Assembly (NCBI GenBank): GCA_002163245.1
Contig: MAAL01000084.1
Span: 1-64,000, forward strand
DNA: 64,000 nucleotides
Source of the DNA: Gammaproteobacteria bacterium 42_54_T18
GTDB taxonomy: Bacteria > Pseudomonadota > Gammaproteobacteria > Pseudomonadales > Ketobacteraceae
Reading direction: 5' to 3'
The translations under genes were made by a program, and so were the position numbers. Shown piece by piece: positions 1 to 64,000 of the stretch. Every line of letters starts with the position of its first letter. Position 1 is the stretch's first letter. Under the pieces are notes generated by a model. That model was not told where the DNA came from, ran no database searches, and saw nothing but the letters and a program-made list of their open reading frames with translations.

Positions 1-105
1 CTTTTTGATCGAAGAAATTTGTACGATTTGTTCTCGCCACCAATTGATGACGAGCCAGATAAAAACAAACAGTTGTCGATGTTATGAAACTGTGGGACAG
101 CAGTG
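1..105 (+). mobile_element. 3' end of an IS4-family insertion sequence (cut by window edge)
   Basis: Bases 1-87 encode the last 28 residues of a transposase (beginning LFDRRNLYDLF, stop TGA at 85-87). They line up with the C-terminus of the complete IS4-family transposase at 47159-48346 (LFERKSLKEIF). The terminal repeat AAACTGTGGGACAGCAGTG at 87-105 differs by one base from the right terminal repeat of that complete element. The two transposases are related but clearly not identical, so this is a different IS of the same group. Its 3' end points into the window and abuts the porin gene. Confidence 0.85.
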
Positions 106-106
106 A

Positions 107-1135
107 CCATCAATAATAATCCTATTTTTTAGCCCTTTTACATGGTCCGCTGGCAACAAAATAGATATTTCAGGATTTATGACTATGGGTTTTTCAGTTA
201 CCGATAACGAAGATAATTATCTCATTCAGAGGTATAGCGACGATAAAAGTTTTTCTTCAGAATCTTTGCTTGGGTTGCAAATTGATACCCGTCTCAATGA
301 AAAGGTTCGATTATCGAGCCAGCTGGTAGCGCACGCACTTAATGACTTTAAGGTTGAGGCAGAATGGCTTTACATTAATTATCAAATATCTCCATCCCTC
401 ACTGCAAGAGCTGGGCGTTTGCGATTACCTCTTTATGCAACGTCATCATATGTCCAGGTCAACAGCGCTTACACCTGGGTAGCGCCTCCAGGAGAGGTTT
501 ATGGACAAACACCCTTCACTCGGTATCACGGTGCTGATTTTCTTTATCGTTTTTCATCTGGCGACACGAACTACAGCGCAAAAATATTTGGAGGTGGAAC
601 GAAAGATAAAATAGTTGCCTTTGGCGTGTTGAGCGATATTGAGTTGAAAAGCACATACGGAACGAGAATAACTGCAGAAAATGATTTATTTAAGGCTCAC
701 ATTGCTTACATGCACACCAAAGCGATTATTGACATTCAGGTTTTGGTTTTAGAGCTAGAAGCCAATTTCTATACTGCTGGGCTAACCTTATCTTACGGGG
801 AGTGGGAATCAACTTTTGAATGGGCAAGAACAGATTCAGACAGTTCCGCTCTTGGAGTCGTTGACGGCGCTTATTTTACGCAATCACGGGCCTTTGGAGA
901 TTGGACCCCTTATATTACTTACGGTGTAATGAAAACAGATGAGGTCGATGATGTTAGGAAAAAAGACTCGTATAGTGCATCGATCGGCGTCAGATATGAC
1001 GATGAGTCTAACTTAACGTGGAAAGGGGAGTTACATCACGGAAAAGGAGAAGACGGTAAACGCGGGCAGTTCGGCTCCGCTCCTGTTGACTCTAGTGTAA
1101 ATTTGCTAAGGCTAACCGTGAGTACTACTTTCTAG
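107..1135 (+). pseudogene. outer-membrane porin-like beta-barrel protein, 5' end removed by IS insertion
   Basis: The reading frame is open from base 107, directly at the IS boundary, and no start codon lies before ATG 179. The residues ahead of that ATG read as the end of a signal peptide (ILFFSPFTWSAG) followed by the first barrel strand (NKIDISGFMTMGFS), so the start and most of the signal sequence were lost to the IS. The rest alternates aromatic and polar residues like a 14-18-strand barrel and ends in a terminal Phe (LTVSTTF), the usual BAM recognition signal. It resembles porin-like proteins of marine gammaproteobacteria found beside small PstS-like proteins, and such a gene follows 11 bp downstream. 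Translation from ATG 179 would give a 318-residue protein without an export signal, so I call it broken. Substrate is unknown. Confidence 0.7.
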
Positions 1136-1146
1136 GAGGGGAAACC

Positions 1147-1635
1147 ATGCTTTATTTAAGAAAATTACGTAATTATATTTATAAAAAAACCTCGTTACGA
1201 TCAGGGCTACGTAGCACAATATTACTATCCAGCCTTGTGCTAATTCCCTGCTCTAGTACACACTCCTACGCAGAAGAAATTGCTGTTGTAGTTAACGCCA
1301 CCAATCGGATCAGTACGATCACCCCAGAAGAATTACGCGCTATATTTATGGCGCAACGTTTCACATTTGGGGATGGAAGTGAAGCAATTGTTGTCAACTT
1401 GGGTAGAAAGAACCCTGTTAAAAATGACTTCTACAAGAAAGCGACAGGGCTATCCGCAAAAAAAATCAAAAGAAAATGGGCGGCAGCGGCGTTCTCCGGA
1501 CAAACGGAATTTCCTGAGGAATTTAAAACAGCGCCCGCACTCATAAGTTGGATTAAGGAAAATAAAAACACTATCGGTTATCTAGCAATAGAGGATGTTA
1601 CAAGCGACGTCAAAGTCATTATGCTCCTACCTTGA
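1147..1635 (+). CDS. small periplasmic PstS-like substrate-binding domain protein
   Basis: A 162-residue secreted protein. A basic N-terminus and hydrophobic stretch (about residues 20-42, ending HSYAEE) form a signal peptide; the mature part starts IAVVVNATN and contains TITPEELRAIFMAQ, typical of short phosphate-ABC-transporter-like binding proteins of about 140 residues. These encode one lobe of the PstS fold and usually occur without an ABC permease. A strong ribosome site (AGGAGG) lies just before ATG 1147, and the gene starts 11 bp after the porin gene, so the two were probably co-transcribed. The insertion that cut the porin may have separated this gene from its own promoter. The ligand cannot be inferred. 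The stretch 1636-1875 after it carries no gene but holds the operator-like palindrome listed next. Confidence 0.7.
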   Translation: MLYLRKLRNYIYKKTSLRSGLRSTILLSSLVLIPCSSTHSYAEEIAVVVNATNRISTITPEELRAIFMAQRFTFGDGSEAIVVNLGRKNPVKNDFYKKATGLSAKKIKRKWAAAAFSGQTEFPEEFKTAPALISWIKENKNTIGYLAIEDVTSDVKVIMLLP

Positions 1636-1806
1636 GTTAGATAATGCGGTATTTCACTATTCCGTTTAGGACGTGTTTTTTGTGAATACCCATTAAAATA
1701 GAACCAGCCTCAGCGAATGTTTTATATGCTGTAGGCTGTTTTTACGCTTGCTTCTACCCCCCGTGTTATCACGCATGCGTTAAAAAGCATCAATTTTTGT
1801 TGACAA

Positions 1807-1824
1807 TTGGTTGGTTGACCAACA
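1807..1824. promoter_or_regulatory. putative TetR-type operator upstream of the PF10118/FMO genes
   Basis: TTGGTTGGTTGACCAACA, with core palindrome GTTGGT-TG-ACCAAC, lies 51 bp before the start of the 1876 gene. It matches 15 of 18 bases of the palindrome at 15527-15544 upstream of alkB and shares its first 11 bases with a sequence just upstream of the TetR gene (31794-31811). Position and palindromy suit a repressor site; binding is inferred. Confidence 0.5.
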
Positions 1825-1875
1825 TCATGACCATGTAGTCGTTTGAATTATTAATTTTTTGCCCTAGGGGGGTGT

Positions 1876-2760
1876 ATGTCAAAAATACCGTCGATACAAC
1901 CGAGAAAAACCAGCTTTGATGTTAGTAACGTAAAGCCACTGTGGAATGGCGGTGATGCCGTTATGACCCGTTTCTTTGATGCACTCTCTGTTAATTTTCC
2001 AGATGGAGAGCGGTTTTTTATACAGTCGGTTAGAAATTACCAAGATGATATTTCAGACCCTAAACTACGACAAGATATTAGAGACTTCATACGTCAGGAA
2101 GCTCAGCACGGTATTGTGCATGACAAGTTTAATGAAATAATGGAAAAGCAGGGTGTGAGTGTCGATAAAATCGTTAAAAATACTCAGACTTATTTAGGTT
2201 TTTTCCAAAAATATATGCCTAAAAAGCACCAACTTGCGTTGACCGCTGCGCTTGAACATTTCACCGCCACCTTGGGTGAAGGTATTCTTGAAAACGAAGC
2301 CGTTTTTAAAGATGCCGACCCTATAATGCGGGCACTATTTATGTGGCACGCAATAGAAGAAGTTGAGCACAAAGCGGTTGCTTTTGATGTTTATGAAGAA
2401 GCCACAGGCGGTGGTTATGTCACTCGGGTTGTTGCACTACTATCCGCAACTGTAATGGTTCATGTGCTTTTATCTCCCGTTTTCTGGCATATGCTAAAAA
2501 TTGATGGGTCAAACCGTCAACCGCTAAAAATTGCTCGTGGGTTAAACCGTTTCTATGGACGAAAAGGTTTTCTAACGCGTATGTTGCCTACCTATTTGGC
2601 ATGGTTTAAACCCGGTTTTCACCCCTGGGATACAGGAATACCAAAAGAAGTCGATCTATGGCTTAAAGAATATAATAAACAGCAAGATCCGCTGGCTGCA
2701 TCAGAGGCGGTGTTGGGTAGATTGAACCAAGATACGCTAGAACAAAGTCATGCCGCATAA
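1876..2760 (+). CDS. PF10118-type putative metal-dependent hydrolase (ferritin-like di-iron protein)
   Basis: 294 residues of the family annotated as predicted metal-dependent hydrolase. Three helix motifs carry the conserved metal-ligand pattern: FIRQEAQHGIVHDKFN (about 75-90), ALEHFTATLGE (about 125-135) and WHAIEEVEHKAVAFDVY (about 156-172). Regular E..H spacing suggests a di-iron four-helix bundle. A hydrophobic segment at about 185-205 may anchor it to the membrane. The chemistry of the family is not established. Here it lies 39 bp ahead of a flavin monooxygenase, so a joint oxidative step on a lipid-like substrate is plausible. The gene follows the putative TetR operator and starts after a GGGGGG-rich leader. 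Confidence 0.75.
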   Translation: MSKIPSIQPRKTSFDVSNVKPLWNGGDAVMTRFFDALSVNFPDGERFFIQSVRNYQDDISDPKLRQDIRDFIRQEAQHGIVHDKFNEIMEKQGVSVDKIVKNTQTYLGFFQKYMPKKHQLALTAALEHFTATLGEGILENEAVFKDADPIMRALFMWHAIEEVEHKAVAFDVYEEATGGGYVTRVVALLSATVMVHVLLSPVFWHMLKIDGSNRQPLKIARGLNRFYGRKGFLTRMLPTYLAWFKPGFHPWDTGIPKEVDLWLKEYNKQQDPLAASEAVLGRLNQDTLEQSHAA

Positions 2761-2799
2761 GGTACCTCTATTTTTTAAACATGGGCATAGGATTTTAAA

Positions 2800-4323
2800 A
2801 TGATATCAAATTCACATTATGGCGTTTTGATTATTGGAGCGGGGCTTTCCGGTATTGGTGCGGCATGCCACCTTAACCGACACTGTCCTGATATTCGTTA
2901 TGGAATCATTGAGCAACGCAGTCGTATTGGTGGTACCTGGGATATTTTTAAGTATCCAGGCATTAGATCGGACTCTGACATGTACACCTTGGGATATAAT
3001 TTCCGCCCTTGGACCGATACCAAGATGCTTGCGGATGGACCTTCTATTCGTCAGTATATTGATGACACTGCCACTGAAAATGATGTTAAGAAAAATATAT
3101 TATTTGAAAAAAAGATCTCCCAGATTAGCTGGTCTAGCGCTAACAGCTGCTGGTCCGTCACCTTCATTGACCAAGCAGATGGCACTGAGAGCATTCTAAC
3201 CTGTGATTTTGTTTTTTCTTGTACAGGATATTATCGGTACGATAAAGGCTACACACCAGAATTCCCTAATGCAGAAAAGTTTGGTGGGGACATTATACAC
3301 CCTCAAAACTGGCCTGATAATTATGACTACAAAGGCAAGCGCGTGGTAGTCATAGGAAGTGGGGCCACGGCAGTGACACTAATACCGGCCATGGCCGATA
3401 AGACTGCTCACATAACCATGCTGCAGCGTTCACCAACTTACGTTGCATCGGTACCAGAGAATGACCTAGTCTCAGAAAAACTTAGAAAAGTGATACCTGA
3501 AATGTTGGTGTATCGACTAGCGCGAGCGCGTAATATTCTGTTGCAGCGCTCGGTATATGAACTCTCCATGAAAAAGCCATTAGTCGTAAAGAAACTATTG
3601 CTAGCCGCCACAAAAAAGCAGCTTGGGCCTGATGTTGATATAGCCCATTTTGAACCGAATTATAACCCTTGGGAAGAACGTTTGTGCGCGGTACCAAAAG
3701 GCGACCTATTTAAGGTTCTTCGAGAAGGTAAAGCCTCTGTCGTAACCGATCAAATTGATACATTCACAGAAAAAGGCATCCAACTTAAGTCCGGAAAGCA
3801 TTTGGATGCAGATATTATTATCACTGCAACCGGGCTAAATTTGCAGTTGATCGGTGGCGCAGATATTTTTGTAGATAACAAAAAACTCAATATAGCTGAT
3901 GAGATGATGTATAAAGGGCTAATGATGGAAGGGGTTCCTAACTTCGCGCTAATGTTTGGATATACCAACTCATCATGGACACTAAAATCCGATATAGCCA
4001 GTGAATTTGTTTGTCGTTTGTTAAACCATATGCGTCGTATCAATGCTGAAAAAGTCGTACCTGTTGATACTGAAAGCAACATTAGCGACTTGAATTTTCT
4101 AAATCTTCGGTCTGGATATGTTAGTCGAGCCGACAGTCAATTACCGCGACAAGGTAAAAAATCACCTTGGAAAAATTTGGATAACTATCTTCAGGATCGA
4201 TCAGCCCTTCGTGAAGGCGATCTAAACGATGGGTTCTTGATTTTCTATCGTAATGGAAAGCTTCTAATTAAGTCAGAAAACAAAAAACTATCAAAACGTA
4301 TTCGATCTCTTATTCCAATTTAG
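2800..4323 (+). CDS. flavin-containing monooxygenase / Baeyer-Villiger-type NAD(P)H oxidoreductase
   Basis: 507 residues. FAD-binding Rossmann motif GAGLSG at about 13-18; the class B monooxygenase fingerprint FGGDIIHPQNWP at about 164-175; NADPH-binding GSGATA at about 187-192. The region after the first motif (GGTWDIFKYPGIRSD) is typical of Baeyer-Villiger monooxygenases and related FMOs, which insert oxygen next to a ketone or oxidise soft nucleophiles. The usual length is 490-550 residues, so the gene is complete. It is probably co-transcribed with the PF10118 gene before it. In this catabolic setting it could convert a ketone derived from subterminal oxidation into an ester; the substrate is inferred only from context. 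Confidence 0.85.
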   Translation: MISNSHYGVLIIGAGLSGIGAACHLNRHCPDIRYGIIEQRSRIGGTWDIFKYPGIRSDSDMYTLGYNFRPWTDTKMLADGPSIRQYIDDTATENDVKKNILFEKKISQISWSSANSCWSVTFIDQADGTESILTCDFVFSCTGYYRYDKGYTPEFPNAEKFGGDIIHPQNWPDNYDYKGKRVVVIGSGATAVTLIPAMADKTAHITMLQRSPTYVASVPENDLVSEKLRKVIPEMLVYRLARARNILLQRSVYELSMKKPLVVKKLLLAATKKQLGPDVDIAHFEPNYNPWEERLCAVPKGDLFKVLREGKASVVTDQIDTFTEKGIQLKSGKHLDADIIITATGLNLQLIGGADIFVDNKKLNIADEMMYKGLMMEGVPNFALMFGYTNSSWTLKSDIASEFVCRLLNHMRRINAEKVVPVDTESNISDLNFLNLRSGYVSRADSQLPRQGKKSPWKNLDNYLQDRSALREGDLNDGFLIFYRNGKLLIKSENKKLSKRIRSLIPI

Positions 4324-4470
4324 ATCAATTGATTTCATATAACGTATCAATAGTCAAACCCATTGAATACATGGGCGTTGGGGCACGGAAACATAACAGA
4401 TCACTTTTGACGTATTCTTTACACTGACTGAAGGCACTATTTTTATTCCCTTCAATATTCATGGATATTC

Positions 4471-4515
4471 TTTAAGATCAACCAGTGGGTAAAACACCCC
4501 CTGGTTGATCTTAAA
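4471..4515. terminator. perfect 15-bp inverted repeat after the FMO gene
   Basis: Arms TTTAAGATCAACCAG (4471-4485) and CTGGTTGATCTTAAA (4501-4515) are exact complements, with a loop whose GGG/CCC could extend the stem. It lies 147 bp after the FMO stop and 117 bp before the TonB receptor, in the otherwise empty stretch 4324-4632. The A/T bases at both feet allow it to end transcription in either direction, although there is no long T run. Confidence 0.55.
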
Positions 4516-4632
4516 TTTCGGCTCCGTCTACGCCCTTATTTGTCTAGGTCAAGGTTTGCGTGAACAACCAATAACGCTACACTAATAACAACGCTTCTCA
4601 AAAACGCTTCATTGGCAAATGGCATTAGTGTG

Positions 4633-6648
4633 ATGAATAAATTTCATACGATCATATTGGCGACATACCTCTTAAATCTGTGTACTCCAGCGTACTCAAG
4701 AAGTGAAATTATCGGATATGATGTATTCAATTTGACATTAGAGGAATTATTGAACGTCGAGGTCATTACAGCCTCTAAAACACTGGAGGGGCAATGGTCT
4801 GCTCCTAGCGTCATGACAGTGATCAGCGCCGAGGAAATTCAATTATTTGGCTCCCGAAGTCTTGCTGAAGTACTACAGAAAGTGGTTGGGATTCAACCGT
4901 ATTTTTCTTCGACTTACGGGCTAAACTTTCTTTCGGTTCGTGGGGATACTCAATCAAACGTTGACGCGCGAACGTTAGTCCTAGTTGATGGTAGGCCCAT
5001 GTTTCGAAGTTCCATTACACACGGATCGAATGTCACACCTTATACGTTGTTTCCTGTAGAAACATTACAGCGAATTGAAGTCATACGGGGACCTGGTTCA
5101 GTACTTTATGGCTCAGGGGCGTTTTCTTCTGTGATTAACTTAATCACAGAAGATTCCAAAGAATCCAATGCGAGCGTGAAAATTGGTATTGGTTCGTTTG
5201 ATACCTTTGACGCCACATTAAATGCTAGCTATTTCAACAACGATGTATCATTTCAATCAGCTACGCGATTTATTGACCAAAGTGGAGATGATTTTAATGC
5301 AGTTGGTGTAGATGGGATCCCAACACAAACTAAATACTTCAATAATTCCAGTTTTTTAAGTCAGAACACATTACGATGGCAAGGGCTTAAGGCATCCCTC
5401 ATACGATCGAGGATTGAGCGGATGGTTTGGTTTCCTTCATTACAAGTAAAGGAAGACGACGTACCTCGGTTTGAAAACGAATTAACCAGCATTGACATGG
5501 AGTACAGCTGGAAAATTAATCATTCATTGACTGTCACCGCCAATTCTTCTTTTCATCGTGAGGATTATTTAAATGTCTTTAACTCTACAGATGATGACAT
5601 CGCTAGTCATACCATTGATGGCCGAGCATACAATGAAGATTACACCTATGAAATAACAGTATTCGGCAACCATAATTCGGTAGGAGTAAACTATGTTGTC
5701 GGTTTGGTACGCGACAGGTCTACCGGAGAAGACTCGGCAGATCCAGAGAATCCATTCAGTTTGCCAACATTCAGCCCCGGCTCTTGGGATTACTGGATCA
5801 ATTCTGCTTTTTTTCAAGGCAATTATGCGTTTAATAATCATTTATCTATCACTGTTGGCGCTCAATATAATGACCCTGATTTTGCCTCTGGTGACATCTC
5901 ACCTCGGCTTGGGCTTGTAGGTAACCACCCCAGTGGCTTTGGGTTTAAGCTGCTCTACGGTGAAGCTTTCAGAGCGCCTGTGGTAGCTGAGCGTTTTTTT
6001 GTTGGTAGTAGAACGATTGGTAATCCTAATTTGAAGAATGAGCTCATTGCCACAACTGAACTTCAGCTAGCACACCATACCGACAAAAGTGAAATATCCC
6101 TAACCCTCTACAAAAGTGAATTAACGGAAATTATCAACTCCTTTCCAGTACCCGGTTCTACGCTTTTGCAAACAGAAAACCAGGGGGAACGGTCACTACA
6201 AGGCATTGAAATAGAAGGTAAACTCAACTTCTTAGCACGCTGGTATTTAACGGGTAACTATTCTTGGCAACAGAATGAGTCTGACGGCACCACCGATGCA
6301 ACTCTACAGCCTCGATGGTTAGCAAATATAGGGCTGGGAATTAGAGACTCCAATTACCACATAGGGCTATTTGATACCATTCTTAGTCGCTATAGAAAAA
6401 CGAGGCTAATCAACCCTGAGGCATTGACCGTGAACCCTGACAGTGAAATCTATCATTTGGTAAGCGCGTCCACAAGTTGGTATTTCGATAAGAGTACATT
6501 TAACGGTAAAACTGTCGAACTAAAATTATCGGTTAACAATTTATTAGATGAGGACATCAACATTCCAGATTTTTCGACCTATTCACTGAACACCGTACCA
6601 GGGGGATCAGGTCGTTCTGTTTTAGCCTCAATTAAATTAGGGATTTGA
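4633..6648 (+). CDS. TonB-dependent outer-membrane receptor
   Basis: I start at ATG 4633 rather than the upstream TTG because it gives a clean signal peptide (MNKFHTIILATYLLNLCTPAYS). The mature protein has the short N-terminal helix seen in many receptors (LTLEELLNVEVITASK), a plug domain (about 50-160, with VLVDGRPMF and IEVIRGPGSVLYGSGAFSS) and a barrel ending in an outer-membrane C-terminus (VLASIKLGI). At about 671 residues it is of normal size. Such receptors import iron complexes, cobalamin or hydrophobic and bulky substrates using the TonB-ExbBD system. Its place between the FMO and the hydroxylase operon suggests uptake of a hydrocarbon or terpenoid, or of iron for the di-iron enzymes; the sequence cannot decide. 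Confidence 0.9.
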   Translation: MNKFHTIILATYLLNLCTPAYSRSEIIGYDVFNLTLEELLNVEVITASKTLEGQWSAPSVMTVISAEEIQLFGSRSLAEVLQKVVGIQPYFSSTYGLNFLSVRGDTQSNVDARTLVLVDGRPMFRSSITHGSNVTPYTLFPVETLQRIEVIRGPGSVLYGSGAFSSVINLITEDSKESNASVKIGIGSFDTFDATLNASYFNNDVSFQSATRFIDQSGDDFNAVGVDGIPTQTKYFNNSSFLSQNTLRWQGLKASLIRSRIERMVWFPSLQVKEDDVPRFENELTSIDMEYSWKINHSLTVTANSSFHREDYLNVFNSTDDDIASHTIDGRAYNEDYTYEITVFGNHNSVGVNYVVGLVRDRSTGEDSADPENPFSLPTFSPGSWDYWINSAFFQGNYAFNNHLSITVGAQYNDPDFASGDISPRLGLVGNHPSGFGFKLLYGEAFRAPVVAERFFVGSRTIGNPNLKNELIATTELQLAHHTDKSEISLTLYKSELTEIINSFPVPGSTLLQTENQGERSLQGIEIEGKLNFLARWYLTGNYSWQQNESDGTTDATLQPRWLANIGLGIRDSNYHIGLFDTILSRYRKTRLINPEALTVNPDSEIYHLVSASTSWYFDKSTFNGKTVELKLSVNNLLDEDINIPDFSTYSLNTVPGGSGRSVLASIKLGI

Positions 6649-6746
6649 ATTTGGAAAGGGTACAAAAAACAATGGCAAAGGTAGCAGTGATAATTATCTT
6701 TGGTATGCGCATATGGGCATATGGGCATCCATAGCAGCCCAGGAAA

Positions 6747-6794
6747 AATGCCTATTTACCTTTCAAACATATTCTTTATAGGTAAATAGGCATT
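6747..6794. terminator. bidirectional terminator between convergent genes
   Basis: Perfect 14-bp arms AATGCCTATTTACC (6747-6760) and GGTAAATAGGCATT (6781-6794) separated by 20 nt, exactly between the TonB receptor (plus) and the hydroxylase operon (minus). A small tandem repeat, CATATGGG, precedes it near 6709-6726. Confidence 0.65.
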
Positions 6795-6797
6795 CCA

Positions 6798-7985
6798 TTA
6801 TGCTGCGTTATATATTTTTGACTGTAAATTGGCGTCCCGGAACCTGTTGATACCACTACGTTCATTGGCCTTCTTGGCTAAAATCAACTCTTCTTTGGTT
6901 GCATATTGTTGATCCCAAGCAAGTACCTTTGGTGTCATTAGTTTGTGCCATAGAGGTGGAAACAAGGCAATAGTAATAGTCGCAAGGTATCCATTGATCA
7001 TCATAGGAGCGTCCGGGTATGGCTTTAAATCTTGGTACGGTACATCGCCGTCTGCATGGTGATGTGAGTGGCGCGTCAAATTAAACATAGCCCATGAACT
7101 TACGCGTTTATTGGTGTTCCAGGAGTGACGTGGTTGTACTGGAACCGATGGATCTCTAACCATACCATAATGTTCCATGTAGTTTACAATCTCCAGCAGT
7201 GCCTTTCCCCATAATCCGCATGCTATAAAAAACATCATTACTGGCAAGCCGCCAATGATGAATGCAGCCAATACAATAGATAGGCTCATTAGGTGGCCAC
7301 GTATAACGCCATTCCCAAGTGATAATGCCGACTTTCCTCGCTTACCTAAACGCTTCTTTTCGATATCCCAAGCACTGATATTACCTTTGATGGTTGAAGC
7401 AAGGATATGAAAATATACATTTCGTCCACGGGGTGCCGTGGCAGGATCGGATATGGTTGATACATATCGGTGGTGCCCATATACATGCTCAATTGAAAAT
7501 ATAGTGTCGAAGCTAAACGCGAGTAACCAACGACCGATAAACATAGACGTTGGATCCCAGGTTCTATGCGTTAATTCATGGGCGGTGATTGTGCCTATCA
7601 TACCAATCATCAGTCCGGTAACGATTCCCGTCGAAACGTGATGTATCCACGTTGTAGCATCGCGTGCTGCAAGAATATCGTATCCTGATAGCTCGGTAAT
7701 GAATGCGCCGAATTGCAAAGGGTCACCAGAACTCATGCTCCATGCCGCCGCAAAAACAATGGCACTTAGTAATGGTAATGCAAACCATAATTGGATAGTG
7801 AGTATTGCCGGATGTGAAAATGTTGGTGTGCTTGTATCATCACCCAAAACGGCATCGCCAATAATATAGGCCATAAATATTGCAACTAGCCCGACCGATA
7901 TGTATGCACCACCCGCTAAGATTGAAGCCAGTGCAACAATTCCGATAATGTGAAATATAAAGTATTTTAAATAGTGAAATATCAT
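6798..7985 (-). CDS. XylM/AlkB-family membrane di-iron hydroxylase
   Basis: 395 residues with several membrane segments in the first 260. The histidine clusters that bind the two irons are HELTHR (136-141), EHVYGHHRYV (166-175) and NLTRHSHHH (302-310), with NYMEHYGMVR and RHSWN between. The motif HELTHR, rather than the HE(L/M)GHK of true alkane hydroxylases, and the co-encoded ferredoxin reductase 12 bp upstream, resemble the two-component xylene (XylMA) and p-cymene (CymAa/Ab) monooxygenases. It would hydroxylate a terminal or benzylic methyl group in the inner membrane. The actual substrate (alkylaromatic, terpene or alkane) is not decided by sequence. A perfect intergenic hairpin follows its stop. 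Confidence 0.85.
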   Translation of the reverse strand: MIFHYLKYFIFHIIGIVALASILAGGAYISVGLVAIFMAYIIGDAVLGDDTSTPTFSHPAILTIQLWFALPLLSAIVFAAAWSMSSGDPLQFGAFITELSGYDILAARDATTWIHHVSTGIVTGLMIGMIGTITAHELTHRTWDPTSMFIGRWLLAFSFDTIFSIEHVYGHHRYVSTISDPATAPRGRNVYFHILASTIKGNISAWDIEKKRLGKRGKSALSLGNGVIRGHLMSLSIVLAAFIIGGLPVMMFFIACGLWGKALLEIVNYMEHYGMVRDPSVPVQPRHSWNTNKRVSSWAMFNLTRHSHHHADGDVPYQDLKPYPDAPMMINGYLATITIALFPPLWHKLMTPKVLAWDQQYATKEELILAKKANERSGINRFRDANLQSKIYNAA

Positions 7986-7997
7986 GTATTTACCTGC

Positions 7998-9032
7998 CTA
8001 ATTGGATAATGGTTGATGTTCTGAGATAAAGCGATCCGCGAACATGCGGCTCTTCGGTATGCCTATTGACGCTAGTTGCTCCATGCTTTGATCAATCATT
8101 GCGGGGGGGCCACATAAATATACTTCCCACTCCGCTTTGGGTTGACGCTTAATCTCATCACCGACCCAACCTCGGCTACCGGCCCACTCGCTATTTTCCG
8201 GTTCTTCGGAAAGCACTTGAGAAAATACAAACATAGACTTCCACTGCTTTGACAGCTCACCAATCTCATCTAGGTAATACAAATCTTTCTGTGAGCGAGC
8301 ACCAAACAGTAATGTGACGGGACGATTGCCGCCATAAACCAGCGCTTCTTGAAGCAAAGCAACAACTGGAGCTAGGCCACTACCACCAGCGATAAATAGA
8401 AGAGGGGAAAGTGATGAAGGATCTTGTAGGTAGAAATCACCCATCGGAGCTTCTACAACTACAGGCTCATCGATTAGATTTTCATTATTCACCAGTGGTG
8501 ATATTTTTCCGTTGGGAACTTCTCTAACAAAGAAACGAATAAGTGATGCATCTTGCTGGGGTTCAGATGCAAACGAATAGGGCCTTGAAACATCGGAAAA
8601 GTTTTTTAACGTAATTCTTGCATATTGCCCTGCTTTAAAACGAATCGGTTCTTCTAACCGTATGTCCAACTGTGTAATGTCATGGGTTAATTTTTTCTGT
8701 CCAAAAACCACACCTGTAATCTGACGAGCAACCGCAGCGGAAAGATCTACATTCAATATTACGTCAGTTTTGGGTATGCTTTGACAGGCTAGAATATAGT
8801 TGTTCTGCAAGTCTTCTGCCGAAAGTATGTAACCCGCATCGGTAAGTTGCTTTACTTTGCCGCTGACTAATTGGCATTTACAGGCTGCGCAACCGCCCAC
8901 TTTACAACTATAAGGGAAGTTGACTCCTTGTTTTAATGCACTTTTCAATATCGTTTCCTTCTCGGTAACGATAAAGGAATCAGCACTGTTAAGTGTTATT
9001 GATTTTTCCTTTTTTGAGAATATTGAAAACAT
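7998..9032 (-). CDS. NAD(P)H:ferredoxin reductase component (2Fe-2S plus FAD) of the XylM-like hydroxylase
   Basis: 344 residues in the order [2Fe-2S] ferredoxin, FAD domain, NAD domain. Plant-type cluster cysteines are C43, C48, C51 and C83 (SCKVGGCAACKC). FAD binding is shown by RPYSFAS at 150-156, NAD binding by AGGSGLAP near 218 and CGPPAM near 309. Size and order match XylA and CymAb, which pass electrons from NADH directly to the membrane hydroxylase without a rubredoxin. It is the first gene of the operon with the hydroxylase. Its upstream region contains two direct repeats fitting an AraC-type regulator. Confidence 0.88.
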   Translation of the reverse strand: MFSIFSKKEKSITLNSADSFIVTEKETILKSALKQGVNFPYSCKVGGCAACKCQLVSGKVKQLTDAGYILSAEDLQNNYILACQSIPKTDVILNVDLSAAVARQITGVVFGQKKLTHDITQLDIRLEEPIRFKAGQYARITLKNFSDVSRPYSFASEPQQDASLIRFFVREVPNGKISPLVNNENLIDEPVVVEAPMGDFYLQDPSSLSPLLFIAGGSGLAPVVALLQEALVYGGNRPVTLLFGARSQKDLYYLDEIGELSKQWKSMFVFSQVLSEEPENSEWAGSRGWVGDEIKRQPKAEWEVYLCGPPAMIDQSMEQLASIGIPKSRMFADRFISEHQPLSN

Positions 9033-9099
9033 AATTTCCTACTAGCGTTGCAATTTTTCGTATCATACGCAACATCCTCTAATCTCAGGGGGGTATTCC

Positions 9100-9138
9100 T
9101 TGACACTAATAGGGTAATTATTGACACTTTAAGGGTGA
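9100..9138. promoter_or_regulatory. two direct repeats 21 bp apart, putative AraC-regulator site
   Basis: TTGACACTAATAGGGTAA (9100-9117) and TTGACACTTTAAGGGTGA (9121-9138) share 14 of 18 bases and are spaced exactly 21 bp apart, two helical turns, as in classical AraC half-site pairs. They lie 68-106 bp upstream of the reductase/hydroxylase operon and next to the 3' end of an AraC-family gene. Confidence 0.55.
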
Positions 9139-9203
9139 GGATGGGTTTATGGGAAAGTGGAACAAGATAATGGAAAGACACACCGATGAAAAACTGTTAC
9201 AAG

Positions 9204-10265
9204 CTAGACGATTGATAATCGCGCCCTGTAGTCTGAAGGAGAACACCCCGTCCAGCGCTTAAATGCGCGTCTAAAATTTGCTGATTCCTCATAACCCAGG
9301 AAATACGAAATTTCCTTAATAGGCATAGTGCTTTTGAGCAGATAAGTTTTTGCTAGTGATAGTTTGATATCTTCTACTATAACCTTATAAGAGGTGTTTT
9401 CGGAGAGAAGTCTGCGGTGAAGCGTACGCTGCGTTATGTTAAACCAAGAGGCAACAACCTCCAAATTGGGAAAGCTACCAGGTTGTTCGAGTAACTTGTT
9501 TTGTATCCTGCTTGCATAACTGTGGCATTCCGGCTGTCGATCTCGTTCATTCTTACATAAGGTTTCAGCCTCCTGGCGAGCAGGGATGTTTGCGCCACTG
9601 ATATTCCTTGTCACTAACTCTTGTGGGATTCTTATTGATGCGACACCACAATCAAATTGTAATTTACAACCAAAAAGACTTTTATATGGGAAGTTATTGT
9701 GCGCCGTTGACGGAAAGCATATTGTCAATCTGTCTTGTATTGATGGTACGAGCTGTGCTATTGATGTTTTTACGGTTAGTAGAAGTCCATCCAATAGCAG
9801 GATTCTCATCTCCTCCAAAAGAGCTGAATTTTCTTCAAACGTAATAACAAACTCATCCCCTTGAAATGAGGTTTCACACCGGATTAGAGGCATACGAATG
9901 GATATGTATTTCTCAATGATTGTGGCCGCATCAAGAAGGTTACTGCAGTGCATTAATGCATAACCTAATACTCCGTGAGAAGCTAGGGTCAAGCGTTGTC
10001 CTACTGAAAAACCCAACGCCGGATTGTTCGACATTTTTGCGGCACGTAGCGCTAATTTTTGAAACAAACTGAAACTCACAAACGTTTCAGCGCATGTCGC
10101 TAGAATAGCGTTATCATCGATACTCGCTAACCATTGTTTTCGCTCTATTCGGAAGTCATCCACACACTCAGACAATACAAATAAGTATTGTCCGGGGATT
10201 TGCAATGACCCGATAGGCGTTGAGCCGTATTTTGGGGGCTCGTTGAACCTGCTATCTACTGGCAA
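9204..10265 (-). CDS. AraC-family transcriptional regulator
   Basis: 353 residues. An N-terminal arabinose-operon-type sensor domain (PF12625-like, about 25-210, with LASHGVLGYALMHC) is followed by the C-terminal double helix-turn-helix (about 250-348: LEVVASWFNITQRTLHRRL and IKEISYFLGYEESANFRRAF). This OruR/ArgR-like subclass often activates catabolic operons in response to small organic effectors. Its start overlaps the end of the SDR gene by 14 bp, so the two are translationally linked. The direct repeats at 9100-9138 just beyond its 3' end are a likely target. Confidence 0.9.
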   Translation of the reverse strand: MPVDSRFNEPPKYGSTPIGSLQIPGQYLFVLSECVDDFRIERKQWLASIDDNAILATCAETFVSFSLFQKLALRAAKMSNNPALGFSVGQRLTLASHGVLGYALMHCSNLLDAATIIEKYISIRMPLIRCETSFQGDEFVITFEENSALLEEMRILLLDGLLLTVKTSIAQLVPSIQDRLTICFPSTAHNNFPYKSLFGCKLQFDCGVASIRIPQELVTRNISGANIPARQEAETLCKNERDRQPECHSYASRIQNKLLEQPGSFPNLEVVASWFNITQRTLHRRLLSENTSYKVIVEDIKLSLAKTYLLKSTMPIKEISYFLGYEESANFRRAFKRWTGCSPSDYRARLSIV

Positions 10266-11091
10266 AGTTAAATGACGCAGTTACTAGTTTCTGGTATGAG
10301 ACAGGCAGTCCTCTTTGCATGATGTCAAGTACATAGGCGTCAGGGCCAACCAGAACACGCCTCTTATCATCAACCACGCTAGCAAGAATCTTCTTTGCTG
10401 CCTTTTCCGGTGTCGTCAAAAAAAGCGATTCGAACTTTTCTTTCATTGCATCAATGTTGTCGCCACCGGTAAAGCTCGACATACTATCAAGCATTCGAGC
10501 ATTTTGGGCGATATTGGTTTTTATTCCACCAGGGTGCACACAAGTCGCTGAAACACCTGACTTTAAAATATCAAGCTCTTGACGCAGTGATTCTGTAAAT
10601 CCTCGCACGGCAAATTTTGACATGTTATAGCCACTTTGTGTGGGTTGAGAGAATATACCGAATACACTGGATATGTTGATGATATGGCCGTCTTTTGTTT
10701 CTTTTATATAGGGTAAAAATGCCTTTGTACCATAAATAACACCCCATAAATTTATTCCCAGAATCCATTCATAATCTGCATAACTGCTACATTCAACTGA
10801 CCCACCCATGGCAACGCCTGCATTGTTAAATATAAAGTTAACTTTTCCATGTTCCTTAACAACGTTATCTGCCCAATTATGAACCTGCTTCTGGTCCGCC
10901 ACATCTACACGTTGTGTGGTGACTTTTACACCGTATGTTGATAATTCTACTTTTGCTTTATCTAACCCTGCTTGATCAACATCACTTAATGCCAGGTGGC
11001 ATTTCCTGGTCGCGAGTTCTTTCGCTAGCGCCTTTCCGATACCCGATGCCGCGCCTGTAATAGCAGCGACCTTACCATTAAAATATTTCAT
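10252..11091 (-). CDS. short-chain dehydrogenase/reductase
   Basis: 279 residues with cofactor motif TGAASGIG (about 12-19), NNAG (about 89-92) and catalytic Ser-Tyr-Lys (NISSVFGIF ... SGYNMSKFAV, YxxxK at about 156-160). The length and C-terminal part resemble the classical SDRs of alkane and sterol clusters that oxidise long-chain alcohols or aldehydes. It lies between the TRAP permease and the AraC gene on the same strand, 41 bp after the permease start-to-end order would predict for one operon. The substrate may be the alcohol produced by the nearby hydroxylase; this is inference. Confidence 0.85.
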   Translation of the reverse strand: MKYFNGKVAAITGAASGIGKALAKELATRKCHLALSDVDQAGLDKAKVELSTYGVKVTTQRVDVADQKQVHNWADNVVKEHGKVNFIFNNAGVAMGGSVECSSYADYEWILGINLWGVIYGTKAFLPYIKETKDGHIINISSVFGIFSQPTQSGYNMSKFAVRGFTESLRQELDILKSGVSATCVHPGGIKTNIAQNARMLDSMSSFTGGDNIDAMKEKFESLFLTTPEKAAKKILASVVDDKRRVLVGPDAYVLDIMQRGLPVSYQKLVTASFNFASR

Positions 11092-11131
11092 GTATGTACT
11101 CTCTTGTAGGGTTTATGGATAAGAATTTGTT

Positions 11132-13216
11132 TTACATATTGATATAAAACAATGGGGCAAATGCCACAATTATTAGTGATACGCCCATTACAGTGAGTGG
11201 TAACAAAATCTTTTCATGTCGGAACCAAAATGGTTTTCCGATAACTTCTTTCGCTGCAAGCTCAACCTCCTCTTCACCAACAACTTGACGCGTAAGAAGG
11301 TGGTTTACGGCAACCGGGGGAGATAAATACCCTAATTCAAACGCCACCAAGGTAATCATCCAAAAATGTAACGGTTCTATGCCATTCTGATATGCGACCT
11401 GAGCAATAGTCCCTGATACCAAGACCACAGCGCCAAATGGATCCATACACATACCAATTATGACCAACGCAATAAGAAGTATGCCCATCGTTTGCCATAC
11501 ATTTCCAAATAGATCAGCATTTTCTGTTAAACCCTGAATGATATGGGAGTCTTCAATTACACCGCCAGCGGAAAGGGATAACGCCATCAATAATAATAAC
11601 GCCCCGATATGTACGATACTGCTTGTGGTCGCTTGTCGGATGGCGGGCTCAACCTTATCTTCTCTTTCAGTTTCCGTGTAGTCTTCATCTTTTGTTGAGT
11701 TTTTCGAAAAAACTTTTTCATAAATCAACATCAACAAAACGATAACCGGCAATATTGTCGGTGCAGAAAACTCATCCAAGTGTGCGTCCATCACAATCGC
11801 ATAGAATAATGTTGTTAACCCAAACACTGCGGCATAGGGAAGTATAGGAATAAAGGCTTGCAAGCTCGGTGACAATGCTTTGGATATGGGTGCAATTTTC
11901 AGCGAACCTTGCTTTGCGATTAGCGATATCACAAAAAACATAAAGGAGGTAAGTACAAATACTTTTACACCCCAGCCAAACATCTGGTCTGTTGTTACTT
12001 CTTTGTTTAGTGCCGCAATAAGAACAACTAATAGGCATGGTCGTAATACAACACCAAGGCTTCCTGACATAGCAGTCGCCGCAAGAGCAAGCTGTCTTCT
12101 TGCTCCTGCCCGGCGCAGCTCACTGTATATGACCGCGCCCATTGCAATTATGATAACGCCTGATGCGCCGGTATAAGCAGTAGGTACGGCCATTACCAGC
12201 ACGGCCACAAAGGCAAGGATCTCTGGCGGCAACTTCCAAGGTTTAAATATTCGGAATATTAATTCGCCAATAAAGGTTTGCTTGAGCATCATACCTACCC
12301 AAATATAAAGCCCGATTTTGGTGAAAATGCCGGCCATATCCATCATTTTGTCAATATTTAATATTATTCCCTGAGGGTTTGCCTCTTTAAATATATAAAA
12401 GTAAGTTGCTACAAAAGCCATGTAACAATAAAGCGGAATGGATAACAGCGACTTACCTATAGAACGTTCATCGCTTACCTCTTTTGGTATACGAACAAAT
12501 TGGTAGAACCCTAAAAGACAAAAGGAGCTGAATCCAATGAAATAAATCCATCGAATCTGTGGGTACAGCATTTCAATGCCATTATTATATCCGCTATAAA
12601 GATAAGTATATGCGGAGTAGGTAAGGGCAATATTTGCAACAATCTGAGCCGCAGCACCAACCTGATGATCCAGCTTTGAGGTCATCGGTCTAAGTCCGAT
12701 ATGGTGATAGGTTAGCATTGATGTTGTTGCGCACAAAAAAAGCAAAAGTGCGAGTATTGTTCTTTGGTTATCTCTACTAAATGCGGATATTTTAAGCATG
12801 AAATAGTCGATTTCTCGAAATGCTCTTACATTATCATTGACCCGCATCTGATTATCAGCAGCCATGGCGTGGTTACTTTTACAAAGTACTAGCTGGCGTT
12901 CAATGGATGTTCGTAGTGCGTCATTGTTAGAGGGTTCATCTCCACCAAATAAGTCTCCAAAATCATCATCTATTTCTGCTTTTTGTTTTGCTAGTTGAAT
13001 CTCTAAAAGTTGATCTATATCTGCAGAGGGATCGCAGCTTGGGGTTGAGATATCACCTCTCAAAATGTAGTAATCTTGCCAAATATTTTCACCCAGCTTC
13101 AATAGCTGCGAATAACCCATTTCTGCAGTATTAAAAAATAACACACTAATTAGTAGAAAAAGGATTGGCAGTGAGGAAAACCACTCTCTGAATGATCGCT
13201 GAGGCATGACTGTCAT
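11132..13216 (-). CDS. TRAP-type transporter permease (DctM-like, with fused small-subunit-like N-terminus)
   Basis: 694 residues and many membrane segments. The N-terminal third has one hydrophobic helix, a soluble periplasmic-type loop (about 50-140, acidic DDDFGDLFGGDEPS) and several helices that may correspond to the small DctQ subunit. The C-terminal two thirds is DctM-like, with re-entrant motifs PTAYTGASGVIIIAMG and GMCMDPFGAVVLVSG. DctM proteins use ion gradients to import acids captured by a periplasmic binding protein, here probably the next gene upstream (13316-14329). The loop insertion is unusual. In this cluster it probably imports a hydrophobic acid or other degradation intermediate. 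Confidence 0.8.
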   Translation of the reverse strand: MTVMPQRSFREWFSSLPILFLLISVLFFNTAEMGYSQLLKLGENIWQDYYILRGDISTPSCDPSADIDQLLEIQLAKQKAEIDDDFGDLFGGDEPSNNDALRTSIERQLVLCKSNHAMAADNQMRVNDNVRAFREIDYFMLKISAFSRDNQRTILALLLFLCATTSMLTYHHIGLRPMTSKLDHQVGAAAQIVANIALTYSAYTYLYSGYNNGIEMLYPQIRWIYFIGFSSFCLLGFYQFVRIPKEVSDERSIGKSLLSIPLYCYMAFVATYFYIFKEANPQGIILNIDKMMDMAGIFTKIGLYIWVGMMLKQTFIGELIFRIFKPWKLPPEILAFVAVLVMAVPTAYTGASGVIIIAMGAVIYSELRRAGARRQLALAATAMSGSLGVVLRPCLLVVLIAALNKEVTTDQMFGWGVKVFVLTSFMFFVISLIAKQGSLKIAPISKALSPSLQAFIPILPYAAVFGLTTLFYAIVMDAHLDEFSAPTILPVIVLLMLIYEKVFSKNSTKDEDYTETEREDKVEPAIRQATTSSIVHIGALLLLMALSLSAGGVIEDSHIIQGLTENADLFGNVWQTMGILLIALVIIGMCMDPFGAVVLVSGTIAQVAYQNGIEPLHFWMITLVAFELGYLSPPVAVNHLLTRQVVGEEEVELAAKEVIGKPFWFRHEKILLPLTVMGVSLIIVAFAPLFYINM

Positions 13217-13242
13217 AAATTATCTCATTTCAAAATTACAAC

Positions 13243-13276
13243 GTTCGACGCTAGACATTACACTGTAGCGTCGAAC
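13243..13276. promoter_or_regulatory. hairpin between solute-binding protein and permease genes
   Basis: Perfect 10-bp arms GTTCGACGCT (13243-13252) and AGCGTCGAAC (13267-13276) in the 99-bp gap between the binding-protein and permease genes. Such hairpins commonly stabilise the upstream mRNA or cause partial termination, giving more binding protein than permease. There is no strong U run on the minus strand, so RNA stabilisation is as likely as termination. Confidence 0.5.
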
Positions 13277-13315
13277 ATATTTTGATGTGTTTTAACGGAA
13301 TGATAAGGTTATCGG

Positions 13316-14329
13316 TTATTCTCTATCTGACGCAGTACACTCTGATAACGAAGCGTCCATTTTACAACGAACTTTCGCCAAGAACTTGAGCATTTTTGCG
13401 TTGTAAATTCCTTGATCTCGCAATGAGATTCTTGTTTGTCTCAACAGTTCGTTATACCCATTTTGATCTTTTTCAGATATATCCATCCAATAACTCGGGT
13501 TTATGCTGTCAGTATTTCCTTCAATTAAATTCACCGCTTTATTGAATTGTGACCAAACATAAGATCTTGATTTTTGACCAAAGCTTTCTGGAAACTGATC
13601 CTTACGAATAATAATTTGCAGTGATAGCTGTGCAATTGCAAAGTTGGCTATTGCTCCGTTTTCACCCAAACCTTTATATAGCTCTAGCGGGCCATAAGCC
13701 ATTGCAGGGGCGGCAATAATATCAACCGATCCGTTATTGAACATTGGGCCAAATGTCGCGATGGTCGCGTTGACGGGGGAGGCGCCAATAGATGCAACCA
13801 TTATTGGCTGTGCTTTATCGAAATCTAATACCGCAACTTTCTTACCAGACATCTTCGCTACTGAGTTAATATTTTTGTCATTAGTAAAAAGATAAGCTGC
13901 ACCAGCTGGCGTAACGCCTACAACTTCATATTCGCCACTGGTCATGTATTTGGAAAGTTTGTTTGAGAGCAGTAATTTTAAAATTTGCTCCATATGATCA
14001 TAAGTGGGTATTGAGCCAATCGAATCCAACGTCCCTACAAATGAATTAAAGCTTCTACCACGCAAGCCCGTCATTATTGCCGCATCGCATTTTCCAGATT
14101 TTAAGTCTTCCGCAGCAATTTTTTCATCAGTATAGGGTTTAAGCGTCAGTTCCACATTCCACTTCAGCGCTTCTAACCGATAATCTTCCATCATGCTAAA
14201 AACATCGCCCTGTTTTCCGATAAGGTCAAACACACAAAATGTACGTTGGACATTGTTAGCATTCGCGGATAAGGGCACCACGAATAGCGCTGCCAATAGA
14301 AGTTTGGTGATTGCATTTTTTATTTTCAT
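13316..14329 (-). CDS. periplasmic solute-binding protein of the TRAP-like system (DUF6091-like)
   Basis: 337 residues with a cleavable signal peptide (MKIKNAITKLLLAALFVVPLSANA). The mature domain has the binding-protein pattern of a TRAP receptor (KPYTDEKIAAEDLKSGKCDAAIMTGLRGR; GVTPAGAAYLFTNDKNI; GSVDIIAAPAMAYGPLELYKG) but is not a typical DctP. Mature cysteines include C32 and C80, and two near the C-terminus (CKMDASLSEC) may form a disulfide. It lies between the permease and the TatT-like lipoprotein, so the three genes form a non-canonical TRAP set. The ligand is unknown. Confidence 0.75.
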   Translation of the reverse strand: MKIKNAITKLLLAALFVVPLSANANNVQRTFCVFDLIGKQGDVFSMMEDYRLEALKWNVELTLKPYTDEKIAAEDLKSGKCDAAIMTGLRGRSFNSFVGTLDSIGSIPTYDHMEQILKLLLSNKLSKYMTSGEYEVVGVTPAGAAYLFTNDKNINSVAKMSGKKVAVLDFDKAQPIMVASIGASPVNATIATFGPMFNNGSVDIIAAPAMAYGPLELYKGLGENGAIANFAIAQLSLQIIIRKDQFPESFGQKSRSYVWSQFNKAVNLIEGNTDSINPSYWMDISEKDQNGYNELLRQTRISLRDQGIYNAKMLKFLAKVRCKMDASLSECTASDRE

Positions 14330-14401
14330 AAGTATTCCTTAGTCGTTCACGTCTATTTATGTTTTTTTGTTGGATTTCTGAGTTGAATTTCTTAGATTTG
14401 G

Positions 14402-15442
14402 TTATAAATCGCCAAAATCGATGTCAAGCCCTTCATTATCTTCCGCATCATCCCAGAATGTTCCTAACGCTCCATGAGGTGTTCTATGGCCTTCTGCCTC
14501 TGTCCATAACATATCGGATAACCCAATAATCATTACAGTCGCAACGGTATCGAGTAGGCGAAAATCATGACTCGGGGCGATTTCTTTTATCGAATTCGCC
14601 TGATCCCTAATTAGGTTTTTCAGCAAATCAATCTTTCCAGCATTTTCTGCACCAACAGCCATAAGAGCCCTAGAGATCCTTACGCCTTGGTCTTCTCCAA
14701 TTTGTACCGCAATTGCCATTTGCTCCCATTGATCAACACCTTCTTCACCTGCACCAGGGAGAATCGATGAAAGTAGGGCGATTATTGCTTTAGGGAGCCC
14801 CCACCAACGTTGATTTCCTTCTACCGTGTCTAGACAAGATGCTGCTCGAATGGCTCGAGGTGCTAACTTTTTTGGAACCCCAATTTCACCGCCTCCGGCC
14901 GTGTCACTGAGCACCGACTGCACTGCAGCCATCGTCCCTAAAACCCAGGTTAATTCATCGTTCTCACTAGAAAACATGGGGCATTCGTTACCAATTTCGC
15001 CGTGTATGGAGCGAAGCGCCAAGTACGCATTGTATTGGCGATCTGCCGCTAGGGTATGGAGGCGCTTGGAACGCGTTCGGGCATCCTGAGCCACTGAAAT
15101 CTGACCAATTTTTGCTAAGCGAATGAATTCTAAGTTTGCCTCTTGCGCTTTTTCGTGAGCACAGAGCCCTGCAATGAGGTTAGTTAACACCTTTAATTGC
15201 TGTATATCTGTCGTATATTGGCCTAGTGAAGCAAGAACCGGCCCTAGAGATTCACCGGTAGAACATGCAAGCTCCATGTCTTTTGTTGTTAGCAAATAAG
15301 GCATCATCACGTCCTGACCAAAGTTGGACGCTCCTTTGCCTACTACCGTGTACAGAGAGGAGCAGCCACCAAGAACAAAAAATGAAAATGCTATTATTAA
15401 ATATCGGATGAGCCAACTGCGTAAATGTGTAAATAGTTCCAT
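14402..15442 (-). CDS. TRAP-transporter TatT-like outer-membrane or periplasmic lipoprotein
   Basis: 346 residues with a lipoprotein signal peptide: hydrophobic helix about 13-25 then lipobox LGGCSS (Cys at about 27). The remainder is alpha-helical and TPR-like, consistent with the T-component of TRAP transporters, a trimeric periplasmic protein (TatT of Treponema) thought to bind hydrophobic ligands near the solute receptor. The acidic C-terminus (DDAEDNEGLDIDFGDL) resembles the acidic DFGDLFGG stretch in the permease loop. It is the first gene of the minus-strand transporter operon and is divergent from alkB, sharing a 254-bp promoter region. The family assignment rests on size, lipobox and context. 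Confidence 0.6.
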   Translation of the reverse strand: MELFTHLRSWLIRYLIIAFSFFVLGGCSSLYTVVGKGASNFGQDVMMPYLLTTKDMELACSTGESLGPVLASLGQYTTDIQQLKVLTNLIAGLCAHEKAQEANLEFIRLAKIGQISVAQDARTRSKRLHTLAADRQYNAYLALRSIHGEIGNECPMFSSENDELTWVLGTMAAVQSVLSDTAGGGEIGVPKKLAPRAIRAASCLDTVEGNQRWWGLPKAIIALLSSILPGAGEEGVDQWEQMAIAVQIGEDQGVRISRALMAVGAENAGKIDLLKNLIRDQANSIKEIAPSHDFRLLDTVATVMIIGLSDMLWTEAEGHRTPHGALGTFWDDAEDNEGLDIDFGDL

Positions 15443-15526
15443 TACATATCCCTTTCTTGTTTTTGATTTTGATCAATGCATTTTTGTTTCGTCACAGCGT
15501 AAAAAGGCACGGTAGCACACACCGTG

Positions 15527-15544
15527 TTGGTTGGCTAGCCAACA
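15527..15544. promoter_or_regulatory. putative TetR-type operator between TatT-like and alkB genes
   Basis: TTGGTTGGCTAGCCAACA contains the perfect 14-bp palindrome GTTGGCTAGCCAAC and matches 15 of 18 bases of the site at 1807-1824. It lies in the divergent promoter region of the transporter operon and the alkB operon, where one bound repressor could control both. Confidence 0.55.
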
Positions 15545-15600
15545 GGTTGTGTTTTTTATTGCCTATTCTTGTAAGGTGAAATAAATTATTAAAATGGAGG

Positions 15601-15622
15601 TGACCTAACTTTAGTTAGGTCA
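15601..15622. promoter_or_regulatory. second palindrome upstream of alkB
   Basis: Perfect 9-bp arms TGACCTAAC and GTTAGGTCA with a TTTA centre, 74 bp before the alkB start. It is not related to the TTGGTTGG palindrome, so it may be bound by a different protein (the AlkS-like or AraC regulators are candidates) or fold as a leader hairpin. Confidence 0.45.
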
Positions 15623-15696
15623 TTCGTTGGCATGGTTGTGGGAAGCTGGTTGTGTTCAGAAAACAAACGCAATACTAAAAACTCACGAGGTGTTCT

Positions 15697-16911
15697 ATGA
15701 CAAGTAAAGCAACGCAACTCTATGCAGATGCACATCCTGTTGCGCAATCAGATGAAAAAGATAGTGCATGGATTAAGAGCAAGCGATATTGGTACTGGAT
15801 CTCGGTAATACTTCCAGCCGCTCCGCTAATATCTTCATACTTTGCCATCGAGACGGGTTACGGCATTTTGCTCTGGTTCACTGTAGCGCTCATGTATGCA
15901 ATCTTGCCATTTATTGATCGTATCGTTGGCTTAGACAGTTCAAATCCAAGCGATGAGTTAGTCGACAAATTAAAAGATGATAGGTACTACGTTTATATTA
16001 TGTATCTAGCCACCGCAATGCATTGGGTATCTTTGGTTGGTATGGCGTATGTGGTATCCCACTTTGAGTGGTCCTGGATCAGTATACTTGGCGGTGCATT
16101 AAGCGCTGGCATAGTCAATGGCGTCGCATTAGTTGCGGGACATGAAATGGGACATAAAGTTAATGACAAAGCGCAGGTTACTTGTGCAAAATTAATTTTG
16201 GCCTGTAGTGGTTATGGACACTTTTTTATAGAGCATAACAAAGGCCATCACCGTCATGTGGCAACCCCTGAAGATCCAGCATCTTCAAAAATGGGTGAAA
16301 CGATTTACAAATTTGTGAAAAGGGAAATACCAGGAGCGTTTAAACGTGCCTGGGAGCTAGAAGCAGAACGATTGCACAGAATGGGCAAGTCAGAGTGGTC
16401 GCTAAGTAATGAAATCATTCAACCTGCACTTGTTACTGTTACTGCATACACACTAATGACCGCGTACTTTGGCCCCATAATGATTCCGTTTCTTGCAATT
16501 GCAGCAGCATTTGGCTGGTGGCAGCTTACCTGTGCAAACTATGTAGAACATTACGGCCTACTTAGGCAGAAAGACGATAAAGGTCGATATGAGCGTTGCC
16601 AACCTCACCATTCGTGGAACAGTAACCATAAAGCATCAAACTTAATTCTACTACACCTACAGCGTCATTCTGATCACCATGCACACCCGACACGTCCGTA
16701 TCAAGTGTTGCGTGACTTTGAAGATGTTCCTGTATTGCCTTCTGGATACCCATGGATGTTTTTTATATCGATGATACCTCCCGTTTGGTTTTCAGTGATG
16801 AACCCAAAAGTGATCGAATGGGCAGAAGGAGATATGAATAAGGTAAACCTAGACGCTGATGTTCGTGATGAGATGTTTAAACGCTATCACAACCCCAAAG
16901 TCGCCGCCTAA
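15697..16911 (+). CDS. alkB: alkane 1-monooxygenase
   Basis: 404 residues, the usual size for AlkB. About six membrane helices; iron-binding histidine motifs HEMGHK (149-154), EHNKGHHRHV (179-188) and LQRHSDHHAH (321-330), plus the AlkB signature NYVEHYGLLRQ (281-291) and HHSWNSN (304-310). It hydroxylates the terminal methyl of medium- to long-chain or branched alkanes with O2 in the inner membrane, taking electrons from rubredoxin. It begins a plus-strand operon with two rubredoxins, rubredoxin reductase and an AlkJ-like dehydrogenase. Two palindromes precede it. An AGGTG site sits close to ATG 15697 (ACGAGGTGTTCT). Confidence 0.96.
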   Translation: MTSKATQLYADAHPVAQSDEKDSAWIKSKRYWYWISVILPAAPLISSYFAIETGYGILLWFTVALMYAILPFIDRIVGLDSSNPSDELVDKLKDDRYYVYIMYLATAMHWVSLVGMAYVVSHFEWSWISILGGALSAGIVNGVALVAGHEMGHKVNDKAQVTCAKLILACSGYGHFFIEHNKGHHRHVATPEDPASSKMGETIYKFVKREIPGAFKRAWELEAERLHRMGKSEWSLSNEIIQPALVTVTAYTLMTAYFGPIMIPFLAIAAAFGWWQLTCANYVEHYGLLRQKDDKGRYERCQPHHSWNSNHKASNLILLHLQRHSDHHAHPTRPYQVLRDFEDVPVLPSGYPWMFFISMIPPVWFSVMNPKVIEWAEGDMNKVNLDADVRDEMFKRYHNPKVAA

Positions 16912-16970
16912 GAATACCTATTTTTACCAAACTGAATTAATAAACCCATCGATGAGTTGGAGTAATAAAA

Positions 16971-17138
16971 ATGGCTAAATATGAATGTCCTGATTGCGGT
17001 TGTATTTATGACGAAGATATTGGTGCCGAACATGAAGGTTATCCCGCGGGAACAAAGTGGGAGGATATCCCTGATGAATTCCCATGCCCTGATTGTTTTG
17101 TAAGAGAAAAGCCAGATTTTGAATTGGTAGAAAATTGA
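16971..17138 (+). CDS. rubredoxin (first of two)
   Basis: 55 residues, with the four iron-binding cysteines in YECPDCGCIYDED (C6, C9) and FPCPDCFVREKPDFE (C39, C42). Between them lies the conserved EGYPAGTKWEDIPDE. Residues after the second pair (CFVREKPDF in place of CGVGKDQF) place it with the AlkG1-like type, many of which do not support alkane hydroxylation although they lie in alk operons. It follows alkB by 59 bp and has a GGAG site before ATG 16971. Another reader could overlook it because it is short. Confidence 0.93.
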   Translation: MAKYECPDCGCIYDEDIGAEHEGYPAGTKWEDIPDEFPCPDCFVREKPDFELVEN

Positions 17139-17140
17139 GG

Positions 17141-17180
17141 TGACTGCTAATGGGTGGCAATCCCCACCCATTAGCAGTCA
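17141..17180. repeat. perfect 17-bp hairpin between the two rubredoxin genes
   Basis: Arms TGACTGCTAATGGGTGG (17141-17157) and CCACCCATTAGCAGTCA (17164-17180) with a 6-nt loop. The stem begins two bases after the first rubredoxin stop. No T run follows (an ATGAAA does), so it is more likely an mRNA-stabilising or processing hairpin, or a REP-like element, than a full terminator. It could make expression of the second rubredoxin different from the first. Confidence 0.75.
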
Positions 17181-17210
17181 ATGAAAACATTAGCTCATAT
17201 AGGTGCCGTA

Positions 17211-17387
17211 ATGAGTAATCCCGAATACAAAAAATATTGTTGTGTGACATGCGATCTAATTTACGATGAGGAGATTGGGTTTCCAGAAGAAGGAATCCCG
17301 GCGGGCACTCTGTTTGAGGACATCCCCGATGACTGGACATGCCCAGAGTGTTCGGCGTCAAAATCGGATTTTTTTCTTACCAACTAA
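17211..17387 (+). CDS. rubredoxin (second of two)
   Basis: 58 residues from ATG 17211 (MSNPEYKKYCCVTCDLIYD). An upstream ATG at 17181 adds ten residues with no homology and sits on the hairpin. Iron ligands are C10/C13 (CVTC) and CPEC near the C-terminus (CPECSASKSDFF), with the usual GIPAGTLFEDIPDDWTCPEC. The CxxCxxxKxxF ending is that of AlkG2-type rubredoxins, the kind that reduce AlkB. It lies 28 bp before the rubredoxin reductase gene. Confidence 0.9.
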   Translation: MSNPEYKKYCCVTCDLIYDEEIGFPEEGIPAGTLFEDIPDDWTCPECSASKSDFFLTN

Positions 17388-17415
17388 TAATTTTTGAGAG
17401 CGCGGAGAAATCATT

Positions 17416-18582
17416 ATGAAACCCATTGTCATTATAGGATCGGGGCATGGCGGCTTAACTACAGCCCGTGAGATTCGGCAACTAGACAAAAATATAGAAA
17501 TAATCATTATATCTAAAGAACAGGTTTGTGCTTATTACAAACCTAACCTATCAAAAGCGTTAGCCATGAAAAAGTCTGTTGATCAGCTTGTTATGAAAAC
17601 TGCTGATCGGTTAGAAAACGACTTAGATGTCATAACGTATAGTTATACAAATGTCGCACATATCGATACAAAAGAAAACGAATTATGCGTCATGGGTTTG
17701 GAGGGGGAACAAAAAATCGGCTACTCAAGCCTCGTTCTTGCAATGGGAGCAAGCCCGAATAATCTTCCTATTATCGGTGACGCGAAAGATGAAATAGTCA
17801 CTGTAAACAGTTTGGATGATTACGTGATTTTTCGAGAAAAAATCAAAAACAATACCCGTGTGCTGATTATAGGCGCAGGGTTCGTAGGCTGTGAGCTGGC
17901 AAGCGACCTTGTGTCATCACAATACCATGTCGATATTGTTGATTTATCCCAATGGCCGATGCAGCGAATGGTACCAAAAGAAATTGGTGATGCCATACCT
18001 TCGTCCTTCCCTAATGGCAGCTCAAAATGGCATATGAATACGTCTGTAGTAAAGGTATCAAAATCAGACGACGCTATTGATGTCCATCTCTCTAACGGGA
18101 AGAAAGTTTCAGTTGACGTAGTTGTTTCTGCAGCAGGTCTGTCACCCAACTGTGACCTTGCGTTTGATTCAGGAATAAAAGTTTGTGGTGGTATTGGAGT
18201 GGATGAATACCTTAGAACAAACATCGAAAACGTTTACGCAATCGGAGATTGTGCAGAGATAAACGGAAATTACCTTCCGTTCATTTCACCAGCAACACAC
18301 TCTGCAAAAGCACTGGCAAAAACTATTTTGGGTAATAGTACAAAATTGCAGATACCCGGGTTAGATGTCGCCATAAAAATATCAACTTGCCCTATTGTTG
18401 TAAGCCCATCACTTAAAAAGACAGGGCGGTGGGTCACAACAGGAAAGGAGGGCAACTTCATTTCGAGGTTTGTTGCGGATGACGGTGGGATTTTGGGATT
18501 CGCCATTTCTGGGCTAATGATTACTCATAAAAATACTTTAGCTCAAGAGTGTATCGCTGCAAATAGCTTGAAAACTTTATAA
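17416..18582 (+). CDS. alkT: rubredoxin--NAD(P)+ reductase
   Basis: 388 residues. N-terminal FAD motif GSGHGG (about 8-13), middle NAD(P) motif GAGFVG (about 153-158) and FAD-contacting YAIGDCAE near 275. The CAYYKPNLSKALA segment after the first motif is characteristic of rubredoxin reductases. It passes electrons from NAD(P)H to the rubredoxins and so to AlkB. The size agrees with AlkT/RubB (380-395 residues). It sits in the alkB operon, 28 bp after the second rubredoxin and 25 bp before the GMC dehydrogenase. Confidence 0.92.
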   Translation: MKPIVIIGSGHGGLTTAREIRQLDKNIEIIIISKEQVCAYYKPNLSKALAMKKSVDQLVMKTADRLENDLDVITYSYTNVAHIDTKENELCVMGLEGEQKIGYSSLVLAMGASPNNLPIIGDAKDEIVTVNSLDDYVIFREKIKNNTRVLIIGAGFVGCELASDLVSSQYHVDIVDLSQWPMQRMVPKEIGDAIPSSFPNGSSKWHMNTSVVKVSKSDDAIDVHLSNGKKVSVDVVVSAAGLSPNCDLAFDSGIKVCGGIGVDEYLRTNIENVYAIGDCAEINGNYLPFISPATHSAKALAKTILGNSTKLQIPGLDVAIKISTCPIVVSPSLKKTGRWVTTGKEGNFISRFVADDGGILGFAISGLMITHKNTLAQECIAANSLKTL

Positions 18583-18607
18583 CATAATTATAAGAGGATA
18601 TATATCC

Positions 18608-20203
18608 ATGCACGACTTTATCATCATTGGGGCTGGTTCCGCTGGCTGCGTTCTAGCAAATAGGCTTTCAGAGAATAGTCAATGTAAGGTTTTGCTTATT
18701 GAAGCTGGCCCTGAAGACAAGAGCCAGCTAATACATGTTCCGATTGGGCTTGCTGCAATGTCGAGAAGCAAAACACTTAACTGGCGATATGAGAGTGAAC
18801 CTCAGGCTGCGTTGGGTGATCGTAAGCTCTTTTGGCCTAGGGGAAAAGCCTATGGCGGAAGTAGCTCTATCAATGCGATGGTATATATCCGCGGGCATAA
18901 AAAGGACTATGATCAGTGGGAGAAAATGGGTAATGATGGGTGGAGTTTTGACAAGGTACTTCCATACTTTAAAAAATCAGAAGCCAATCAAACGATTACC
19001 GAAGATAAGCTCCACGGTAATGATGGCCCACTATTTGTAGATAATTTACGCACGGTCAACCCGTTAAGTAATATTTTTGTAAAGTCTGGCAATGAGATTG
19101 GTTATAAAGAAAACTCAGATTTTAATGGTAAAAATCAAGAAGGTGTTGGTTTATATCAGGTCACCCAAAAAGCGGGGGAGCGTTGTAGTTCGGCAAAAGC
19201 ATACTTAACACCTATTTTGAATCGACAGAACCTAGACGTAATTTCCGCAGCACAAGTGACCAAAATTATTTTTTCAGATAAAACCACTGTCGGTGTTGAA
19301 TATGTAAAAAATGAAAACACCTTCTCTGCTAAATTAAACGTAGATGGAGAAGTTCTATTGAGTGGCGGTGCGATAAATTCACCGCAGTTACTCATGCTAT
19401 CGGGAGTAGGCCCAGCCAGTGAACTTGCCAGGCATAATATAACCGTAGTAAAGGATTTAGAAGGTGTTGGGAAAAACCTACAAGATCACCTTGATATCAC
19501 GATCCTTCATGAAGGCGATACAATGGATTCCATCGCGGTAACACCTGTGGGTATCGCCAAAGGTGCGATAGCAACAGTAGATTACCTACGCAACAAAACG
19601 GGATTTTTAACAAGTAATGTTGCGGAATCCGGCGGGTTCGTCAAAAGCGATAAAAAACAAAAAAGACCCAACATTCAGTTCCACTTTCTTCCAGCACTAC
19701 TGAAAGATCACGGACGTCAACTCATGTACGGGTACGGGTACACATTACACATCTGCGACCTTCAACCAAAAAGCCGTGGGGTCATTCAGCTAAAATCCTC
19801 TGACCCGCTAGAAGCTCCTTTAATACAACCCAACTATTTAACGGATGAAGAGGACTGGGTCAATCTTGTTAATGGATACAAAATCGGTCGAAATCTACTA
19901 AACGCAAAAGCGTTTTCTCCTTACAGCAAAGGAGAGATGCTTCCAGGAAAGATGGTAGAAACTGACGAGCAGATACGAACGGACATTCAAAAGCGCGCAG
20001 AGTCCATATACCACCCCGTCGGCACGTGTAAAATGGGAATAGATGATATGGCGGTGGTAAATCCGAAACTCCAAGTCCAGGGAGTATCCGGCCTAAGAGT
20101 TATTGACGCATCCATTATGCCTACATTGGTAGCGGGGAATACCAACGCCCCAACAATGATGATCGCTGAAAAAGCAGCCTCAATGATTCTCGCCGAGCGG
20201 TAA
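18608..20203 (+). CDS. alkJ: GMC-family alcohol dehydrogenase (AlkJ-like)
   Basis: 531 residues of the FAD-dependent glucose-methanol-choline family. FAD motif GAGSAG (8-13); GMC signature 1 around PRGKAYGGSSSINAM (about 78-92); GMC signature 2 around GGAINSPQLLMLSGVGP (about 254-270); C-terminal catalytic His region YHPVGTCKMG (about 471-480) and the closing Asn in NTNAPTMMIAEKAA. AlkJ oxidises the long-chain alcohols made by AlkB to aldehydes and feeds the quinone pool. It is the last gene before a strong terminator, so it ends the operon. Confidence 0.92.
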   Translation: MHDFIIIGAGSAGCVLANRLSENSQCKVLLIEAGPEDKSQLIHVPIGLAAMSRSKTLNWRYESEPQAALGDRKLFWPRGKAYGGSSSINAMVYIRGHKKDYDQWEKMGNDGWSFDKVLPYFKKSEANQTITEDKLHGNDGPLFVDNLRTVNPLSNIFVKSGNEIGYKENSDFNGKNQEGVGLYQVTQKAGERCSSAKAYLTPILNRQNLDVISAAQVTKIIFSDKTTVGVEYVKNENTFSAKLNVDGEVLLSGGAINSPQLLMLSGVGPASELARHNITVVKDLEGVGKNLQDHLDITILHEGDTMDSIAVTPVGIAKGAIATVDYLRNKTGFLTSNVAESGGFVKSDKKQKRPNIQFHFLPALLKDHGRQLMYGYGYTLHICDLQPKSRGVIQLKSSDPLEAPLIQPNYLTDEEDWVNLVNGYKIGRNLLNAKAFSPYSKGEMLPGKMVETDEQIRTDIQKRAESIYHPVGTCKMGIDDMAVVNPKLQVQGVSGLRVIDASIMPTLVAGNTNAPTMMIAEKAASMILAER

Positions 20204-20248
20204 CCGACAAACCCAATATATCATGACAACTAGGCGAAAATATTGGCC

Positions 20249-20280
20249 AAGGCCTCTTTGTTAAAAAGAGGCCTTTTTTT
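20249..20280 (+). terminator. Rho-independent terminator of the alkB operon
   Basis: AAGGCCTCTTT and AAAGAGGCCTT form a GC-rich stem around a TTAA-type loop and are followed by a run of nine T. It starts 46 bp after the GMC dehydrogenase stop. Confidence 0.9.
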
Positions 20281-20367
20281 TGGTTTCATGCTAATCTCAA
20301 CTTGTTAGTATCACGGATTTTTCACCCTAAAATCGATAGAAAAACCACCTACCCGGATAATCGTTAC

Positions 20368-23067
20368 ATGACAGAACATCTTGTAGATCAATATGACATT
20401 ACTCCGCCAGGGAAATCCAAAGGTTTGGTTCGAGAAGCGTTATTAAAACCTACTCAACTAAGCAGAAAAAAACTATGCGTTGTTCAAGCCCCTCCTGGAT
20501 ATGGAAAAACGGTCTTTTTGGCCCAGACATATCATGCGCAAAGCACAAACTCAATTTGGTTAAATGTCAGGGAGAAAGATAAAGATCCTGTCGCATTTCT
20601 ACGTAAAATCGATGAAGCTCTGAACGTGCATCATAAAAATAAAGTGGAAAATCGTTATTGTCATGCCTTTGACGGATTGGCCCCGCCGTCATTATCACCT
20701 TGGTTACTTTCCATTGTAGGTGAAATGAACGGTTTTTCGACCCTCAATATATTTATCAATGACTGCGATCTTCTTAACGGGTCTGAATCAAGCGAAATCT
20801 TAAGCAATATTATACGGGATACAGCGATATCTGTACGATTTTACGTGACTACCGTAACAGACATTCAATTTAACCATTCATACCTAATAATGAATGAACA
20901 ACTCGTAAGCATCAAACAAGATGACTTATTATTTACTTATGACGATATCAAAAAAATGTATCTATCCGGTGATGATGCAGATTCTAGTGAGTCGTTTATT
21001 TTGAACGTTGAACGATTAACAGAAGGGTGGCCTGTCGCCGTCAACTACTTTTTAAATAATATTGTTAACAATACGCAATACGAAGATTTTGTGACTCGCT
21101 TTAAACATGAAAAAATTGAATTTGACCGGTATTTTCTCGAAAATGTATTTGACAATCAGTCTTCGTTCACACAAAAACTTATTCTAAAGTTGTGTCTTAT
21201 TGATCGATTTAATATTGATATTTGCCTGCTGTTGAGTGACGATGAACTTGAGGCTCGGAATTTTTTTACGCATCTAAAAGATAGTATTTTGATTTCCCCC
21301 GATGATGGTTCAACACATTGGTTCAGGTTCCATCGTCTATTTATTGTCTTTCTTGAAAAAAAGTCAAAGGAATCTCTGTCCAGAAGTGAAATAGCTAGCT
21401 GTAGAATGACAACCGCGCGCTGGCTTATGGAGCAGGATTCTATAGAGGAAGCCATAGAGCTTGCATTCTCATCAGGAGACCTTTCACAAGCCGCTATATG
21501 GCTTGAATATGCCTTTCCCTACATTGTCCTCAAGAAAGGGCTGCATAACACGTTTCTAAAGTGGATCAACTGGCTTCCTGAAAGTGTTCTTGAAATTCAC
21601 CCCGTGGCAAGAGTCGGAGCGATATGGTCGCTGAGCTTAAGCAGAAAAACAATGCTAGCTTTTGAGCAGATTAAAATTCTTGAACACCATAAACCTAACT
21701 ATTGCTTAGACATTCAAAAACAGATAACTCGCACAATAGGGCTATGTATTTGTGCTGAAAAAGCCCTTAAGGACGAGGTTGGATCCGTTACAGAGGAGAT
21801 AAGTCAGTGGATAGATTTATGGGGCGATCTCTCTAATTTTAATAATCCAAACGAATTTCATTTTGAAGTAGGTATTGCCTTTCTAGTCAAAGGGTATTGT
21901 AAAAAATGCACATCTGAGTTTGATGACGCAAAGTCTGCCCTTTTGCAATCACAGAAACACTTTCTGGCAAGAGAAAACTTCTACGGATTAACCTGGTCCA
22001 AGTCAATGCTTGCCGTTTCCTACGCAAAACAGGGGTTTCATTACGAGGCGCTTCAAGAAGCTTTGTCTGGATATGCGTATGCAAAGGAAAAGTTGGGAGA
22101 AAAATCCCATCTCGGATTTGGTCTAGCCTCACTCATTGCAGCAATCAACTACGAGCATGACGAACTTGAATCCGCCAAAATATATATCACCGATGTTATC
22201 GATTATCTAAAAGAGCAGGGCTCTACAGACTTGCTTATTGCCGGTTTTGAGACAAAATCCCGCTTACTGTTCAATGAAGGGTTTGACAACGAAGCGATGG
22301 GGTTTTTGAAAGATAGTATACGCTGGGCAGAGGAGCATCAATTAATTCGGTTAATGTTACGAATGGTTGATGAGCTTGTTGTTTCTCTTTTAAGAAAAAA
22401 TCAAGGAATGGACGCAGAACGTTACTTGAGTCAATACAATCTTATTTTAGTAAATTCGAATGATTTTGACATCGAAGACAATTCTCATAAAATTGCTGCA
22501 CGATGCATAGCCCTATTTTATATAGAAAAAAAGAAATATGACGAAGCAGAATCCACGCTGAATCAGCTAATTATTCGAAGCGAATCGACTGGTCAGCAAA
22601 GAAGGTCTGCTGACTGGTATAAATTACTGGCCATTGTTCACCATCGAAAAAACAATCATGAACTTGCGATATCGACCCTTCGAAAGGCCCTTGAATTATC
22701 AGTATCTCAAGGATATATCAGAATGTTTATTGACGATGCATATTGGCTGCTCCCTATCCTAAAGCTATTCGTAGATCAGAATAAACAATCGAACGAGGGC
22801 CGCTTCGTCGATAACATTCTTAAACAAATATCAGATGGTATTTCACCCAAGTTTAATGAATTAGTTGAAGGATTAACGGTAAAAGAAATAGAAATTATTA
22901 AGCTATTGCAAGAGGGGATGACGAATAAAATGAACGCAGAGAGGCTTGGGGTCTCTGAAGGTACACTTAAGTGGCACTTACACAACATATATTCCAAATT
23001 CTTAGTAAAAAACCGGGCTCAAGCCTTACTGAAAGCGCGAGAACTTGGTTACCTAGATGAAGACTGA
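20368..23067 (+). CDS. alkS: MalT/AlkS-like LuxR-family ATP-dependent activator
   Basis: About 899 residues from ATG 20368 (a TTG at 20302 would add 22). The order is that of the large MalT/LAL regulators: N-terminal STAND ATPase with Walker A APPGYGKTVF (about 42-51) and EGWPVAV sensor region, a long helical repeat section (about 400-800), and a C-terminal LuxR helix-turn-helix (LTVKEIEIIKLLQEGMTNKMNAERLGVSEGTLKWHL). AlkS of Pseudomonas is of this type and size (about 880) and activates alkB in the presence of alkanes. Directly following the alkB operon, it is the likely alkane sensor. Assignment as AlkS rests on architecture plus position. Confidence 0.82.
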   Translation: MTEHLVDQYDITPPGKSKGLVREALLKPTQLSRKKLCVVQAPPGYGKTVFLAQTYHAQSTNSIWLNVREKDKDPVAFLRKIDEALNVHHKNKVENRYCHAFDGLAPPSLSPWLLSIVGEMNGFSTLNIFINDCDLLNGSESSEILSNIIRDTAISVRFYVTTVTDIQFNHSYLIMNEQLVSIKQDDLLFTYDDIKKMYLSGDDADSSESFILNVERLTEGWPVAVNYFLNNIVNNTQYEDFVTRFKHEKIEFDRYFLENVFDNQSSFTQKLILKLCLIDRFNIDICLLLSDDELEARNFFTHLKDSILISPDDGSTHWFRFHRLFIVFLEKKSKESLSRSEIASCRMTTARWLMEQDSIEEAIELAFSSGDLSQAAIWLEYAFPYIVLKKGLHNTFLKWINWLPESVLEIHPVARVGAIWSLSLSRKTMLAFEQIKILEHHKPNYCLDIQKQITRTIGLCICAEKALKDEVGSVTEEISQWIDLWGDLSNFNNPNEFHFEVGIAFLVKGYCKKCTSEFDDAKSALLQSQKHFLARENFYGLTWSKSMLAVSYAKQGFHYEALQEALSGYAYAKEKLGEKSHLGFGLASLIAAINYEHDELESAKIYITDVIDYLKEQGSTDLLIAGFETKSRLLFNEGFDNEAMGFLKDSIRWAEEHQLIRLMLRMVDELVVSLLRKNQGMDAERYLSQYNLILVNSNDFDIEDNSHKIAARCIALFYIEKKKYDEAESTLNQLIIRSESTGQQRRSADWYKLLAIVHHRKNNHELAISTLRKALELSVSQGYIRMFIDDAYWLLPILKLFVDQNKQSNEGRFVDNILKQISDGISPKFNELVEGLTVKEIEIIKLLQEGMTNKMNAERLGVSEGTLKWHLHNIYSKFLVKNRAQALLKARELGYLDED

Positions 23068-23189
23068 GCTGTAGCGCTCTTCTATTACCTGACTCTCTCT
23101 TGGCTGTACAACCAAACCGCATCATGTTATCGTCTTAATCTGATTTTTTAAAACAGTCTTCCCATAATTTTGCGATTTGGTGTTTTATC

Positions 23190-23804
23190 ATGAAATTTTA
23201 CGATGAATATATATTGCCACATGTCATTCATCTAGCGTGTGGCTGTAAGCCTGTAATAGACCAACGTCAAAAAATATTACCCCTTGCGGAAGGAAATGTT
23301 TTAGAGGTTGGTATGGGGCCAGGCATTAATATTCCTTTATACAACCCAGAGAAAGTCACTAAACTGTGGGGGCTTGAGCCCTCCATTGGGATGCGCGAAA
23401 AAGCAAAGTCTCGAGTGGATGCAGCACCGTTCGAATTGGAGTGGCTTGGTCTTCGGGGGGAAGAGGTGCCACTCGAAGATAACAGCGTTGATACGGTTGT
23501 ATTGACTTATACGTTATGTACAATTCCTGGCTGGCTAGATGCGGTAAAACAGATGCGTAGAGTATTGAAGCCTGGTGGTAAGTTACTGTTCAGTGAGCAC
23601 GGAAAATCTAGTGAGCCACGCGTAGAAAGACTTCAGAATAAAATAAACCCTATTTGGGGAAAGTTCGCGGGAGGATGTAACGTAAACCGAGATATTCCAC
23701 AGCTTTTGCGCGAGGGAGGATTTAACATCCGTGAGTGCAACGCACATTATGTCAAACCTTTGCCAAAATTTGTTGGGTTTGTTTATACCGGCTATGCGGA
23801 TTAA
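23190..23804 (+). CDS. class I SAM-dependent methyltransferase
   Basis: 204 residues. SAM motif I VLEVGMGPGINIP (about 36-48), motif II-like NSVDTVVLTYTLCTI and LKPGGKLLFSEHG (about 126-138). This Methyltransf_11 subgroup includes proteins related to UbiE and to human METTL7 (thiol methyltransferase) family members found on lipid droplets. The substrate cannot be inferred. It follows the AlkS-like gene by 122 bp and precedes the AraC gene by 18 bp, so it may be co-transcribed with the latter. Confidence 0.82.
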   Translation: MKFYDEYILPHVIHLACGCKPVIDQRQKILPLAEGNVLEVGMGPGINIPLYNPEKVTKLWGLEPSIGMREKAKSRVDAAPFELEWLGLRGEEVPLEDNSVDTVVLTYTLCTIPGWLDAVKQMRRVLKPGGKLLFSEHGKSSEPRVERLQNKINPIWGKFAGGCNVNRDIPQLLREGGFNIRECNAHYVKPLPKFVGFVYTGYAD

Positions 23805-23822
23805 CGCAGTTGAGCATTGCTG

Positions 23823-24845
23823 ATGAATACACTGTACAGCGAGAGCATGGTATACAGCTCCCTCCCAAAATTTATTATTCAAGCACTAAGCCACCGCGGC
23901 ATTGACCAAGCCGCCTTTCTTGCTGATATAGACGTGGAGCCTCATGAGCTAGGAAGCATTGAAAAATCCATATCCCTCGATAAATTGTCCATTATTTTTG
24001 AACGCGCAATTCAGGTCACACAAAACCCTGATATAAGCCTTTACGCTGCGCGCATTGCCTATACCAATATACTAAGGTTACAACTTCACATGTCGACCAT
24101 GTGTACAAGTTTCAGAGAATATTTGAACCTGATGCCTAGCACTTTAAAAATATTTGGCGATATAGGCGAAGTTGTTGTATTAAGAGATAGTGAGGAAAAT
24201 ATCAAAATGGTTTGGGAACCATTATTTCCCGAAAAAATGAAGGAAGACTACTACGCCGATTTTTTTCTCGGCCTGGCATCGTTAATGGTGGGCAGCTTAT
24301 GCAGCCGCCCAATTCCTGTTGTATCTGCAGTACTTTCATGCCCACCCACAGAAGAATCTTCTATTAGGCATTCCATTTTTGGTTCAAAATTATTTTTTTC
24401 AAATGAATCCAGCTATCTAAATTTTGACAGCGAAGTATTAGATTACCAATTGGTTAAACTAGAATACGGACAAGAGAATACGCCCGGTCACGCCGTCACT
24501 CGTTTATTCCAGAGCGAACTTATCAACGACCCTTTTTTGGCACAACTTAGGAAGGTGGTAGTTCGTCAACTTCCTAAAGGTAAGATCAACATCGATGCAA
24601 TAGCGGCTGATCTGGGTACTTCCCGCCGATCTTTGCAGCGCCGCCTTTCTGACAGAAATAAAAAATTTAGTCATGTACTGTCCGACATTCGTTCGCAGCT
24701 CGCGCTGCGTTATTTGGCGGATCTACAATTGAGCATTTCCGATGTGGCATTTTTACTGGGGTATGTTGACCAAGGAGCATTTACAAAGGTGTTTAAAGTT
24801 TGGTATGGGAAAACACCAAGAGCATATCGCCAATGCTCTACTTAA
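23823..24845 (+). CDS. AraC-family transcriptional regulator
   Basis: 340 residues from ATG 23823. N-terminal PF12625-like sensor domain (about 20-205) and C-terminal AraC HTH (INIDAIAADLGTSRRSLQRRL and ISDVAFLLGYVDQGAFTKVFKVWYGKTP). It is the second regulator of this subclass in the window and only distantly similar to the one at 9204-10265. It lies before the remnant and intact acyl-CoA degradation genes on the same strand, the most likely targets. Confidence 0.9.
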   Translation: MNTLYSESMVYSSLPKFIIQALSHRGIDQAAFLADIDVEPHELGSIEKSISLDKLSIIFERAIQVTQNPDISLYAARIAYTNILRLQLHMSTMCTSFREYLNLMPSTLKIFGDIGEVVVLRDSEENIKMVWEPLFPEKMKEDYYADFFLGLASLMVGSLCSRPIPVVSAVLSCPPTEESSIRHSIFGSKLFFSNESSYLNFDSEVLDYQLVKLEYGQENTPGHAVTRLFQSELINDPFLAQLRKVVVRQLPKGKINIDAIAADLGTSRRSLQRRLSDRNKKFSHVLSDIRSQLALRYLADLQLSISDVAFLLGYVDQGAFTKVFKVWYGKTPRAYRQCST

Positions 24846-24969
24846 ACTTTTTTCTGTATCGCCTATTGATTGGCATACATTCCCGCTTTGTTGGCATCAT
24901 TTCACTATAACAAAATTGTGTATTCCACTAGTATTTTTTAATTATAGGTATATTGATGCTGAGATAATA

Positions 24970-25092
24970 ATGTCATTTGATTTCGATGGGACAAAGGTAG
25001 AAAGAATTCATCGAGAAGTAAGCGTTAGCGCCATTGGTGGCGATTCAAAAGAGATCATGCGAGACCTTGTAAGGTCTCAGTACGACCTTTAA
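24970..25092 (+). pseudogene. C-terminal remnant of an acyl-CoA dehydrogenase
   Basis: The frame ends VERIHREVSVSAIGGDSKEI...RDLVRSQYDL, matching the C-terminus of the complete ACAD at 62360-63544 (VERIYREVRVNAIGGGSEEI...HDLASREYGV). All upstream parts of the gene are missing. The remnant directly precedes a broken SDR gene. Confidence 0.75.
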
Positions 25093-25104
25093 TTAATATA
25101 GCAT

Positions 25105-25657
<553 letters not shown>

Positions 25658-25688
25658 TATACCTATTTATTTTTAACGGGGATAAAAT

Positions 25689-26846
25689 ATGCGATTAACT
25701 GAAGATCATATCGCCATACGTGAAACCATTGCAAAATTCATCGATAACGAGATTAATCCATATTGTGATGAGTGGGAAAAAGCAGGGATCTTTCCTGCAC
25801 ATGCGCTTTTTAAAAAGATGGGAGACTTAGGGCTGCTAGGTATTGCAAAGCCCGCTGAGTACGGTGGCATGGGGTTGGACTACAGTTATCAGATTATTTT
25901 CTCTGAAGAGTTAGGCCGCATTAGAAGTGGCGGCGTATCTATGGCTATTGGCGTACAAACGGATATGTCTACACCTGCGTTGGCCAAACATGGAAGTGAT
26001 GAACTAAAGCGGAAATTCCTTACTAAGGCAATCTCTGGCGAAGCCGTTTTTTCAATTGCCGTCAGCGAGCCTCATGCGGGGTCAGATGTAGCGGCCATTA
26101 AAACACGGGCTGTAAAAGATGGTGATGATTACATTATCAACGGCACAAAAATGTGGATCACAAATTCCACTCAAGCCGATTACCTGTGCTTGCTGTGCAA
26201 TACAGAGGGCGACCACCCACACAAAAATAAATCGATGATTATCGTTCCAACAAACCTGAAAGGAATTTCATTTTCTGAACGGTTGGATAAGCTTGGTATG
26301 CGTTCATCCGATACGGCTCAAATATTTTTTGATGATGTTAGAGTTCCTCAGAGTAACCTCGTTGGGGTGGAAGGTGCAGGGTTCATCTATCAAATGCAAC
26401 AGTTTCAAGAAGAGCGATTGTACGCAACCGCCGGTACCCTAAAAAACATGGAAGACTGTATCAACGATACCATTGACTATGCGAGAGAGCGTCAGGTATT
26501 TGGTCAATCCGTACTAGACAATCAAGTGGTTCATTTTCGTTTAGCAGAGTTGCAAACAGAAGTTAGCGCCTTAAGAGCATTAGTTTATGACGCAGTTGAT
26601 GGTTACATCAATAACGAAGACGTTACGTTGAAAGCGTCCATGGCCAAACTAAAGGCTGGCAGACTGGTACGCGAAGTAACGGATTCATGTTTGCAATACT
26701 GGGGTGGGAATGGATTTATGTGGGACAACCCCGTTTCAAGGGCGTACCGAGATAGTCGGCTACTCTCCATCGGCGGCGGTGCTGATGAAATAATGCTTGG
26801 GATAATTTGTAAACAAATGGGAACATTACCCAGAAAAAAACACTAG
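25689..26846 (+). CDS. acyl-CoA dehydrogenase, AtuD-like
   Basis: 385 residues with the complete ACAD fold: N-terminal helical domain, FAD-binding beta domain (SIAVSEPHAGSDVAAIKT, MWITNSTQADY) and C-terminal helical domain (LQYWGGNGFMWDNPVSRAYRD). At the place where medium-chain ACADs have their catalytic Glu (IYEGTSE) this protein has SIGGGADEIM, so the base must come from elsewhere, as in isovaleryl-CoA-type enzymes. It is strikingly similar along its full length to the ACAD at 60497-61651 in the carboxylase cluster, so the two are paralogues, probably for branched acyl-CoAs such as citronellyl-CoA. It starts 31 bp after the broken SDR and leads an operon with thiolase and MaoC genes. Confidence 0.9.
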   Translation: MRLTEDHIAIRETIAKFIDNEINPYCDEWEKAGIFPAHALFKKMGDLGLLGIAKPAEYGGMGLDYSYQIIFSEELGRIRSGGVSMAIGVQTDMSTPALAKHGSDELKRKFLTKAISGEAVFSIAVSEPHAGSDVAAIKTRAVKDGDDYIINGTKMWITNSTQADYLCLLCNTEGDHPHKNKSMIIVPTNLKGISFSERLDKLGMRSSDTAQIFFDDVRVPQSNLVGVEGAGFIYQMQQFQEERLYATAGTLKNMEDCINDTIDYARERQVFGQSVLDNQVVHFRLAELQTEVSALRALVYDAVDGYINNEDVTLKASMAKLKAGRLVREVTDSCLQYWGGNGFMWDNPVSRAYRDSRLLSIGGGADEIMLGIICKQMGTLPRKKH

Positions 26847-26858
26847 GGAGAGAATGTA

Positions 26859-28034
26859 ATGAGTAACGTTATTGTCGCTGGCGTTGAAATGATAAAATTT
26901 CAAAAGCCGGGAAAGCAAGCACCTTATAGAGTGATGGCGTCTGAGGCCATTGTCGGCGCCGTTAAAGATGCTGGCATTGATGAAAAATTAATAGAGCAAG
27001 CCTATGCTTCGTATGTTTATGGGGATTCTACAGGCGGACAGCATGCGTTGTATGACGCGTTTATGACGGGAATTCCTGTCATAAACGTTAATAATAACTG
27101 TTCATCAGGGTCTACAGCACTTTTCCTTGCGCGCCAAGCAGTGGAAAGTGGTGCAGTTGAATGTGCACTTGCATTTGGTTTTGAAGAGATGTCTCCCGGA
27201 GCGCTAAAATCTCACTGGGATGATAGGGAATCACCGTTTGATTCGTTCTTGTCGGTGTTAGATAAGTTGGATTACCCGCCTGCACCGTTGGCGTTGCGTT
27301 GCTTTGGTGCTGCAGGTGATTACTACTTGAAGAAGTACGACGCAGACCCAAGTTTATTTGCAAAAGTCTCTGTCAAAACCCGAAATCACGCAAAGAACAA
27401 TCCATACGCGTTATTTAATACAGACCTTAGTGAAGACCAAGTGCTGTCAGATAAGGTGTTATACATGGATTACCTGACACGAACAATGTGTTGTCCGCCG
27501 ACCTGTGGCGCAGCGGCAGCGATTGTATGCAGTAAAAGTTTCGCCAAAAAGCATGGTATTAGTCACGGTGTAACCATTGCTGGACAGGCGATGACTACGG
27601 ATAAGGTCGACACCTGGGAAGACCCAATTGCGCTTGTAGGGGCAGGTATGACCTCTAGAGCAGCTGAAATGGTTTATAGCCAGTCGGGGGTTGACGTTAA
27701 AGACGTTGATGTTGTCGAGCTTCACGATTGCTTCACGGTCAATGAAGTGCTGACCTATGAAGCACTTGGCTTGTGTGGTAAAGGTGAAGCAACGGCTTTT
27801 GTTGATGCAGGTGATAACACATACGGAGGCGCATTTGTCGTTAATCCCTCTGGCGGATTAATGTCTAAAGGACACCCTTTAGGTGCAACAGGGCTTGCGC
27901 AGTGTTATGAGCTAGTGACTCAGCTTCGAGGTAAAGCAGATAAGCGACAAGTGGAAAATGCGCGTTTTGCTCTGCAACACAACCTCGGGCTTGGCGGTGC
28001 GGCCGTTGTTACGCTTTATCAAAAAGACTCATAA
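26859..28034 (+). CDS. SCP2/lipid-transfer-type thiolase
   Basis: 391 residues of the SCP-x thiolase group. Nucleophile Cys81 in NNNCSSGSTAL; C-terminal motifs VELHDCFTVNEVLTYEALGLC and NPSGGLMSKGHPLGATGLAQ. These enzymes cleave 3-oxoacyl-CoA, often branched or sterol-derived chains, and are commonly paired with MaoC-like hydratases instead of FadB. It lies 12 bp after the ACAD and 16 bp before the first MaoC-like gene, in one operon. Confidence 0.9.
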   Translation: MSNVIVAGVEMIKFQKPGKQAPYRVMASEAIVGAVKDAGIDEKLIEQAYASYVYGDSTGGQHALYDAFMTGIPVINVNNNCSSGSTALFLARQAVESGAVECALAFGFEEMSPGALKSHWDDRESPFDSFLSVLDKLDYPPAPLALRCFGAAGDYYLKKYDADPSLFAKVSVKTRNHAKNNPYALFNTDLSEDQVLSDKVLYMDYLTRTMCCPPTCGAAAAIVCSKSFAKKHGISHGVTIAGQAMTTDKVDTWEDPIALVGAGMTSRAAEMVYSQSGVDVKDVDVVELHDCFTVNEVLTYEALGLCGKGEATAFVDAGDNTYGGAFVVNPSGGLMSKGHPLGATGLAQCYELVTQLRGKADKRQVENARFALQHNLGLGGAAVVTLYQKDS

Positions 28035-28050
28035 TAAAGGCGAATTATAC

Positions 28051-28503
28051 ATGTTAGACCGTAATAAAATAGGACATGAATTTGAGAGCTTTTCTGCTGA
28101 CGTAGAAAAGGGGCGGATACGGATGTTTGCCAATGCTATTGGTGAAAATGATCCCATTTATACCGATGAGTCTGCTGCTAAGGAAAGCGGGTATAAAACC
28201 ATACCTGCGCCACCAACATTCCCATTTGTAATGGATATGGAAGCAAAAGATGATTTGCCTGTGGTTAAATTACTCGATCTAAACATTGGAAAAATTTTAC
28301 ACGGCACACAAGAATTTGAGTATTTTGATCGGCTGTATGCGGGTGATACCGTCACAATATCCTCAAAGATAGCGGATATTTTCGATAAGAAAAACGGAGC
28401 ACTTGAATTTGTCGTTGTGGAAAACACCTATAAAAACCAACAGGGTGCTTTAGTGGTAAAATCAAAAAACACATTGGTATATAGAAACGGAGGGCACGGC
28501 TAA
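28051..28503 (+). CDS. MaoC-like N-terminal hot-dog dehydratase subunit (FAS1-type)
   Basis: 150 residues from ATG 28051; the open frame extends upstream into the thiolase but this start has a ribosome site (AAAGGCG). The protein belongs to the N-terminal, non-catalytic-type hot-dog half (PF13452-like): GHEFESFSADVEKGRIRMFANAIGENDPIY and APPTFPFVM. Such a half pairs with a separate catalytic MaoC subunit to form a heteromeric enoyl-CoA hydratase. Its stop overlaps the next start (TAATG), so the two are translationally coupled. Confidence 0.85.
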   Translation: MLDRNKIGHEFESFSADVEKGRIRMFANAIGENDPIYTDESAAKESGYKTIPAPPTFPFVMDMEAKDDLPVVKLLDLNIGKILHGTQEFEYFDRLYAGDTVTISSKIADIFDKKNGALEFVVVENTYKNQQGALVVKSKNTLVYRNGGHG

Positions 28504-28931
28504 TGGGAGAATCAACGGTTGAAGTAGGCACAAAAATACCCGATTTAATTTTACCCGCTATAACACGGGCAAACCTAGCCCTTTATGCTGGCGCGTCAGG
28601 GGATCATAACCCAATCCACATCGACTCCGATTTTGCAAAAAAAGCCGGGGCTGGTGATGTATTTGCACACGGCATGTTATCCATGGCCTTTCTCGGCCGA
28701 ATGCTCACAGATTGGCAGCCACTCTCCGCACTTAGAAAATTCAGCTCCAAATTCACTGCTATCACTCAGTTAGGTGATGCGATTACTTGTTCCGGTGAGG
28801 TTGTTGAAATAGTGAAAAATGAAGGCGAGCGCTTGGCTTATTGCCACATTTTTGCGGCTAATCAAAAAGGTGACAAGACACTCATTGGTGAAGCTGTCGT
28901 TGTAATTGGGAGTAATTGCAATGGAAAGTGA
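28503..28931 (+). CDS. MaoC-like enoyl-CoA hydratase (catalytic subunit)
   Basis: 142 residues with the hydratase-2 signature: YAGASGDHNPIHIDSDFAKKAG carries the catalytic Asp-His pair, followed by FAHGMLSMAFLGRML. Together with the preceding gene it should form a two-chain (R)-specific enoyl-CoA hydratase, like those used for sterol side chains and bulky acyl groups. It overlaps the next ACAD gene by 11 bp. Confidence 0.9.
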   Translation: MGESTVEVGTKIPDLILPAITRANLALYAGASGDHNPIHIDSDFAKKAGAGDVFAHGMLSMAFLGRMLTDWQPLSALRKFSSKFTAITQLGDAITCSGEVVEIVKNEGERLAYCHIFAANQKGDKTLIGEAVVVIGSNCNGK

Positions 28932-30066
28932 ATTAAAAGCAGAATTGTCGTTATTTCGCGATAATGTGATACGTTTTATTGATAATGAAATCATCCCACA
29001 TTATGAGCAGTGGGAACGGGATGAAATAATCCCAAGAGATCTTTGGAACAAATTAGGTGCGCAAGGTTTTTTGGCGCTAGATATTCCTGAGGAGTACGGA
29101 GGTTACGCATCACCCTATATTTTTACCACTGTTCTTATTGAAGAATTTCAACGGAAGAATTGCAGTAGCTTAGGTGTGCCTATGACCGTTCATTCAGACA
29201 TTGTTGCGCATTATGTTCTGAATAATGGAACAGAAGCCCAAAAATCCAAATACCTACCAAAAATGGTTACAGGGGAATGCGTTGGTGCAATTGCAATGAC
29301 TGAACCTGGCACCGGCAGCGACCTTCAAGGCATTCGAACAACAGCCAAACGAGATGGTGATGATTACATTTTAAATGGTAGCAAAACATTCATAACAAAC
29401 GGTCAACATTGCGATATGGTTATCGTTGTTGCGCGCACAAACCTAGACACACCAGGATCGAAGGGTACATCTCTGTTTATTGTTGATTGTGATGCAGAAG
29501 GGTTCATTCGGGGCCGAAATTTAGAGAAAATCGGATTACATGCCAGTGATACCTCTGAGTTATCATTCCAAGATGTCAGAGTACCGGCAAGCGCAATTCT
29601 CGGTGAATTAGACGCTGGTTTTTTTGTTCTCATGGGAGAATTGCAACGCGAACGATTATCGCTGGCAATAGGATCTGTCTCCGCCGCTGAAGGCATTCTT
29701 GCCGATACAATAGCATATGTAAAAGAGCGGGAAGCTTTCGGAAAACCCATTTCTCAATTGCAAAACACTCGATTTAAGTTGGCCGAAATGTCAACAGAAA
29801 TACGGGTTAACCGCGCCTTCGTAAACGATTGCGTCGACCAGTTCATAAAGGGGTCGCTTGACGTCGCCACCGTGAGCATGGCTAAGCTCTCTACTACAGA
29901 GATGCAAAACAGAGTTGCAGATGGTTGCTTACAATTGCATGGAGGATACGGGTACATGCGAGAATATGGTGTATCGCGTGCGTATGTTGATGCACGAGTA
30001 CAACGCATCTATGGAGGCACTTCAGAAATAATGAAAGAACTTATTAGCAGGGATCTACTTAAATAG
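28921..30066 (+). CDS. acyl-CoA dehydrogenase
   Basis: 381 residues from ATG 28921, inside the end of the MaoC gene; a TTG at 28906 is less likely. ACAD motifs: AIAMTEPGTGSDLQGIRT, TFITNGQHCD, LQLHGGYGYMREYGVSRAYVD and RIYGGTSEIMKELI. It is a different branch from the 25689 paralogue, closer to long-chain or glutaryl-type bacterial ACADs. Last gene of the operon, followed by a perfect 15-bp hairpin. Confidence 0.9.
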   Translation: MESELKAELSLFRDNVIRFIDNEIIPHYEQWERDEIIPRDLWNKLGAQGFLALDIPEEYGGYASPYIFTTVLIEEFQRKNCSSLGVPMTVHSDIVAHYVLNNGTEAQKSKYLPKMVTGECVGAIAMTEPGTGSDLQGIRTTAKRDGDDYILNGSKTFITNGQHCDMVIVVARTNLDTPGSKGTSLFIVDCDAEGFIRGRNLEKIGLHASDTSELSFQDVRVPASAILGELDAGFFVLMGELQRERLSLAIGSVSAAEGILADTIAYVKEREAFGKPISQLQNTRFKLAEMSTEIRVNRAFVNDCVDQFIKGSLDVATVSMAKLSTTEMQNRVADGCLQLHGGYGYMREYGVSRAYVDARVQRIYGGTSEIMKELISRDLLK

Positions 30067-30076
30067 ACTAGATCAT

Positions 30077-30121
30077 ATTGTTATCACCGCTACTATTCAA
30101 TATAGCAGCGGTGATAACAAT
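30077..30121. terminator. bidirectional terminator between convergent operons
   Basis: Perfect 15-bp arms ATTGTTATCACCGCT (30077-30091) and AGCGGTGATAACAAT (30107-30121), 11 bp after the ACAD stop and before the SDR that reads from the other side. Confidence 0.75.
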
Positions 30122-30159
30122 AATTTCAAAAATACACCTTATTCTTTACACATCACACC

Positions 30160-30924
30160 TTACAAGAACATGCCACCATTCACATCGATAACATCGCCAG
30201 AAAGATAATCATTTTCAAAAATATATTCAACAGTTTGAGCTATATTCTTAACATCTCCTATACGCCCAAGTGGAACCATCTTTTCCAGTCCGGATAGCGC
30301 TTCAGCCGGCATAGATCTGAGTAATTCTGTATCAATTGTTCCTGGAGCAATTGCCATCGATCGAATATTAAAACGGGCAAGCTCTTTTGACCACACTCGA
30401 CTCATTGAAACGATACCTGCTTTCGCCGCAGAATAATTCGTTTGACCAAAGTTACCCCTGAATGCACCAGAAGACATGCTTACAATACAACCCTCATCTA
30501 TTCCTGATTCCACCATATGGCTTGCCGCTTCACGGGCACATAGGAATGCGCCTTTCATGTGAACGTCAACAACCAAACTAAAGTGTTCTGCAGACATTTT
30601 CTTTACAACTTTCCCATCCTTTACTTTGATAAGAGTCGAGTCGCGTAGAATACCTGCATTATTAACTAATCCATGTATCGCACCAAAATCAGAAGCGATT
30701 TGATTAAATGTGTCTACAACTGTTTCCTCATCAGCAACATTGCATTTGTACGCCCGAGCTATGGAGCCAGAATTTTCAACCAACTTTATGGTTTCAGTCA
30801 TTCCTATTTCATCAAGATCCAAAATGGCGATTTTGCCGCCCTTGGCTGCTAAACTTAGCGCTATGGATCGGCCAATACCTTTAGCGCCTCCAGTTATTGC
30901 GATGACTTTATCTTGTATATTCAT
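30160..30924 (-). CDS. short-chain dehydrogenase/reductase (FabG-like)
   Basis: 254 residues: cofactor motif TGGAKGIG (about 11-18), NNAG (about 88-91), catalytic Ser/Tyr/Lys in SMSSGAFRGNFGQTNYSAAKAG, and a C-terminus (GDVIDVNGGMFL) typical of 3-oxoacyl reductases and 3-hydroxyacyl-CoA dehydrogenases. It probably oxidises the 3-hydroxyacyl-CoA made by the MaoC pair, a step otherwise missing from the neighbouring operon. It lies downstream of, and on the same strand as, the TetR gene. Confidence 0.87.
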   Translation of the reverse strand: MNIQDKVIAITGGAKGIGRSIALSLAAKGGKIAILDLDEIGMTETIKLVENSGSIARAYKCNVADEETVVDTFNQIASDFGAIHGLVNNAGILRDSTLIKVKDGKVVKKMSAEHFSLVVDVHMKGAFLCAREAASHMVESGIDEGCIVSMSSGAFRGNFGQTNYSAAKAGIVSMSRVWSKELARFNIRSMAIAPGTIDTELLRSMPAEALSGLEKMVPLGRIGDVKNIAQTVEYIFENDYLSGDVIDVNGGMFL

Positions 30925-30969
30925 GCTTCAATCCTTCAAAATGGATGTATCTAGAAAGCATAATATAAA

Positions 30970-31010
30970 CGATTATACATCATGGTTAGAATGACCAAAA
31001 TGTATAATCG
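30970..31010. promoter_or_regulatory. inverted repeat between TetR and SDR genes
   Basis: Perfect 11-bp arms CGATTATACAT (30970-30980) and ATGTATAATCG (31000-31010), 46-86 bp before the SDR start on the minus strand. It may be an operator or a weak terminator of the TetR gene. The flanking TATAAT-like bases within the arms could also be a -10 element. Confidence 0.4.
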
Positions 31011-31052
31011 AATACGCAAAATCGCTCATAATAAAAATACTGAAGTAGGGCG

Positions 31053-31772
31053 TTAAACAGATTTTTTCTTAACGGGAGTCTTTTTCGTAGCGGTGGATTT
31101 TTTCTTAACAGGAGCCTTTTTTGTAGCAGCGACTTTCTTCTTAGCGGGAGCTTTTTTGGTAGCTGGTGAAGTAACTAATCCTGCCATCAAAAATGACCAA
31201 ATAAAATCCCCGATCTCTTCCAAAGTATGAGTTCCATCTTCCTTGTACCATGTCGAAACCCAATTTAATGCGCCTAGCCCAATGATTCGCAATAGATCCT
31301 GATTTAGATCATTTCGGATGACTCCTTGCTCAACAAGAATACTGATTAGTCCCGCCCATAACTGTTCGTATTGGTCTCGAAGCCCCAACATTTTATTCCG
31401 TGCATCGCCTTTGAGTGATCGCCATTCAAACAGCAATACGTAAACCATATCGGAGTCTGTCACTAGAACACGTAAGTGAGCATTTATACAGGCACGCAAT
31501 TGCTCAGTTGGCTCAGTTGAGCTTGCACAAGCTTCTAAAACTGCACTTGATATTTGCTCTATCGCAAGCTTCATTAAATCAACTAATAATGCTTCTTTTG
31601 TGTTGTATCGATAATGTAGGCTACCAGGGAACATCTCACATGCTTCCGCTACTTGTTTTACCGTTGTGCGCTCAAACCCCTGGTGACGAAAGAGCTTTGA
31701 CGCCCTGTTTAAGATAAACAGCCTGTCAGCAGGTTCTTTTGCTTCGCCTTTTTTCGATGTATGCTTTTTCAT
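31053..31772 (-). CDS. TetR-family regulator with lysine/alanine/proline-rich tail
   Basis: 239 residues. TetR helix-turn-helix at about 18-62 (ILNRASKLFRHQGFERTTVKQVAEAC ... LHYRYNTKEALL) and a TetR_C-type ligand domain to about 203. The last 35 residues are a repeat of (A/P)(A/V)KKK(V/S)xATKKxPVKKK, like the tails of histone H1 or AlgP-type proteins. This tail is not part of normal TetR proteins and probably adds non-specific DNA or nucleoid binding. A TTGGTTGGTTG sequence sits 22 bp upstream of its start and recurs upstream of the PF10118 and alkB genes, so it may be the repressor for all three. The gene lies at the edge of the mobile region. Confidence 0.85.
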   Translation of the reverse strand: MKKHTSKKGEAKEPADRLFILNRASKLFRHQGFERTTVKQVAEACEMFPGSLHYRYNTKEALLVDLMKLAIEQISSAVLEACASSTEPTEQLRACINAHLRVLVTDSDMVYVLLFEWRSLKGDARNKMLGLRDQYEQLWAGLISILVEQGVIRNDLNQDLLRIIGLGALNWVSTWYKEDGTHTLEEIGDFIWSFLMAGLVTSPATKKAPAKKKVAATKKAPVKKKSTATKKTPVKKKSV

Positions 31773-31793
31773 ATGAACCTAATTAACTTGTCT

Positions 31794-31811
31794 TTGGTTG
31801 GTTGTATAACC
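31794..31811. promoter_or_regulatory. putative autoregulatory TetR site
   Basis: TTGGTTGGTTGTATAACC shares its first 11 bases with the palindrome at 1807-1824; the right arm is degenerate (GGTTGTATAACC is itself palindromic). It lies immediately upstream of the divergent side of the TetR gene. Confidence 0.4.
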
Positions 31812-31974
31812 TTGGGATAATACAAGGGAACGTAGTTCTAGTCAAAAGGCTATTGCCCAGACAGTAAGCCCGCAGTGGAAAGAGAAGCATGCCTCCAATG
31901 ACTAATACCGTTTAGTATTGGTCATAGTGAATATATTACCTATAATAGCTATATACATTGAATATGAGCTATTT

Positions 31975-33209
31975 ATGTCAAAACCTCAGCCTTTATATCC
32001 AACTCGCGCAGCGTTGATAGATATGTCATTGAACGATTACCCTCAACTTTCAGGCTATCTGAGTACTCAGGAGCAATGGGCACAGTCCCATTGGGATTGG
32101 GGGAACCAGTTTCTTCGTTACATCGGAAGAAACAAATCGAAGCATACTTATGTGCGATTCCGTAACGAAGTAGAAAGGTTCCTCCTGTGGGCCTTTTTAA
32201 TCAAGGAAATGCCAATAGATACCTTCAAAAAAGGCGACGTCCTTGAAGATGCAGATTTCTGTTGAAAACCTCCAGTATCTTGGATTGGAACCGCCAATGA
32301 AGATAGGTTTATTATCAATGAAAATGGATTCATCAAATCAAACAAGAAATGGCGACCATTCAAAATGCAGGCGCCGAAAGCTCAGCAAGATAAAGCTGTA
32401 GATAAGAAAAAATACCGACCATCACAACAAACGCTATCAGCAACATTTACTGCGATAACAGCATTTTATAGATATTTGATGGATGAAGACATAACTCCTG
32501 GCAATCCGGCACAGCTAGCCAAAAAGGATTGTCGTCATCTACTAGCAGATTCACAAGTAAACGAAGTTAAGCGGTTAAGCGAAGAGCAATGGCAGTTTCT
32601 ATTGGATACTGCATCTGAGATGGCAAATGGTAATTCTAACTACGAACGTAATCTATTCCTTGTAGCCATACTTAAAACACTTTTTCTACGTATTTCGGAG
32701 CTATCTGAGCGAGAGTCATAGTCCCCAACAATGGGACACTTTTGGCAAGATGAGTCTGACAATTGGTGGTTAAAGATATTTGGAAAAGGAAGAAAAATTC
32801 GAGATATCACGGTCCCGCAGGATTTTTTGCCGTATTTGGAAAGATATCGAACTTATCGAAACCTTTCCTTTCTACCAACGTCAAATGAGCAGTCTCCATT
32901 AATAGAGAAACTTCGAGGGCAAGGAAGCATGTCTTCTAGACATCTATCTCGGCTAATTCAGGAGGTGTTCGAGAAAGTGTACATTAGAATGAAATCATCA
33001 GTTGGCCAAAAAAAACTCAGAAACTAAAGGAGGCGTCGACTCATTGGCTTCGCCATACAGGCGCAAGTATGGAGATTGAAAGAGGACGTGCTTTGAAAGA
33101 TCTTTCCGAGGATCTTGGCCATGCAAGTATGTCTACCACAGATACGATTTACGTACAGACGGAGCATAAAAAGAGAGCTGATAGCGGCAAGGCTCGCAAA
33201 GTAAAATAA
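31975..33209 (+). pseudogene. tyrosine recombinase/integrase with two nonsense codons and a frameshift
   Basis: A full-length tyrosine recombinase can be read in pieces. The SAM-like N-terminal domain starts at ATG 31975 and hits TGA at 32263. The same frame continues (PPVSWIGTANEDRFIINENG...) through the core-binding domain to TAG at 32719 (ISELSERES*SPTMGHFW). A third piece ends at 33027, just after an eight-A run. Shifting frame there restores the catalytic domain C-terminus (THWLRHTGASMEIERG ... DLGHASMSTTDTIYVQ), with the H-x-x-R box and active Tyr in TIYVQ. Three separate lesions show real decay rather than one sequencing error. The family includes the recombinases that resolve or move Tn3-like and other elements. 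Confidence 0.82.
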
Positions 33210-33263
33210 TCCTTAGGGTCGATGCCGATTGCATAATCACCATCGTCGCCTGGCAGATATTCA

Positions 33264-33300
33264 AATTACGCACAATTACCTGCGTTACGCGTAATTATGC
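33264..33300. repeat. cluster of short inverted repeats after the recombinase
   Basis: AAATTACGCA, ATTACCTGCG, TTACGCGTAA and AATTATGC lie close together; AATTACGC and GCGTAATT are inverted copies around TTACGCGTAA. The arrangement of imperfect arms resembles a core site of a tyrosine recombinase or the end of an element, and it lies 55 bp after the recombinase stop. The stretch 33210-33453 has no gene. Confidence 0.4.
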
Positions 33301-33453
33301 AAATGCTCTAATTTATGTGGTTGTTTCTTGAATGATAGCGTGAACCAATTCGAACCAATACTCGTTATATACTTTAAAATTTAGGTACCAATAGTACCGA
33401 TATCTGAAAATTTTTAACGAAACTCAGGTAAATATATTCAGATATGAGGGGCT

Positions 33454-33774
33454 TTACCAAGATGAAATGAGCGCTTTGATTCTGGTGAGTACATCTTGTG
33501 CATCTAACATGCTTCCTTCTTCAATAATTTCAATCGGAGTACGACCATCAAAGAAATCATTATGATTGGGTAAAGTCATAAATGCATTTTGGTTTTCAGG
33601 GTTATCGACCTCTGTTAATAAATAGGCTTTCGCTTCTCGTTCCCGATGTACAGGCTCTGATTGGTTAGATATTTCTAGTATTTTATGGCATCGATCATTG
33701 TCTATACCCCATGAGGATAGGATTTCAATCGCCTCCGCTAGAATGTCATGCTCTAAGCATTCATCATCTGCCAT
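33454..33774 (-). CDS. orphan DUF2384 (MbcA/ParS/Xre-type) antitoxin-like protein
   Basis: 106 residues from ATG 33774 (a GTG at 33810 would add 12). The C-terminal half (NAFMTLPNHNDFFDGRTPIEIIEEGSMLDAQDVLTRIKALISSW) matches the toxin-binding domain of antitoxins paired with RES-domain NAD-degrading toxins: a small-residue-rich start, DGRTPIE turn and closing amphipathic helix. No RES-like toxin gene is seen on either side, so it is an orphan, or a remnant of a module carried by the adjoining mobile DNA. Confidence 0.6.
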   Translation of the reverse strand: MADDECLEHDILAEAIEILSSWGIDNDRCHKILEISNQSEPVHREREAKAYLLTEVDNPENQNAFMTLPNHNDFFDGRTPIEIIEEGSMLDAQDVLTRIKALISSW

Positions 33775-34048
33775 CGTCGTATCTGATTCCCTAAAAGGTA
33801 AGCTGCGCACAATTCTAACCTAAAACAATCCTAATCGTTTTAACTACAATGCGGAATGTAAGGAAGTTGAAATCTTGCTGATATAGTCGTCAATCCGAAT
33901 TCTTTATCGTAACCAAACAAACAGTGTCAAAGGTTACGCGAACAATATACCTAGAAAGCTAGTGAATCTCCATTTGACAATAACACTAAAGCGAGAGAGT
34001 AGTGTTTCTAGATCAGAAACAGGAAACACCTATGGTATAAGGGAGGAT

Positions 34049-34228
34049 TCAAAATAAATCAAAACCTTTTCCATTCTTTTTTCTGTGCAGGTCAACACCT
34101 ACAAAAATTGAATTTTTGCGTGCGATATCTATTGGAAGGGCTTTTCCATTACGGATCAGTTCATCATCCGCTTCACGCTGTGCCTTCTTTTGCTTTTTAT
34201 GTTTTTCGATCAAATCGTTATAGTCCAT
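34049..34228 (-). CDS. small hypothetical protein
   Basis: 59 residues starting MDYNDLIEKHKKQKKAQREA and ending in KGFDLF. The N-terminal half is a lysine-rich helix and the second half includes NGKALPIDIARKNSIFVGVDL. I do not recognise a family. It has a plausible start and composition, no overlap with a larger gene, and lies between the antitoxin-like gene and the proposed Tn3 end. Confidence 0.35.
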   Translation of the reverse strand: MDYNDLIEKHKKQKKAQREADDELIRNGKALPIDIARKNSIFVGVDLHRKKNGKGFDLF

Positions 34229-34319
34229 AATTCCACTTTAGCACTTCATTTATTACAAGCCAAAGCAGCGATTTGTTGGAATAAACCCTATTTAACATAA
34301 TATATATTATGCGCATATA

Positions 34320-34357
34320 GGGGTGAGCGACGATCTAGAGGGTTGATTTCCAACAAG
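34320..34357 (+). repeat. candidate 38-bp terminal inverted repeat of a Tn3-family transposon
   Basis: Begins GGGGTGAGCGACGATC and ends CAACAAG at the 38th base; Tn3-family ends are about 38 bp, start GGGG and end TAAG or a close variant. It lies 100 bp beyond the stop of tnpA, where Tn3 elements usually have this end, and faces the correct way. I could not find a matching second end, so the call depends on position and consensus only. Confidence 0.4.
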
Positions 34358-34457
34358 AACTACCTAACCTATTGAAATACAGGCATTTATGAATCCATAT
34401 TTTCAATAGGATAGGGCAAAAAGTCATCCCTGACGAATCTACACCTAAATTTATCTC

Positions 34458-37400
34458 TTAATTATCGGTATCTTCCCAATCAACCATGACTATTGACATC
34501 ATTTGCTTGATCGTGGATTTAAATGACAATGGTTGATCGTGATCAAAATCGAATATTCCCATCATATTTATGTGCTTCCATGAGATTACTGAACCCTTGC
34601 TAATCATTTCAGATACAGCACGCCGCTCATCATCAGAACTAAGTTCATTGTAATAATCAGATAGGAAAAGATAGTTCCACAAAATAATTGCATTTTGTAA
34701 AATGGTTTTACAGGTCATTACCCGCTGCATTTCGGTGTCAGTACCTACGTGAAGATGACCAGAGCGCCCATAAAAAACAGCGCGACCTAGCTTCTGTCCA
34801 AGTTCCACTCGATTTAACTGTTTGGTTATTGACCTTCTAAGCTCGTCGTCATCTATATAATTCAAAATAAACTTAGATTTTATTAATCGGCCAAACTCTT
34901 TAAGCGCAGCATAGAGAGGGCTATCTGCTGCGCTGGCCGATAACATTTTAAACATTAGTGAGGCAGAACAATAATTGAGTTTAATTGTGGCCATCAATCT
35001 AAGTATATCGTCCCAATTATCTAGAATGAGCTTTTTATTAATTGCCGAGTTAGGAGCAATTGGATTCTTAGTATTTCGTCGTAAACTTTTAGCTTCATAG
35101 CCATAAATGGTCTGTTTATTCAACTTCGCAATTCTCGGGGCAAAAGAAACATCCAAAAAATGAAGGCCTGCGAAAATTGCTTCGGTATATCCATGGGTAT
35201 CTGTACTATGTTTGTGTTCACTGTCATCTGTGTTATCTAGGTATTCAAGATTAGATTCATGAAAAGGGGATGACTTCGATTTAGATAAACCATCCATCAT
35301 GTACGGGGCTTCTCTATCAGATGAAGTCATTACGTTCACGTGAAAAAATGACTGTTTATCGTCTAGAAAACTATTTACGGTTACACCTTGTTCCTTTCCA
35401 TAGTATTTGTATGAATAATTTGCTAACAGGGAGTTTACGGCAACTACGACTTTTTTCCCGTCACTACTTGTATGCATCATACTTCCTTGATCATTATAAA
35501 TTGTTGGCAATGGAAGTTCTTGAATAAATTCAACGATACATTGATTCGCCTTTTTCAGGGACTCCTTTGTCAACCACAGTTTTTCGGTGTCTCGCATTTG
35601 CTTTTCCAGGATACCGCGAGATGCCCTCGCTAGATCTGTGTGGCCTAGATTGGTACCGAGACTCATGAGCGTAGCGAAAATGAGTTTGTTTTCAACGGAT
35701 TTCTTAGAGTTTTTGTTGCTGTGATGTCTGAACGATTCGCTAAAATTAGTATAACTGTCAATTTCTGATAAAAGTTCATAGAGAAGTACCGGTTTAGAGT
35801 CACTCAGCAGCTCCGGTATGTATTTTGTCGTATCAAATTTTGGTTCATAATCACTAAGCTTCCAAGCTCCACTTTCATCAACCTTAAGATATTCATTTTC
35901 ATCAGCGAGATATCTTTTATTGACTTGCATATAGGTGTCTGTAAGTGATTTACCCATCTTGCTTACTACTGATTTACCATTGGCATATTTTGTCAGACCT
36001 GCGGCCTTAATAAATTCATTTTTTCTCATCCCCCATTGTTCATCTGAAATCATATAAGTATGACTTGCTTTGTACCGGTAGGAATATTTTAGACACAACC
36101 GTTTTTTACGTATGGCTTTTTCAATCGCTGTAAACAGCTTGACTTTATATTTGGTAACTAGGGGGAAATCACTTTCTGAAAATACAACCTTTTCATCCTT
36201 TTTAGTCATAAATTCGGAGGGCGCATCATTTGTCATGCTTGTATCTTCATCATTAAAAAATTTAATCGCTGAAACAATATCGGGACAGGAGTTTTTCTCG
36301 TCAAAAGTTAATATCTTAATAATGGGAGAAAATGAGCGCTGTAAGCTGTTTGATTTTTCAAATAGAAATTGATAGAAATTAATACTTAGGTCATAGTTTT
36401 TTAGACTTGTTTCCAACCTTCCTATGTGACCGATAAGGTCTGGTTCTTCTGATTCGAAATATGACTCTGCAAGGTGCAGTACTTTTTCGTTTTTTTCGGC
36501 TAGATTGATATCAGGGTCTCTTGATAAATCAAAAATCAATTTCAATATTTGAGTAGAGGTTTTTGCCGAATTTACGACTGATTTGTTCGCGGTATAAAGC
36601 TCTTTTTCGTCTTTTTCTTTGAGAGATCGATTATGTTTTTTTGCCTGGTTAACTATCCCCCTGATTGTCTTAATGAATGCATCAACAGCATAATCTTGTC
36701 GAAGATAATATTGATCTTGAACGAAGGCGGCCAGCAGAAGACACTTTTTGTTAATGTCCTTGATCTTTCTGGTTTGGTTTAGCGTAGATTTATGTACTTG
36801 CTCTGAAAGATGTTTTACCGCCTCTGATGTTAAATTTATTTCGTCAAGAAGCGGTTTAATAATAAAAAATACTTCTTTAAAACGCTTTAATATCTCAGCG
36901 TTATAATTAAGTTTTCTCTGCGTCGTAGATTGATTGATTCGTTTAATTTCAGAGAACTGACTGGCAATATCAGGACTATCAATCAACGATATTAAAGCCG
37001 TTTTTTGTTCATCGGTAATATTTGATACAACCCGTTCCCGCATGGTTTCTTCAAATTCGATAAATGCATTGCTGATGACATCCACGAATTCGTTATAACC
37101 GGGAACTTCGGTTTTATTTTTCCAACAATGGTCCAAAAGGGAAAAGAGGATCAATTCACTATCTTTTTGTTTATCGGCTAGAAGAAGAGCATGTTGCTCA
37201 AGCGCTTTTCTATCAGATGGGGTATATGGTTTCCATCCGTATGCTTCTAGAATAATTGCCCGATGATGCGACGCAGTTTTGGGGTTGTATTTCGATATAT
37301 CTATTGAATTCTTTATGCCAAGTGACCGTTCAGCCATGCGTATATGTACGGGTTTAAATTTAGACGAGTTAAAAAAACGCCCCTTCGCTTGGAAGTACGC

Positions 37401-37571
37401 TCTCTGTGTTAGAAAACCGACTTTATTAATGTCTGAGCGCATCTGGTTAGTGAGTTTGCGGGTTTTTACATCTAGGGCAGTAAAGCCGATGCCTTCTTCA
37501 CGAGATAATTTTGGAATATCATCAAAAACACGGCTACGAGCTGCGCTAAGAATTTTCATTTGTGTTGTCAT
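34458..37571 (-). CDS. tnpA: Tn3-family transposase
   Basis: 1037 residues, the normal size for Tn3-family TnpA. N-terminal DUF4158-like DNA-binding region (to about 170: SREEGIGFTALD...) and C-terminal DDE catalytic domain (about 590-1000). Visible catalytic surroundings are VMTSSDREAPYM, the STDTHGYTEAIFAG motif with the second Asp, and the C-terminal ISWKHINMMGIFDF corresponding to the conserved W-x-H-I-N block. The reading frame is intact. No serine resolvase adjoins it; the only recombinase nearby is the decayed tyrosine recombinase 1.2 kb beyond the candidate end. 37572-37862, upstream, has no gene and contains AT-rich promoter-like DNA. Confidence 0.93.
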   Translation of the reverse strand: MTTQMKILSAARSRVFDDIPKLSREEGIGFTALDVKTRKLTNQMRSDINKVGFLTQRAYFQAKGRFFNSSKFKPVHIRMAERSLGIKNSIDISKYNPKTASHHRAIILEAYGWKPYTPSDRKALEQHALLLADKQKDSELILFSLLDHCWKNKTEVPGYNEFVDVISNAFIEFEETMRERVVSNITDEQKTALISLIDSPDIASQFSEIKRINQSTTQRKLNYNAEILKRFKEVFFIIKPLLDEINLTSEAVKHLSEQVHKSTLNQTRKIKDINKKCLLLAAFVQDQYYLRQDYAVDAFIKTIRGIVNQAKKHNRSLKEKDEKELYTANKSVVNSAKTSTQILKLIFDLSRDPDINLAEKNEKVLHLAESYFESEEPDLIGHIGRLETSLKNYDLSINFYQFLFEKSNSLQRSFSPIIKILTFDEKNSCPDIVSAIKFFNDEDTSMTNDAPSEFMTKKDEKVVFSESDFPLVTKYKVKLFTAIEKAIRKKRLCLKYSYRYKASHTYMISDEQWGMRKNEFIKAAGLTKYANGKSVVSKMGKSLTDTYMQVNKRYLADENEYLKVDESGAWKLSDYEPKFDTTKYIPELLSDSKPVLLYELLSEIDSYTNFSESFRHHSNKNSKKSVENKLIFATLMSLGTNLGHTDLARASRGILEKQMRDTEKLWLTKESLKKANQCIVEFIQELPLPTIYNDQGSMMHTSSDGKKVVVAVNSLLANYSYKYYGKEQGVTVNSFLDDKQSFFHVNVMTSSDREAPYMMDGLSKSKSSPFHESNLEYLDNTDDSEHKHSTDTHGYTEAIFAGLHFLDVSFAPRIAKLNKQTIYGYEAKSLRRNTKNPIAPNSAINKKLILDNWDDILRLMATIKLNYCSASLMFKMLSASAADSPLYAALKEFGRLIKSKFILNYIDDDELRRSITKQLNRVELGQKLGRAVFYGRSGHLHVGTDTEMQRVMTCKTILQNAIILWNYLFLSDYYNELSSDDERRAVSEMISKGSVISWKHINMMGIFDFDHDQPLSFKSTIKQMMSIVMVDWEDTDN

Positions 37572-37862
37572 GTTTGACTCCAGTTGTTTGTTGAGCGAAA
37601 ATTCTACACTCAGGCCTTCTGGAGAGGTAAGAAGTAACCGTAATTAGCTACAGTTATAAGAATGGCTGTTGCTATAACCGCAATTCGTATTTTTTGTAGT
37701 GTACACAACAATTTTTGTTCATAAACCAACCGCCCAGCCTATATTTATTCCTACTTAATTAAGTTTGTCGTTACGTGTGCTTAATATATTTTTGTATTTC
37801 AATATTTCCTAAAGATCGTTGTACAATGGAAATATTTATAACAACAAGACAAACAAAACTGC

Positions 37863-38681
37863 ATGGATCCTACCTCTGAGCTGTACGAATCTTTACAGAA
37901 AGCATTTGATCACTTTAACCGCAGCCTATTTCAAGGCAAGTTGCCCAATGTTATTTTCACGGTTCAGCGAAAAAAAGGAGTAATGGGGTACTTCGCCCCC
38001 GACCGATGGGGGAACCTTGGAGGTAAGCGATGCCATGAGATCGCAATCAACCCTTCCTATATCGCAAACTCTCGGTTAATCGAGGTCATGCAAACACTTG
38101 TTCATGAGATGGTTCACAGTTGGCAGTTTTGCTTTGGGTCACCAGGGAGAGACTATTACCACAATAAGGAATGGGCTCATAAAATGATCAAGATTGGGCT
38201 TATGCCCTCTACTACAGGTGAACCTGGAGGAGCAATTACAGGGCAACAGATGGGGGATTACATAGTCGAGGGAGGACGGTTTTTAGTTGCTTTTAACGAC
38301 TTAAAGGATATTGAAAAATTCCAACTATCTTGGATTGATCGCCGTGCTCTTCCGAGGCTGTTCGAACCGATTGTTGCCAGCCTTGAAGAGAATGGGAAAG
38401 GAAGCACGGGTTACTCTTTGCAGGATTCCAAAGATATAGTCGCCGGCAACCCCAAATTAGCTGAGCCAGAAGGAGGTCCTTTCCCTACCCATTTCATTGA
38501 ACCTACGGATTTCAGTTATTCTGAAATTATGCCTGATACGTTTATTGTAGATGAAGCTCCACCACGTAAAACACGTTATCGATACATATGTTATGGCTGT
38601 AACTCAAAGGTGTACGGTAGGCCGCGCCTGAACATTAGATGTGATGACTGCAACCAAGTATTTGAATGTGAGAAGGTATAA
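37863..38681 (+). CDS. SprT-like zinc metallopeptidase-fold protein
   Basis: 272 residues. SprT-like domain (about 8-115) with active-site HEMVHSW at 81-87 and a downstream His (YYHNKEWAHKM) as third ligand. A C-terminal zinc ribbon follows (CYGCNSKVYGRP ... CDDCNQVFEC, near 245-270). Eukaryotic SprT proteins (Spartan) cut DNA-protein crosslinks; bacterial ones are widespread on plasmids and mobile elements with no settled role. It opens a small island with a regulator, a winged-helix-like protein and a helicase. The region just before ATG 37863 is AT-rich. Confidence 0.85.
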   Translation: MDPTSELYESLQKAFDHFNRSLFQGKLPNVIFTVQRKKGVMGYFAPDRWGNLGGKRCHEIAINPSYIANSRLIEVMQTLVHEMVHSWQFCFGSPGRDYYHNKEWAHKMIKIGLMPSTTGEPGGAITGQQMGDYIVEGGRFLVAFNDLKDIEKFQLSWIDRRALPRLFEPIVASLEENGKGSTGYSLQDSKDIVAGNPKLAEPEGGPFPTHFIEPTDFSYSEIMPDTFIVDEAPPRKTRYRYICYGCNSKVYGRPRLNIRCDDCNQVFECEKV

Positions 38682-38728
38682 GACAATTCCAGTTATTTGA
38701 CAGGATATAACCACGATAAGCGGTTTAC

Positions 38729-38968
38729 TTAACGTGCGCCCAATGCGTTTATATCCATGACGTGAGGTAAGAGCTTACAAGGCGAACAACGCAACGCAGA
38801 TGACAACATGTAGACTTTCTCGAGAGAGATATTTACTTCTCCACGCTCAATGCGGCCAACATAGCTACGATCGATCCCAGACTGAAGGGCAAGATCATCT
38901 TGTGATATTCCCCGTAGTTCTCGTGTTTCTCTAAGCTTTATCCCGAACTCAGAAGCTAAATCCTGCAT
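38729..38968 (-). CDS. Xre-type helix-turn-helix regulator
   Basis: 79 residues consisting almost only of the Xre/Cro HTH (LRETRELRGISQDDLALQSGIDRSYVGRIERGEVNISLEKVYMLSSAL). It is similar to short regulators of restriction-modification and defence islands. It is divergent from the winged-helix/helicase pair and convergent with the SprT gene, so it probably represses the 150-bp promoter region shared with the helicase operon. Confidence 0.88.
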   Translation of the reverse strand: MQDLASEFGIKLRETRELRGISQDDLALQSGIDRSYVGRIERGEVNISLEKVYMLSSALRCSPCKLLPHVMDINALGAR

Positions 38969-39122
38969 GCCAACAGCCCTTTTTTTAAAAGGTGAACTAT
39001 CGGTAGTTGCGGATTATTTAACCACGGACTATAATCCGCGTTTTGTAACGGTAGTGATTGTTATTTCACATTTCGTTTTCTGAAAACCTCCCCTGATACT
39101 ATTTAAACTACTTAGCGTGAAA

Positions 39123-39671
39123 ATGATGTCTACCGCACGAATACAACTTAATCCTGAGTTACACGAGATCCTAACTAACACCAATTTTGATGACTTTACA
39201 GTTTTACAATTAAGAGATAAGTATCAAAAGTTGACGAATAACCGAATTCCGGATGCATCTGATGCGAGAAGGTATGTGTACGCCCAATTAAAGAGGCTTG
39301 TGGAAAAGGGGCTTTTGGTAAAAGAAAAAAGGGCAGGGCAGAGTAAGCATTCGTATCGAAAAACAAACCGCTTCTGTACGTCAGTGCTCTATCCTAAAGG
39401 ACAGCTTCCCTCTGACCACTCCCAAATAACAAGAAATGAATCCTCATGTTCTGACGATGCCTCTACATTTCTATATTCAAAACTAAAGCGATATAAACTT
39501 GAGCTATTGACCGCAATTGGGGAATCTGACGAGTATGAATCACTATATACTGAGCTACCGTCAATGGGGGATGAACTTAGAGCAAGGTATCGCCAATCCA
39601 AGGATTATTCATCAAAAATGCTTGGAAAGGTAAAGGCTATAGAATCTCTTATAGAGCAACTGCCTTCGTGA
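39123..39671 (+). CDS. protein of unknown function with N-terminal winged-helix-like domain
   Basis: 182 residues from ATG 39123 (a GTG at 39117 and an ATG at 39126 are alternatives). Residues about 20-75 (FTVLQLRDKYQKLTNN ... ARRYVYAQLKRLVEKGLLVKEKRAGQ) read as a winged helix; residues 120-180 form a predicted helical pair (YSKLKRYKLELLTAIGES, SKMLGKVKAIESLIEQL). I do not recognise a family. Its stop overlaps the helicase start (GTGA), so the two are coupled, which suggests a DNA-recognition partner for the helicase. Confidence 0.8.
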   Translation: MMSTARIQLNPELHEILTNTNFDDFTVLQLRDKYQKLTNNRIPDASDARRYVYAQLKRLVEKGLLVKEKRAGQSKHSYRKTNRFCTSVLYPKGQLPSDHSQITRNESSCSDDASTFLYSKLKRYKLELLTAIGESDEYESLYTELPSMGDELRARYRQSKDYSSKMLGKVKAIESLIEQLPS

Positions 39672-41092
39672 AAAACACCTTCGTGTTAAGAAAATGGCAA
39701 AAACAATGCGTCCAACAAGTTTTGAGAAAATACCGCCAGGGTAAAAGACATTTTTTGTGTCTTGCCACGCCAGGTGCCGGCAAAACACTGATGGCAGCGG
39801 AAGTCGCCAAACAGTTACTGGATCGAAAAAACATTGAATTCGTTTTGTGTTTTTCACCATCCAAAATAGTTGCGAGAGATTTCCAAATAACGCTAGAAAA
39901 GCATCTAAGGAATCGTCTCGATGGAGCCTTGGGTTCAATCGGTAGCTCATACACCTACCAGGGAATGCAATCCATCCCCCCTGAAATTTGGAAACTGCTG
40001 GAGTCGTTCAATGTGCTAGTGATTTTTGATGAAATCCATCATTGTTCAGGTTCAAAAGAAGAGGGCGCTAATGTTTGGGGGCAAACCATATTAAATAGGA
40101 TAAATCAAAAGGCAGCATTTTCCCTGGCACTATCAGGTACTCCATGGCGTTCAGATAATCTCCCAATTGTGTTATCAGAATACTATGATGGACGTATATC
40201 TTGCGACTTTGTGTATGGACTATCCGAGTCCATCAAAGATAATGTCTGTAGGCGTCCGCAGATAATAGCTATTGATAATGACAGAATAATTTACCAACCC
40301 CATGAAGGTGATCGTAAAACCTTCAAATGTTTTTCTGATTTACTTAACGAAACAACTATTCCGTATCAGCGACTCATTGAAACTCGATCTTTTAACGAGC
40401 AAATGCTAAAAGTAGCAGACAAAAAACTTACAGAGATTCGACGTGCGGTACCAAATGCAGGAGGGTTGGTTGTAGCAACATCGGTGTCTCACGCTCAACA
40501 ACTCTACTCTTACATCAAAAATACATTGAAGAAATCTGTCACAGTTGTTAGCTACAGGGATAGTAATGCCACAAGTATCATTCAGGATTTCAAGAATGAC
40601 ACCACTGTCTGGATTGTTTCGGTAGGGATGATCAGTGAAGGAACCAACATACCTAGGTTACAAGTTTGTTGTCATTTGACACGGATTAAAACTGAGCTTC
40701 ACTTTCGACAAATATTAGGGCGTATCATCCGTTCCAACGCCATAGAAAAAACTAACGCCTACTTGTACATACCAGCACATGCAGACCTTGTGGCGTACGC
40801 TACCCGTGTGGCTGAAGATATTCCAGATGTATGTGGAGTATTCCAACAGATTGCAGGGAACGGTATTCCAAATGATGAGTTGCCGGAACTTCATATGGCA
40901 GCATATGAGAGTACGGTAACGTCTCACGATCAATTACTCTTGGGTACACAAGGAAATTCCTTTGATTCACAGGAGTGCAATGAAAAAAGACCAGCCACTG
41001 TGTCGACTTTATTACGCGACTACGACTGTAGTTTGGATGTATCGGGGCGATACAAAAAACAAGTTATAGCGTTTAGCAGCCCTTTGTCTTAA
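39668..41092 (+). CDS. superfamily 2 DEAD/DEAH-type helicase
   Basis: 474 residues from a GTG at 39668. Motif I ATPGAGKT (33-40), motif II DEIHH (121-125), motif III SGTPW (156-160), motif V SEGTNIP (323-329) and motif VI QILGRIIRS (348-356). The arrangement is that of the RecQ/UvrB/type-III-restriction branch (ResIII-like), without a nuclease or other extra domain; the C-terminal 100 residues are not recognised. It is translationally coupled to the winged-helix-like gene. Helicases of this kind are common cores of anti-phage systems and of DNA repair modules on mobile elements, but the exact gene set here does not match one I can name. Confidence 0.9.
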   Translation: MKNTFVLRKWQKQCVQQVLRKYRQGKRHFLCLATPGAGKTLMAAEVAKQLLDRKNIEFVLCFSPSKIVARDFQITLEKHLRNRLDGALGSIGSSYTYQGMQSIPPEIWKLLESFNVLVIFDEIHHCSGSKEEGANVWGQTILNRINQKAAFSLALSGTPWRSDNLPIVLSEYYDGRISCDFVYGLSESIKDNVCRRPQIIAIDNDRIIYQPHEGDRKTFKCFSDLLNETTIPYQRLIETRSFNEQMLKVADKKLTEIRRAVPNAGGLVVATSVSHAQQLYSYIKNTLKKSVTVVSYRDSNATSIIQDFKNDTTVWIVSVGMISEGTNIPRLQVCCHLTRIKTELHFRQILGRIIRSNAIEKTNAYLYIPAHADLVAYATRVAEDIPDVCGVFQQIAGNGIPNDELPELHMAAYESTVTSHDQLLLGTQGNSFDSQECNEKRPATVSTLLRDYDCSLDVSGRYKKQVIAFSSPLS

Positions 41093-41132
41093 AAGTTGGA
41101 GGCATAAACGCAAAGTAATCACGAACTTAAAA

Positions 41133-41345
41133 ATGCCACTTTTAGAAGTTTGGCGGGGTGAATGGTCAGAGTTTTATGCATCCTGGGCGAGAAAGAATAC
41201 GCTGACTTTTGACGTGGCAGACTATTACATTACAGGTTCGTGGTGGGCTGATACCATAGCTACAATTGTGTTTTCAGGGTTGACATTTTTATTGGCGTTT
41301 ATGATAAGGTCTAGGCGGCTAACAAGTAACGGTATTGGGCGATGA
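41133..41345 (+). CDS. small single-span membrane protein, cassette-like
   Basis: 70 residues with a soluble N-terminus (EVWRGEWSEFYASWARKNTLTFDVADYY) and one membrane helix (DTIATIVFSGLTFLLAFMI), ending in a basic tail. I do not recognise a family. The stop lies inside an attC-like site (41317-41373), the usual layout of an integron gene cassette. It could equally be the last gene of the helicase operon, 40 bp before. Confidence 0.55.
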   Translation: MPLLEVWRGEWSEFYASWARKNTLTFDVADYYITGSWWADTIATIVFSGLTFLLAFMIRSRRLTSNGIGR

Positions 41346-41373
41346 AGCCGCGCCCATGCTTTAAGCGTTATTT
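41317..41373 (+). repeat. attC-like recombination site
   Basis: GGCTAAC at 41317-41323 and AAGCGTTATTT at 41363-41373 resemble the R'' and R' sites of attC (TAAC ... GCGTTA). Between them TTGGGCG and CGCCCA form the central stem around ATGAAGC. The outer arms pair only through TAAC/GTTA, so it is degenerate; no integron integrase is in the window. Confidence 0.4.
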
Positions 41374-41479
41374 GCGACATGAAGTTGCATGAATATATGT
41401 TGTATATCTGGATTTAATTGGCAGACGTTTTAATGAAGAAAGAAAGTTATCTTTGAATTAAAACACAATTAATTCTGGT

Positions 41480-42783
41480 AGCGCAACCTGGAGTTCTACC
41501 TCCAGTATCCTACCCACCATGCGAAAAGGATTTGGTATGAAGCGCTGGGAACAATGTACCCTGTTAAGAAGAGCCGTGAGGTGAATCGGAACTGCGAGTG
41601 TCACGCGGTCGGGGGCTAGGATGGAGAAATATGATGAACATAAGTAAAGAATCGTTGACGTTCCGTGAGATTACAGATCAGCCAAAGACACTGACAGGCT
41701 GTAACCAAAAGGTAAGCGATCCCGGTGCAACCTTGATAACGTGGGTTGTACGTAGACACTGAATCGCCGGAATACAGATTCCATCTACGTTTCTCGTTAA
41801 GGTATTTATGCAGAACATGGCAATGTCGTAGAGCCTTCAAGGAGGAAGAAGGTAACCCGTGAGGGAGCTGGAGACTCTGCGTCGATAAGATGGTGGAAAA
41901 AGCGAATGATTTTCTGTAATGGAAAATATACGGGTTCAAAATTTGCCCGACACGAAAGTGGGCAGACGTCCTATCCTGGTGCTTCGTTGCAAGAGAGCTT
42001 GTAGAATGGATTTTATGAAGGAAGGCAAATGACGGCACTTGTTGCTGGTGCACCTTCGAGCGATGCTGAAAAGTGGAACAATATTAATTGGAAAACTGTT
42101 GAAGCACACGTTTATCAACTACAGGTGCGTATTGCAAAATCTATCCGTGAAGATAGGTGGGGTAAAGCGAAAGCTTTACAGCATGTTCTATCGCGGTCAT
42201 TTATGGCGAAATTACTTGCCATAAAAACAGTTGTATCCAATAAAGGGAGCCGAACTGCCGGTATTGATCAGGTATTATAGAAATCACCAGGGCAATATTG
42301 GAAAGCGGCTCACAATTTAAAACCACAAAACTACCGTGCACAACCATTAAGGCGCATTTATATTCCCAAGAAGAACGGTCAGCGTCGTCCATTGGGGATA
42401 CCTACTCTTCATGACAGAGCCATGCAAGCGCTGTTTGCGTTTGGGTTAAAACCTATTGCGGAAACAACGGGAGATAAACACTCCTATGGCTTTCGTGAAA
42501 AGCGTAGTTTGCATGATGCGAGCAAACAGGGTTTCATCATTCTTGCACAGAAAATATTTGCGCAGTGGATTCTTGAAGCGGATATTAAAGCCTGTTTTGA
42601 TCGTATCAGCCATGAATGGTTACTGAAGAACATACCCTTGCCAAAAAGGATATTAGGGCAATGGCTTAAGTCGGGATTCATTGAAGGAGAACACTTTCTC
42701 GAAACGGAAGACGGGACCCCGCAGGGCGGAATTATTTCGCCGATATTATGTAATATGGCCTTGGATGGCCTAGAAGGGTTCCA
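41480..42783 (+). mobile_element. group II intron fragment, truncated by an IS1111-type element (5' limit approximate)
   Basis: About 550 bp of structured non-coding sequence (domains I-IV of a group II intron, with GGTAAGCGATCCCGG and GAAGGTAACCCGTGAGGGAG) precede a maturase reading frame. The 3' part, including domains V and VI, is absent because an IS1111-type element begins at about 42784. The 5' end cannot be placed exactly. 41374-41480 carries nothing recognisable. Confidence 0.7.
42029..42783 (+). pseudogene. group II intron reverse transcriptase/maturase, nonsense codon and 3' truncation
   Basis: The N-terminal RVT_N domain (WKTVEAHVYQLQVRIAKSI) starts at ATG 42029. TAG at 42278 falls where homologues have Trp (GIDQVL*KSPGQYW), a single-base nonsense change. 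The frame continues with RT domains ([57 protein letters not shown]) and is cut at the IS boundary before the YADD active site. It is dead. It belongs to a different intron lineage from the one at 45472-46720. Confidence 0.88.
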
Positions 42784-42897
42784 ATGTAATGAACCATCCC
42801 ACCCTCTAGTTGGTCTAATCAATCTAGCTTGTCCACTCAATTTTACCGACCGACTATTCAAATTGGTCATTTGTATAGTCGGCAGCGAGGTTTAAAA

Positions 42898-43929
42898 ATG
42901 AATATTTTCTTATTAGGTATAGATATTGCTAAGAACGTTTTTCAACTACATGGTGTTAACCAAGCAGGCAAGGCAGTTTTAAAAAAACGAATCAAACGCG
43001 ACAAATTGCCTGATTATGTGGCGAATTTAACGCCTTGTACCATTGTCATGGAATCTTGTGGTGGGGCAAACTATTGGGCAAGGGTTTTCCAAAGAAGTGG
43101 CCATGCCGTAAAATTAATTAGCCCTCAATTTGTGAAGCCTTTCGTCAAGACAAACAAGAATGATGCCAATGACGCAGAAGCAATAATCGAAGCTGCTAGC
43201 AGGCCCTCGATGAATTTTGTTCCGATCAAGCATGTTGAGCAGCAGGACATACAGTGCGTACACCGCATACGAAGTCGTATCGTAAAAAACAGAACAGCAT
43301 TGATCAATGAAATTCGAGGGCTCAATCTTGAGTATGGGGTGACGATTCCTCTAGGTGCATCTAAAGTCAAAAACTTGCTGCTAGACATCATTGCCAATGA
43401 AAGCAATGAATTAACACCGATGACGCGTGTAATGATGCAAGAACTCTACGATGAGCTAGTCGACATTGAAATACGATTGAAAAATCTGGAAAGAAAGATA
43501 AAACATATCTGCAAACAGAATGAAGCCTGCAGTCGAATACTGAAAATTCCGGGTGTTGGCGAGCTAACAGCAACCGCTATTATTGCTGCTGTTTCCAATC
43601 CTGATGAGTTTAAAAACGGTCGCCATATGTCGGCGTGGTTAGGCCTGGTGCCAAGACAGTCCACCAGTGGAGACAAGCAGGTTTTACTGGGCATTAGCAA
43701 GCGGGGTGATAGATACCTTCGTACATTACTTATTCACGGCGCTAGAGCCGCATTGACGCACTATAAAAACACGGATAACGATTACGGTCATTGGCTAATA
43801 AAGAAAAAAGCCACCCTAAGTTTTAACAAGGCTGCTGTAGCGTTAGCGAACAAGAATGCACGTATTATTTGGTCACTACTTAAAACTGGCAAGGAGTTTG
43901 ATTCTAACAGTCAACAGGTCGCTGCTTAA
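42898..43929 (+). CDS. IS1111-group (IS110-family) transposase
   Basis: 343 residues from ATG 42898. N-terminal RuvC-like DEDD domain (IFLLGIDIAKNVFQLHG, first Asp at 10; VMESCGGANYWAR; KTNKNDANDAEAIIEAA) and C-terminal Transposase_20 domain with serine (IPGVGELTATAIIAAVSNP; MSAWLGLVPRQSTSGDKQVLLGISKRGDRYLRTLLIHGARAAL). The length and intact frame suggest an active enzyme. These recombinases are directed by an element-encoded bridge RNA. Confidence 0.93.
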   Translation: MNIFLLGIDIAKNVFQLHGVNQAGKAVLKKRIKRDKLPDYVANLTPCTIVMESCGGANYWARVFQRSGHAVKLISPQFVKPFVKTNKNDANDAEAIIEAASRPSMNFVPIKHVEQQDIQCVHRIRSRIVKNRTALINEIRGLNLEYGVTIPLGASKVKNLLLDIIANESNELTPMTRVMMQELYDELVDIEIRLKNLERKIKHICKQNEACSRILKIPGVGELTATAIIAAVSNPDEFKNGRHMSAWLGLVPRQSTSGDKQVLLGISKRGDRYLRTLLIHGARAALTHYKNTDNDYGHWLIKKKATLSFNKAAVALANKNARIIWSLLKTGKEFDSNSQQVAA

Positions 43930-44181
43930 TACACAATATTAAGTGGTTAATTTCAATACAACGTAACATTCCACAAGTTTGCTAATGTTAATTTCTAATT
44001 GATGAGTAATAGGTCATCCCAACTCTTTTTAAACCTGAGATGCGACGCGGCCCTTTGAGGTCATGGTTCCGATGAGGAAAAAGAGTGCGGATTTACATCA
44101 GGGCACAAGCACATGCTTAGATGCCGAATATACGACTGCAACTTAAACCTATAACATAATCTAGAAATTGGCTTGCAAAAA
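43930..44181 (+). ncRNA. candidate bridge RNA region of the IS1111 element
   Basis: About 250 bp of non-coding DNA lie between the transposase stop and the right sub-terminal repeat, where IS1111-group elements encode their bridge RNA. GAGATGCGACG at 44037-44047 is the exact reverse complement of CGTCGCATCTC at 44197-44207, on the right junction/flank. That is what a guide loop matched to its target would look like. A long-range hairpin is the simpler alternative. Confidence 0.45.
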
Positions 44182-44268
44182 GGGATGGTTCAAATACGTC
44201 GCATCTCGGGGAGCTCAGGCATGGTATGTTAGAATGTTATTTCCAATTCATCCCCAATTGAGCAATAC

Positions 44269-44984
44269 ATGATCTCTTTCAAAGGCCGACACACTCCCAA
44301 ATCAATCATCCTTCAGGTGTCCGCTGGTACTGTGCTTACTCGCTTAGCTATCGAAACATTGAAGAAATGATGGCTGAACGTGGTCTTAAAATTGATCATA
44401 GCACACTGAATCGATGGGTTATTCACTACGCTCCAAAATTGGAAAAAGCCTTTCATAAAAAGAAGAAAAACCCCGGAAATCGCTGGCGAATGGATGAGAC
44501 GTACTTAAAGGTAAAAGGTGTTTGGAAATACTACTACCGCGCCGTTGATAAGCAAGGCAATACCATCGACTTTCTTCTTACATCCAAGCGGGATACCAAG
44601 GCTGCAAAGCGTTTCTTCGATAAAGCCATTGGGCGAAATGGCAAACCAGGCTTAGTGAATATCGATAAAAGCGGTGCTAACAAAGCTGGTATTGGGCTGT
44701 ATAATCGTGATAATAATCGACGTATAAAAATCCGTCAATGTAAGTACTTAAACAACATTATCGAGCAAGATCACCGGCGAGTAAAGCGGATTACTCGATC
44801 GATGTTAGGTTTCAAAAGTTTCCACTCAGCACAAAGTACTTTGGCAGGTATTGAGCTAATAGCGATGATTAATAAAGGCCAGATGAAGAAAAATATGGTG
44901 GGTACTTTGTCGCCTGCAGAGCAATTCTACGCTTTAGCTGGTGTGTCACGACGAAAGATCAAAGATCTTTCTTGCTGTACTTAA
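44269..44984 (+). pseudogene. IS6-family transposase with an N-terminal frameshift
   Basis: ATG 44269 begins MISFKGRHTPKSIILQ, then the frame shifts by one base near 44317 and continues VRWYCAYSLSYRNIEEMMAERGLKIDHSTLNRWV. Next is the DDE domain of IS6/IS26-like enzymes: first Asp in WRMDETYLKVKG, second in VNIDKSGANKAG, Glu in NIIEQDHRRVKR, and SMLGFKSFHSAQSTLAGIE. About 230 residues in all. Without the frameshift it would be normal. No clear IS6 terminal repeats were found around it, unlike the related copy at 51682-52091. Confidence 0.85.
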
Positions 44985-45471
44985 GATGAGGGAAGGCCCC
45001 TCGGTTTCGGTAACCAAATACTGAAATCAAACTACCCTATGCGGCTTTCATTAAGAGTGTTGGTCGTGAGCGATAGGGAAAAGGCAGAATTAAATCTGTT
45101 ATGTAGGTTCTGTGGAGATGAATGCAAATGAACCACCGATAAGGTGTCGATATGTATATATGCTGTCAAAACCAAGAGCCCAGCTTTCTCTTGGGATGAG
45201 CTTTAACGTGATTTGGATACGGGTAAGGTGGCAGCCGGTATGGAGGTGGCATGAACGCAGAACAGGCTTTAGTACGGAACGTGAGAACCTGTCGTTCTGA
45301 TGTTAAGGGAGACATCCAAATGGTTAATACCCATAAGGATTTGAGTACCAATGCAGAGCACAGGGGCGGACCACTGCGTAGTAGTGTTGAAATTTCTGTA
45401 ATGGAAACGGAGCGAAGGCAGTGGCTTGTCCAGTTTAATTTATTCGATCAACCATACGTGGGAGGAATTGA

Positions 45472-46720
45472 ATGAGGGAAACAAAACCCTTTCAAATACC
45501 AAAGCATCTTGTTTATGAAGCCTATAAACGAGTGAAAGCAAACAAAGGTGGCGCCGGAGTCGATGGAAAAAGTCTCAAAGATTTTGAATCGAATCTCAAA
45601 AATAACCTTTATGTGCTTTGGAATCGACTGTCGTCAGGCAGCTACATGCCACCACCGGTTAAGCGAGTCGAAATAGGGAAAGCAGATGGCGGTATTCGCA
45701 AGTTAGGAATACCAACGGTTGCTGATCGAATTGCTCAAATGGTGGTAAAGCTGCAAATAGAACCGGAAATTGATCCACAATTTCACCCAGACTCCTATGG
45801 CTATCGGCCAGGAAAGTCAGCTCATCAAGCGCTGCAAGTAACAAAGCAGCGTTGTTATAAACGAGCATGGGTTTTAGATATGGATATTAAAGGCTTCTTC
45901 GATAATATTGATCATGAGTTGTTGATGAAAGCAGTTCGTCGTCACGTTAAAGAAGGTTGGCATTTACTCTATATCCAGCGGTGGCTAACAGCCCCTATAC
46001 AACATCAAGACGGGTTGCTGGAAGTTCCACAAAAAGGGACGCCACAAGGGGGGAGTAATAAGCCCTCTTTTGGCAAATCTGTTTTTGCATTATGTATTTG
46101 ATGTTTGGATTGGGAAAAACTGGGGGCACATACAATTTGAACGCTATGCGGATGATATTGTGTGTCACTGCTCCACGGAGTACGGCGCGAGAAAATTGAG
46201 AGTGGCTCTTGAGGAGCGCTTTCAATCTTGTGGCTTACAGTTGCACCCTGATAAAACTAAAATAGCGTACTGTAAAGGAGGGTCAAGAAAAGGCGGTTAT
46301 TCTACGGTAACCTTTGACTTTTTGGGGTACACTTTTCAACCACGATGGATACAAACTCGTAAGGGCGTCCAAGGATTATATTTCAGTGCTGCTATTAGTC
46401 AGAAATCGGCGAAAGCGATCAGAGATGAGATAAATTCATGGCCTTGGCAATATTGGTGTCACAAAGAGTTAGTGGATATACGTAATTTCAGTCGAAGCCG
46501 CTTGTCGGGTTGGCTGAACTACTTTAGTTTGTTTGGTAGAAGCTTTATTCGCAATGTACTTTTTCATTTTGACAAGCGATTATCTCGCTGGGCGAAAAAG
46601 AAGTACAAGAAACTCAAGACATTAATGCAGGCAGCTAAGAGGGTTAATTTTGCTAGGATTAATAATCCGCAGGTTTTTCCTCACTGGCAGAAAAAGTCCA
46701 TGGGAAAGGGTTGGACATGA
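45472..46720 (+). pseudogene. group II intron maturase with a single-base frameshift
   Basis: The RT domain begins MRETKPFQIPKHLVYEAYKRV and runs through WVLDMDIKGFFDNIDHELL to KGTPQGG. A run of six G (46048-46053) is one base too long; removing one restores PQGGVISPLLANLFLHYVFD and leads into the second piece with active site RYADDIVCH, the group II maturase domain (FDFLGYTFQPRW) and C-terminus (RSRLSGWLNYFS). No HNH endonuclease domain is seen. A homopolymer sequencing error is possible, but nearby lesions of other genes make true decay reasonable. Confidence 0.87.
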
Positions 46721-46721
46721 A

Positions 46722-46755
46722 GAGCCGTATGAAGCGAGAGTTTCACGTACGGTTC
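46722..46755 (+). ncRNA. group II intron domain V
   Basis: 34 nt beginning GAGCCGTATGAAGCGAGAG, paired to CGTACGGTTC at its end, with the GAAA-like/GAGA loop and the catalytic AGC triad position of domain V. It starts immediately after the maturase stop and is followed by the domain VI stem. Confidence 0.85.
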
Positions 46756-46846
46756 TGTGAGAGGCTGGAAGTGGAAGTGCTTTTGGCCTACTCGACCGTA
46801 AGTCGAAAACCGTTTTGATGCTTTTCACGTCAAATGTGAGGTTTGC

Positions 46847-47083
46847 GACGGAACCGATGCGTTGGATCAATCTACTAAAGCGTGGGCTGAAACCCTGGCC
46901 GAGGGCGCGCCTTTAGCGCAGAAGTTTGGTAAGCAGATTATGCGTCAGGTTCACACGTTCAGCTATGAAGAGACTCTGGCTCTGGAGGCTAAGATTCAGA
47001 CCACTTGCTCTACCAGTCAGGATTCACAGGCTGCGGTTGCTGCGTTTTTTGAAAAGAAAAAGCCGGTCTTTATTGGTAAGTAA
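46847..47083 (+). pseudogene. C-terminal fragment of an enoyl-CoA hydratase (crotonase)
   Basis: The last 70-odd residues of a crotonase are readable: AWAETLAEGAPLAQKFGKQIMRQ, then an ending in AAVAAFFEKKKPVFIGK, the usual F-x-E-K-R-x-P-x-F closing motif. The catalytic part is absent; immediately upstream is the 3' end of the second group II intron. Its composition matches the G+C-rich genes to the right, and it is followed by the terminator that the IS4 copy interrupts. Confidence 0.72.
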
Positions 47084-47134
47084 TGTCGGTAAGTAAAGCC
47101 AATATCCTCTACCCAAAAAAGCGCCCCTGATGGG

Positions 47135-48407
47135 CACTGCTGTCCCATAGTTTAATCATCATATTGAGAGCCTCATTTGAGGCTCTTTCCTTTTGTGTCG
47201 AGGTGGGCCAGGATCGAAGATCTCTTTGAGGCTTTTTCGTTCAAATAAATTCAATTGAAGCACTCTCAACATACGTTGAACAGTCCAACCTTCTTTTGCG
47301 CTATGTCTTGCAAATGCCACCAACAAGTAGGTAATCATCGCTATCCAAATTTGAGTCAGAATAGCGTTTCGAGAACGGCCAACGAAGGCTTTGATTTTTA
47401 AGTTCTGCTTAATGGCTTTAAAGAATAGCTCTACCTGCCATCTATCTTTATAAATTGCCGCGATTGTCTTTGCAGATAGTGAGAAGTTATTCGTTAAAAA
47501 TTCAAAGAACTTACCTGTTTCTTGGTCTCTGAATCCGACCCGGCGTAGCTTTGGTGCGCCTCGTTTAAGTGCATGTGCGCTGCTAAGCTGGATAACCTGA
47601 TCGCTAGTAACGCCATGGGATTTATTGACAGGATTTCGTTCTAATACTCTGTACACTGACTTTGCTCTAACCCTGCTAACAAAGAAAACACCTTTATCTG
47701 TCAGTGACTTAAACCATTCGTAATCAACATAACCTTTATCAAAGGCAACGATGCTTCCTTTAGGAAAATCGAACTTCCGACCTTCCACCATATCGTTTTC
47801 CTGGCCATCACTAATCGCAACAAATTCAGGGATCATGGTGCCATGATTCAAACCAACACTTAACTTTACGTTAGCCGTATCGTGCCGATGGGCAGCCCAT
47901 GGAAAAAGATTTAAAGATAGGTCGATGGCGCTTGCGTCGAGGGAGTACAAGGGATTTTTAAAGCGAAATTTATGATTGGATGGCTGGTTTTTACATCGAT
48001 TTAAGAGCTTGTAAAACAAGTTTTCATAAAGTTCGGCCGGTTGCTGGTCATTAAGTCTGGATAAGGTGGAGCGAGCTATTGGTTTAGCGCCCAGGTGATA
48101 GAGCTTCTGCTGCTGAGCTTCAAGATTCGATTGAATATCTCGCAAGCTCTGACGACCGGAGAGCTGAGACATGCTCATACCGATAAATTGATCCCAGCGG
48201 GTCGCGGATCTTAATTTCTGTCCTGAATGATGCTGTTTGGCCAACCCTTCGAATTCATGTCTAGAAACGGGTTTTAGCAGTTGGTAAAAAGCGGTGTTAT
48301 GATGTGACAAAGCCTGAATCCCTGTTGTTGAAGTGTTTGGTCGCACTTACATTTTAACAGCTTAGATTCAGGCTTTCTTATTTATCCCAAACTATGGGAC
48401 AGCAGTG
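47135..48407 (-). mobile_element. complete IS4-family insertion sequence (1273 bp)
   Basis: Perfect 19-bp terminal inverted repeats CACTGCTGTCCCATAGTTT (47135-47153) and its complement at 48389-48407. They are flanked by the direct 10-bp target duplication CCCTGATGGG (47125-47134 and 48408-48417). The single gene inside is intact, so this looks like a recent insertion. Confidence 0.97.
47159..48346 (-). CDS. IS4-family transposase
   Basis: 395 residues with an N-terminal DUF4372-like region (HNTAFYQLLKPVSRHEFEGLAKQHHSG) and DDE domain: first Asp in YSLDASAIDLSL, second in SIVAFDKGYVDYEWF, and the Y-x2-R-x3-E-x6-K signature as YKDRWQVELFFKAIKQNL. The intact gene fills the element. Homologous to the fragment at the left edge of the window. 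Confidence 0.95.
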   Translation of the reverse strand: MRPNTSTTGIQALSHHNTAFYQLLKPVSRHEFEGLAKQHHSGQKLRSATRWDQFIGMSMSQLSGRQSLRDIQSNLEAQQQKLYHLGAKPIARSTLSRLNDQQPAELYENLFYKLLNRCKNQPSNHKFRFKNPLYSLDASAIDLSLNLFPWAAHRHDTANVKLSVGLNHGTMIPEFVAISDGQENDMVEGRKFDFPKGSIVAFDKGYVDYEWFKSLTDKGVFFVSRVRAKSVYRVLERNPVNKSHGVTSDQVIQLSSAHALKRGAPKLRRVGFRDQETGKFFEFLTNNFSLSAKTIAAIYKDRWQVELFFKAIKQNLKIKAFVGRSRNAILTQIWIAMITYLLVAFARHSAKEGWTVQRMLRVLQLNLFERKSLKEIFDPGPPRHKRKEPQMRLSI

Positions 48408-48443
48408 CCCTGATGGGGCGTTTTTTATTGCAGGAGCAGATTC

Positions 48444-50510
<2,067 letters not shown>

Positions 50511-50594
50511 TTAAACGGTTATAAGTATGTCGATAAGCTTATAATGCTCGGATTAGGAGTTCATTAAACTAGTTTAACAAAACGAATATTACTT

Positions 50595-50689
50595 CTACTG
50601 ATCTTTGTGCCACTGATCCTTATAGCGCGAGAGGGCCACAGGGGTGATGCCCAGGTGTGAACTCAGATAAAGCTTTTCTGGAGGAAAAA
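50595..50689 (-). pseudogene. C-terminal remnant of a Crp/Fnr-type regulator
   Basis: On the minus strand the frame reads FPPEKLYLSSHLGITPVALSR and ends KDQWHKDQ-stop. It matches the C-terminal helix-turn-helix of Crp-type proteins (LASYLGITPxSLSRIR). Nothing upstream of it belongs to the same gene; a plus-strand frame (50690-50808, ending STEDND) is also possibly a fragment of something unknown. Confidence 0.5.
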
Positions 50690-50816
50690 GGGTGTTTATA
50701 CTTCCTATACCCGACCGAATGCAACGGAGGTTGGATTTTATTATTCAATTGGTTGAGCCTTTAATAGATAATCTTGTCGAAAATTTTTCGACCGAAGACA
50801 ATGATTGAGAATGATC

Positions 50817-51584
50817 ATGGCATCAGAAAATACGACTATTCAGTTAACCATAGAAAACCACATTGCGACCATTCGCTTGAATAACCCTGAAAGGCATAAT
50901 GCGTTAGCCAGTTCGGATATGGAACAATTCCGTGAAGCTTTGGCTGCCATAAAGAAAAACGCAGATGTTCGAGTTTTGATTTTAACCGGTGCGGGAAATA
51001 AAACTTTTTGTGCTGGCGCTGCGTTGGATCAGCTTTCCGCAGGTGATATGGAGGCCTATGATTTCCCAACGTTAACGGATGCGTTAGCGCAACTGTCGAT
51101 ACCCAAAATTTGCGCTTTTAATGGCAGTGTTTATGGCGGCGGTGTTGAGTTGGGGTTGTGTTGCGATTTTCGAATTGGTATACCTGGTATGAGAATGTTT
51201 GTTCCGCCAGCGCGAATTGGGATTTGTTATCACCTTTCTGGTATTAAACGATATTTATCTTTATTAGGGGCTGCAAATACCAAAAGAATTTTAGTGGCCA
51301 GTGAAGAGTTTAATACCGAAGGTTTGCAATTAATGGGGTATCTTACGCATTTATGTGATGTTGAGGCATTGGAGGCAACAGTGCGGGAGTTGGCTGAGCG
51401 AATAGCAGGGTATGCACCCATGGCAGTGCAGGCCATGCAACGGATTATAGATCAACATGAAAGCGGTGAGCTTTCAGAAGAAGAGGCGAATCACTGGGTG
51501 AAATCCTGTTGGCAATCCGAAGATTTGCAGGAAGGATTAAAAGCTATGCAAGAAAAGCGGGCACCCAGTTTTAAAGGTAACTAA
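50817..51584 (+). CDS. enoyl-CoA hydratase/isomerase family protein (crotonase)
   Basis: 255 residues from ATG 50817, the third of several closely spaced starts. Crotonase fold with oxyanion-hole motifs TFCAGAALDQL and FNGSVYGGGVELGLCCDFRI; the Glu corresponding to the first catalytic Glu of rat ECH is in GGGVELGLCC, so hydratase, isomerase or thioesterase activity remains possible. The C-terminus (LKAMQEKRAPSFKGN) is complete. It is divergent from fadH and followed by the IS6 deletion derivative. Confidence 0.82.
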   Translation: MASENTTIQLTIENHIATIRLNNPERHNALASSDMEQFREALAAIKKNADVRVLILTGAGNKTFCAGAALDQLSAGDMEAYDFPTLTDALAQLSIPKICAFNGSVYGGGVELGLCCDFRIGIPGMRMFVPPARIGICYHLSGIKRYLSLLGAANTKRILVASEEFNTEGLQLMGYLTHLCDVEALEATVRELAERIAGYAPMAVQAMQRIIDQHESGELSEEEANHWVKSCWQSEDLQEGLKAMQEKRAPSFKGN

Positions 51585-51681
51585 TACAATAGAACTTAAG
51601 GCTTTTATTTAAAGAACTTTTTCTTATCCCGCCTTGCTGTCAGCAAAAAATCAGTCGTTTCACCGCCCCGTGACCCTACTA

Positions 51682-52091
51682 GGTTTTGTCGCAAGCAGCT
51701 CTACGTTTCTTCAACAAAGCCATTGGTAGAAATGGCAAACCTGGCTTAATTAATATCGACAAAAGTGGTGCTAACAAAGCAGGCATTAATCAGTTCAATG
51801 ATGACAACCATCGAGGTGTGAAAATCCGTCAATGCAAATACCTGAACAACATAATCGAGCAAGAGCATCGTAACATCAAGCGGATTACCAACTCGATGTT
51901 AGGGTTCAAAAACTTTAGGTGCGCACAAGCAACATTGAAGGGAATAGAGTTAATAGTGATGTTGAAAAAAGGACAACAACGATATTCTTCTCAAAGTCAT
52001 GTGACACCAGTTGAACAATTTTATGCTTTGGCGGCATAGTCACGCCCAGGAATTCTGCAAATTTATACTGATGAAAATTTGCGACAGAACC
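51682..52091 (+). mobile_element. internally deleted IS6-family element
   Basis: Terminal repeats GGTTTTGTCGCAA (51682-51694) and TTGCGACAGAACC (52079-52091) match as inverted copies with one mismatch. Inside, only the C-terminal half of an IS6 transposase is present (FFNKAIGRNGKPGLINIDKSGANKAG ... VEQFYALAA, stop at 52037), joined directly to the left end. It is related to, but different from, the transposase at 44269-44984. It has both ends but no enzyme, so it could only move with help. No 8-bp duplication was seen. 52092-52222 is empty. Confidence 0.8.
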
Positions 52092-52222
52092 CGCAGGCTT
52101 TCCCGGCCATAAAAAGTAGCAGTAATAATGTACCTAAGTGCCTAATTCGTAACAATTTAAAACACAGCTGAGACACCCTTTACGTGGCGCTCATCTGGTT
52201 TTTCAATAATCCTGTCAGCGTA

Positions 52223-53273
52223 TTATGCCTTTTTCAAAGCGCCATAAATGGAGTCAACCAGAGGTTGGCCTCGATCATTCATCATCAAGCCCGGTCCCAT
52301 TTTGTTCATGGTGTACGCCATTGAAACGCCGTAATCTGGATCTGCAAAAACAAAACTCACGCCAGCGCCGATGTGACCAAAGGCATTTTCTCCGATTATA
52401 GAGCTGTCTTGATTGCCTGGGCTTTCATTTCGGTTATCAACGCCTTTCATAAATCCTAGTGCGAATCGAGTGGGAATAAGTAACGTCATGTCTTGATCGG
52501 TCTCAACGGACACTTTCCCCATGGTGGCTATGGTTTCATTTTTGAAAATTTGTTTTCCTTCGCAGAACCCTTGATTGGATAATGGGATGAACATGCGAGA
52601 CAGTCCCCTTGCGTTGGAGATGCCACCTCCGCCACCGATTTCAGCTGCTCTTCCTTTTTGGCTATTCACATCCCAACCGCCCATGTTAACGGTGGCCAGA
52701 CATTGAATGGATTCGGGGGAGGCGATTAAGCCTTTTACGAAATCTGAGATTGGCGCATTTGGGTCCGGTTTGTTCATGAAAATTTTGGAGACTCGGGGCT
52801 CTAATGCTTCTGGTAAACCAAGCCACACCTCTGCATTTGTTGGCCCTGCAATTTCTTTTTGAAAAAATTGACCAAGGGACATGCCAGATACTCTTCTCAC
52901 TAATTCTCCGACGGTCCAGCCGAATGTAATCATGTGATAGCCGTTTCTGCTACCAGGCTCCCAAAAAGGTTTTTCAGCAGACAAGCGTTCAATCATATAA
53001 TCCCAATCCAAAAAACCGTCTGGTTTAACGGGGTCTCTAAGTGCGGGTAGAGCAGCGGTATGGTTTAGCATCATTCTTACGGTGATGTTTTCTTTTCCGT
53101 TTTGAGAAAACTCTGGCCAATTCTCCGTTTACATGTATGCAGGCGCTTGCACCTATCTCTCCTCTATCTTCAAAGTTTTTGACAAAGGTTTCTGCCACAT
53201 TTTCGAATTCAGAAGCATACTGACCGCTAAGGCGCATGCTGCCTTCTTTACGTTTTACGTTTAGGTCTATCAC
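52223..53273 (-). pseudogene. beta-lactamase-fold serine hydrolase (esterase EstB-like), catalytic segment deleted
   Basis: The N-terminal part (RLSGQYASEFENVAETFVKNF ... GASACIHVNGE) is joined out of frame to WPEFSQNGKENITVRMMLNHTAALPA. About 60 residues, including the S-x-x-K nucleophile motif normally found there, are missing. The rest of the hydrolase follows (YHMITFGWTVGELVRRVSGMSLG with the YxN-like Tyr; FGHIGAGVSFVFADPDYG). Both deletion and frameshift make it inactive. Intact relatives sit in acyl-CoA catabolic clusters and hydrolyse esters or lactones. Confidence 0.82.
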
Positions 53274-53287
53274 TTTTCCGTCTCTCC

Positions 53288-54061
53288 CTATTTCTTGGTG
53301 AGTTTTTTGAAGTCAGGCTGTCTTTTTTCCATAAATGCCGTGATGGCTTCAATATTCTCAGGGCCACCTATGAGTTTATCCATTGCTTCTCTTTCAGCAC
53401 GGTAAGCAGCTTCAATGCCTTGGCGTTGGGGAAGCTTTAAGCAGCGTTTTATTTCTCTCACCGTATTGGGTGCCTGTTGTGCTATAGCAGAAGCCTTTTG
53501 CAGGGTTTTTTCCAACAGCTCATCGTCACTGAATTTTTTCGCCGCTATTCCCGCCTCAATTACTTGATCAGCATTGAGAAATTCGGCGCTGTATAAAATA
53601 TCCGCAGCCTGTTGCGCTCCGATATTGGCTTGCAGCAGGTAGGTGCTGCCTAATTCCGCGGCTATGCCAAGGCTGGCAAAGGGCAGTTTAAAGCGCAGGC
53701 TTTCTCCAATGTAGACAATATCAGCGTGAAGTAGCAGGGTGCCGCCGCCACCGATGGCTACCCCTTTTGGGCACATCAGTAGGGGTTTATCAAATTCAAG
53801 TAATGCCATCTCAAGATAGTGGAAAGGCATCATCCCTGTGTCATCTTTCACTAGAGAATCGGCGAGATCCTGGCCGGAGGAAAAGTCTTTACCTGCCCCT
53901 GTTAACACAACAGCATTGATATCATCATTAACTTTTGCCGCAACTAGCGCTTTCGCTAATTCGATCCAGCCTGCTCCATTGAAGGCGTTTTTCTTTTTTG
54001 GGTTGTTGAAGGTGATGACTAGAACGCCTTCGTTGATTTCTTGTAGTAGTGATTCGCTCAT
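53288..54061 (-). CDS. enoyl-CoA hydratase/isomerase family protein
   Basis: 257 residues. Crotonase motifs KDFSSGQDLADSL and CPKGVAIGGGGTLLLHADIVYIG. The position of the hydratase Glu in the GGG-x-E motif is Thr (GGGGTLLL), as in isomerase-like and other crotonases, while LGIAAELGSTYLL retains the second Glu. It is more likely an isomerase or other crotonase-fold enzyme than a standard hydratase. It lies between the hydrolase pseudogene and the next crotonase in the atu-like cluster. Confidence 0.82.
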   Translation of the reverse strand: MSESLLQEINEGVLVITFNNPKKKNAFNGAGWIELAKALVAAKVNDDINAVVLTGAGKDFSSGQDLADSLVKDDTGMMPFHYLEMALLEFDKPLLMCPKGVAIGGGGTLLLHADIVYIGESLRFKLPFASLGIAAELGSTYLLQANIGAQQAADILYSAEFLNADQVIEAGIAAKKFSDDELLEKTLQKASAIAQQAPNTVREIKRCLKLPQRQGIEAAYRAEREAMDKLIGGPENIEAITAFMEKRQPDFKKLTKK

Positions 54062-54119
54062 TTTTTAATTCCAGTGAGTGGTGTCAATTTGTAGGAGCCC
54101 GCTCCGAGGGCGAAGGCGG

Positions 54120-54926
54120 TTAATCCCATTTAGGCTCGCGCTTTTCCAAAAAGGCGGTAATACCTTCTTTGGCATCTGCACTTTTCAGACAGGCATCCAA
54201 TTGCTCGCGCAAAAACGGCAGGGCGCTGTCAAAGTCCATCGCATCCTGTTGTACATACGCGGCCAGACCCAAGTTCATTGAACCCGGGGCGAGGCTGGCC
54301 AGTTCGTTTGCCAGGCTGGCGACATGATCTGTTAAAGATTCAGCCGGTACTGCCTCATTAATCAAACCCCATTTTTCAGCTTGGTCAGTAGAGATTGAAT
54401 TACCACGCATGACAAAATCCAGTGCGGCACGCTGAGGCATCACGCGGAATAAACCACCCATCACCATAAACGGCCAGATGCCGCGCTTGATTTCCGGTGC
54501 AGAAAATTTCACACTGTCGGCGGCAATGGCGTGAGTCACATTGCAGAGGAATAACAGGGCGCCGGCAAACAGGTTGCCTTGCACGCAAGCAATGGACGGT
54601 TTGTTGAGGTGGCGAAAGCGCAGGGCAATATCGTCTGTGCCGCCACGTACCGGCACGGTTGAGGTGGTTTCCTGAGCCTTGCCGCTCATGGCAGATAAGT
54701 CACCCCCGGCACAGAATACATCGCCGTTGGCGGCCAGTACTACAACGCGAATATCACGTTCTTGTTTGGCGTAGTCCAGGGCGTAGATGATTTCGGCAGC
54801 CATGGTTGGGTTGATGGCATTTTTACGCTTGGGGCGGTTTAAGGTGATGGTCAGGATATGATCTTTGGTTTCGAGTTCAACGGCTTCGAAAACAAGGCCT
54901 TCCAGGGATAATTTTTCTTCAGTCAT
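54120..54926 (-). CDS. enoyl-CoA hydratase-like protein (AtuE/LiuC candidate)
   Basis: 268 residues with crotonase motifs GDVFCAGGDLSAMSGKA and CVQGNLFAGALLFLCNVTHAIA. Position 11 bp after the AtuA-like gene makes it the best candidate for the hydratase that follows the carboxylase (isohexenylglutaconyl-CoA hydratase AtuE in geranyl metabolism, or methylglutaconyl-CoA hydratase LiuC in leucine metabolism). The usual catalytic Glu after GG is replaced (FAGALLF), so this is tentative. Confidence 0.75.
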   Translation of the reverse strand: MTEEKLSLEGLVFEAVELETKDHILTITLNRPKRKNAINPTMAAEIIYALDYAKQERDIRVVVLAANGDVFCAGGDLSAMSGKAQETTSTVPVRGGTDDIALRFRHLNKPSIACVQGNLFAGALLFLCNVTHAIAADSVKFSAPEIKRGIWPFMVMGGLFRVMPQRAALDFVMRGNSISTDQAEKWGLINEAVPAESLTDHVASLANELASLAPGSMNLGLAAYVQQDAMDFDSALPFLREQLDACLKSADAKEGITAFLEKREPKWD

Positions 54927-54936
54927 TGCTCTGCCC

Positions 54937-56727
54937 TCAGGCCAAATTTAAATGTTTAGTCAAGGCTACCGGCACTTCAATCACCTTTGCACGCAAGTAC
55001 TCACCCATGGATTTCGCTTGTGGGTCCATGCGTACGGATGAAGCAACACCTTCACCCAGAATGCCTTTGATAAAGAAATTCAGGGAATGAATGTTGGCCA
55101 GGTCATAGCGCACGATTTCCAGATCAGCTGTTTCCGGCATCAGGGTTTTTAATCGATCAACGGTTAAAAACTCGTGCAAGAACCCGTAGGCTTCTTCACT
55201 GGTGGCCCAAACACCGACATTGGCGCAGCCACCTTTATCACCGGAGCGAGTACCAAATAAACGCCCGAAAGGTATGCTTACCATCTCTCCTGTCGGAGCG
55301 GCGGGTACAGCAGCTGGCACAACTTTATGGTTAACCGCTTCCAGATCGAGCTGATTGGTCGGCGATACTTTGGTGACTTGGTCATCAATATACACATGCT
55401 CAGTGATATATTGACTATCCACCAGCGTTGGCCAGTAGACCAGGAAGCTCTCGCCGTTACCGATGGGGTTCATTGGACCAAGGCCTGGGATGTTGGCCAG
55501 AACGATTTCGATCAACTTGGCGCTGAACATTCGGCCGACCATATCCTTGTCGCTGGACTTGGCGATAATACGCAAGCGGGCGAAGGCTTCTTCGTTGCGT
55601 TGTGGATTATCTTTATCGGTGCGAAGCAGCTCGATCGATACATCATCAAACTGTTCTTTGCCGCCAATATTTTTGAAAAAAGCATCGGTTAAGATTTTGG
55701 CTTTTTCTTCAATATCCAGGCCGGTCAGCATGAACTCAAAACCGTTGCGAAAGCCGCCCAGGGTGTTGATGCACACCTTGTGGCTCGGCGGTGGGCAGGA
55801 GCCCTTACAGCCGCTGACATAAACGCGATCCTCACCGGTTTGTTCAATGCTCAAGGTGTCGAAGTGACCAATGACATCCGGATTTTTGTAGGCCGGATCA
55901 CCGATCTCGTACAAGAGTTGCGCTTTAACTGTGCCCACGGAAACCAAACCAGCCGTACCCAGGTGTTTGGTTACGGTAAAGTTGCCGTTGGCTTCAATCT
56001 CGGCAATCGGGTAGCCGGGATGATCGAAGCTGGGTACTTCCTGGAAGAAGGCGTAGTTGCCACCGGTGGCCTGCTGGCCACACTCGATCACATGGCCTGC
56101 GGCCAGGGCGCCTGCCAGGGCGTCGTAATCGTTGCGTTGCCAGTTAAACTTCCAGGCTGCGGGGCCGATCACAACGGCGGCATCGGTTACCCTTGGGCAG
56201 ATGACGATATCGGCGCCTTGGTCGAGCGCTTCTTTAATGCCCCAGGCACCCAGGTAGGCGTTGGCCGTCAGCAATGTGTTGTCACTGTCGGCCAGTTTGG
56301 CGCCTGTGTCCATATTGACAAAGGCTTCGCCTTCGCTCTGTAGTTCCTGCATGCGCGGGATCAGGTCATCACCGTCGATATAGGCGACCTTGACGTCTAG
56401 ATTTAGCTCTTTGGCAATTTCTTTCACCGCTTCAGCCATGGCAGAAGGATTCAAACCACCGGCGTTGCTGACTATTTTGATATTTTTTTCAATACACGGC
56501 TGTAGAACTTGTTTTACCTGCTTTAAAAACGTGCCGACGTAGCCGCCGTCATCTAAACCTTTAGCGGCGCGTTTCATTTTCTGGCCGTACAAGATGGCCA
56601 TGGTCAGTTCGGCTAGGTAGTCGCCGGTGAGTACATCAATCGGGCCGCCTTCGACCATCTCGAGTGCGGCGGATAATTTGTCGCCGTAGAAACCACTGCA
56701 GTTGGCAATTTTGATTACATCAGTCAT
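54937..56727 (-). CDS. atuA: acyclic terpene utilization AtuA-like protein (DUF1446)
   Basis: 596 residues from ATG 56727 (MTDVIKIANCSGFYGD). The longer frame to 56787 only adds a KDKQ repeat coming from the tandem repeat in the leader. The DUF1446 domain occupies the first 450 residues (IANCSGFYGDKLSAALEMVEGGPIDVLTGDYLAELTM; ATGGNYAFFQEVPSF; GCKGSCPPPSHKVCINT), followed by the AtuA C-terminal domain (FGRLFGTRSGDKGGCANVGVWA). AtuA is needed for citronellol/geraniol growth in Pseudomonas though its reaction is not settled. Its presence next to both carboxylase subunits favours an atu-like over a liu-like pathway. Confidence 0.88.
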   Translation of the reverse strand: MTDVIKIANCSGFYGDKLSAALEMVEGGPIDVLTGDYLAELTMAILYGQKMKRAAKGLDDGGYVGTFLKQVKQVLQPCIEKNIKIVSNAGGLNPSAMAEAVKEIAKELNLDVKVAYIDGDDLIPRMQELQSEGEAFVNMDTGAKLADSDNTLLTANAYLGAWGIKEALDQGADIVICPRVTDAAVVIGPAAWKFNWQRNDYDALAGALAAGHVIECGQQATGGNYAFFQEVPSFDHPGYPIAEIEANGNFTVTKHLGTAGLVSVGTVKAQLLYEIGDPAYKNPDVIGHFDTLSIEQTGEDRVYVSGCKGSCPPPSHKVCINTLGGFRNGFEFMLTGLDIEEKAKILTDAFFKNIGGKEQFDDVSIELLRTDKDNPQRNEEAFARLRIIAKSSDKDMVGRMFSAKLIEIVLANIPGLGPMNPIGNGESFLVYWPTLVDSQYITEHVYIDDQVTKVSPTNQLDLEAVNHKVVPAAVPAAPTGEMVSIPFGRLFGTRSGDKGGCANVGVWATSEEAYGFLHEFLTVDRLKTLMPETADLEIVRYDLANIHSLNFFIKGILGEGVASSVRMDPQAKSMGEYLRAKVIEVPVALTKHLNLA

Positions 56728-56735
56728 CGTTTTGT

Positions 56736-56783
56736 CCTTTTGTTTGTCCTTTTGTTTGTCCTTTTGTTTGTCCTTTTGTTTGT
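56736..56783. repeat. four perfect 12-bp tandem repeats in the leader of the AtuA-like gene
   Basis: CCTTTTGTTTGT is repeated four times. Read on the coding strand it is ACAAACAAAAGG, so each copy brings an AAAGG Shine-Dalgarno-like motif; the nearest lies 8-12 bases before ATG 56727. Copy-number change would not alter the frame but would change the number of ribosome sites. Confidence 0.9.
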
Positions 56784-56796
56784 ACACAGGCGAGTG

Positions 56797-58764
56797 TTAC
56801 TCGTCGCCTTCAACGCTGGCCAGTAGCTGCTTGGATTTAACCTGCTGGCCAGCTTCACAGCTAATGGCCGTGACGGTACCGCTGATACCCGCCTTCAAAG
56901 GGTGCTCCATCTTCATGGCTTCCAGTACCACCAGGGTTTGACCGGCTTCGACGGTGTCACCTTCTTTTACCAGTACGTCAACAATGGCGCCATCCATTGA
57001 TGCTTTGACCTGCCCGCTACCAGCACCACCGGCTGCGGCGGCAGGTTGGTGGGTTACGTCTTCCAGGATAAAGTGGCCAGTGCCATCATCCAGGTATAGG
57101 GTCTTGTCATCGAAAGCAAAATTCAGGCTCTGGCGTACGCCGTTTTCGATAAAGACACAGCTGTTTTCATCCAGAGAAACAAACTCTAGAACTGTGCTTT
57201 CTTCTCCAACGTTGATCTCAAACTGATGTTCGTTTTCAGCCAGATTAACGGTGCTGGCTTTGCCGTCGAACTCCAGCTTGTAAGCGTAACTCTGTGGGGT
57301 GGAACGACTCCAGTGAAAGTTATTATCCTGGCCAGCGTTAATGCCGCGCTGAAAATACAGTAGCGCTGCTTTGGCGAGGGTGGCGTTGCCTGGCTCTTTT
57401 TGAGCCATGCTGACGTCAGTACTGAAGTGCTGCTCGATAAAGGCGGTGGTGGCTTCACCTGCGCCAAACACCTGGTGACGCAAGACATTTTGCAGGAACA
57501 GTTTGTTGTTGTTCATGCCCAGCAGTTGGGTGTCCTGCACCGCAGAGGCCAGACGACGAATCGCTTCAGCACGGTTATCACCATAGGCGATAACCTTGGC
57601 AATCATCGGGTCGTAAAAGGGGCTGATTACCTGTCCGGTTTGAATGCCGTGATCCATACGAATGCCGGCGCGCTCAGGGTAGTCCCACAGACGTACCTGA
57701 CCGGTTTGCGGCATAAAGTTATTACGCGGGTCTTCGGCGTAGAGGCGCACTTCCACCGCGTGACCTGTTAACTCGACCTGATCTTGGGTCAACGGCAGCA
57801 CTTCGCCAGCGGCGACTTTTAACTGCCAGGCGACCAGATCCAGACCGGTGATCAATTCCGTGACGGGGTGTTCCACCTGCAGACGGGTGTTCATTTCCAG
57901 GAAGTAAAAGTTCTTATCGCTGTCGACCAGAAACTCGACGGTGCCGGCACCGCGATAGTTACAGGCTTTGGCCGCGTTAACGGCGGCTTCACCCATACGT
58001 TGGCGCAGCTCGGGGTCAACAAACGGGGAGGGGGCTTCTTCTACCACCTTCTGGTGGCGGCGCTGAATGGAGCAATCGCGCTCACCCAGGTAGATGGCGT
58101 TGCCGTGTTCATCGGCAAACACCTGAATCTCGATATGGCGGGGTTCGATCACCGCGCGCTCGAGAATCAGTTCACCACTGCCAAAGGCGCTTTCGGCCTC
58201 CGAGCGCGCGGTGCGAATGGCTTCGGCCAGCTCGCTCTGCTCAAACACCAGGCGCATACCGCGACCGCCACCACCGGCAGAAGCTTTCACCATTAAGGGG
58301 AAACCTATGCCTTCGGCTTTCGATAGCAGCACCTCATCGGACTGATCGGCATCCTGATAGCCGGGAATACAGGGCACGCCGGCCTCGATCATGGCAATCT
58401 TTGAAAGACGCTTGCTGCCCATCAAGTTGATGGCTTCCGCGCGCGGGCCGATAAAGACAATGCTTGCGGCCTCACAGGCCTCGGAGAATTCGGCGTTCTC
58501 AGACAGAAAACCGTAACCCGGGTGAATGGCATCGGCGCCGGTTTGCTTGGCTGCGGCCAGAATTTTATCGGCGACCAGGTAGGATTCACCCACGGCGGCA
58601 GCGCCAATACACACGGCCTGATCGGCCTCTGAAACATGCAGAGCGCCGGCGTCGGCTTCGCTGTAGACAGCAACGGTGCGGTAACCCTGATCGCGGGCGG
58701 TGCGCATCACACGAACGGCAATTTCGCCGCGGTTGGCAACTAATATTTTGGTAATTTTGCTCAT
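56797..58764 (-). CDS. atuF: biotin carboxylase/biotin-carrier (alpha) subunit of an acyl-CoA carboxylase
   Basis: 655 residues. Biotin carboxylase: ATP-grasp KASAGGGGRGMR, ERDCSIQRRHQKVVEEAPSP and EMNTRLQVEHPVTE. A C-terminal biotinyl domain has VLEAMKMEH, with the Lys that carries biotin. This is the size and order of AtuF and LiuD (geranyl-CoA and methylcrotonyl-CoA carboxylases). It activates CO2 and hands it to the carboxyltransferase encoded just upstream. Geranyl versus methylcrotonyl use cannot be decided by eye; the AtuA neighbour favours geranyl-like. Confidence 0.93.
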   Translation of the reverse strand: MSKITKILVANRGEIAVRVMRTARDQGYRTVAVYSEADAGALHVSEADQAVCIGAAAVGESYLVADKILAAAKQTGADAIHPGYGFLSENAEFSEACEAASIVFIGPRAEAINLMGSKRLSKIAMIEAGVPCIPGYQDADQSDEVLLSKAEGIGFPLMVKASAGGGGRGMRLVFEQSELAEAIRTARSEAESAFGSGELILERAVIEPRHIEIQVFADEHGNAIYLGERDCSIQRRHQKVVEEAPSPFVDPELRQRMGEAAVNAAKACNYRGAGTVEFLVDSDKNFYFLEMNTRLQVEHPVTELITGLDLVAWQLKVAAGEVLPLTQDQVELTGHAVEVRLYAEDPRNNFMPQTGQVRLWDYPERAGIRMDHGIQTGQVISPFYDPMIAKVIAYGDNRAEAIRRLASAVQDTQLLGMNNNKLFLQNVLRHQVFGAGEATTAFIEQHFSTDVSMAQKEPGNATLAKAALLYFQRGINAGQDNNFHWSRSTPQSYAYKLEFDGKASTVNLAENEHQFEINVGEESTVLEFVSLDENSCVFIENGVRQSLNFAFDDKTLYLDDGTGHFILEDVTHQPAAAAGGAGSGQVKASMDGAIVDVLVKEGDTVEAGQTLVVLEAMKMEHPLKAGISGTVTAISCEAGQQVKSKQLLASVEGDE

Positions 58765-58800
58765 GATTTTTAAATTCCTAATTTTGCCGAAAGACGGGTC

Positions 58801-60426
58801 TTATAAACGTCCAATACCAAAGGTGTTGGTGTTGACTGTACGCTCATCACCTTCGCGACAAACACTTAAGGCAAAAGCCACCACCGAACGGGTGTCGGCT
58901 GGGTCAATCATGCCGTCGTCCCAAACCCGCGCAGTATTGGCCAGTGCATTGGACTTGGCTTCCATGGTTTCGATTGTGTCTTTCTCCATGGCGTCGATCA
59001 TGCCACGCATCTGATCGTTCATTTCTGCACCCGTGCGCTTTATTTTGGCTTCGGCGACTTGACGTAAAACGCTACCGGCCTGAGCAGGGCCCATCACCGA
59101 TACCACACTGCGTGGCCAGGCAAACAGAAAACGTGGATCCATGCCACGGCCAGCCATGGCGTAGTTACCGGCACCGTAAGAGCCGCCGACGATGATGGTG
59201 ATTTTAGGCACGGTGCAGTTGGTCACGGCCTGAATAAATTTGGCGCCGTGTTTGATGATGCCAGCCTGCTCTGGCTCGGTACCGACCAGGAAACCGGTGG
59301 TGTTGGTTAAAAACAACAGGGGGGTGCCGGACTGTTCACATAGTTGAATAAACTGCCCCGCCTTGGTGGCACCCTTGGCGGTGATCGGGCTGTTATTGCC
59401 GATCACACCACAGGCTTGGCCTTCGATCTCGATATGGCCACACAGGGTGCCGTTATCGAAGTCCGCTTTGAACTCTAGATAGTCGGAGCCGTCGGCGATG
59501 CGAGCAATCACCTCGCGCATATCGAATGGAGTTTTGGGGTCTTCCGACACTATGCCGCGCAATTCTTCGGCGTCGTAGAGTGGTTGCTGAAAAGAAATTT
59601 CGGCCGGTAATGGTTGCTTTTTATTCCAGCCCAGTTTTTGCATTACCTCACGGGCAATGCGAATGCCGTCGGCGTCATTCTCGGCCAGGTAATCGTTGGT
59701 GCCGGCCACTTCGCTGTGCATCTCGGCACCCCCCAGCTCTTCCTCGGTAGCGATCTCGCCGGTGGCGGCTTTTAATAAGGGCGGGCCGGCCAAATACATG
59801 GTGGACTGTTTACGCACCAGGATCAGGTAGTCGGACAGGGTGGGTTGATAAGCACCACCTGCGGTCGCGCTACCGTGGACCACCGTAATTTGTGGAATGC
59901 CCGCCGCCGATAAACGACACTGCTGGGCAAACATCGAAGCCGACTCGCCGAAGAAGTCGCCAATTAACTTCAGGTTGCCACCGCCACTCTGCGCCAGGTT
60001 AACCATGGGTAACTTGTTTTCCATGGCCAGGGTCGACATACGCGCACGTTTTTTGCCGCCCAGTGGGGTGATGCTACCACCCTTGGTGAGGTAGTCATCA
60101 ACCGACACCACACAGCGAGCTCCGGCGATATAACCGATGCCGGCAATGCAGCTGCCGCCCGCGCCAGAACCATCGGTATCTTCCTCTTGCATATAACCGC
60201 ACAGAGTCGACAATTCCAAAAATGGTGAGCCGGCATCAAGCAACAGGCTTAAACGTTCGCGGGGTGAGATAAAGCCTTTCTTTAGGTAGCGTGGTGCTTT
60301 GGCTTGTGCTGTTTCAATCACGCGACGCTCGATGCCGCGAAATTCGTCCACCGCCGCCGTCATCACTTTTAGGTTGTTTTTAAACGCATCGGACTGGGTA
60401 TCCAGTTGAGATTCGATAATCGCCAT
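58801..60426 (-). CDS. atuC: carboxyltransferase (beta) subunit of an acyl-CoA carboxylase
   Basis: 541 residues of the crotonase-fold carboxyltransferase family. Acyl-CoA-side and biotin-side halves show SGGGNLKLIGDFFGESASMFAQQCRLSAAGIPQITVVHGSATAGGAYQP and IIVGGSYGAGNYAMAGRGMDPRFLFAWPRSVVSVMGP. The length equals AtuC/LiuB (about 535). It carboxylates the gamma-carbon of a 3-methyl-enoyl-CoA, the step that lets beta-methyl-branched chains be degraded. 37 bp before the alpha subunit, one operon. Confidence 0.93.
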   Translation of the reverse strand: MAIIESQLDTQSDAFKNNLKVMTAAVDEFRGIERRVIETAQAKAPRYLKKGFISPRERLSLLLDAGSPFLELSTLCGYMQEEDTDGSGAGGSCIAGIGYIAGARCVVSVDDYLTKGGSITPLGGKKRARMSTLAMENKLPMVNLAQSGGGNLKLIGDFFGESASMFAQQCRLSAAGIPQITVVHGSATAGGAYQPTLSDYLILVRKQSTMYLAGPPLLKAATGEIATEEELGGAEMHSEVAGTNDYLAENDADGIRIAREVMQKLGWNKKQPLPAEISFQQPLYDAEELRGIVSEDPKTPFDMREVIARIADGSDYLEFKADFDNGTLCGHIEIEGQACGVIGNNSPITAKGATKAGQFIQLCEQSGTPLLFLTNTTGFLVGTEPEQAGIIKHGAKFIQAVTNCTVPKITIIVGGSYGAGNYAMAGRGMDPRFLFAWPRSVVSVMGPAQAGSVLRQVAEAKIKRTGAEMNDQMRGMIDAMEKDTIETMEAKSNALANTARVWDDGMIDPADTRSVVAFALSVCREGDERTVNTNTFGIGRL

Positions 60427-60496
60427 ATTCTAATTTCCTGTCACTGTTTTCTTTAATCAGATTCTTAAGTAAAGCGCTCGAATGAAACAGGGAGCA

Positions 60497-61651
60497 TTAT
60501 TTTTTACGGGGTAGGGTGCCCATTTTTTTACAGATGATGCCCAGCATGACTTCGTCGGCGCCGCCGCCAATGGAGGTCAGGCGTGTGTCGCGGTAAGCGC
60601 GCGAGACCGGGTTGTCCCACATGAAACCCATGCCGCCCCAGTACTGCAGACAAGAATCGGTGACTTCGCGTACCAGTCGGCCTGCTTTGAGTTTTGCCAT
60701 GGAGGCCTTGAGGGTGACGTCGACGCCATTGATGTAGCCATCGACGGCATCAAAGGTCAGTGCGCGCAGCGCTTCGACTTCGGTTTGCAGCTCGGCCAGA
60801 CGAAAGTGAATCACCTGCTGGTCCAGCAGAGGTTTGCCGAATGCCATGCGCTCGCGTGTATATTCGATGGTGCTGTCAATGCAGTGTTCCATTGATTTTA
60901 GTAAACAAGATGCAGCGAAGAGACGCTCTTCCTGGAACTGCTGCATCTGGTAGGTGAAACCCATGCCCTCTTCGCCGATCAGGTTTTTCTGTGGTACGCG
61001 CACATCGTCAAAGAATATTTGTGCGGTATCGGAGGAGCGCATACCCATCTTATCCAGCTTTTCCGAGAAGGAAATACCCGGGGTGTTGGTAGGAACAACG
61101 ATCAAGGATTTACTCAGGTGAGGGTTGTCGCCACCGGTATTAGCCAGCAGGCACAGGTAGTCGGCCTGGGTGGCATTGGTGATCCACATCTTGGTGCCGT
61201 TAATCACATAGTCATCGCCGTCTTTTACCGCGGTGGTTTTAATGCTGGCAACATCAGAGCCAGCATGGGGCTCACTGACGGCGATGGCGCATACTGCATC
61301 GCCGGCAATGGCTTTGGTTAGAAACTCCTGCTTGATGTAGTCACTGCCAAACTTGGCCATGGCAGGCGTCGACATATCAGTTTGTACGCCAATGGCCATG
61401 GATACGCCACCGCTGGCAATACGGCCCAGCTCTTCGGAGAAAACGATCTGGTAGCTGTAGTCCAGTCCCATGCCGCCGTATTCGGTCGGTTTGGCAATGC
61501 CCAGCAGGCCGAGATCACCCATTTTTTTAAACAGTTCATGGGCGGGGAAAATGCCGTCTTTTTCCCATTGATCGCAGTAGGGGTTGATCTCTTTGTCGAT
61601 AAACTTGGCAATGGTATTGCGTATGGCTTCGTGCTCTTCGGTAAATTTCAT
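60497..61651 (-). CDS. atuD: acyl-CoA dehydrogenase, AtuD-like
   Basis: 384 residues from ATG 61651 (a TTG at 61666 lies before it; GGAGAG is the ribosome site). ACAD motifs AIAVSEPHAGSDVASIKT, MWITNATQADY and LQYWGGMGFMWDNPVSRAYRD. SIGGGADEVM replaces the usual IYEGTSE, so the catalytic base lies elsewhere. It is nearly the same protein as the ACAD at 25689-26846 along the whole length. In the atu/liu setting it should make the 2-enoyl-CoA on which the carboxylase acts (citronellyl-CoA to geranyl-CoA, or isovaleryl-CoA to methylcrotonyl-CoA). Confidence 0.92.
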   Translation of the reverse strand: MKFTEEHEAIRNTIAKFIDKEINPYCDQWEKDGIFPAHELFKKMGDLGLLGIAKPTEYGGMGLDYSYQIVFSEELGRIASGGVSMAIGVQTDMSTPAMAKFGSDYIKQEFLTKAIAGDAVCAIAVSEPHAGSDVASIKTTAVKDGDDYVINGTKMWITNATQADYLCLLANTGGDNPHLSKSLIVVPTNTPGISFSEKLDKMGMRSSDTAQIFFDDVRVPQKNLIGEEGMGFTYQMQQFQEERLFAASCLLKSMEHCIDSTIEYTRERMAFGKPLLDQQVIHFRLAELQTEVEALRALTFDAVDGYINGVDVTLKASMAKLKAGRLVREVTDSCLQYWGGMGFMWDNPVSRAYRDTRLTSIGGGADEVMLGIICKKMGTLPRKK

Positions 61652-61716
61652 TATTACTCTCTCCAATCTTTTCTTGTAGCCGTTCTCTAATGAACAATGG
61701 CTGTTTGCAAAAGCTT

Positions 61717-62370
61717 CTATTTAAAAATGCTGCCTTCTTCGCCGATGACCACCACCTTTTGAAAGGCAGGGCGGGCGCGCATGCGATTTAAATAGTCGCG
61801 CACATGGGGTTTGTAGCGCTCATCGATTTTTAATAATTCACCCAGGTGCAGCGCGTAAGCAATAGCGATATCGGCAGCGGTAAAGCGATTGTCGACCAGA
61901 TACTCACGGCCATCTTCCAAGTGCTGGTTCAATCTACGAAGACGGGCGTGAAACCATTTCACGTAATCAGTTGCTGCTTCTTGCAGGCCACGCTCAGGTG
62001 GCTCTTGCAGGGTGTAGCGAATATAGACTGTCTGCGGAAAGGTCAGGGTGGCGTCACTGTGGAACAGCCAGTTGAGGTAATCACCGTACTCGGGATGATC
62101 GGCCTTAAGGCCAAACTCGTGTTTGCCGTAGCGCTCAACCAAATACAGAGGAATACCGGAAGACTCGGTCATATGAGTCTCGCCGTCGATCATGTAGGGG
62201 ATGGTTCCCAGTTCATTAACCTCGAGAAACTCAGGTTGTTTAAAGCGCGGCGGGAAGGGCATGGTTTCTACTTCGTAGTCCAAACCCATTTCTTCCAAGG
62301 CCCAAAGTGCACGCAGGGAACGGGCATTGTGGCAGTGCCAAAGTTTGATCGTCATAGGGTTAAACTCCAT
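61717..62370 (-). CDS. glutathione S-transferase family protein
   Basis: 217 residues (212 from the second Met at 62355). N-terminal thioredoxin-like GST domain (KLWHCHNARSLRALWALEEMGLDYEVETM, ESSGIPLYL) and C-terminal helical domain (FTAADIAIAYALHLGELL). It overlaps the end of the preceding ACAD gene, so it is in the same operon. GSTs in acyl-CoA clusters may isomerise or detoxify reactive intermediates; the substrate is unknown. Confidence 0.88.
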   Translation of the reverse strand: MEFNPMTIKLWHCHNARSLRALWALEEMGLDYEVETMPFPPRFKQPEFLEVNELGTIPYMIDGETHMTESSGIPLYLVERYGKHEFGLKADHPEYGDYLNWLFHSDATLTFPQTVYIRYTLQEPPERGLQEAATDYVKWFHARLRRLNQHLEDGREYLVDNRFTAADIAIAYALHLGELLKIDERYKPHVRDYLNRMRARPAFQKVVVIGEEGSIFK

Positions 62371-63544
62371 ATTCTCGGGATGCTAGATCGTGCATGATTT
62401 CTTCAGAACCGCCGCCTATGGCGTTGACCCGTACTTCTCGATAGATGCGCTCGACTCTGTTATCGCGCAGGTAGCTGGCGCCGCCCAAAATTTGACTGGC
62501 CTCGCGGGCACAATACTCCATAGTTTGGCTGCACTGCACCTTGAGCATGGCGATATCGCCGGCGTTGGGTTTGCCAGCAGCAATTTCCTGGGAACAGTGA
62601 TTAATGTAGGTCTGGCAGGCGTTGATGCGCTGCTTCATCGCGGCAATCTTGTGGCGAATCACTTGGTGATCTGCCAATCGCTTGCCAAAGGTCTTGCGCT
62701 CTTGGGCCCAGTTAACGGCCTCTTCCAGACACACCCGAGCACTGCCTTCCATGCCCACGCAGAGCATCATGCGCTCGCTATTAAAGTTATTCATGATGAC
62801 CTTGAAGCCACGGTTCTCTTTGCCGATCAGGTTGCCCACCGGCACCTTGACATTGTCGAAATAGATCGTTGCGGTATCGGAACACCACCAGCCCTGTTTG
62901 CGCGCAAGCGCGGTGCGAGACACACCTTCAAGGTCCATGGGGATCAACAACACAGAGACGCCACCGGCGCCGGCGCCGCCGGTACGCACCGCGGTGGTGG
63001 TCCAGTTGGCGTGCATGCCGCCGCTGATAAAGGTTTTGGAACCGTTGACCAGATAGTAGTCCTCACCGTTCTCAGTTACACGCTTGGCGGTGGTTTGCAG
63101 GTTGGCGACATCTGAGCCACCGCTGGGCTCGGTAATGCCCAGAGAAATACGCTTGCTGCCGTCGAGCACCGCTGGCACCACCTGCTGTTTGATTTCATCG
63201 CTGGCGAAACCAACTACTGGTGGCAGTCCTATTCCGTGCACCATCAGAGTGGGGATAAGCCCCCCCACGCTGGTGCGTGCAAACTCTTCGTTCAAAATAT
63301 TGTGGTACCAGACATCAATGCCTTCACTGATGCCGCCAAATTCTTCTGGGTAACCCAGGCCAAGCATTCCCACTTCTGCGGCCTTGGGCCAGAGCTCATT
63401 GGGGATTTTTCCGGCCTCGTCCCATTCGGCGGCAAAGGGCATGATCTCGCGGTCGAAAAAGCGGCGCAGCTGTGAGCGCCACTCCTCGTGCTCGGGTGTC
63501 AAATAAGGGTTAGTTAAACGGGCACTATCGAAATCCAGTGACAT
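62360..63544 (-). CDS. acyl-CoA dehydrogenase
   Basis: 394 residues. SLGITEPSGGSDVANLQT, TFISGGMHANWTTTAVRTGG and a C-terminus ERIYREVRVNAIGGGSEEI. It belongs to a different branch from the AtuD-like enzyme, but matches the ACAD remnant at 24970-25092. First gene of the large minus-strand cluster; a 238-bp divergent region with repeated GGTGCCAA motifs lies upstream. Confidence 0.92.
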   Translation of the reverse strand: MSLDFDSARLTNPYLTPEHEEWRSQLRRFFDREIMPFAAEWDEAGKIPNELWPKAAEVGMLGLGYPEEFGGISEGIDVWYHNILNEEFARTSVGGLIPTLMVHGIGLPPVVGFASDEIKQQVVPAVLDGSKRISLGITEPSGGSDVANLQTTAKRVTENGEDYYLVNGSKTFISGGMHANWTTTAVRTGGAGAGGVSVLLIPMDLEGVSRTALARKQGWWCSDTATIYFDNVKVPVGNLIGKENRGFKVIMNNFNSERMMLCVGMEGSARVCLEEAVNWAQERKTFGKRLADHQVIRHKIAAMKQRINACQTYINHCSQEIAAGKPNAGDIAMLKVQCSQTMEYCAREASQILGGASYLRDNRVERIYREVRVNAIGGGSEEIMHDLASREYGV

Positions 63545-63633
63545 AGGGGGCTCCAGTAAGACTCGGTTCAGTAAGACTATGTGTTCAGAAGAGTCTCAGT
63601 CTAAAAGCCCTTGAGCAGCTCTGCTTGGGATCG

Positions 63634-63706
63634 GGTGCCAAGTTGTATGGGAATTGGTGCCAAATCCTTGCAGGTCTGGCATAAGACCTCTCAAAATTGG
63701 CATCAA
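63634..63706. promoter_or_regulatory. repeated GGTGCCAA motifs in the divergent promoter region
   Basis: GGTGCCAA occurs at 63634-63641 and again 22 bp later in TTGGTGCCAA (63654-63663); the related TTGGCATCAA is at 63697-63706. Two-turn spacing between the first two suits binding by a dimeric regulator that controls the ACAD cluster and the divergent gene. The palindrome is unlike the TTGGTTGG operator of the alk region. Confidence 0.4.
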
Positions 63707-63867
63707 AGCCAATATCAAACCTTTGTTCTACTATCTATTCTTAATGAAATTCGACTAATTCCAATGAGATGAGGATGTTGTTATGTTTGGTTTCAAAAAG
63801 AGACAGGCTTCCCCATCCCCGAAGGATTTAAAAATTATCCCTCGCGAAATAAAAAAGGAGCGTACTG

Positions 63868-64000
63868 ATGAGCCTAGTTTTAGAGACGGTTAATGATGTT
63901 GCCAGTCACTACAAGAAGAACAGTGCGGTCATGTTCAGTCCGCAAGATCTAGCATACTGGCGTCCCTATACGTCACTCGTCAAAATGGCTCAGACGTCGT
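63868..64000 (+). CDS. start of a protein-coding gene cut by the window edge (function not recognised)
   Basis: ATG 63868 follows AAAAAAGGAG at a good distance and opens a frame that stays open to the window end: MSLVLETVNDVASHYKKNSA, then a segment ending VKMAQTS. 44 residues are too few to assign a family. An alternative short frame from ATG 63783 (36 residues, MFGFKKRQASPSP) overlaps it and could be a leader or chance frame. Confidence 0.6.
   Translation, partial: MSLVLETVNDVASHYKKNSAVMFSPQDLAYWRPYTSLVKMAQTS

What the first reader, a model, noticed from the sequence alone, without database searches (positions are those of the whole stretch)
37863..41345. Uncharacterised island: SprT-like zinc protease, divergent Xre regulator, coupled winged-helix protein and SF2 helicase, small membrane protein
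A compact, intact group sits among decayed mobile DNA. The SprT-like protein has an HEMVH active site and zinc ribbon; an Xre regulator faces a translationally coupled winged-helix/helicase pair; a one-span membrane protein follows. Intact frames, against decay of almost every neighbour, suggest selection. A DNA-protein-crosslink-type protease plus helicase under a phage-type repressor would suit anti-phage defence or element maintenance. I cannot match the set to a named system; its function is inference.
Basis: partly seen in the sequence, partly recalled or inferred. Interest (0 to 1): 0.72.

Follow-up and report, generated by a model that had tools for sequence, protein, structure and literature searches.

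The report
Mobile controller-regulated DNA helicase cassette
A small set of three genes (a self-regulating switch, a DNA-binding partner and a DNA motor enzyme) travels on many kinds of mobile DNA, mostly in marine bacteria, and probably helps to defend or establish the DNA that carries it; no name or tested function was found for it.

Summary
The genes are real and intact, but not one four-gene island. The core is a three-gene module: divergent Xre regulator, winged-helix protein (PadR-like fold plus coiled coil), RadD/XPB-like SF2 helicase. Of 92 related helicases, 89 have the winged-helix gene directly upstream and 88 a divergent Xre. Relatives of all three genes show purifying selection. 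The window's Xre is closest to the restriction-modification controller C.AhdI. Three Xre classes occupy the slot, each with its own conserved box; the class changes at least 11 times on the helicase tree. The module occurs beside type I R-M genes, recombinases, Tn3 transposases and inside type I-F CRISPR-Tn7 transposons. No PADLOC model or paper seen names it; one paper lists hipB and ssl2 among the most enriched Shewanella CAST genes. The SprT-like protein belongs to the plasmid Mpr family and accompanies the module in 4 of 92 loci, next to a Tn3 transposase. The 70-residue ORF has no clear relative. Best reading: a controller-timed helicase cassette without a recognised nuclease, for defence (0.45) or element establishment (0.3). 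Function untested.

The parts
38729..38968 (-). Xre / R-M controller-like regulator, 79 aa, divergent from the wH-helicase pair
   Evidence: Pfam HTH_3 59 bits; PADLOC Control_protein 8.8e-17; best PDB C.AhdI 9.1e-14
38995..39008 (.). candidate operator AACTATCGGTAGTT
   Evidence: box ACTATC-N3/4-AGT in 16 of 50 class A promoters against 3 of 856 control stretches
39026..39037 (.). candidate operator GGACTATAATCC
   Evidence: GGA[CT]TATAATCC in 23 of 50 class A promoters, 0 of 856 control stretches
39117..39671 (+). winged-helix protein (about 181-184 aa; start GTG 39117 or ATG 39123/39126): PadR-like winged helix plus C-terminal antiparallel coiled coil
   Evidence: AlphaFold2 pLDDT 89.6, pTM 0.55; Foldseek best PadR 5x11 E 3.1e-4; no Pfam family; 89 of 92 loci
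39668..41092 (+). SF2 helicase, 474 aa, RadD/XPB/HsdR-motor-like, no nuclease domain recognised; 4-nt overlap with wH; tail 397-474 low confidence in the model
   Evidence: Pfam ResIII 54.9 bits; NCBIfam RadD 64 bits, below cut-off; model pLDDT 77.4; Foldseek best RadD 3.1e-14
37863..38681 (+). SprT-like zinc metalloprotease of the plasmid Mpr family; neighbour, not core of the module
   Evidence: Pfam SprT-like 50.2 bits; tblastn matches in 2622 plasmid records, best full-length 47.8%; HEMVH and CxxC pairs
34458..37571 (-). Tn3-family TnpA, open frame, 1037 aa; Tn3 TnpA + SprT + module recurs in L016, L021, L070
   Evidence: Pfam DDE_Tnp_Tn3 8.8e-106
41133..41345 (+). 70-aa ORF with one hydrophobic stretch by eye; no clear relative, possibly not a gene

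Best explanation
The core is a mobile three-gene cassette (Xre controller, winged-helix adaptor, SF2 DNA motor without a recognised nuclease) that most likely acts as an accessory immune module of the elements and islands that carry it. SHOWN, mostly on relatives: conserved order and divergence; purifying selection; a small HTH-only controller of R-M type with class-specific boxes in the shared promoter; overlapping or adjoining wH and helicase genes and one wH-helicase fusion frame; helicase motifs; copies beside type I R-M genes and beside transposition or recombination genes. INFERRED: the Xre represses, and perhaps first activates, both divergent genes, so that on entry into a cell without Xre the pair is made in a burst and then held low, as with C proteins of R-M systems and the Xre regulators of I-F3 CASTs. 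The wH protein dimerises through its coiled coil, binds DNA, and brings or loads the helicase. The motor then translocates on invading or replicating foreign DNA and blocks or remodels it, with cutting, if any, left to host or neighbouring nucleases. The SprT-like protease is a separate element-borne gene found with some Tn3 transposases and on many plasmids.
For: Order: wH 89 of 92 and Xre 88 of 92 helicases. dN/dS in the first 40 close pairs listed (pairs share loci, so not independent; the window's own copy has no close relative to test): helicase 0.07-0.43, wH 0.12-0.65, Xre 0-0.27 where finite. Xre: C.AhdI for the window, C.Csp231I for a class C copy. Boxes by class 23/50, 13/18, 11/17 against 0/856, 0/284, 0/272 control stretches; class C box CTTAG-N5-CTAAG has the half-sites of the published C.Csp231I site CTAAGN5CTTAG (PMC4321490, passages). 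11 class changes on one quick helicase tree. Type I methyltransferase models match 9 of 120 near neighbours against 1 of 120 distant genes. CBASS, TIR or DncV-like cyclase genes beside three plasmid copies. Fusion frame in L015. Fold: PadR-like wH, RadD-like motor.
Against: No activity, phage or plasmid phenotype exists. Within the same loci the pull towards type I R-M is modest (17.4% against a mean of 10.5%, highest of 200 draws 16.9%). The distant-gene set also holds single hits to defence models such as ThsA, OloB and PDC candidates, so the loci are defence-rich at large. No effector nuclease is seen. Some plasmids carry Xre and wH without the helicase, so the wH seems to have a role without the motor. 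The module touches transposition genes as well as defence genes, which suits a helper for the element equally.
Confidence: 0.45

Rival explanations
1. Establishment or transposition helper: the pair is made in a zygotic burst when the element enters a new cell, and the helicase clears or remodels DNA (replication gaps, integration intermediates, restriction complexes) so that the element can settle.
For: In 5 of 6 loci with Tn7-like tns genes the module lies 0-59 bp from them, next to tnsC; in L020 it lies directly upstream of tniQ-cas. The Xre stands where CASTs keep their regulator. A CAST review reports that Xre proteins RtaC/RtbC control I-F3 transposition and that both branches show zygotic induction (PMC11406308 section 22). 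Genes of the seeded integration families lie within 3 kb in 28 of 92 loci. The motor is closest to the repair helicase RadD.
Against: Two type I-F CASTs on plasmids have an Xre in the slot but no wH or helicase annotated there, so it is not needed for every CAST. The excess of integration genes within the same loci is modest (30.4% against mean 18.9%, highest 26.1%), and of the five integration families taken singly only one exceeds its highest random draw. Modules also lie beside type I R-M genes.
Confidence: 0.3
2. Regulatory island switch: the wH is mainly a transcription factor of neighbouring defence genes, like VspR, and the helicase is an added partner.
For: Xre with wH but no helicase beside it in Enterobacteriaceae plasmids. 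PadR-like fold. One plasmid record labels the wH of L009 'VspR'. VspR is reported as a negative regulator of CBASS (PMC10653837 passages).
Against: The wH accompanies the helicase in nearly all helicase-centred loci, mostly overlaps or adjoins it, and is fused to it once. The VspR label is the depositor's and was not tested here; no wH was found in the CBASS-side ORFs of L005 and L013.
Confidence: 0.15
3. One reading: SprT protease and helicase form one DNA-protein-crosslink machine under a phage-type repressor.
For: Order TnpA-SprT-Xre-wH-helicase in the window and L021; module, then SprT, then TnpA in L016 and L070; SprT-Xre-wH in L082.
Against: SprT in only 4 of 92 loci; 2622 plasmid records hold SprT relatives but 61 the helicase; eight SprT relatives elsewhere have other neighbours.
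Confidence: 0.05
4. Decaying passenger DNA without function.
For: Broken copies exist: a stop in the L004 helicase, a split wH in C127 of the same genome, a broken helicase frame in L082.
Against: Low dN/dS among relatives of all three genes, conserved motifs and boxes.
Confidence: 0.05

Closest known systems
R-M controller (C) proteins C.AhdI, C.Csp231I
   Same: Small HTH-only proteins; palindromic boxes in the shared promoter; C.Csp231I-type half-sites in class C
   Different: Sit opposite a wH-helicase pair, not a restriction enzyme; no binding shown
RtaC/RtbC Xre regulators of type I-F3 CASTs
   Same: The same slot beside tnsC; a class C Xre is C.Csp231I-like, as PMC12452197 reports for Shewanella I-F3 CASTs (passage)
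   Different: Most module copies seen lie outside CASTs; the CAST regulators are reported to control transposition (PMC11406308)
RadD DNA repair helicase (also XPB, HsdR and SauUSI motors)
   Same: SF2 motor fold and motifs
   Different: Shorter, far under the RadD cut-off, nearly always with a wH partner in the loci examined, patchy and mobile
PadR / VanR / AphA regulators; VspR of Vibrio (label only)
   Same: Winged helix followed by a long helical part
   Different: No Pfam PadR membership; coupled to a helicase
Plasmid Mpr/MpR zinc metallopeptidase and ArdC (for SprT)
   Same: Mpr: 42-48% identity over nearly the whole length in the 30 rows listed; ArdC: SprT-type protease domain (PMC7213743, passages)
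   Different: ArdC has an ssDNA-binding domain; antirestriction by the window's protein is untested
hipB and ssl2 cargo of Shewanella CASTs (PMC12452197)
   Same: Probably the same Xre and helicase, listed among the most enriched genes
   Different: Not described there as one module in section 21 (read); no winged-helix gene mentioned in that section

Membership tests
R-M controller (C) protein, for the Xre | Sequence relatedness to known C proteins, HTH only, under about 100 aa | tested here: met
   C.AhdI 9.1e-14 over residues 7-66 of 79; PADLOC Control_protein 8.8e-17
R-M controller (C) protein, for the Xre | Paired C-boxes (canonical GACT/AGTC type) in its own promoter | tested here: inconclusive
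   AACTATCGGTAGTT and GGACTATAATCC are conserved and similar but not the consensus GACTTATAGTC
R-M controller (C) protein, for the Xre | Linked to a restriction-modification pair | tested here: not met
   Linked to wH-helicase; no R-M gene among the 28 window proteins scanned with Pfam (not every ORF was scanned)
RadD (NCBIfam NF053632) | Equivalog score of 720 bits | tested here: not met
   64.1 bits, motor part only
PadR family (PF03551) | Gathering score 27 bits | tested here: not met
   16 bits; PadR not among the 10 families matched by any of 63 members at E 0.01; fold match only
Named anti-phage systems in PADLOC 2.0.0 | Protein-level match to a system's own models (system rules were not run) | tested here: not met
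   wH and SprT: none; helicase: partial motor matches, best PbeA 55 bits; Xre: generic control-protein and HTH models
SprT-like / plasmid Mpr | SprT-like domain, HExxH, CxxC pairs, full-length match to Mpr | tested here: met
SPRTN-type DNA-protein-crosslink protease | DNA-activated proteolysis of crosslinked protein | not testable with these tools
   no assay; no PDB sequence match at E 0.1
Tn3-family transposon carrying the set | TnpA plus a pair of terminal inverted repeats around the set | tested here: not met
   TnpA present; no repeat pair found
Type I-F3 CAST | tnsABC, tniQ, cas genes | tested here: not met
   none among the 28 window proteins scanned with Pfam; present around relatives L004 and L010 by annotation and L020 and L065 by BLAST cluster

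The most novel reading that the evidence does not exclude
The cassette is a general, plug-in establishment system of mobile elements: interchangeable R-M-type controllers, swapped together with their operators, give a zygotic burst of a winged-helix-loaded helicase that overcomes restriction or completes integration in the new cell. Type I-F3b CAST regulators (RtbC) may have been recruited from, or exchanged with, this cassette.
Probability: 0.22. Interest if true: 0.8.

Novelty: new variant of a known kind. Interest (0 to 1): 0.58.

Why it matters
Its regulator and operator appear to be exchanged as a unit, a clean natural case of controller swapping. If the pair is defensive, it adds a helicase system without a recognised nuclease. 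If it helps elements settle, it would link R-M controllers, CAST regulation and element establishment.

Tried and rejected
Searched for Tn3 terminal repeats around the set: a GGGG-starting 38-base stretch at 34320-34357 downstream of TnpA has no partner at 3 mismatches (first 23 bases) or by an ungapped scan of the window; a transposon boundary is not claimed. Near DNA matches of 33800-43900 in plasmids: none. Viral contigs: 58 relatives at 22-34% identity; their neighbourhoods were not analysed. wH in the PDB by sequence: best E 0.034, not significant. VIA-align of the wH model: the rows are mostly coiled-coil matches (Z 8.5-11.2) and were not used for a family claim. Chromosomal empty site: in the genus relative with the closest copies the two flanking genes lie on different contigs; no conclusion. 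wH in the CBASS-side ORFs of L005 and L013: not found. A joint alignment for folding the natural fusion misaligned the wH rows and was not used. The idea that SprT is a Tn3 gene: of 8 other SprT loci (6.6-19.5 kb) one (L179) has a TnpA N-terminal piece and none a whole TnpA. The box patterns were noticed on some of the loci later counted, so the counts test chance occurrence, not an independent prediction; a further class B pattern that I wrote with the wrong spacing scored 0 everywhere. The Xre of L036 and L043 are weak matches (E about 1e-4) and may be outside the three classes. PADLOC counts lean on broad models: a group II intron reverse transcriptase of the near set matches 14 of them. 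Promoter and terminator scan of 37560-41500: fewer sites than in shuffles, uninformative. Sets cut before counts: neighbours of 150 aa or more, 120 of 156 (two nearest per locus) and 120 of 172 distant ones; class B 18 of 20 and class C 17 of 18 loci; 90 of 92 helicases in the tree. L082 is not in the 92. The 107 helicase frames include some genes twice (overlapping loci), and 10 of them lack the exact G-x-GKT pattern.
Full report
What is there. Window 37863-41345 holds a SprT-like ORF, a divergent Xre gene, an overlapping winged-helix/helicase pair and a 70-aa ORF. To the left is an open Tn3-family TnpA; to the right lie pieces of reverse-transcriptase genes, IS240-type genes, an open IS110 transposase and an open DDE_Tnp_1 transposase. 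Further out on both sides are catabolic genes (acyl-CoA dehydrogenases, enoyl-CoA hydratases). Only 28 of the window's proteins were scanned with Pfam.

The three-gene module. 79 of these, 10 plasmid loci, two further copies in the window's own genome and the window make 92 helicases at E 1e-60 or better. Of these, 89 have the wH gene on the same strand upstream (gap limits -150 to 400 bases, so that split frames are counted) and 88 have a divergent gene that matches the Xre profile (E 1e-3, up to 800 bases away). The three without a separate wH are L015 (fused, see below), L028 (a Tn3 element with its own inverted repeats lies directly upstream of the helicase) and L079. The sample is biased: it was found through the helicase and holds the nearest relatives. 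The module is patchy: a profile search for the wH found it in 1 of 274 genomes drawn from the class, the window's own; 5 of 15 genomes of the same family, the own one included, hold the helicase. The own genome holds two more copies, one of them with its wH split in two frames.

The proteins. The helicase has the SF2 motif set; of 107 long helicase frames (some genes counted twice) 97 keep G-x-GKT and 107 keep DExH, [ST]GTPWR and GRxxR. It scores far below the RadD cut-off (64 of 720 bits), but its model (pLDDT 77.4, pTM 0.73; residues 397-474 unreliable) is closest to RadD, XPB, SauUSI and HsdR motors. No nuclease or other domain was recognised. The wH protein matches no Pfam family. Its model (pLDDT 89.6, pTM 0.55) is a winged helix plus an antiparallel coiled coil, and Foldseek ranks PadR first (E 3.1e-4). 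The low TM-scores (about 0.3) mean that the two halves do not superpose together, so this is a fold hint and not a family assignment. In L015 (a metagenome-assembled genome) wH and helicase form one 668-aa frame; because the genes normally overlap or nearly touch, an assembly indel could make this.

The switch. The 88 Xre proteins were put into classes by nearest representative: A (50 loci, window included), B (20) and C (18). The window's Xre is nearest to C.AhdI in the PDB, a class C one to an uncharacterised protein and then C.Csp231I, and a class B one to an uncharacterised Xre protein. Each class has its own box between Xre and wH: 23 of 50, 13 of 18 and 11 of 17 promoters, against 0 of 856, 0 of 284 and 0 of 272 control stretches; none of these three boxes occurred with another class. 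The class C box CTTAG-N5-CTAAG has the half-sites of the published C.Csp231I recognition sequence CTAAGN5CTTAG (PMC4321490, passages read). On a quick helicase tree of 90 rows the Xre class changes at least 11 times (not tested against shuffled labels; the window sits on a long branch). L036 and L048 share 82% of the helicase but have very different Xre (the Xre of L036 is a weak match and may be a fourth class). So the regulator and its box seem to be swapped as a unit. That C proteins time the expression of R-M genes, also after entry into a new cell, is taken from the listing of PMC8053105 and PMC3115060. A review states that both I-F3 CAST branches, with Xre regulators RtaC and RtbC, show a zygotic burst of transposition (PMC11406308 section 22). 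Applying this to the module is inference.

Selection. In the first 40 close pairs listed, dN/dS is 0.07-0.43 for the helicase, 0.12-0.65 for the wH and 0-0.27 for the Xre where finite. These pairs share loci and do not include the window, which has no close relative.

Where it lives. The module is found inside type I-F CRISPR Tn7-like transposons between tnsC and tniQ-cas (L004, L010), directly upstream of tniQ in L020, and beside tnsC in L065, L078 and L091 (no cas genes were seen in L078 and L091). It is found behind tyrosine-recombinase operons, beside CBASS or TIR genes on IncHI2A plasmids, beside a DncV-like cyclase, and beside type I R-M genes. Within 3 kb there are genes of the seeded integration families in 28 of 92 loci and type I R-M genes in 16 of 92. 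Random positions in the same loci give a mean of 18.9% (highest 26.1%) and 10.5% (highest 16.9%), so the excess over 30.4% and 17.4% is modest; of the five integration families taken singly only one exceeds its highest random draw. Near neighbours match type I methyltransferase models in 9 of 120 cases, distant genes in 1 of 120, though the distant set has single hits to other defence models. Two CASTs on plasmids have an Xre in the same slot but no wH or helicase annotated there. In Enterobacteriaceae plasmids a wH relative pairs with a class C-like Xre without a helicase beside it (profile scores 46.6 and 64.9 bits against a highest shuffled score of 7.9; 64 records hold this wH; two were looked at).

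The SprT-like protein. It belongs to the plasmid family annotated Mpr/MpR or SprT-like: 2622 of 72,556 plasmid records match, best full-length identity 47.8%, and PHROG 6361 covers residues 5-268. Of 369 genomes of the class, 9 hold a relative, the own one included; the settings of the other eight looked mixed by eye, no family scan was run on them. It is near the module in the window, L016, L021 and L070 (4 of 92) and in L082, and in the first four it lies between a Tn3 TnpA and the module. The three other TnpAs are 24-29% identical to that of the window, so the association is old or repeated. ArdC, a plasmid protein with a SprT-type protease domain, protects plasmids from HsdRMS, although its protease activity is not needed for that (PMC7213743, passages); whether the Mpr protein acts alike is unknown.

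Known or not. No PADLOC 2.0.0 model is specific to it. Paper searches for combinations of winged helix, PadR, Xre, helicase, COG1061, CAST cargo and defence islands showed no description of the module among the papers listed; most lists were capped, and subscription papers are not held. PMC12452197 (passages and section 21 read) names hipB and ssl2 among the most enriched genes of Shewanella CASTs, probably these genes; that hipB and ssl2 are COG names for an Xre and an SF2 helicase is recalled. PMC8649781 on Tn7 cargo mentions only a UvrD-type helicase in the one passage found. PMC12255303 (passages and section 25) describes another repressor, RptR, beside type I R-M genes; it is an analogue, not this family.

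Verdict. The novel object is the Xre-wH-helicase module. Defence accessory is my first choice, element establishment a close second; no experiment decides yet.

Noticed in passing
L219 (E. coli plasmid) 5344-6333 and L220 4369-5321: A wH relative and a class C-like Xre without a helicase beside them, next to integrase operons; type I R-M genes lie beside it in L219. A helicase-less version of the module.
   Followed up: partly
L015 4666-6672: wH-helicase fusion frame of 668 aa in a metagenome-assembled genome; could be real or an assembly indel.
   Followed up: partly
L160 (own genome C75) and L159 (own genome C127): Two further module copies of another subfamily in the same genome; in C127 the wH is split over two frames.
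   Followed up: partly
L016 12760-16848, L021 4647-8440, L070 11925-15734, window 34458-38681: Mpr/SprT gene directly beside a Tn3 TnpA in different orientations, with very diverged TnpAs.
   Followed up: partly
L004 8001-9383: The helicase of the Vibrio penaeicida CAST copy has an internal stop while its wH and Xre are open.
   Followed up: no
window 34320-34357: GGGG-starting 38-base stretch downstream of TnpA looks like one Tn3 end, but no partner was found.
   Followed up: yes
window 47116-48426: DDE_Tnp_1/DUF4372 transposase in an open frame between 38-bp inverted repeats (87% alike): an insertion sequence that looks whole.
   Followed up: no
window 33454-33810: Weak Xre/MbcA/ParS antitoxin-like ORF (minus strand, E 1.1e-4, below the family cut-off) left of the TnpA.
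   Followed up: no
window 42392-46720: Pieces of reverse-transcriptase/maturase genes and a short IS240-type frame around an open IS110 transposase.
   Followed up: no
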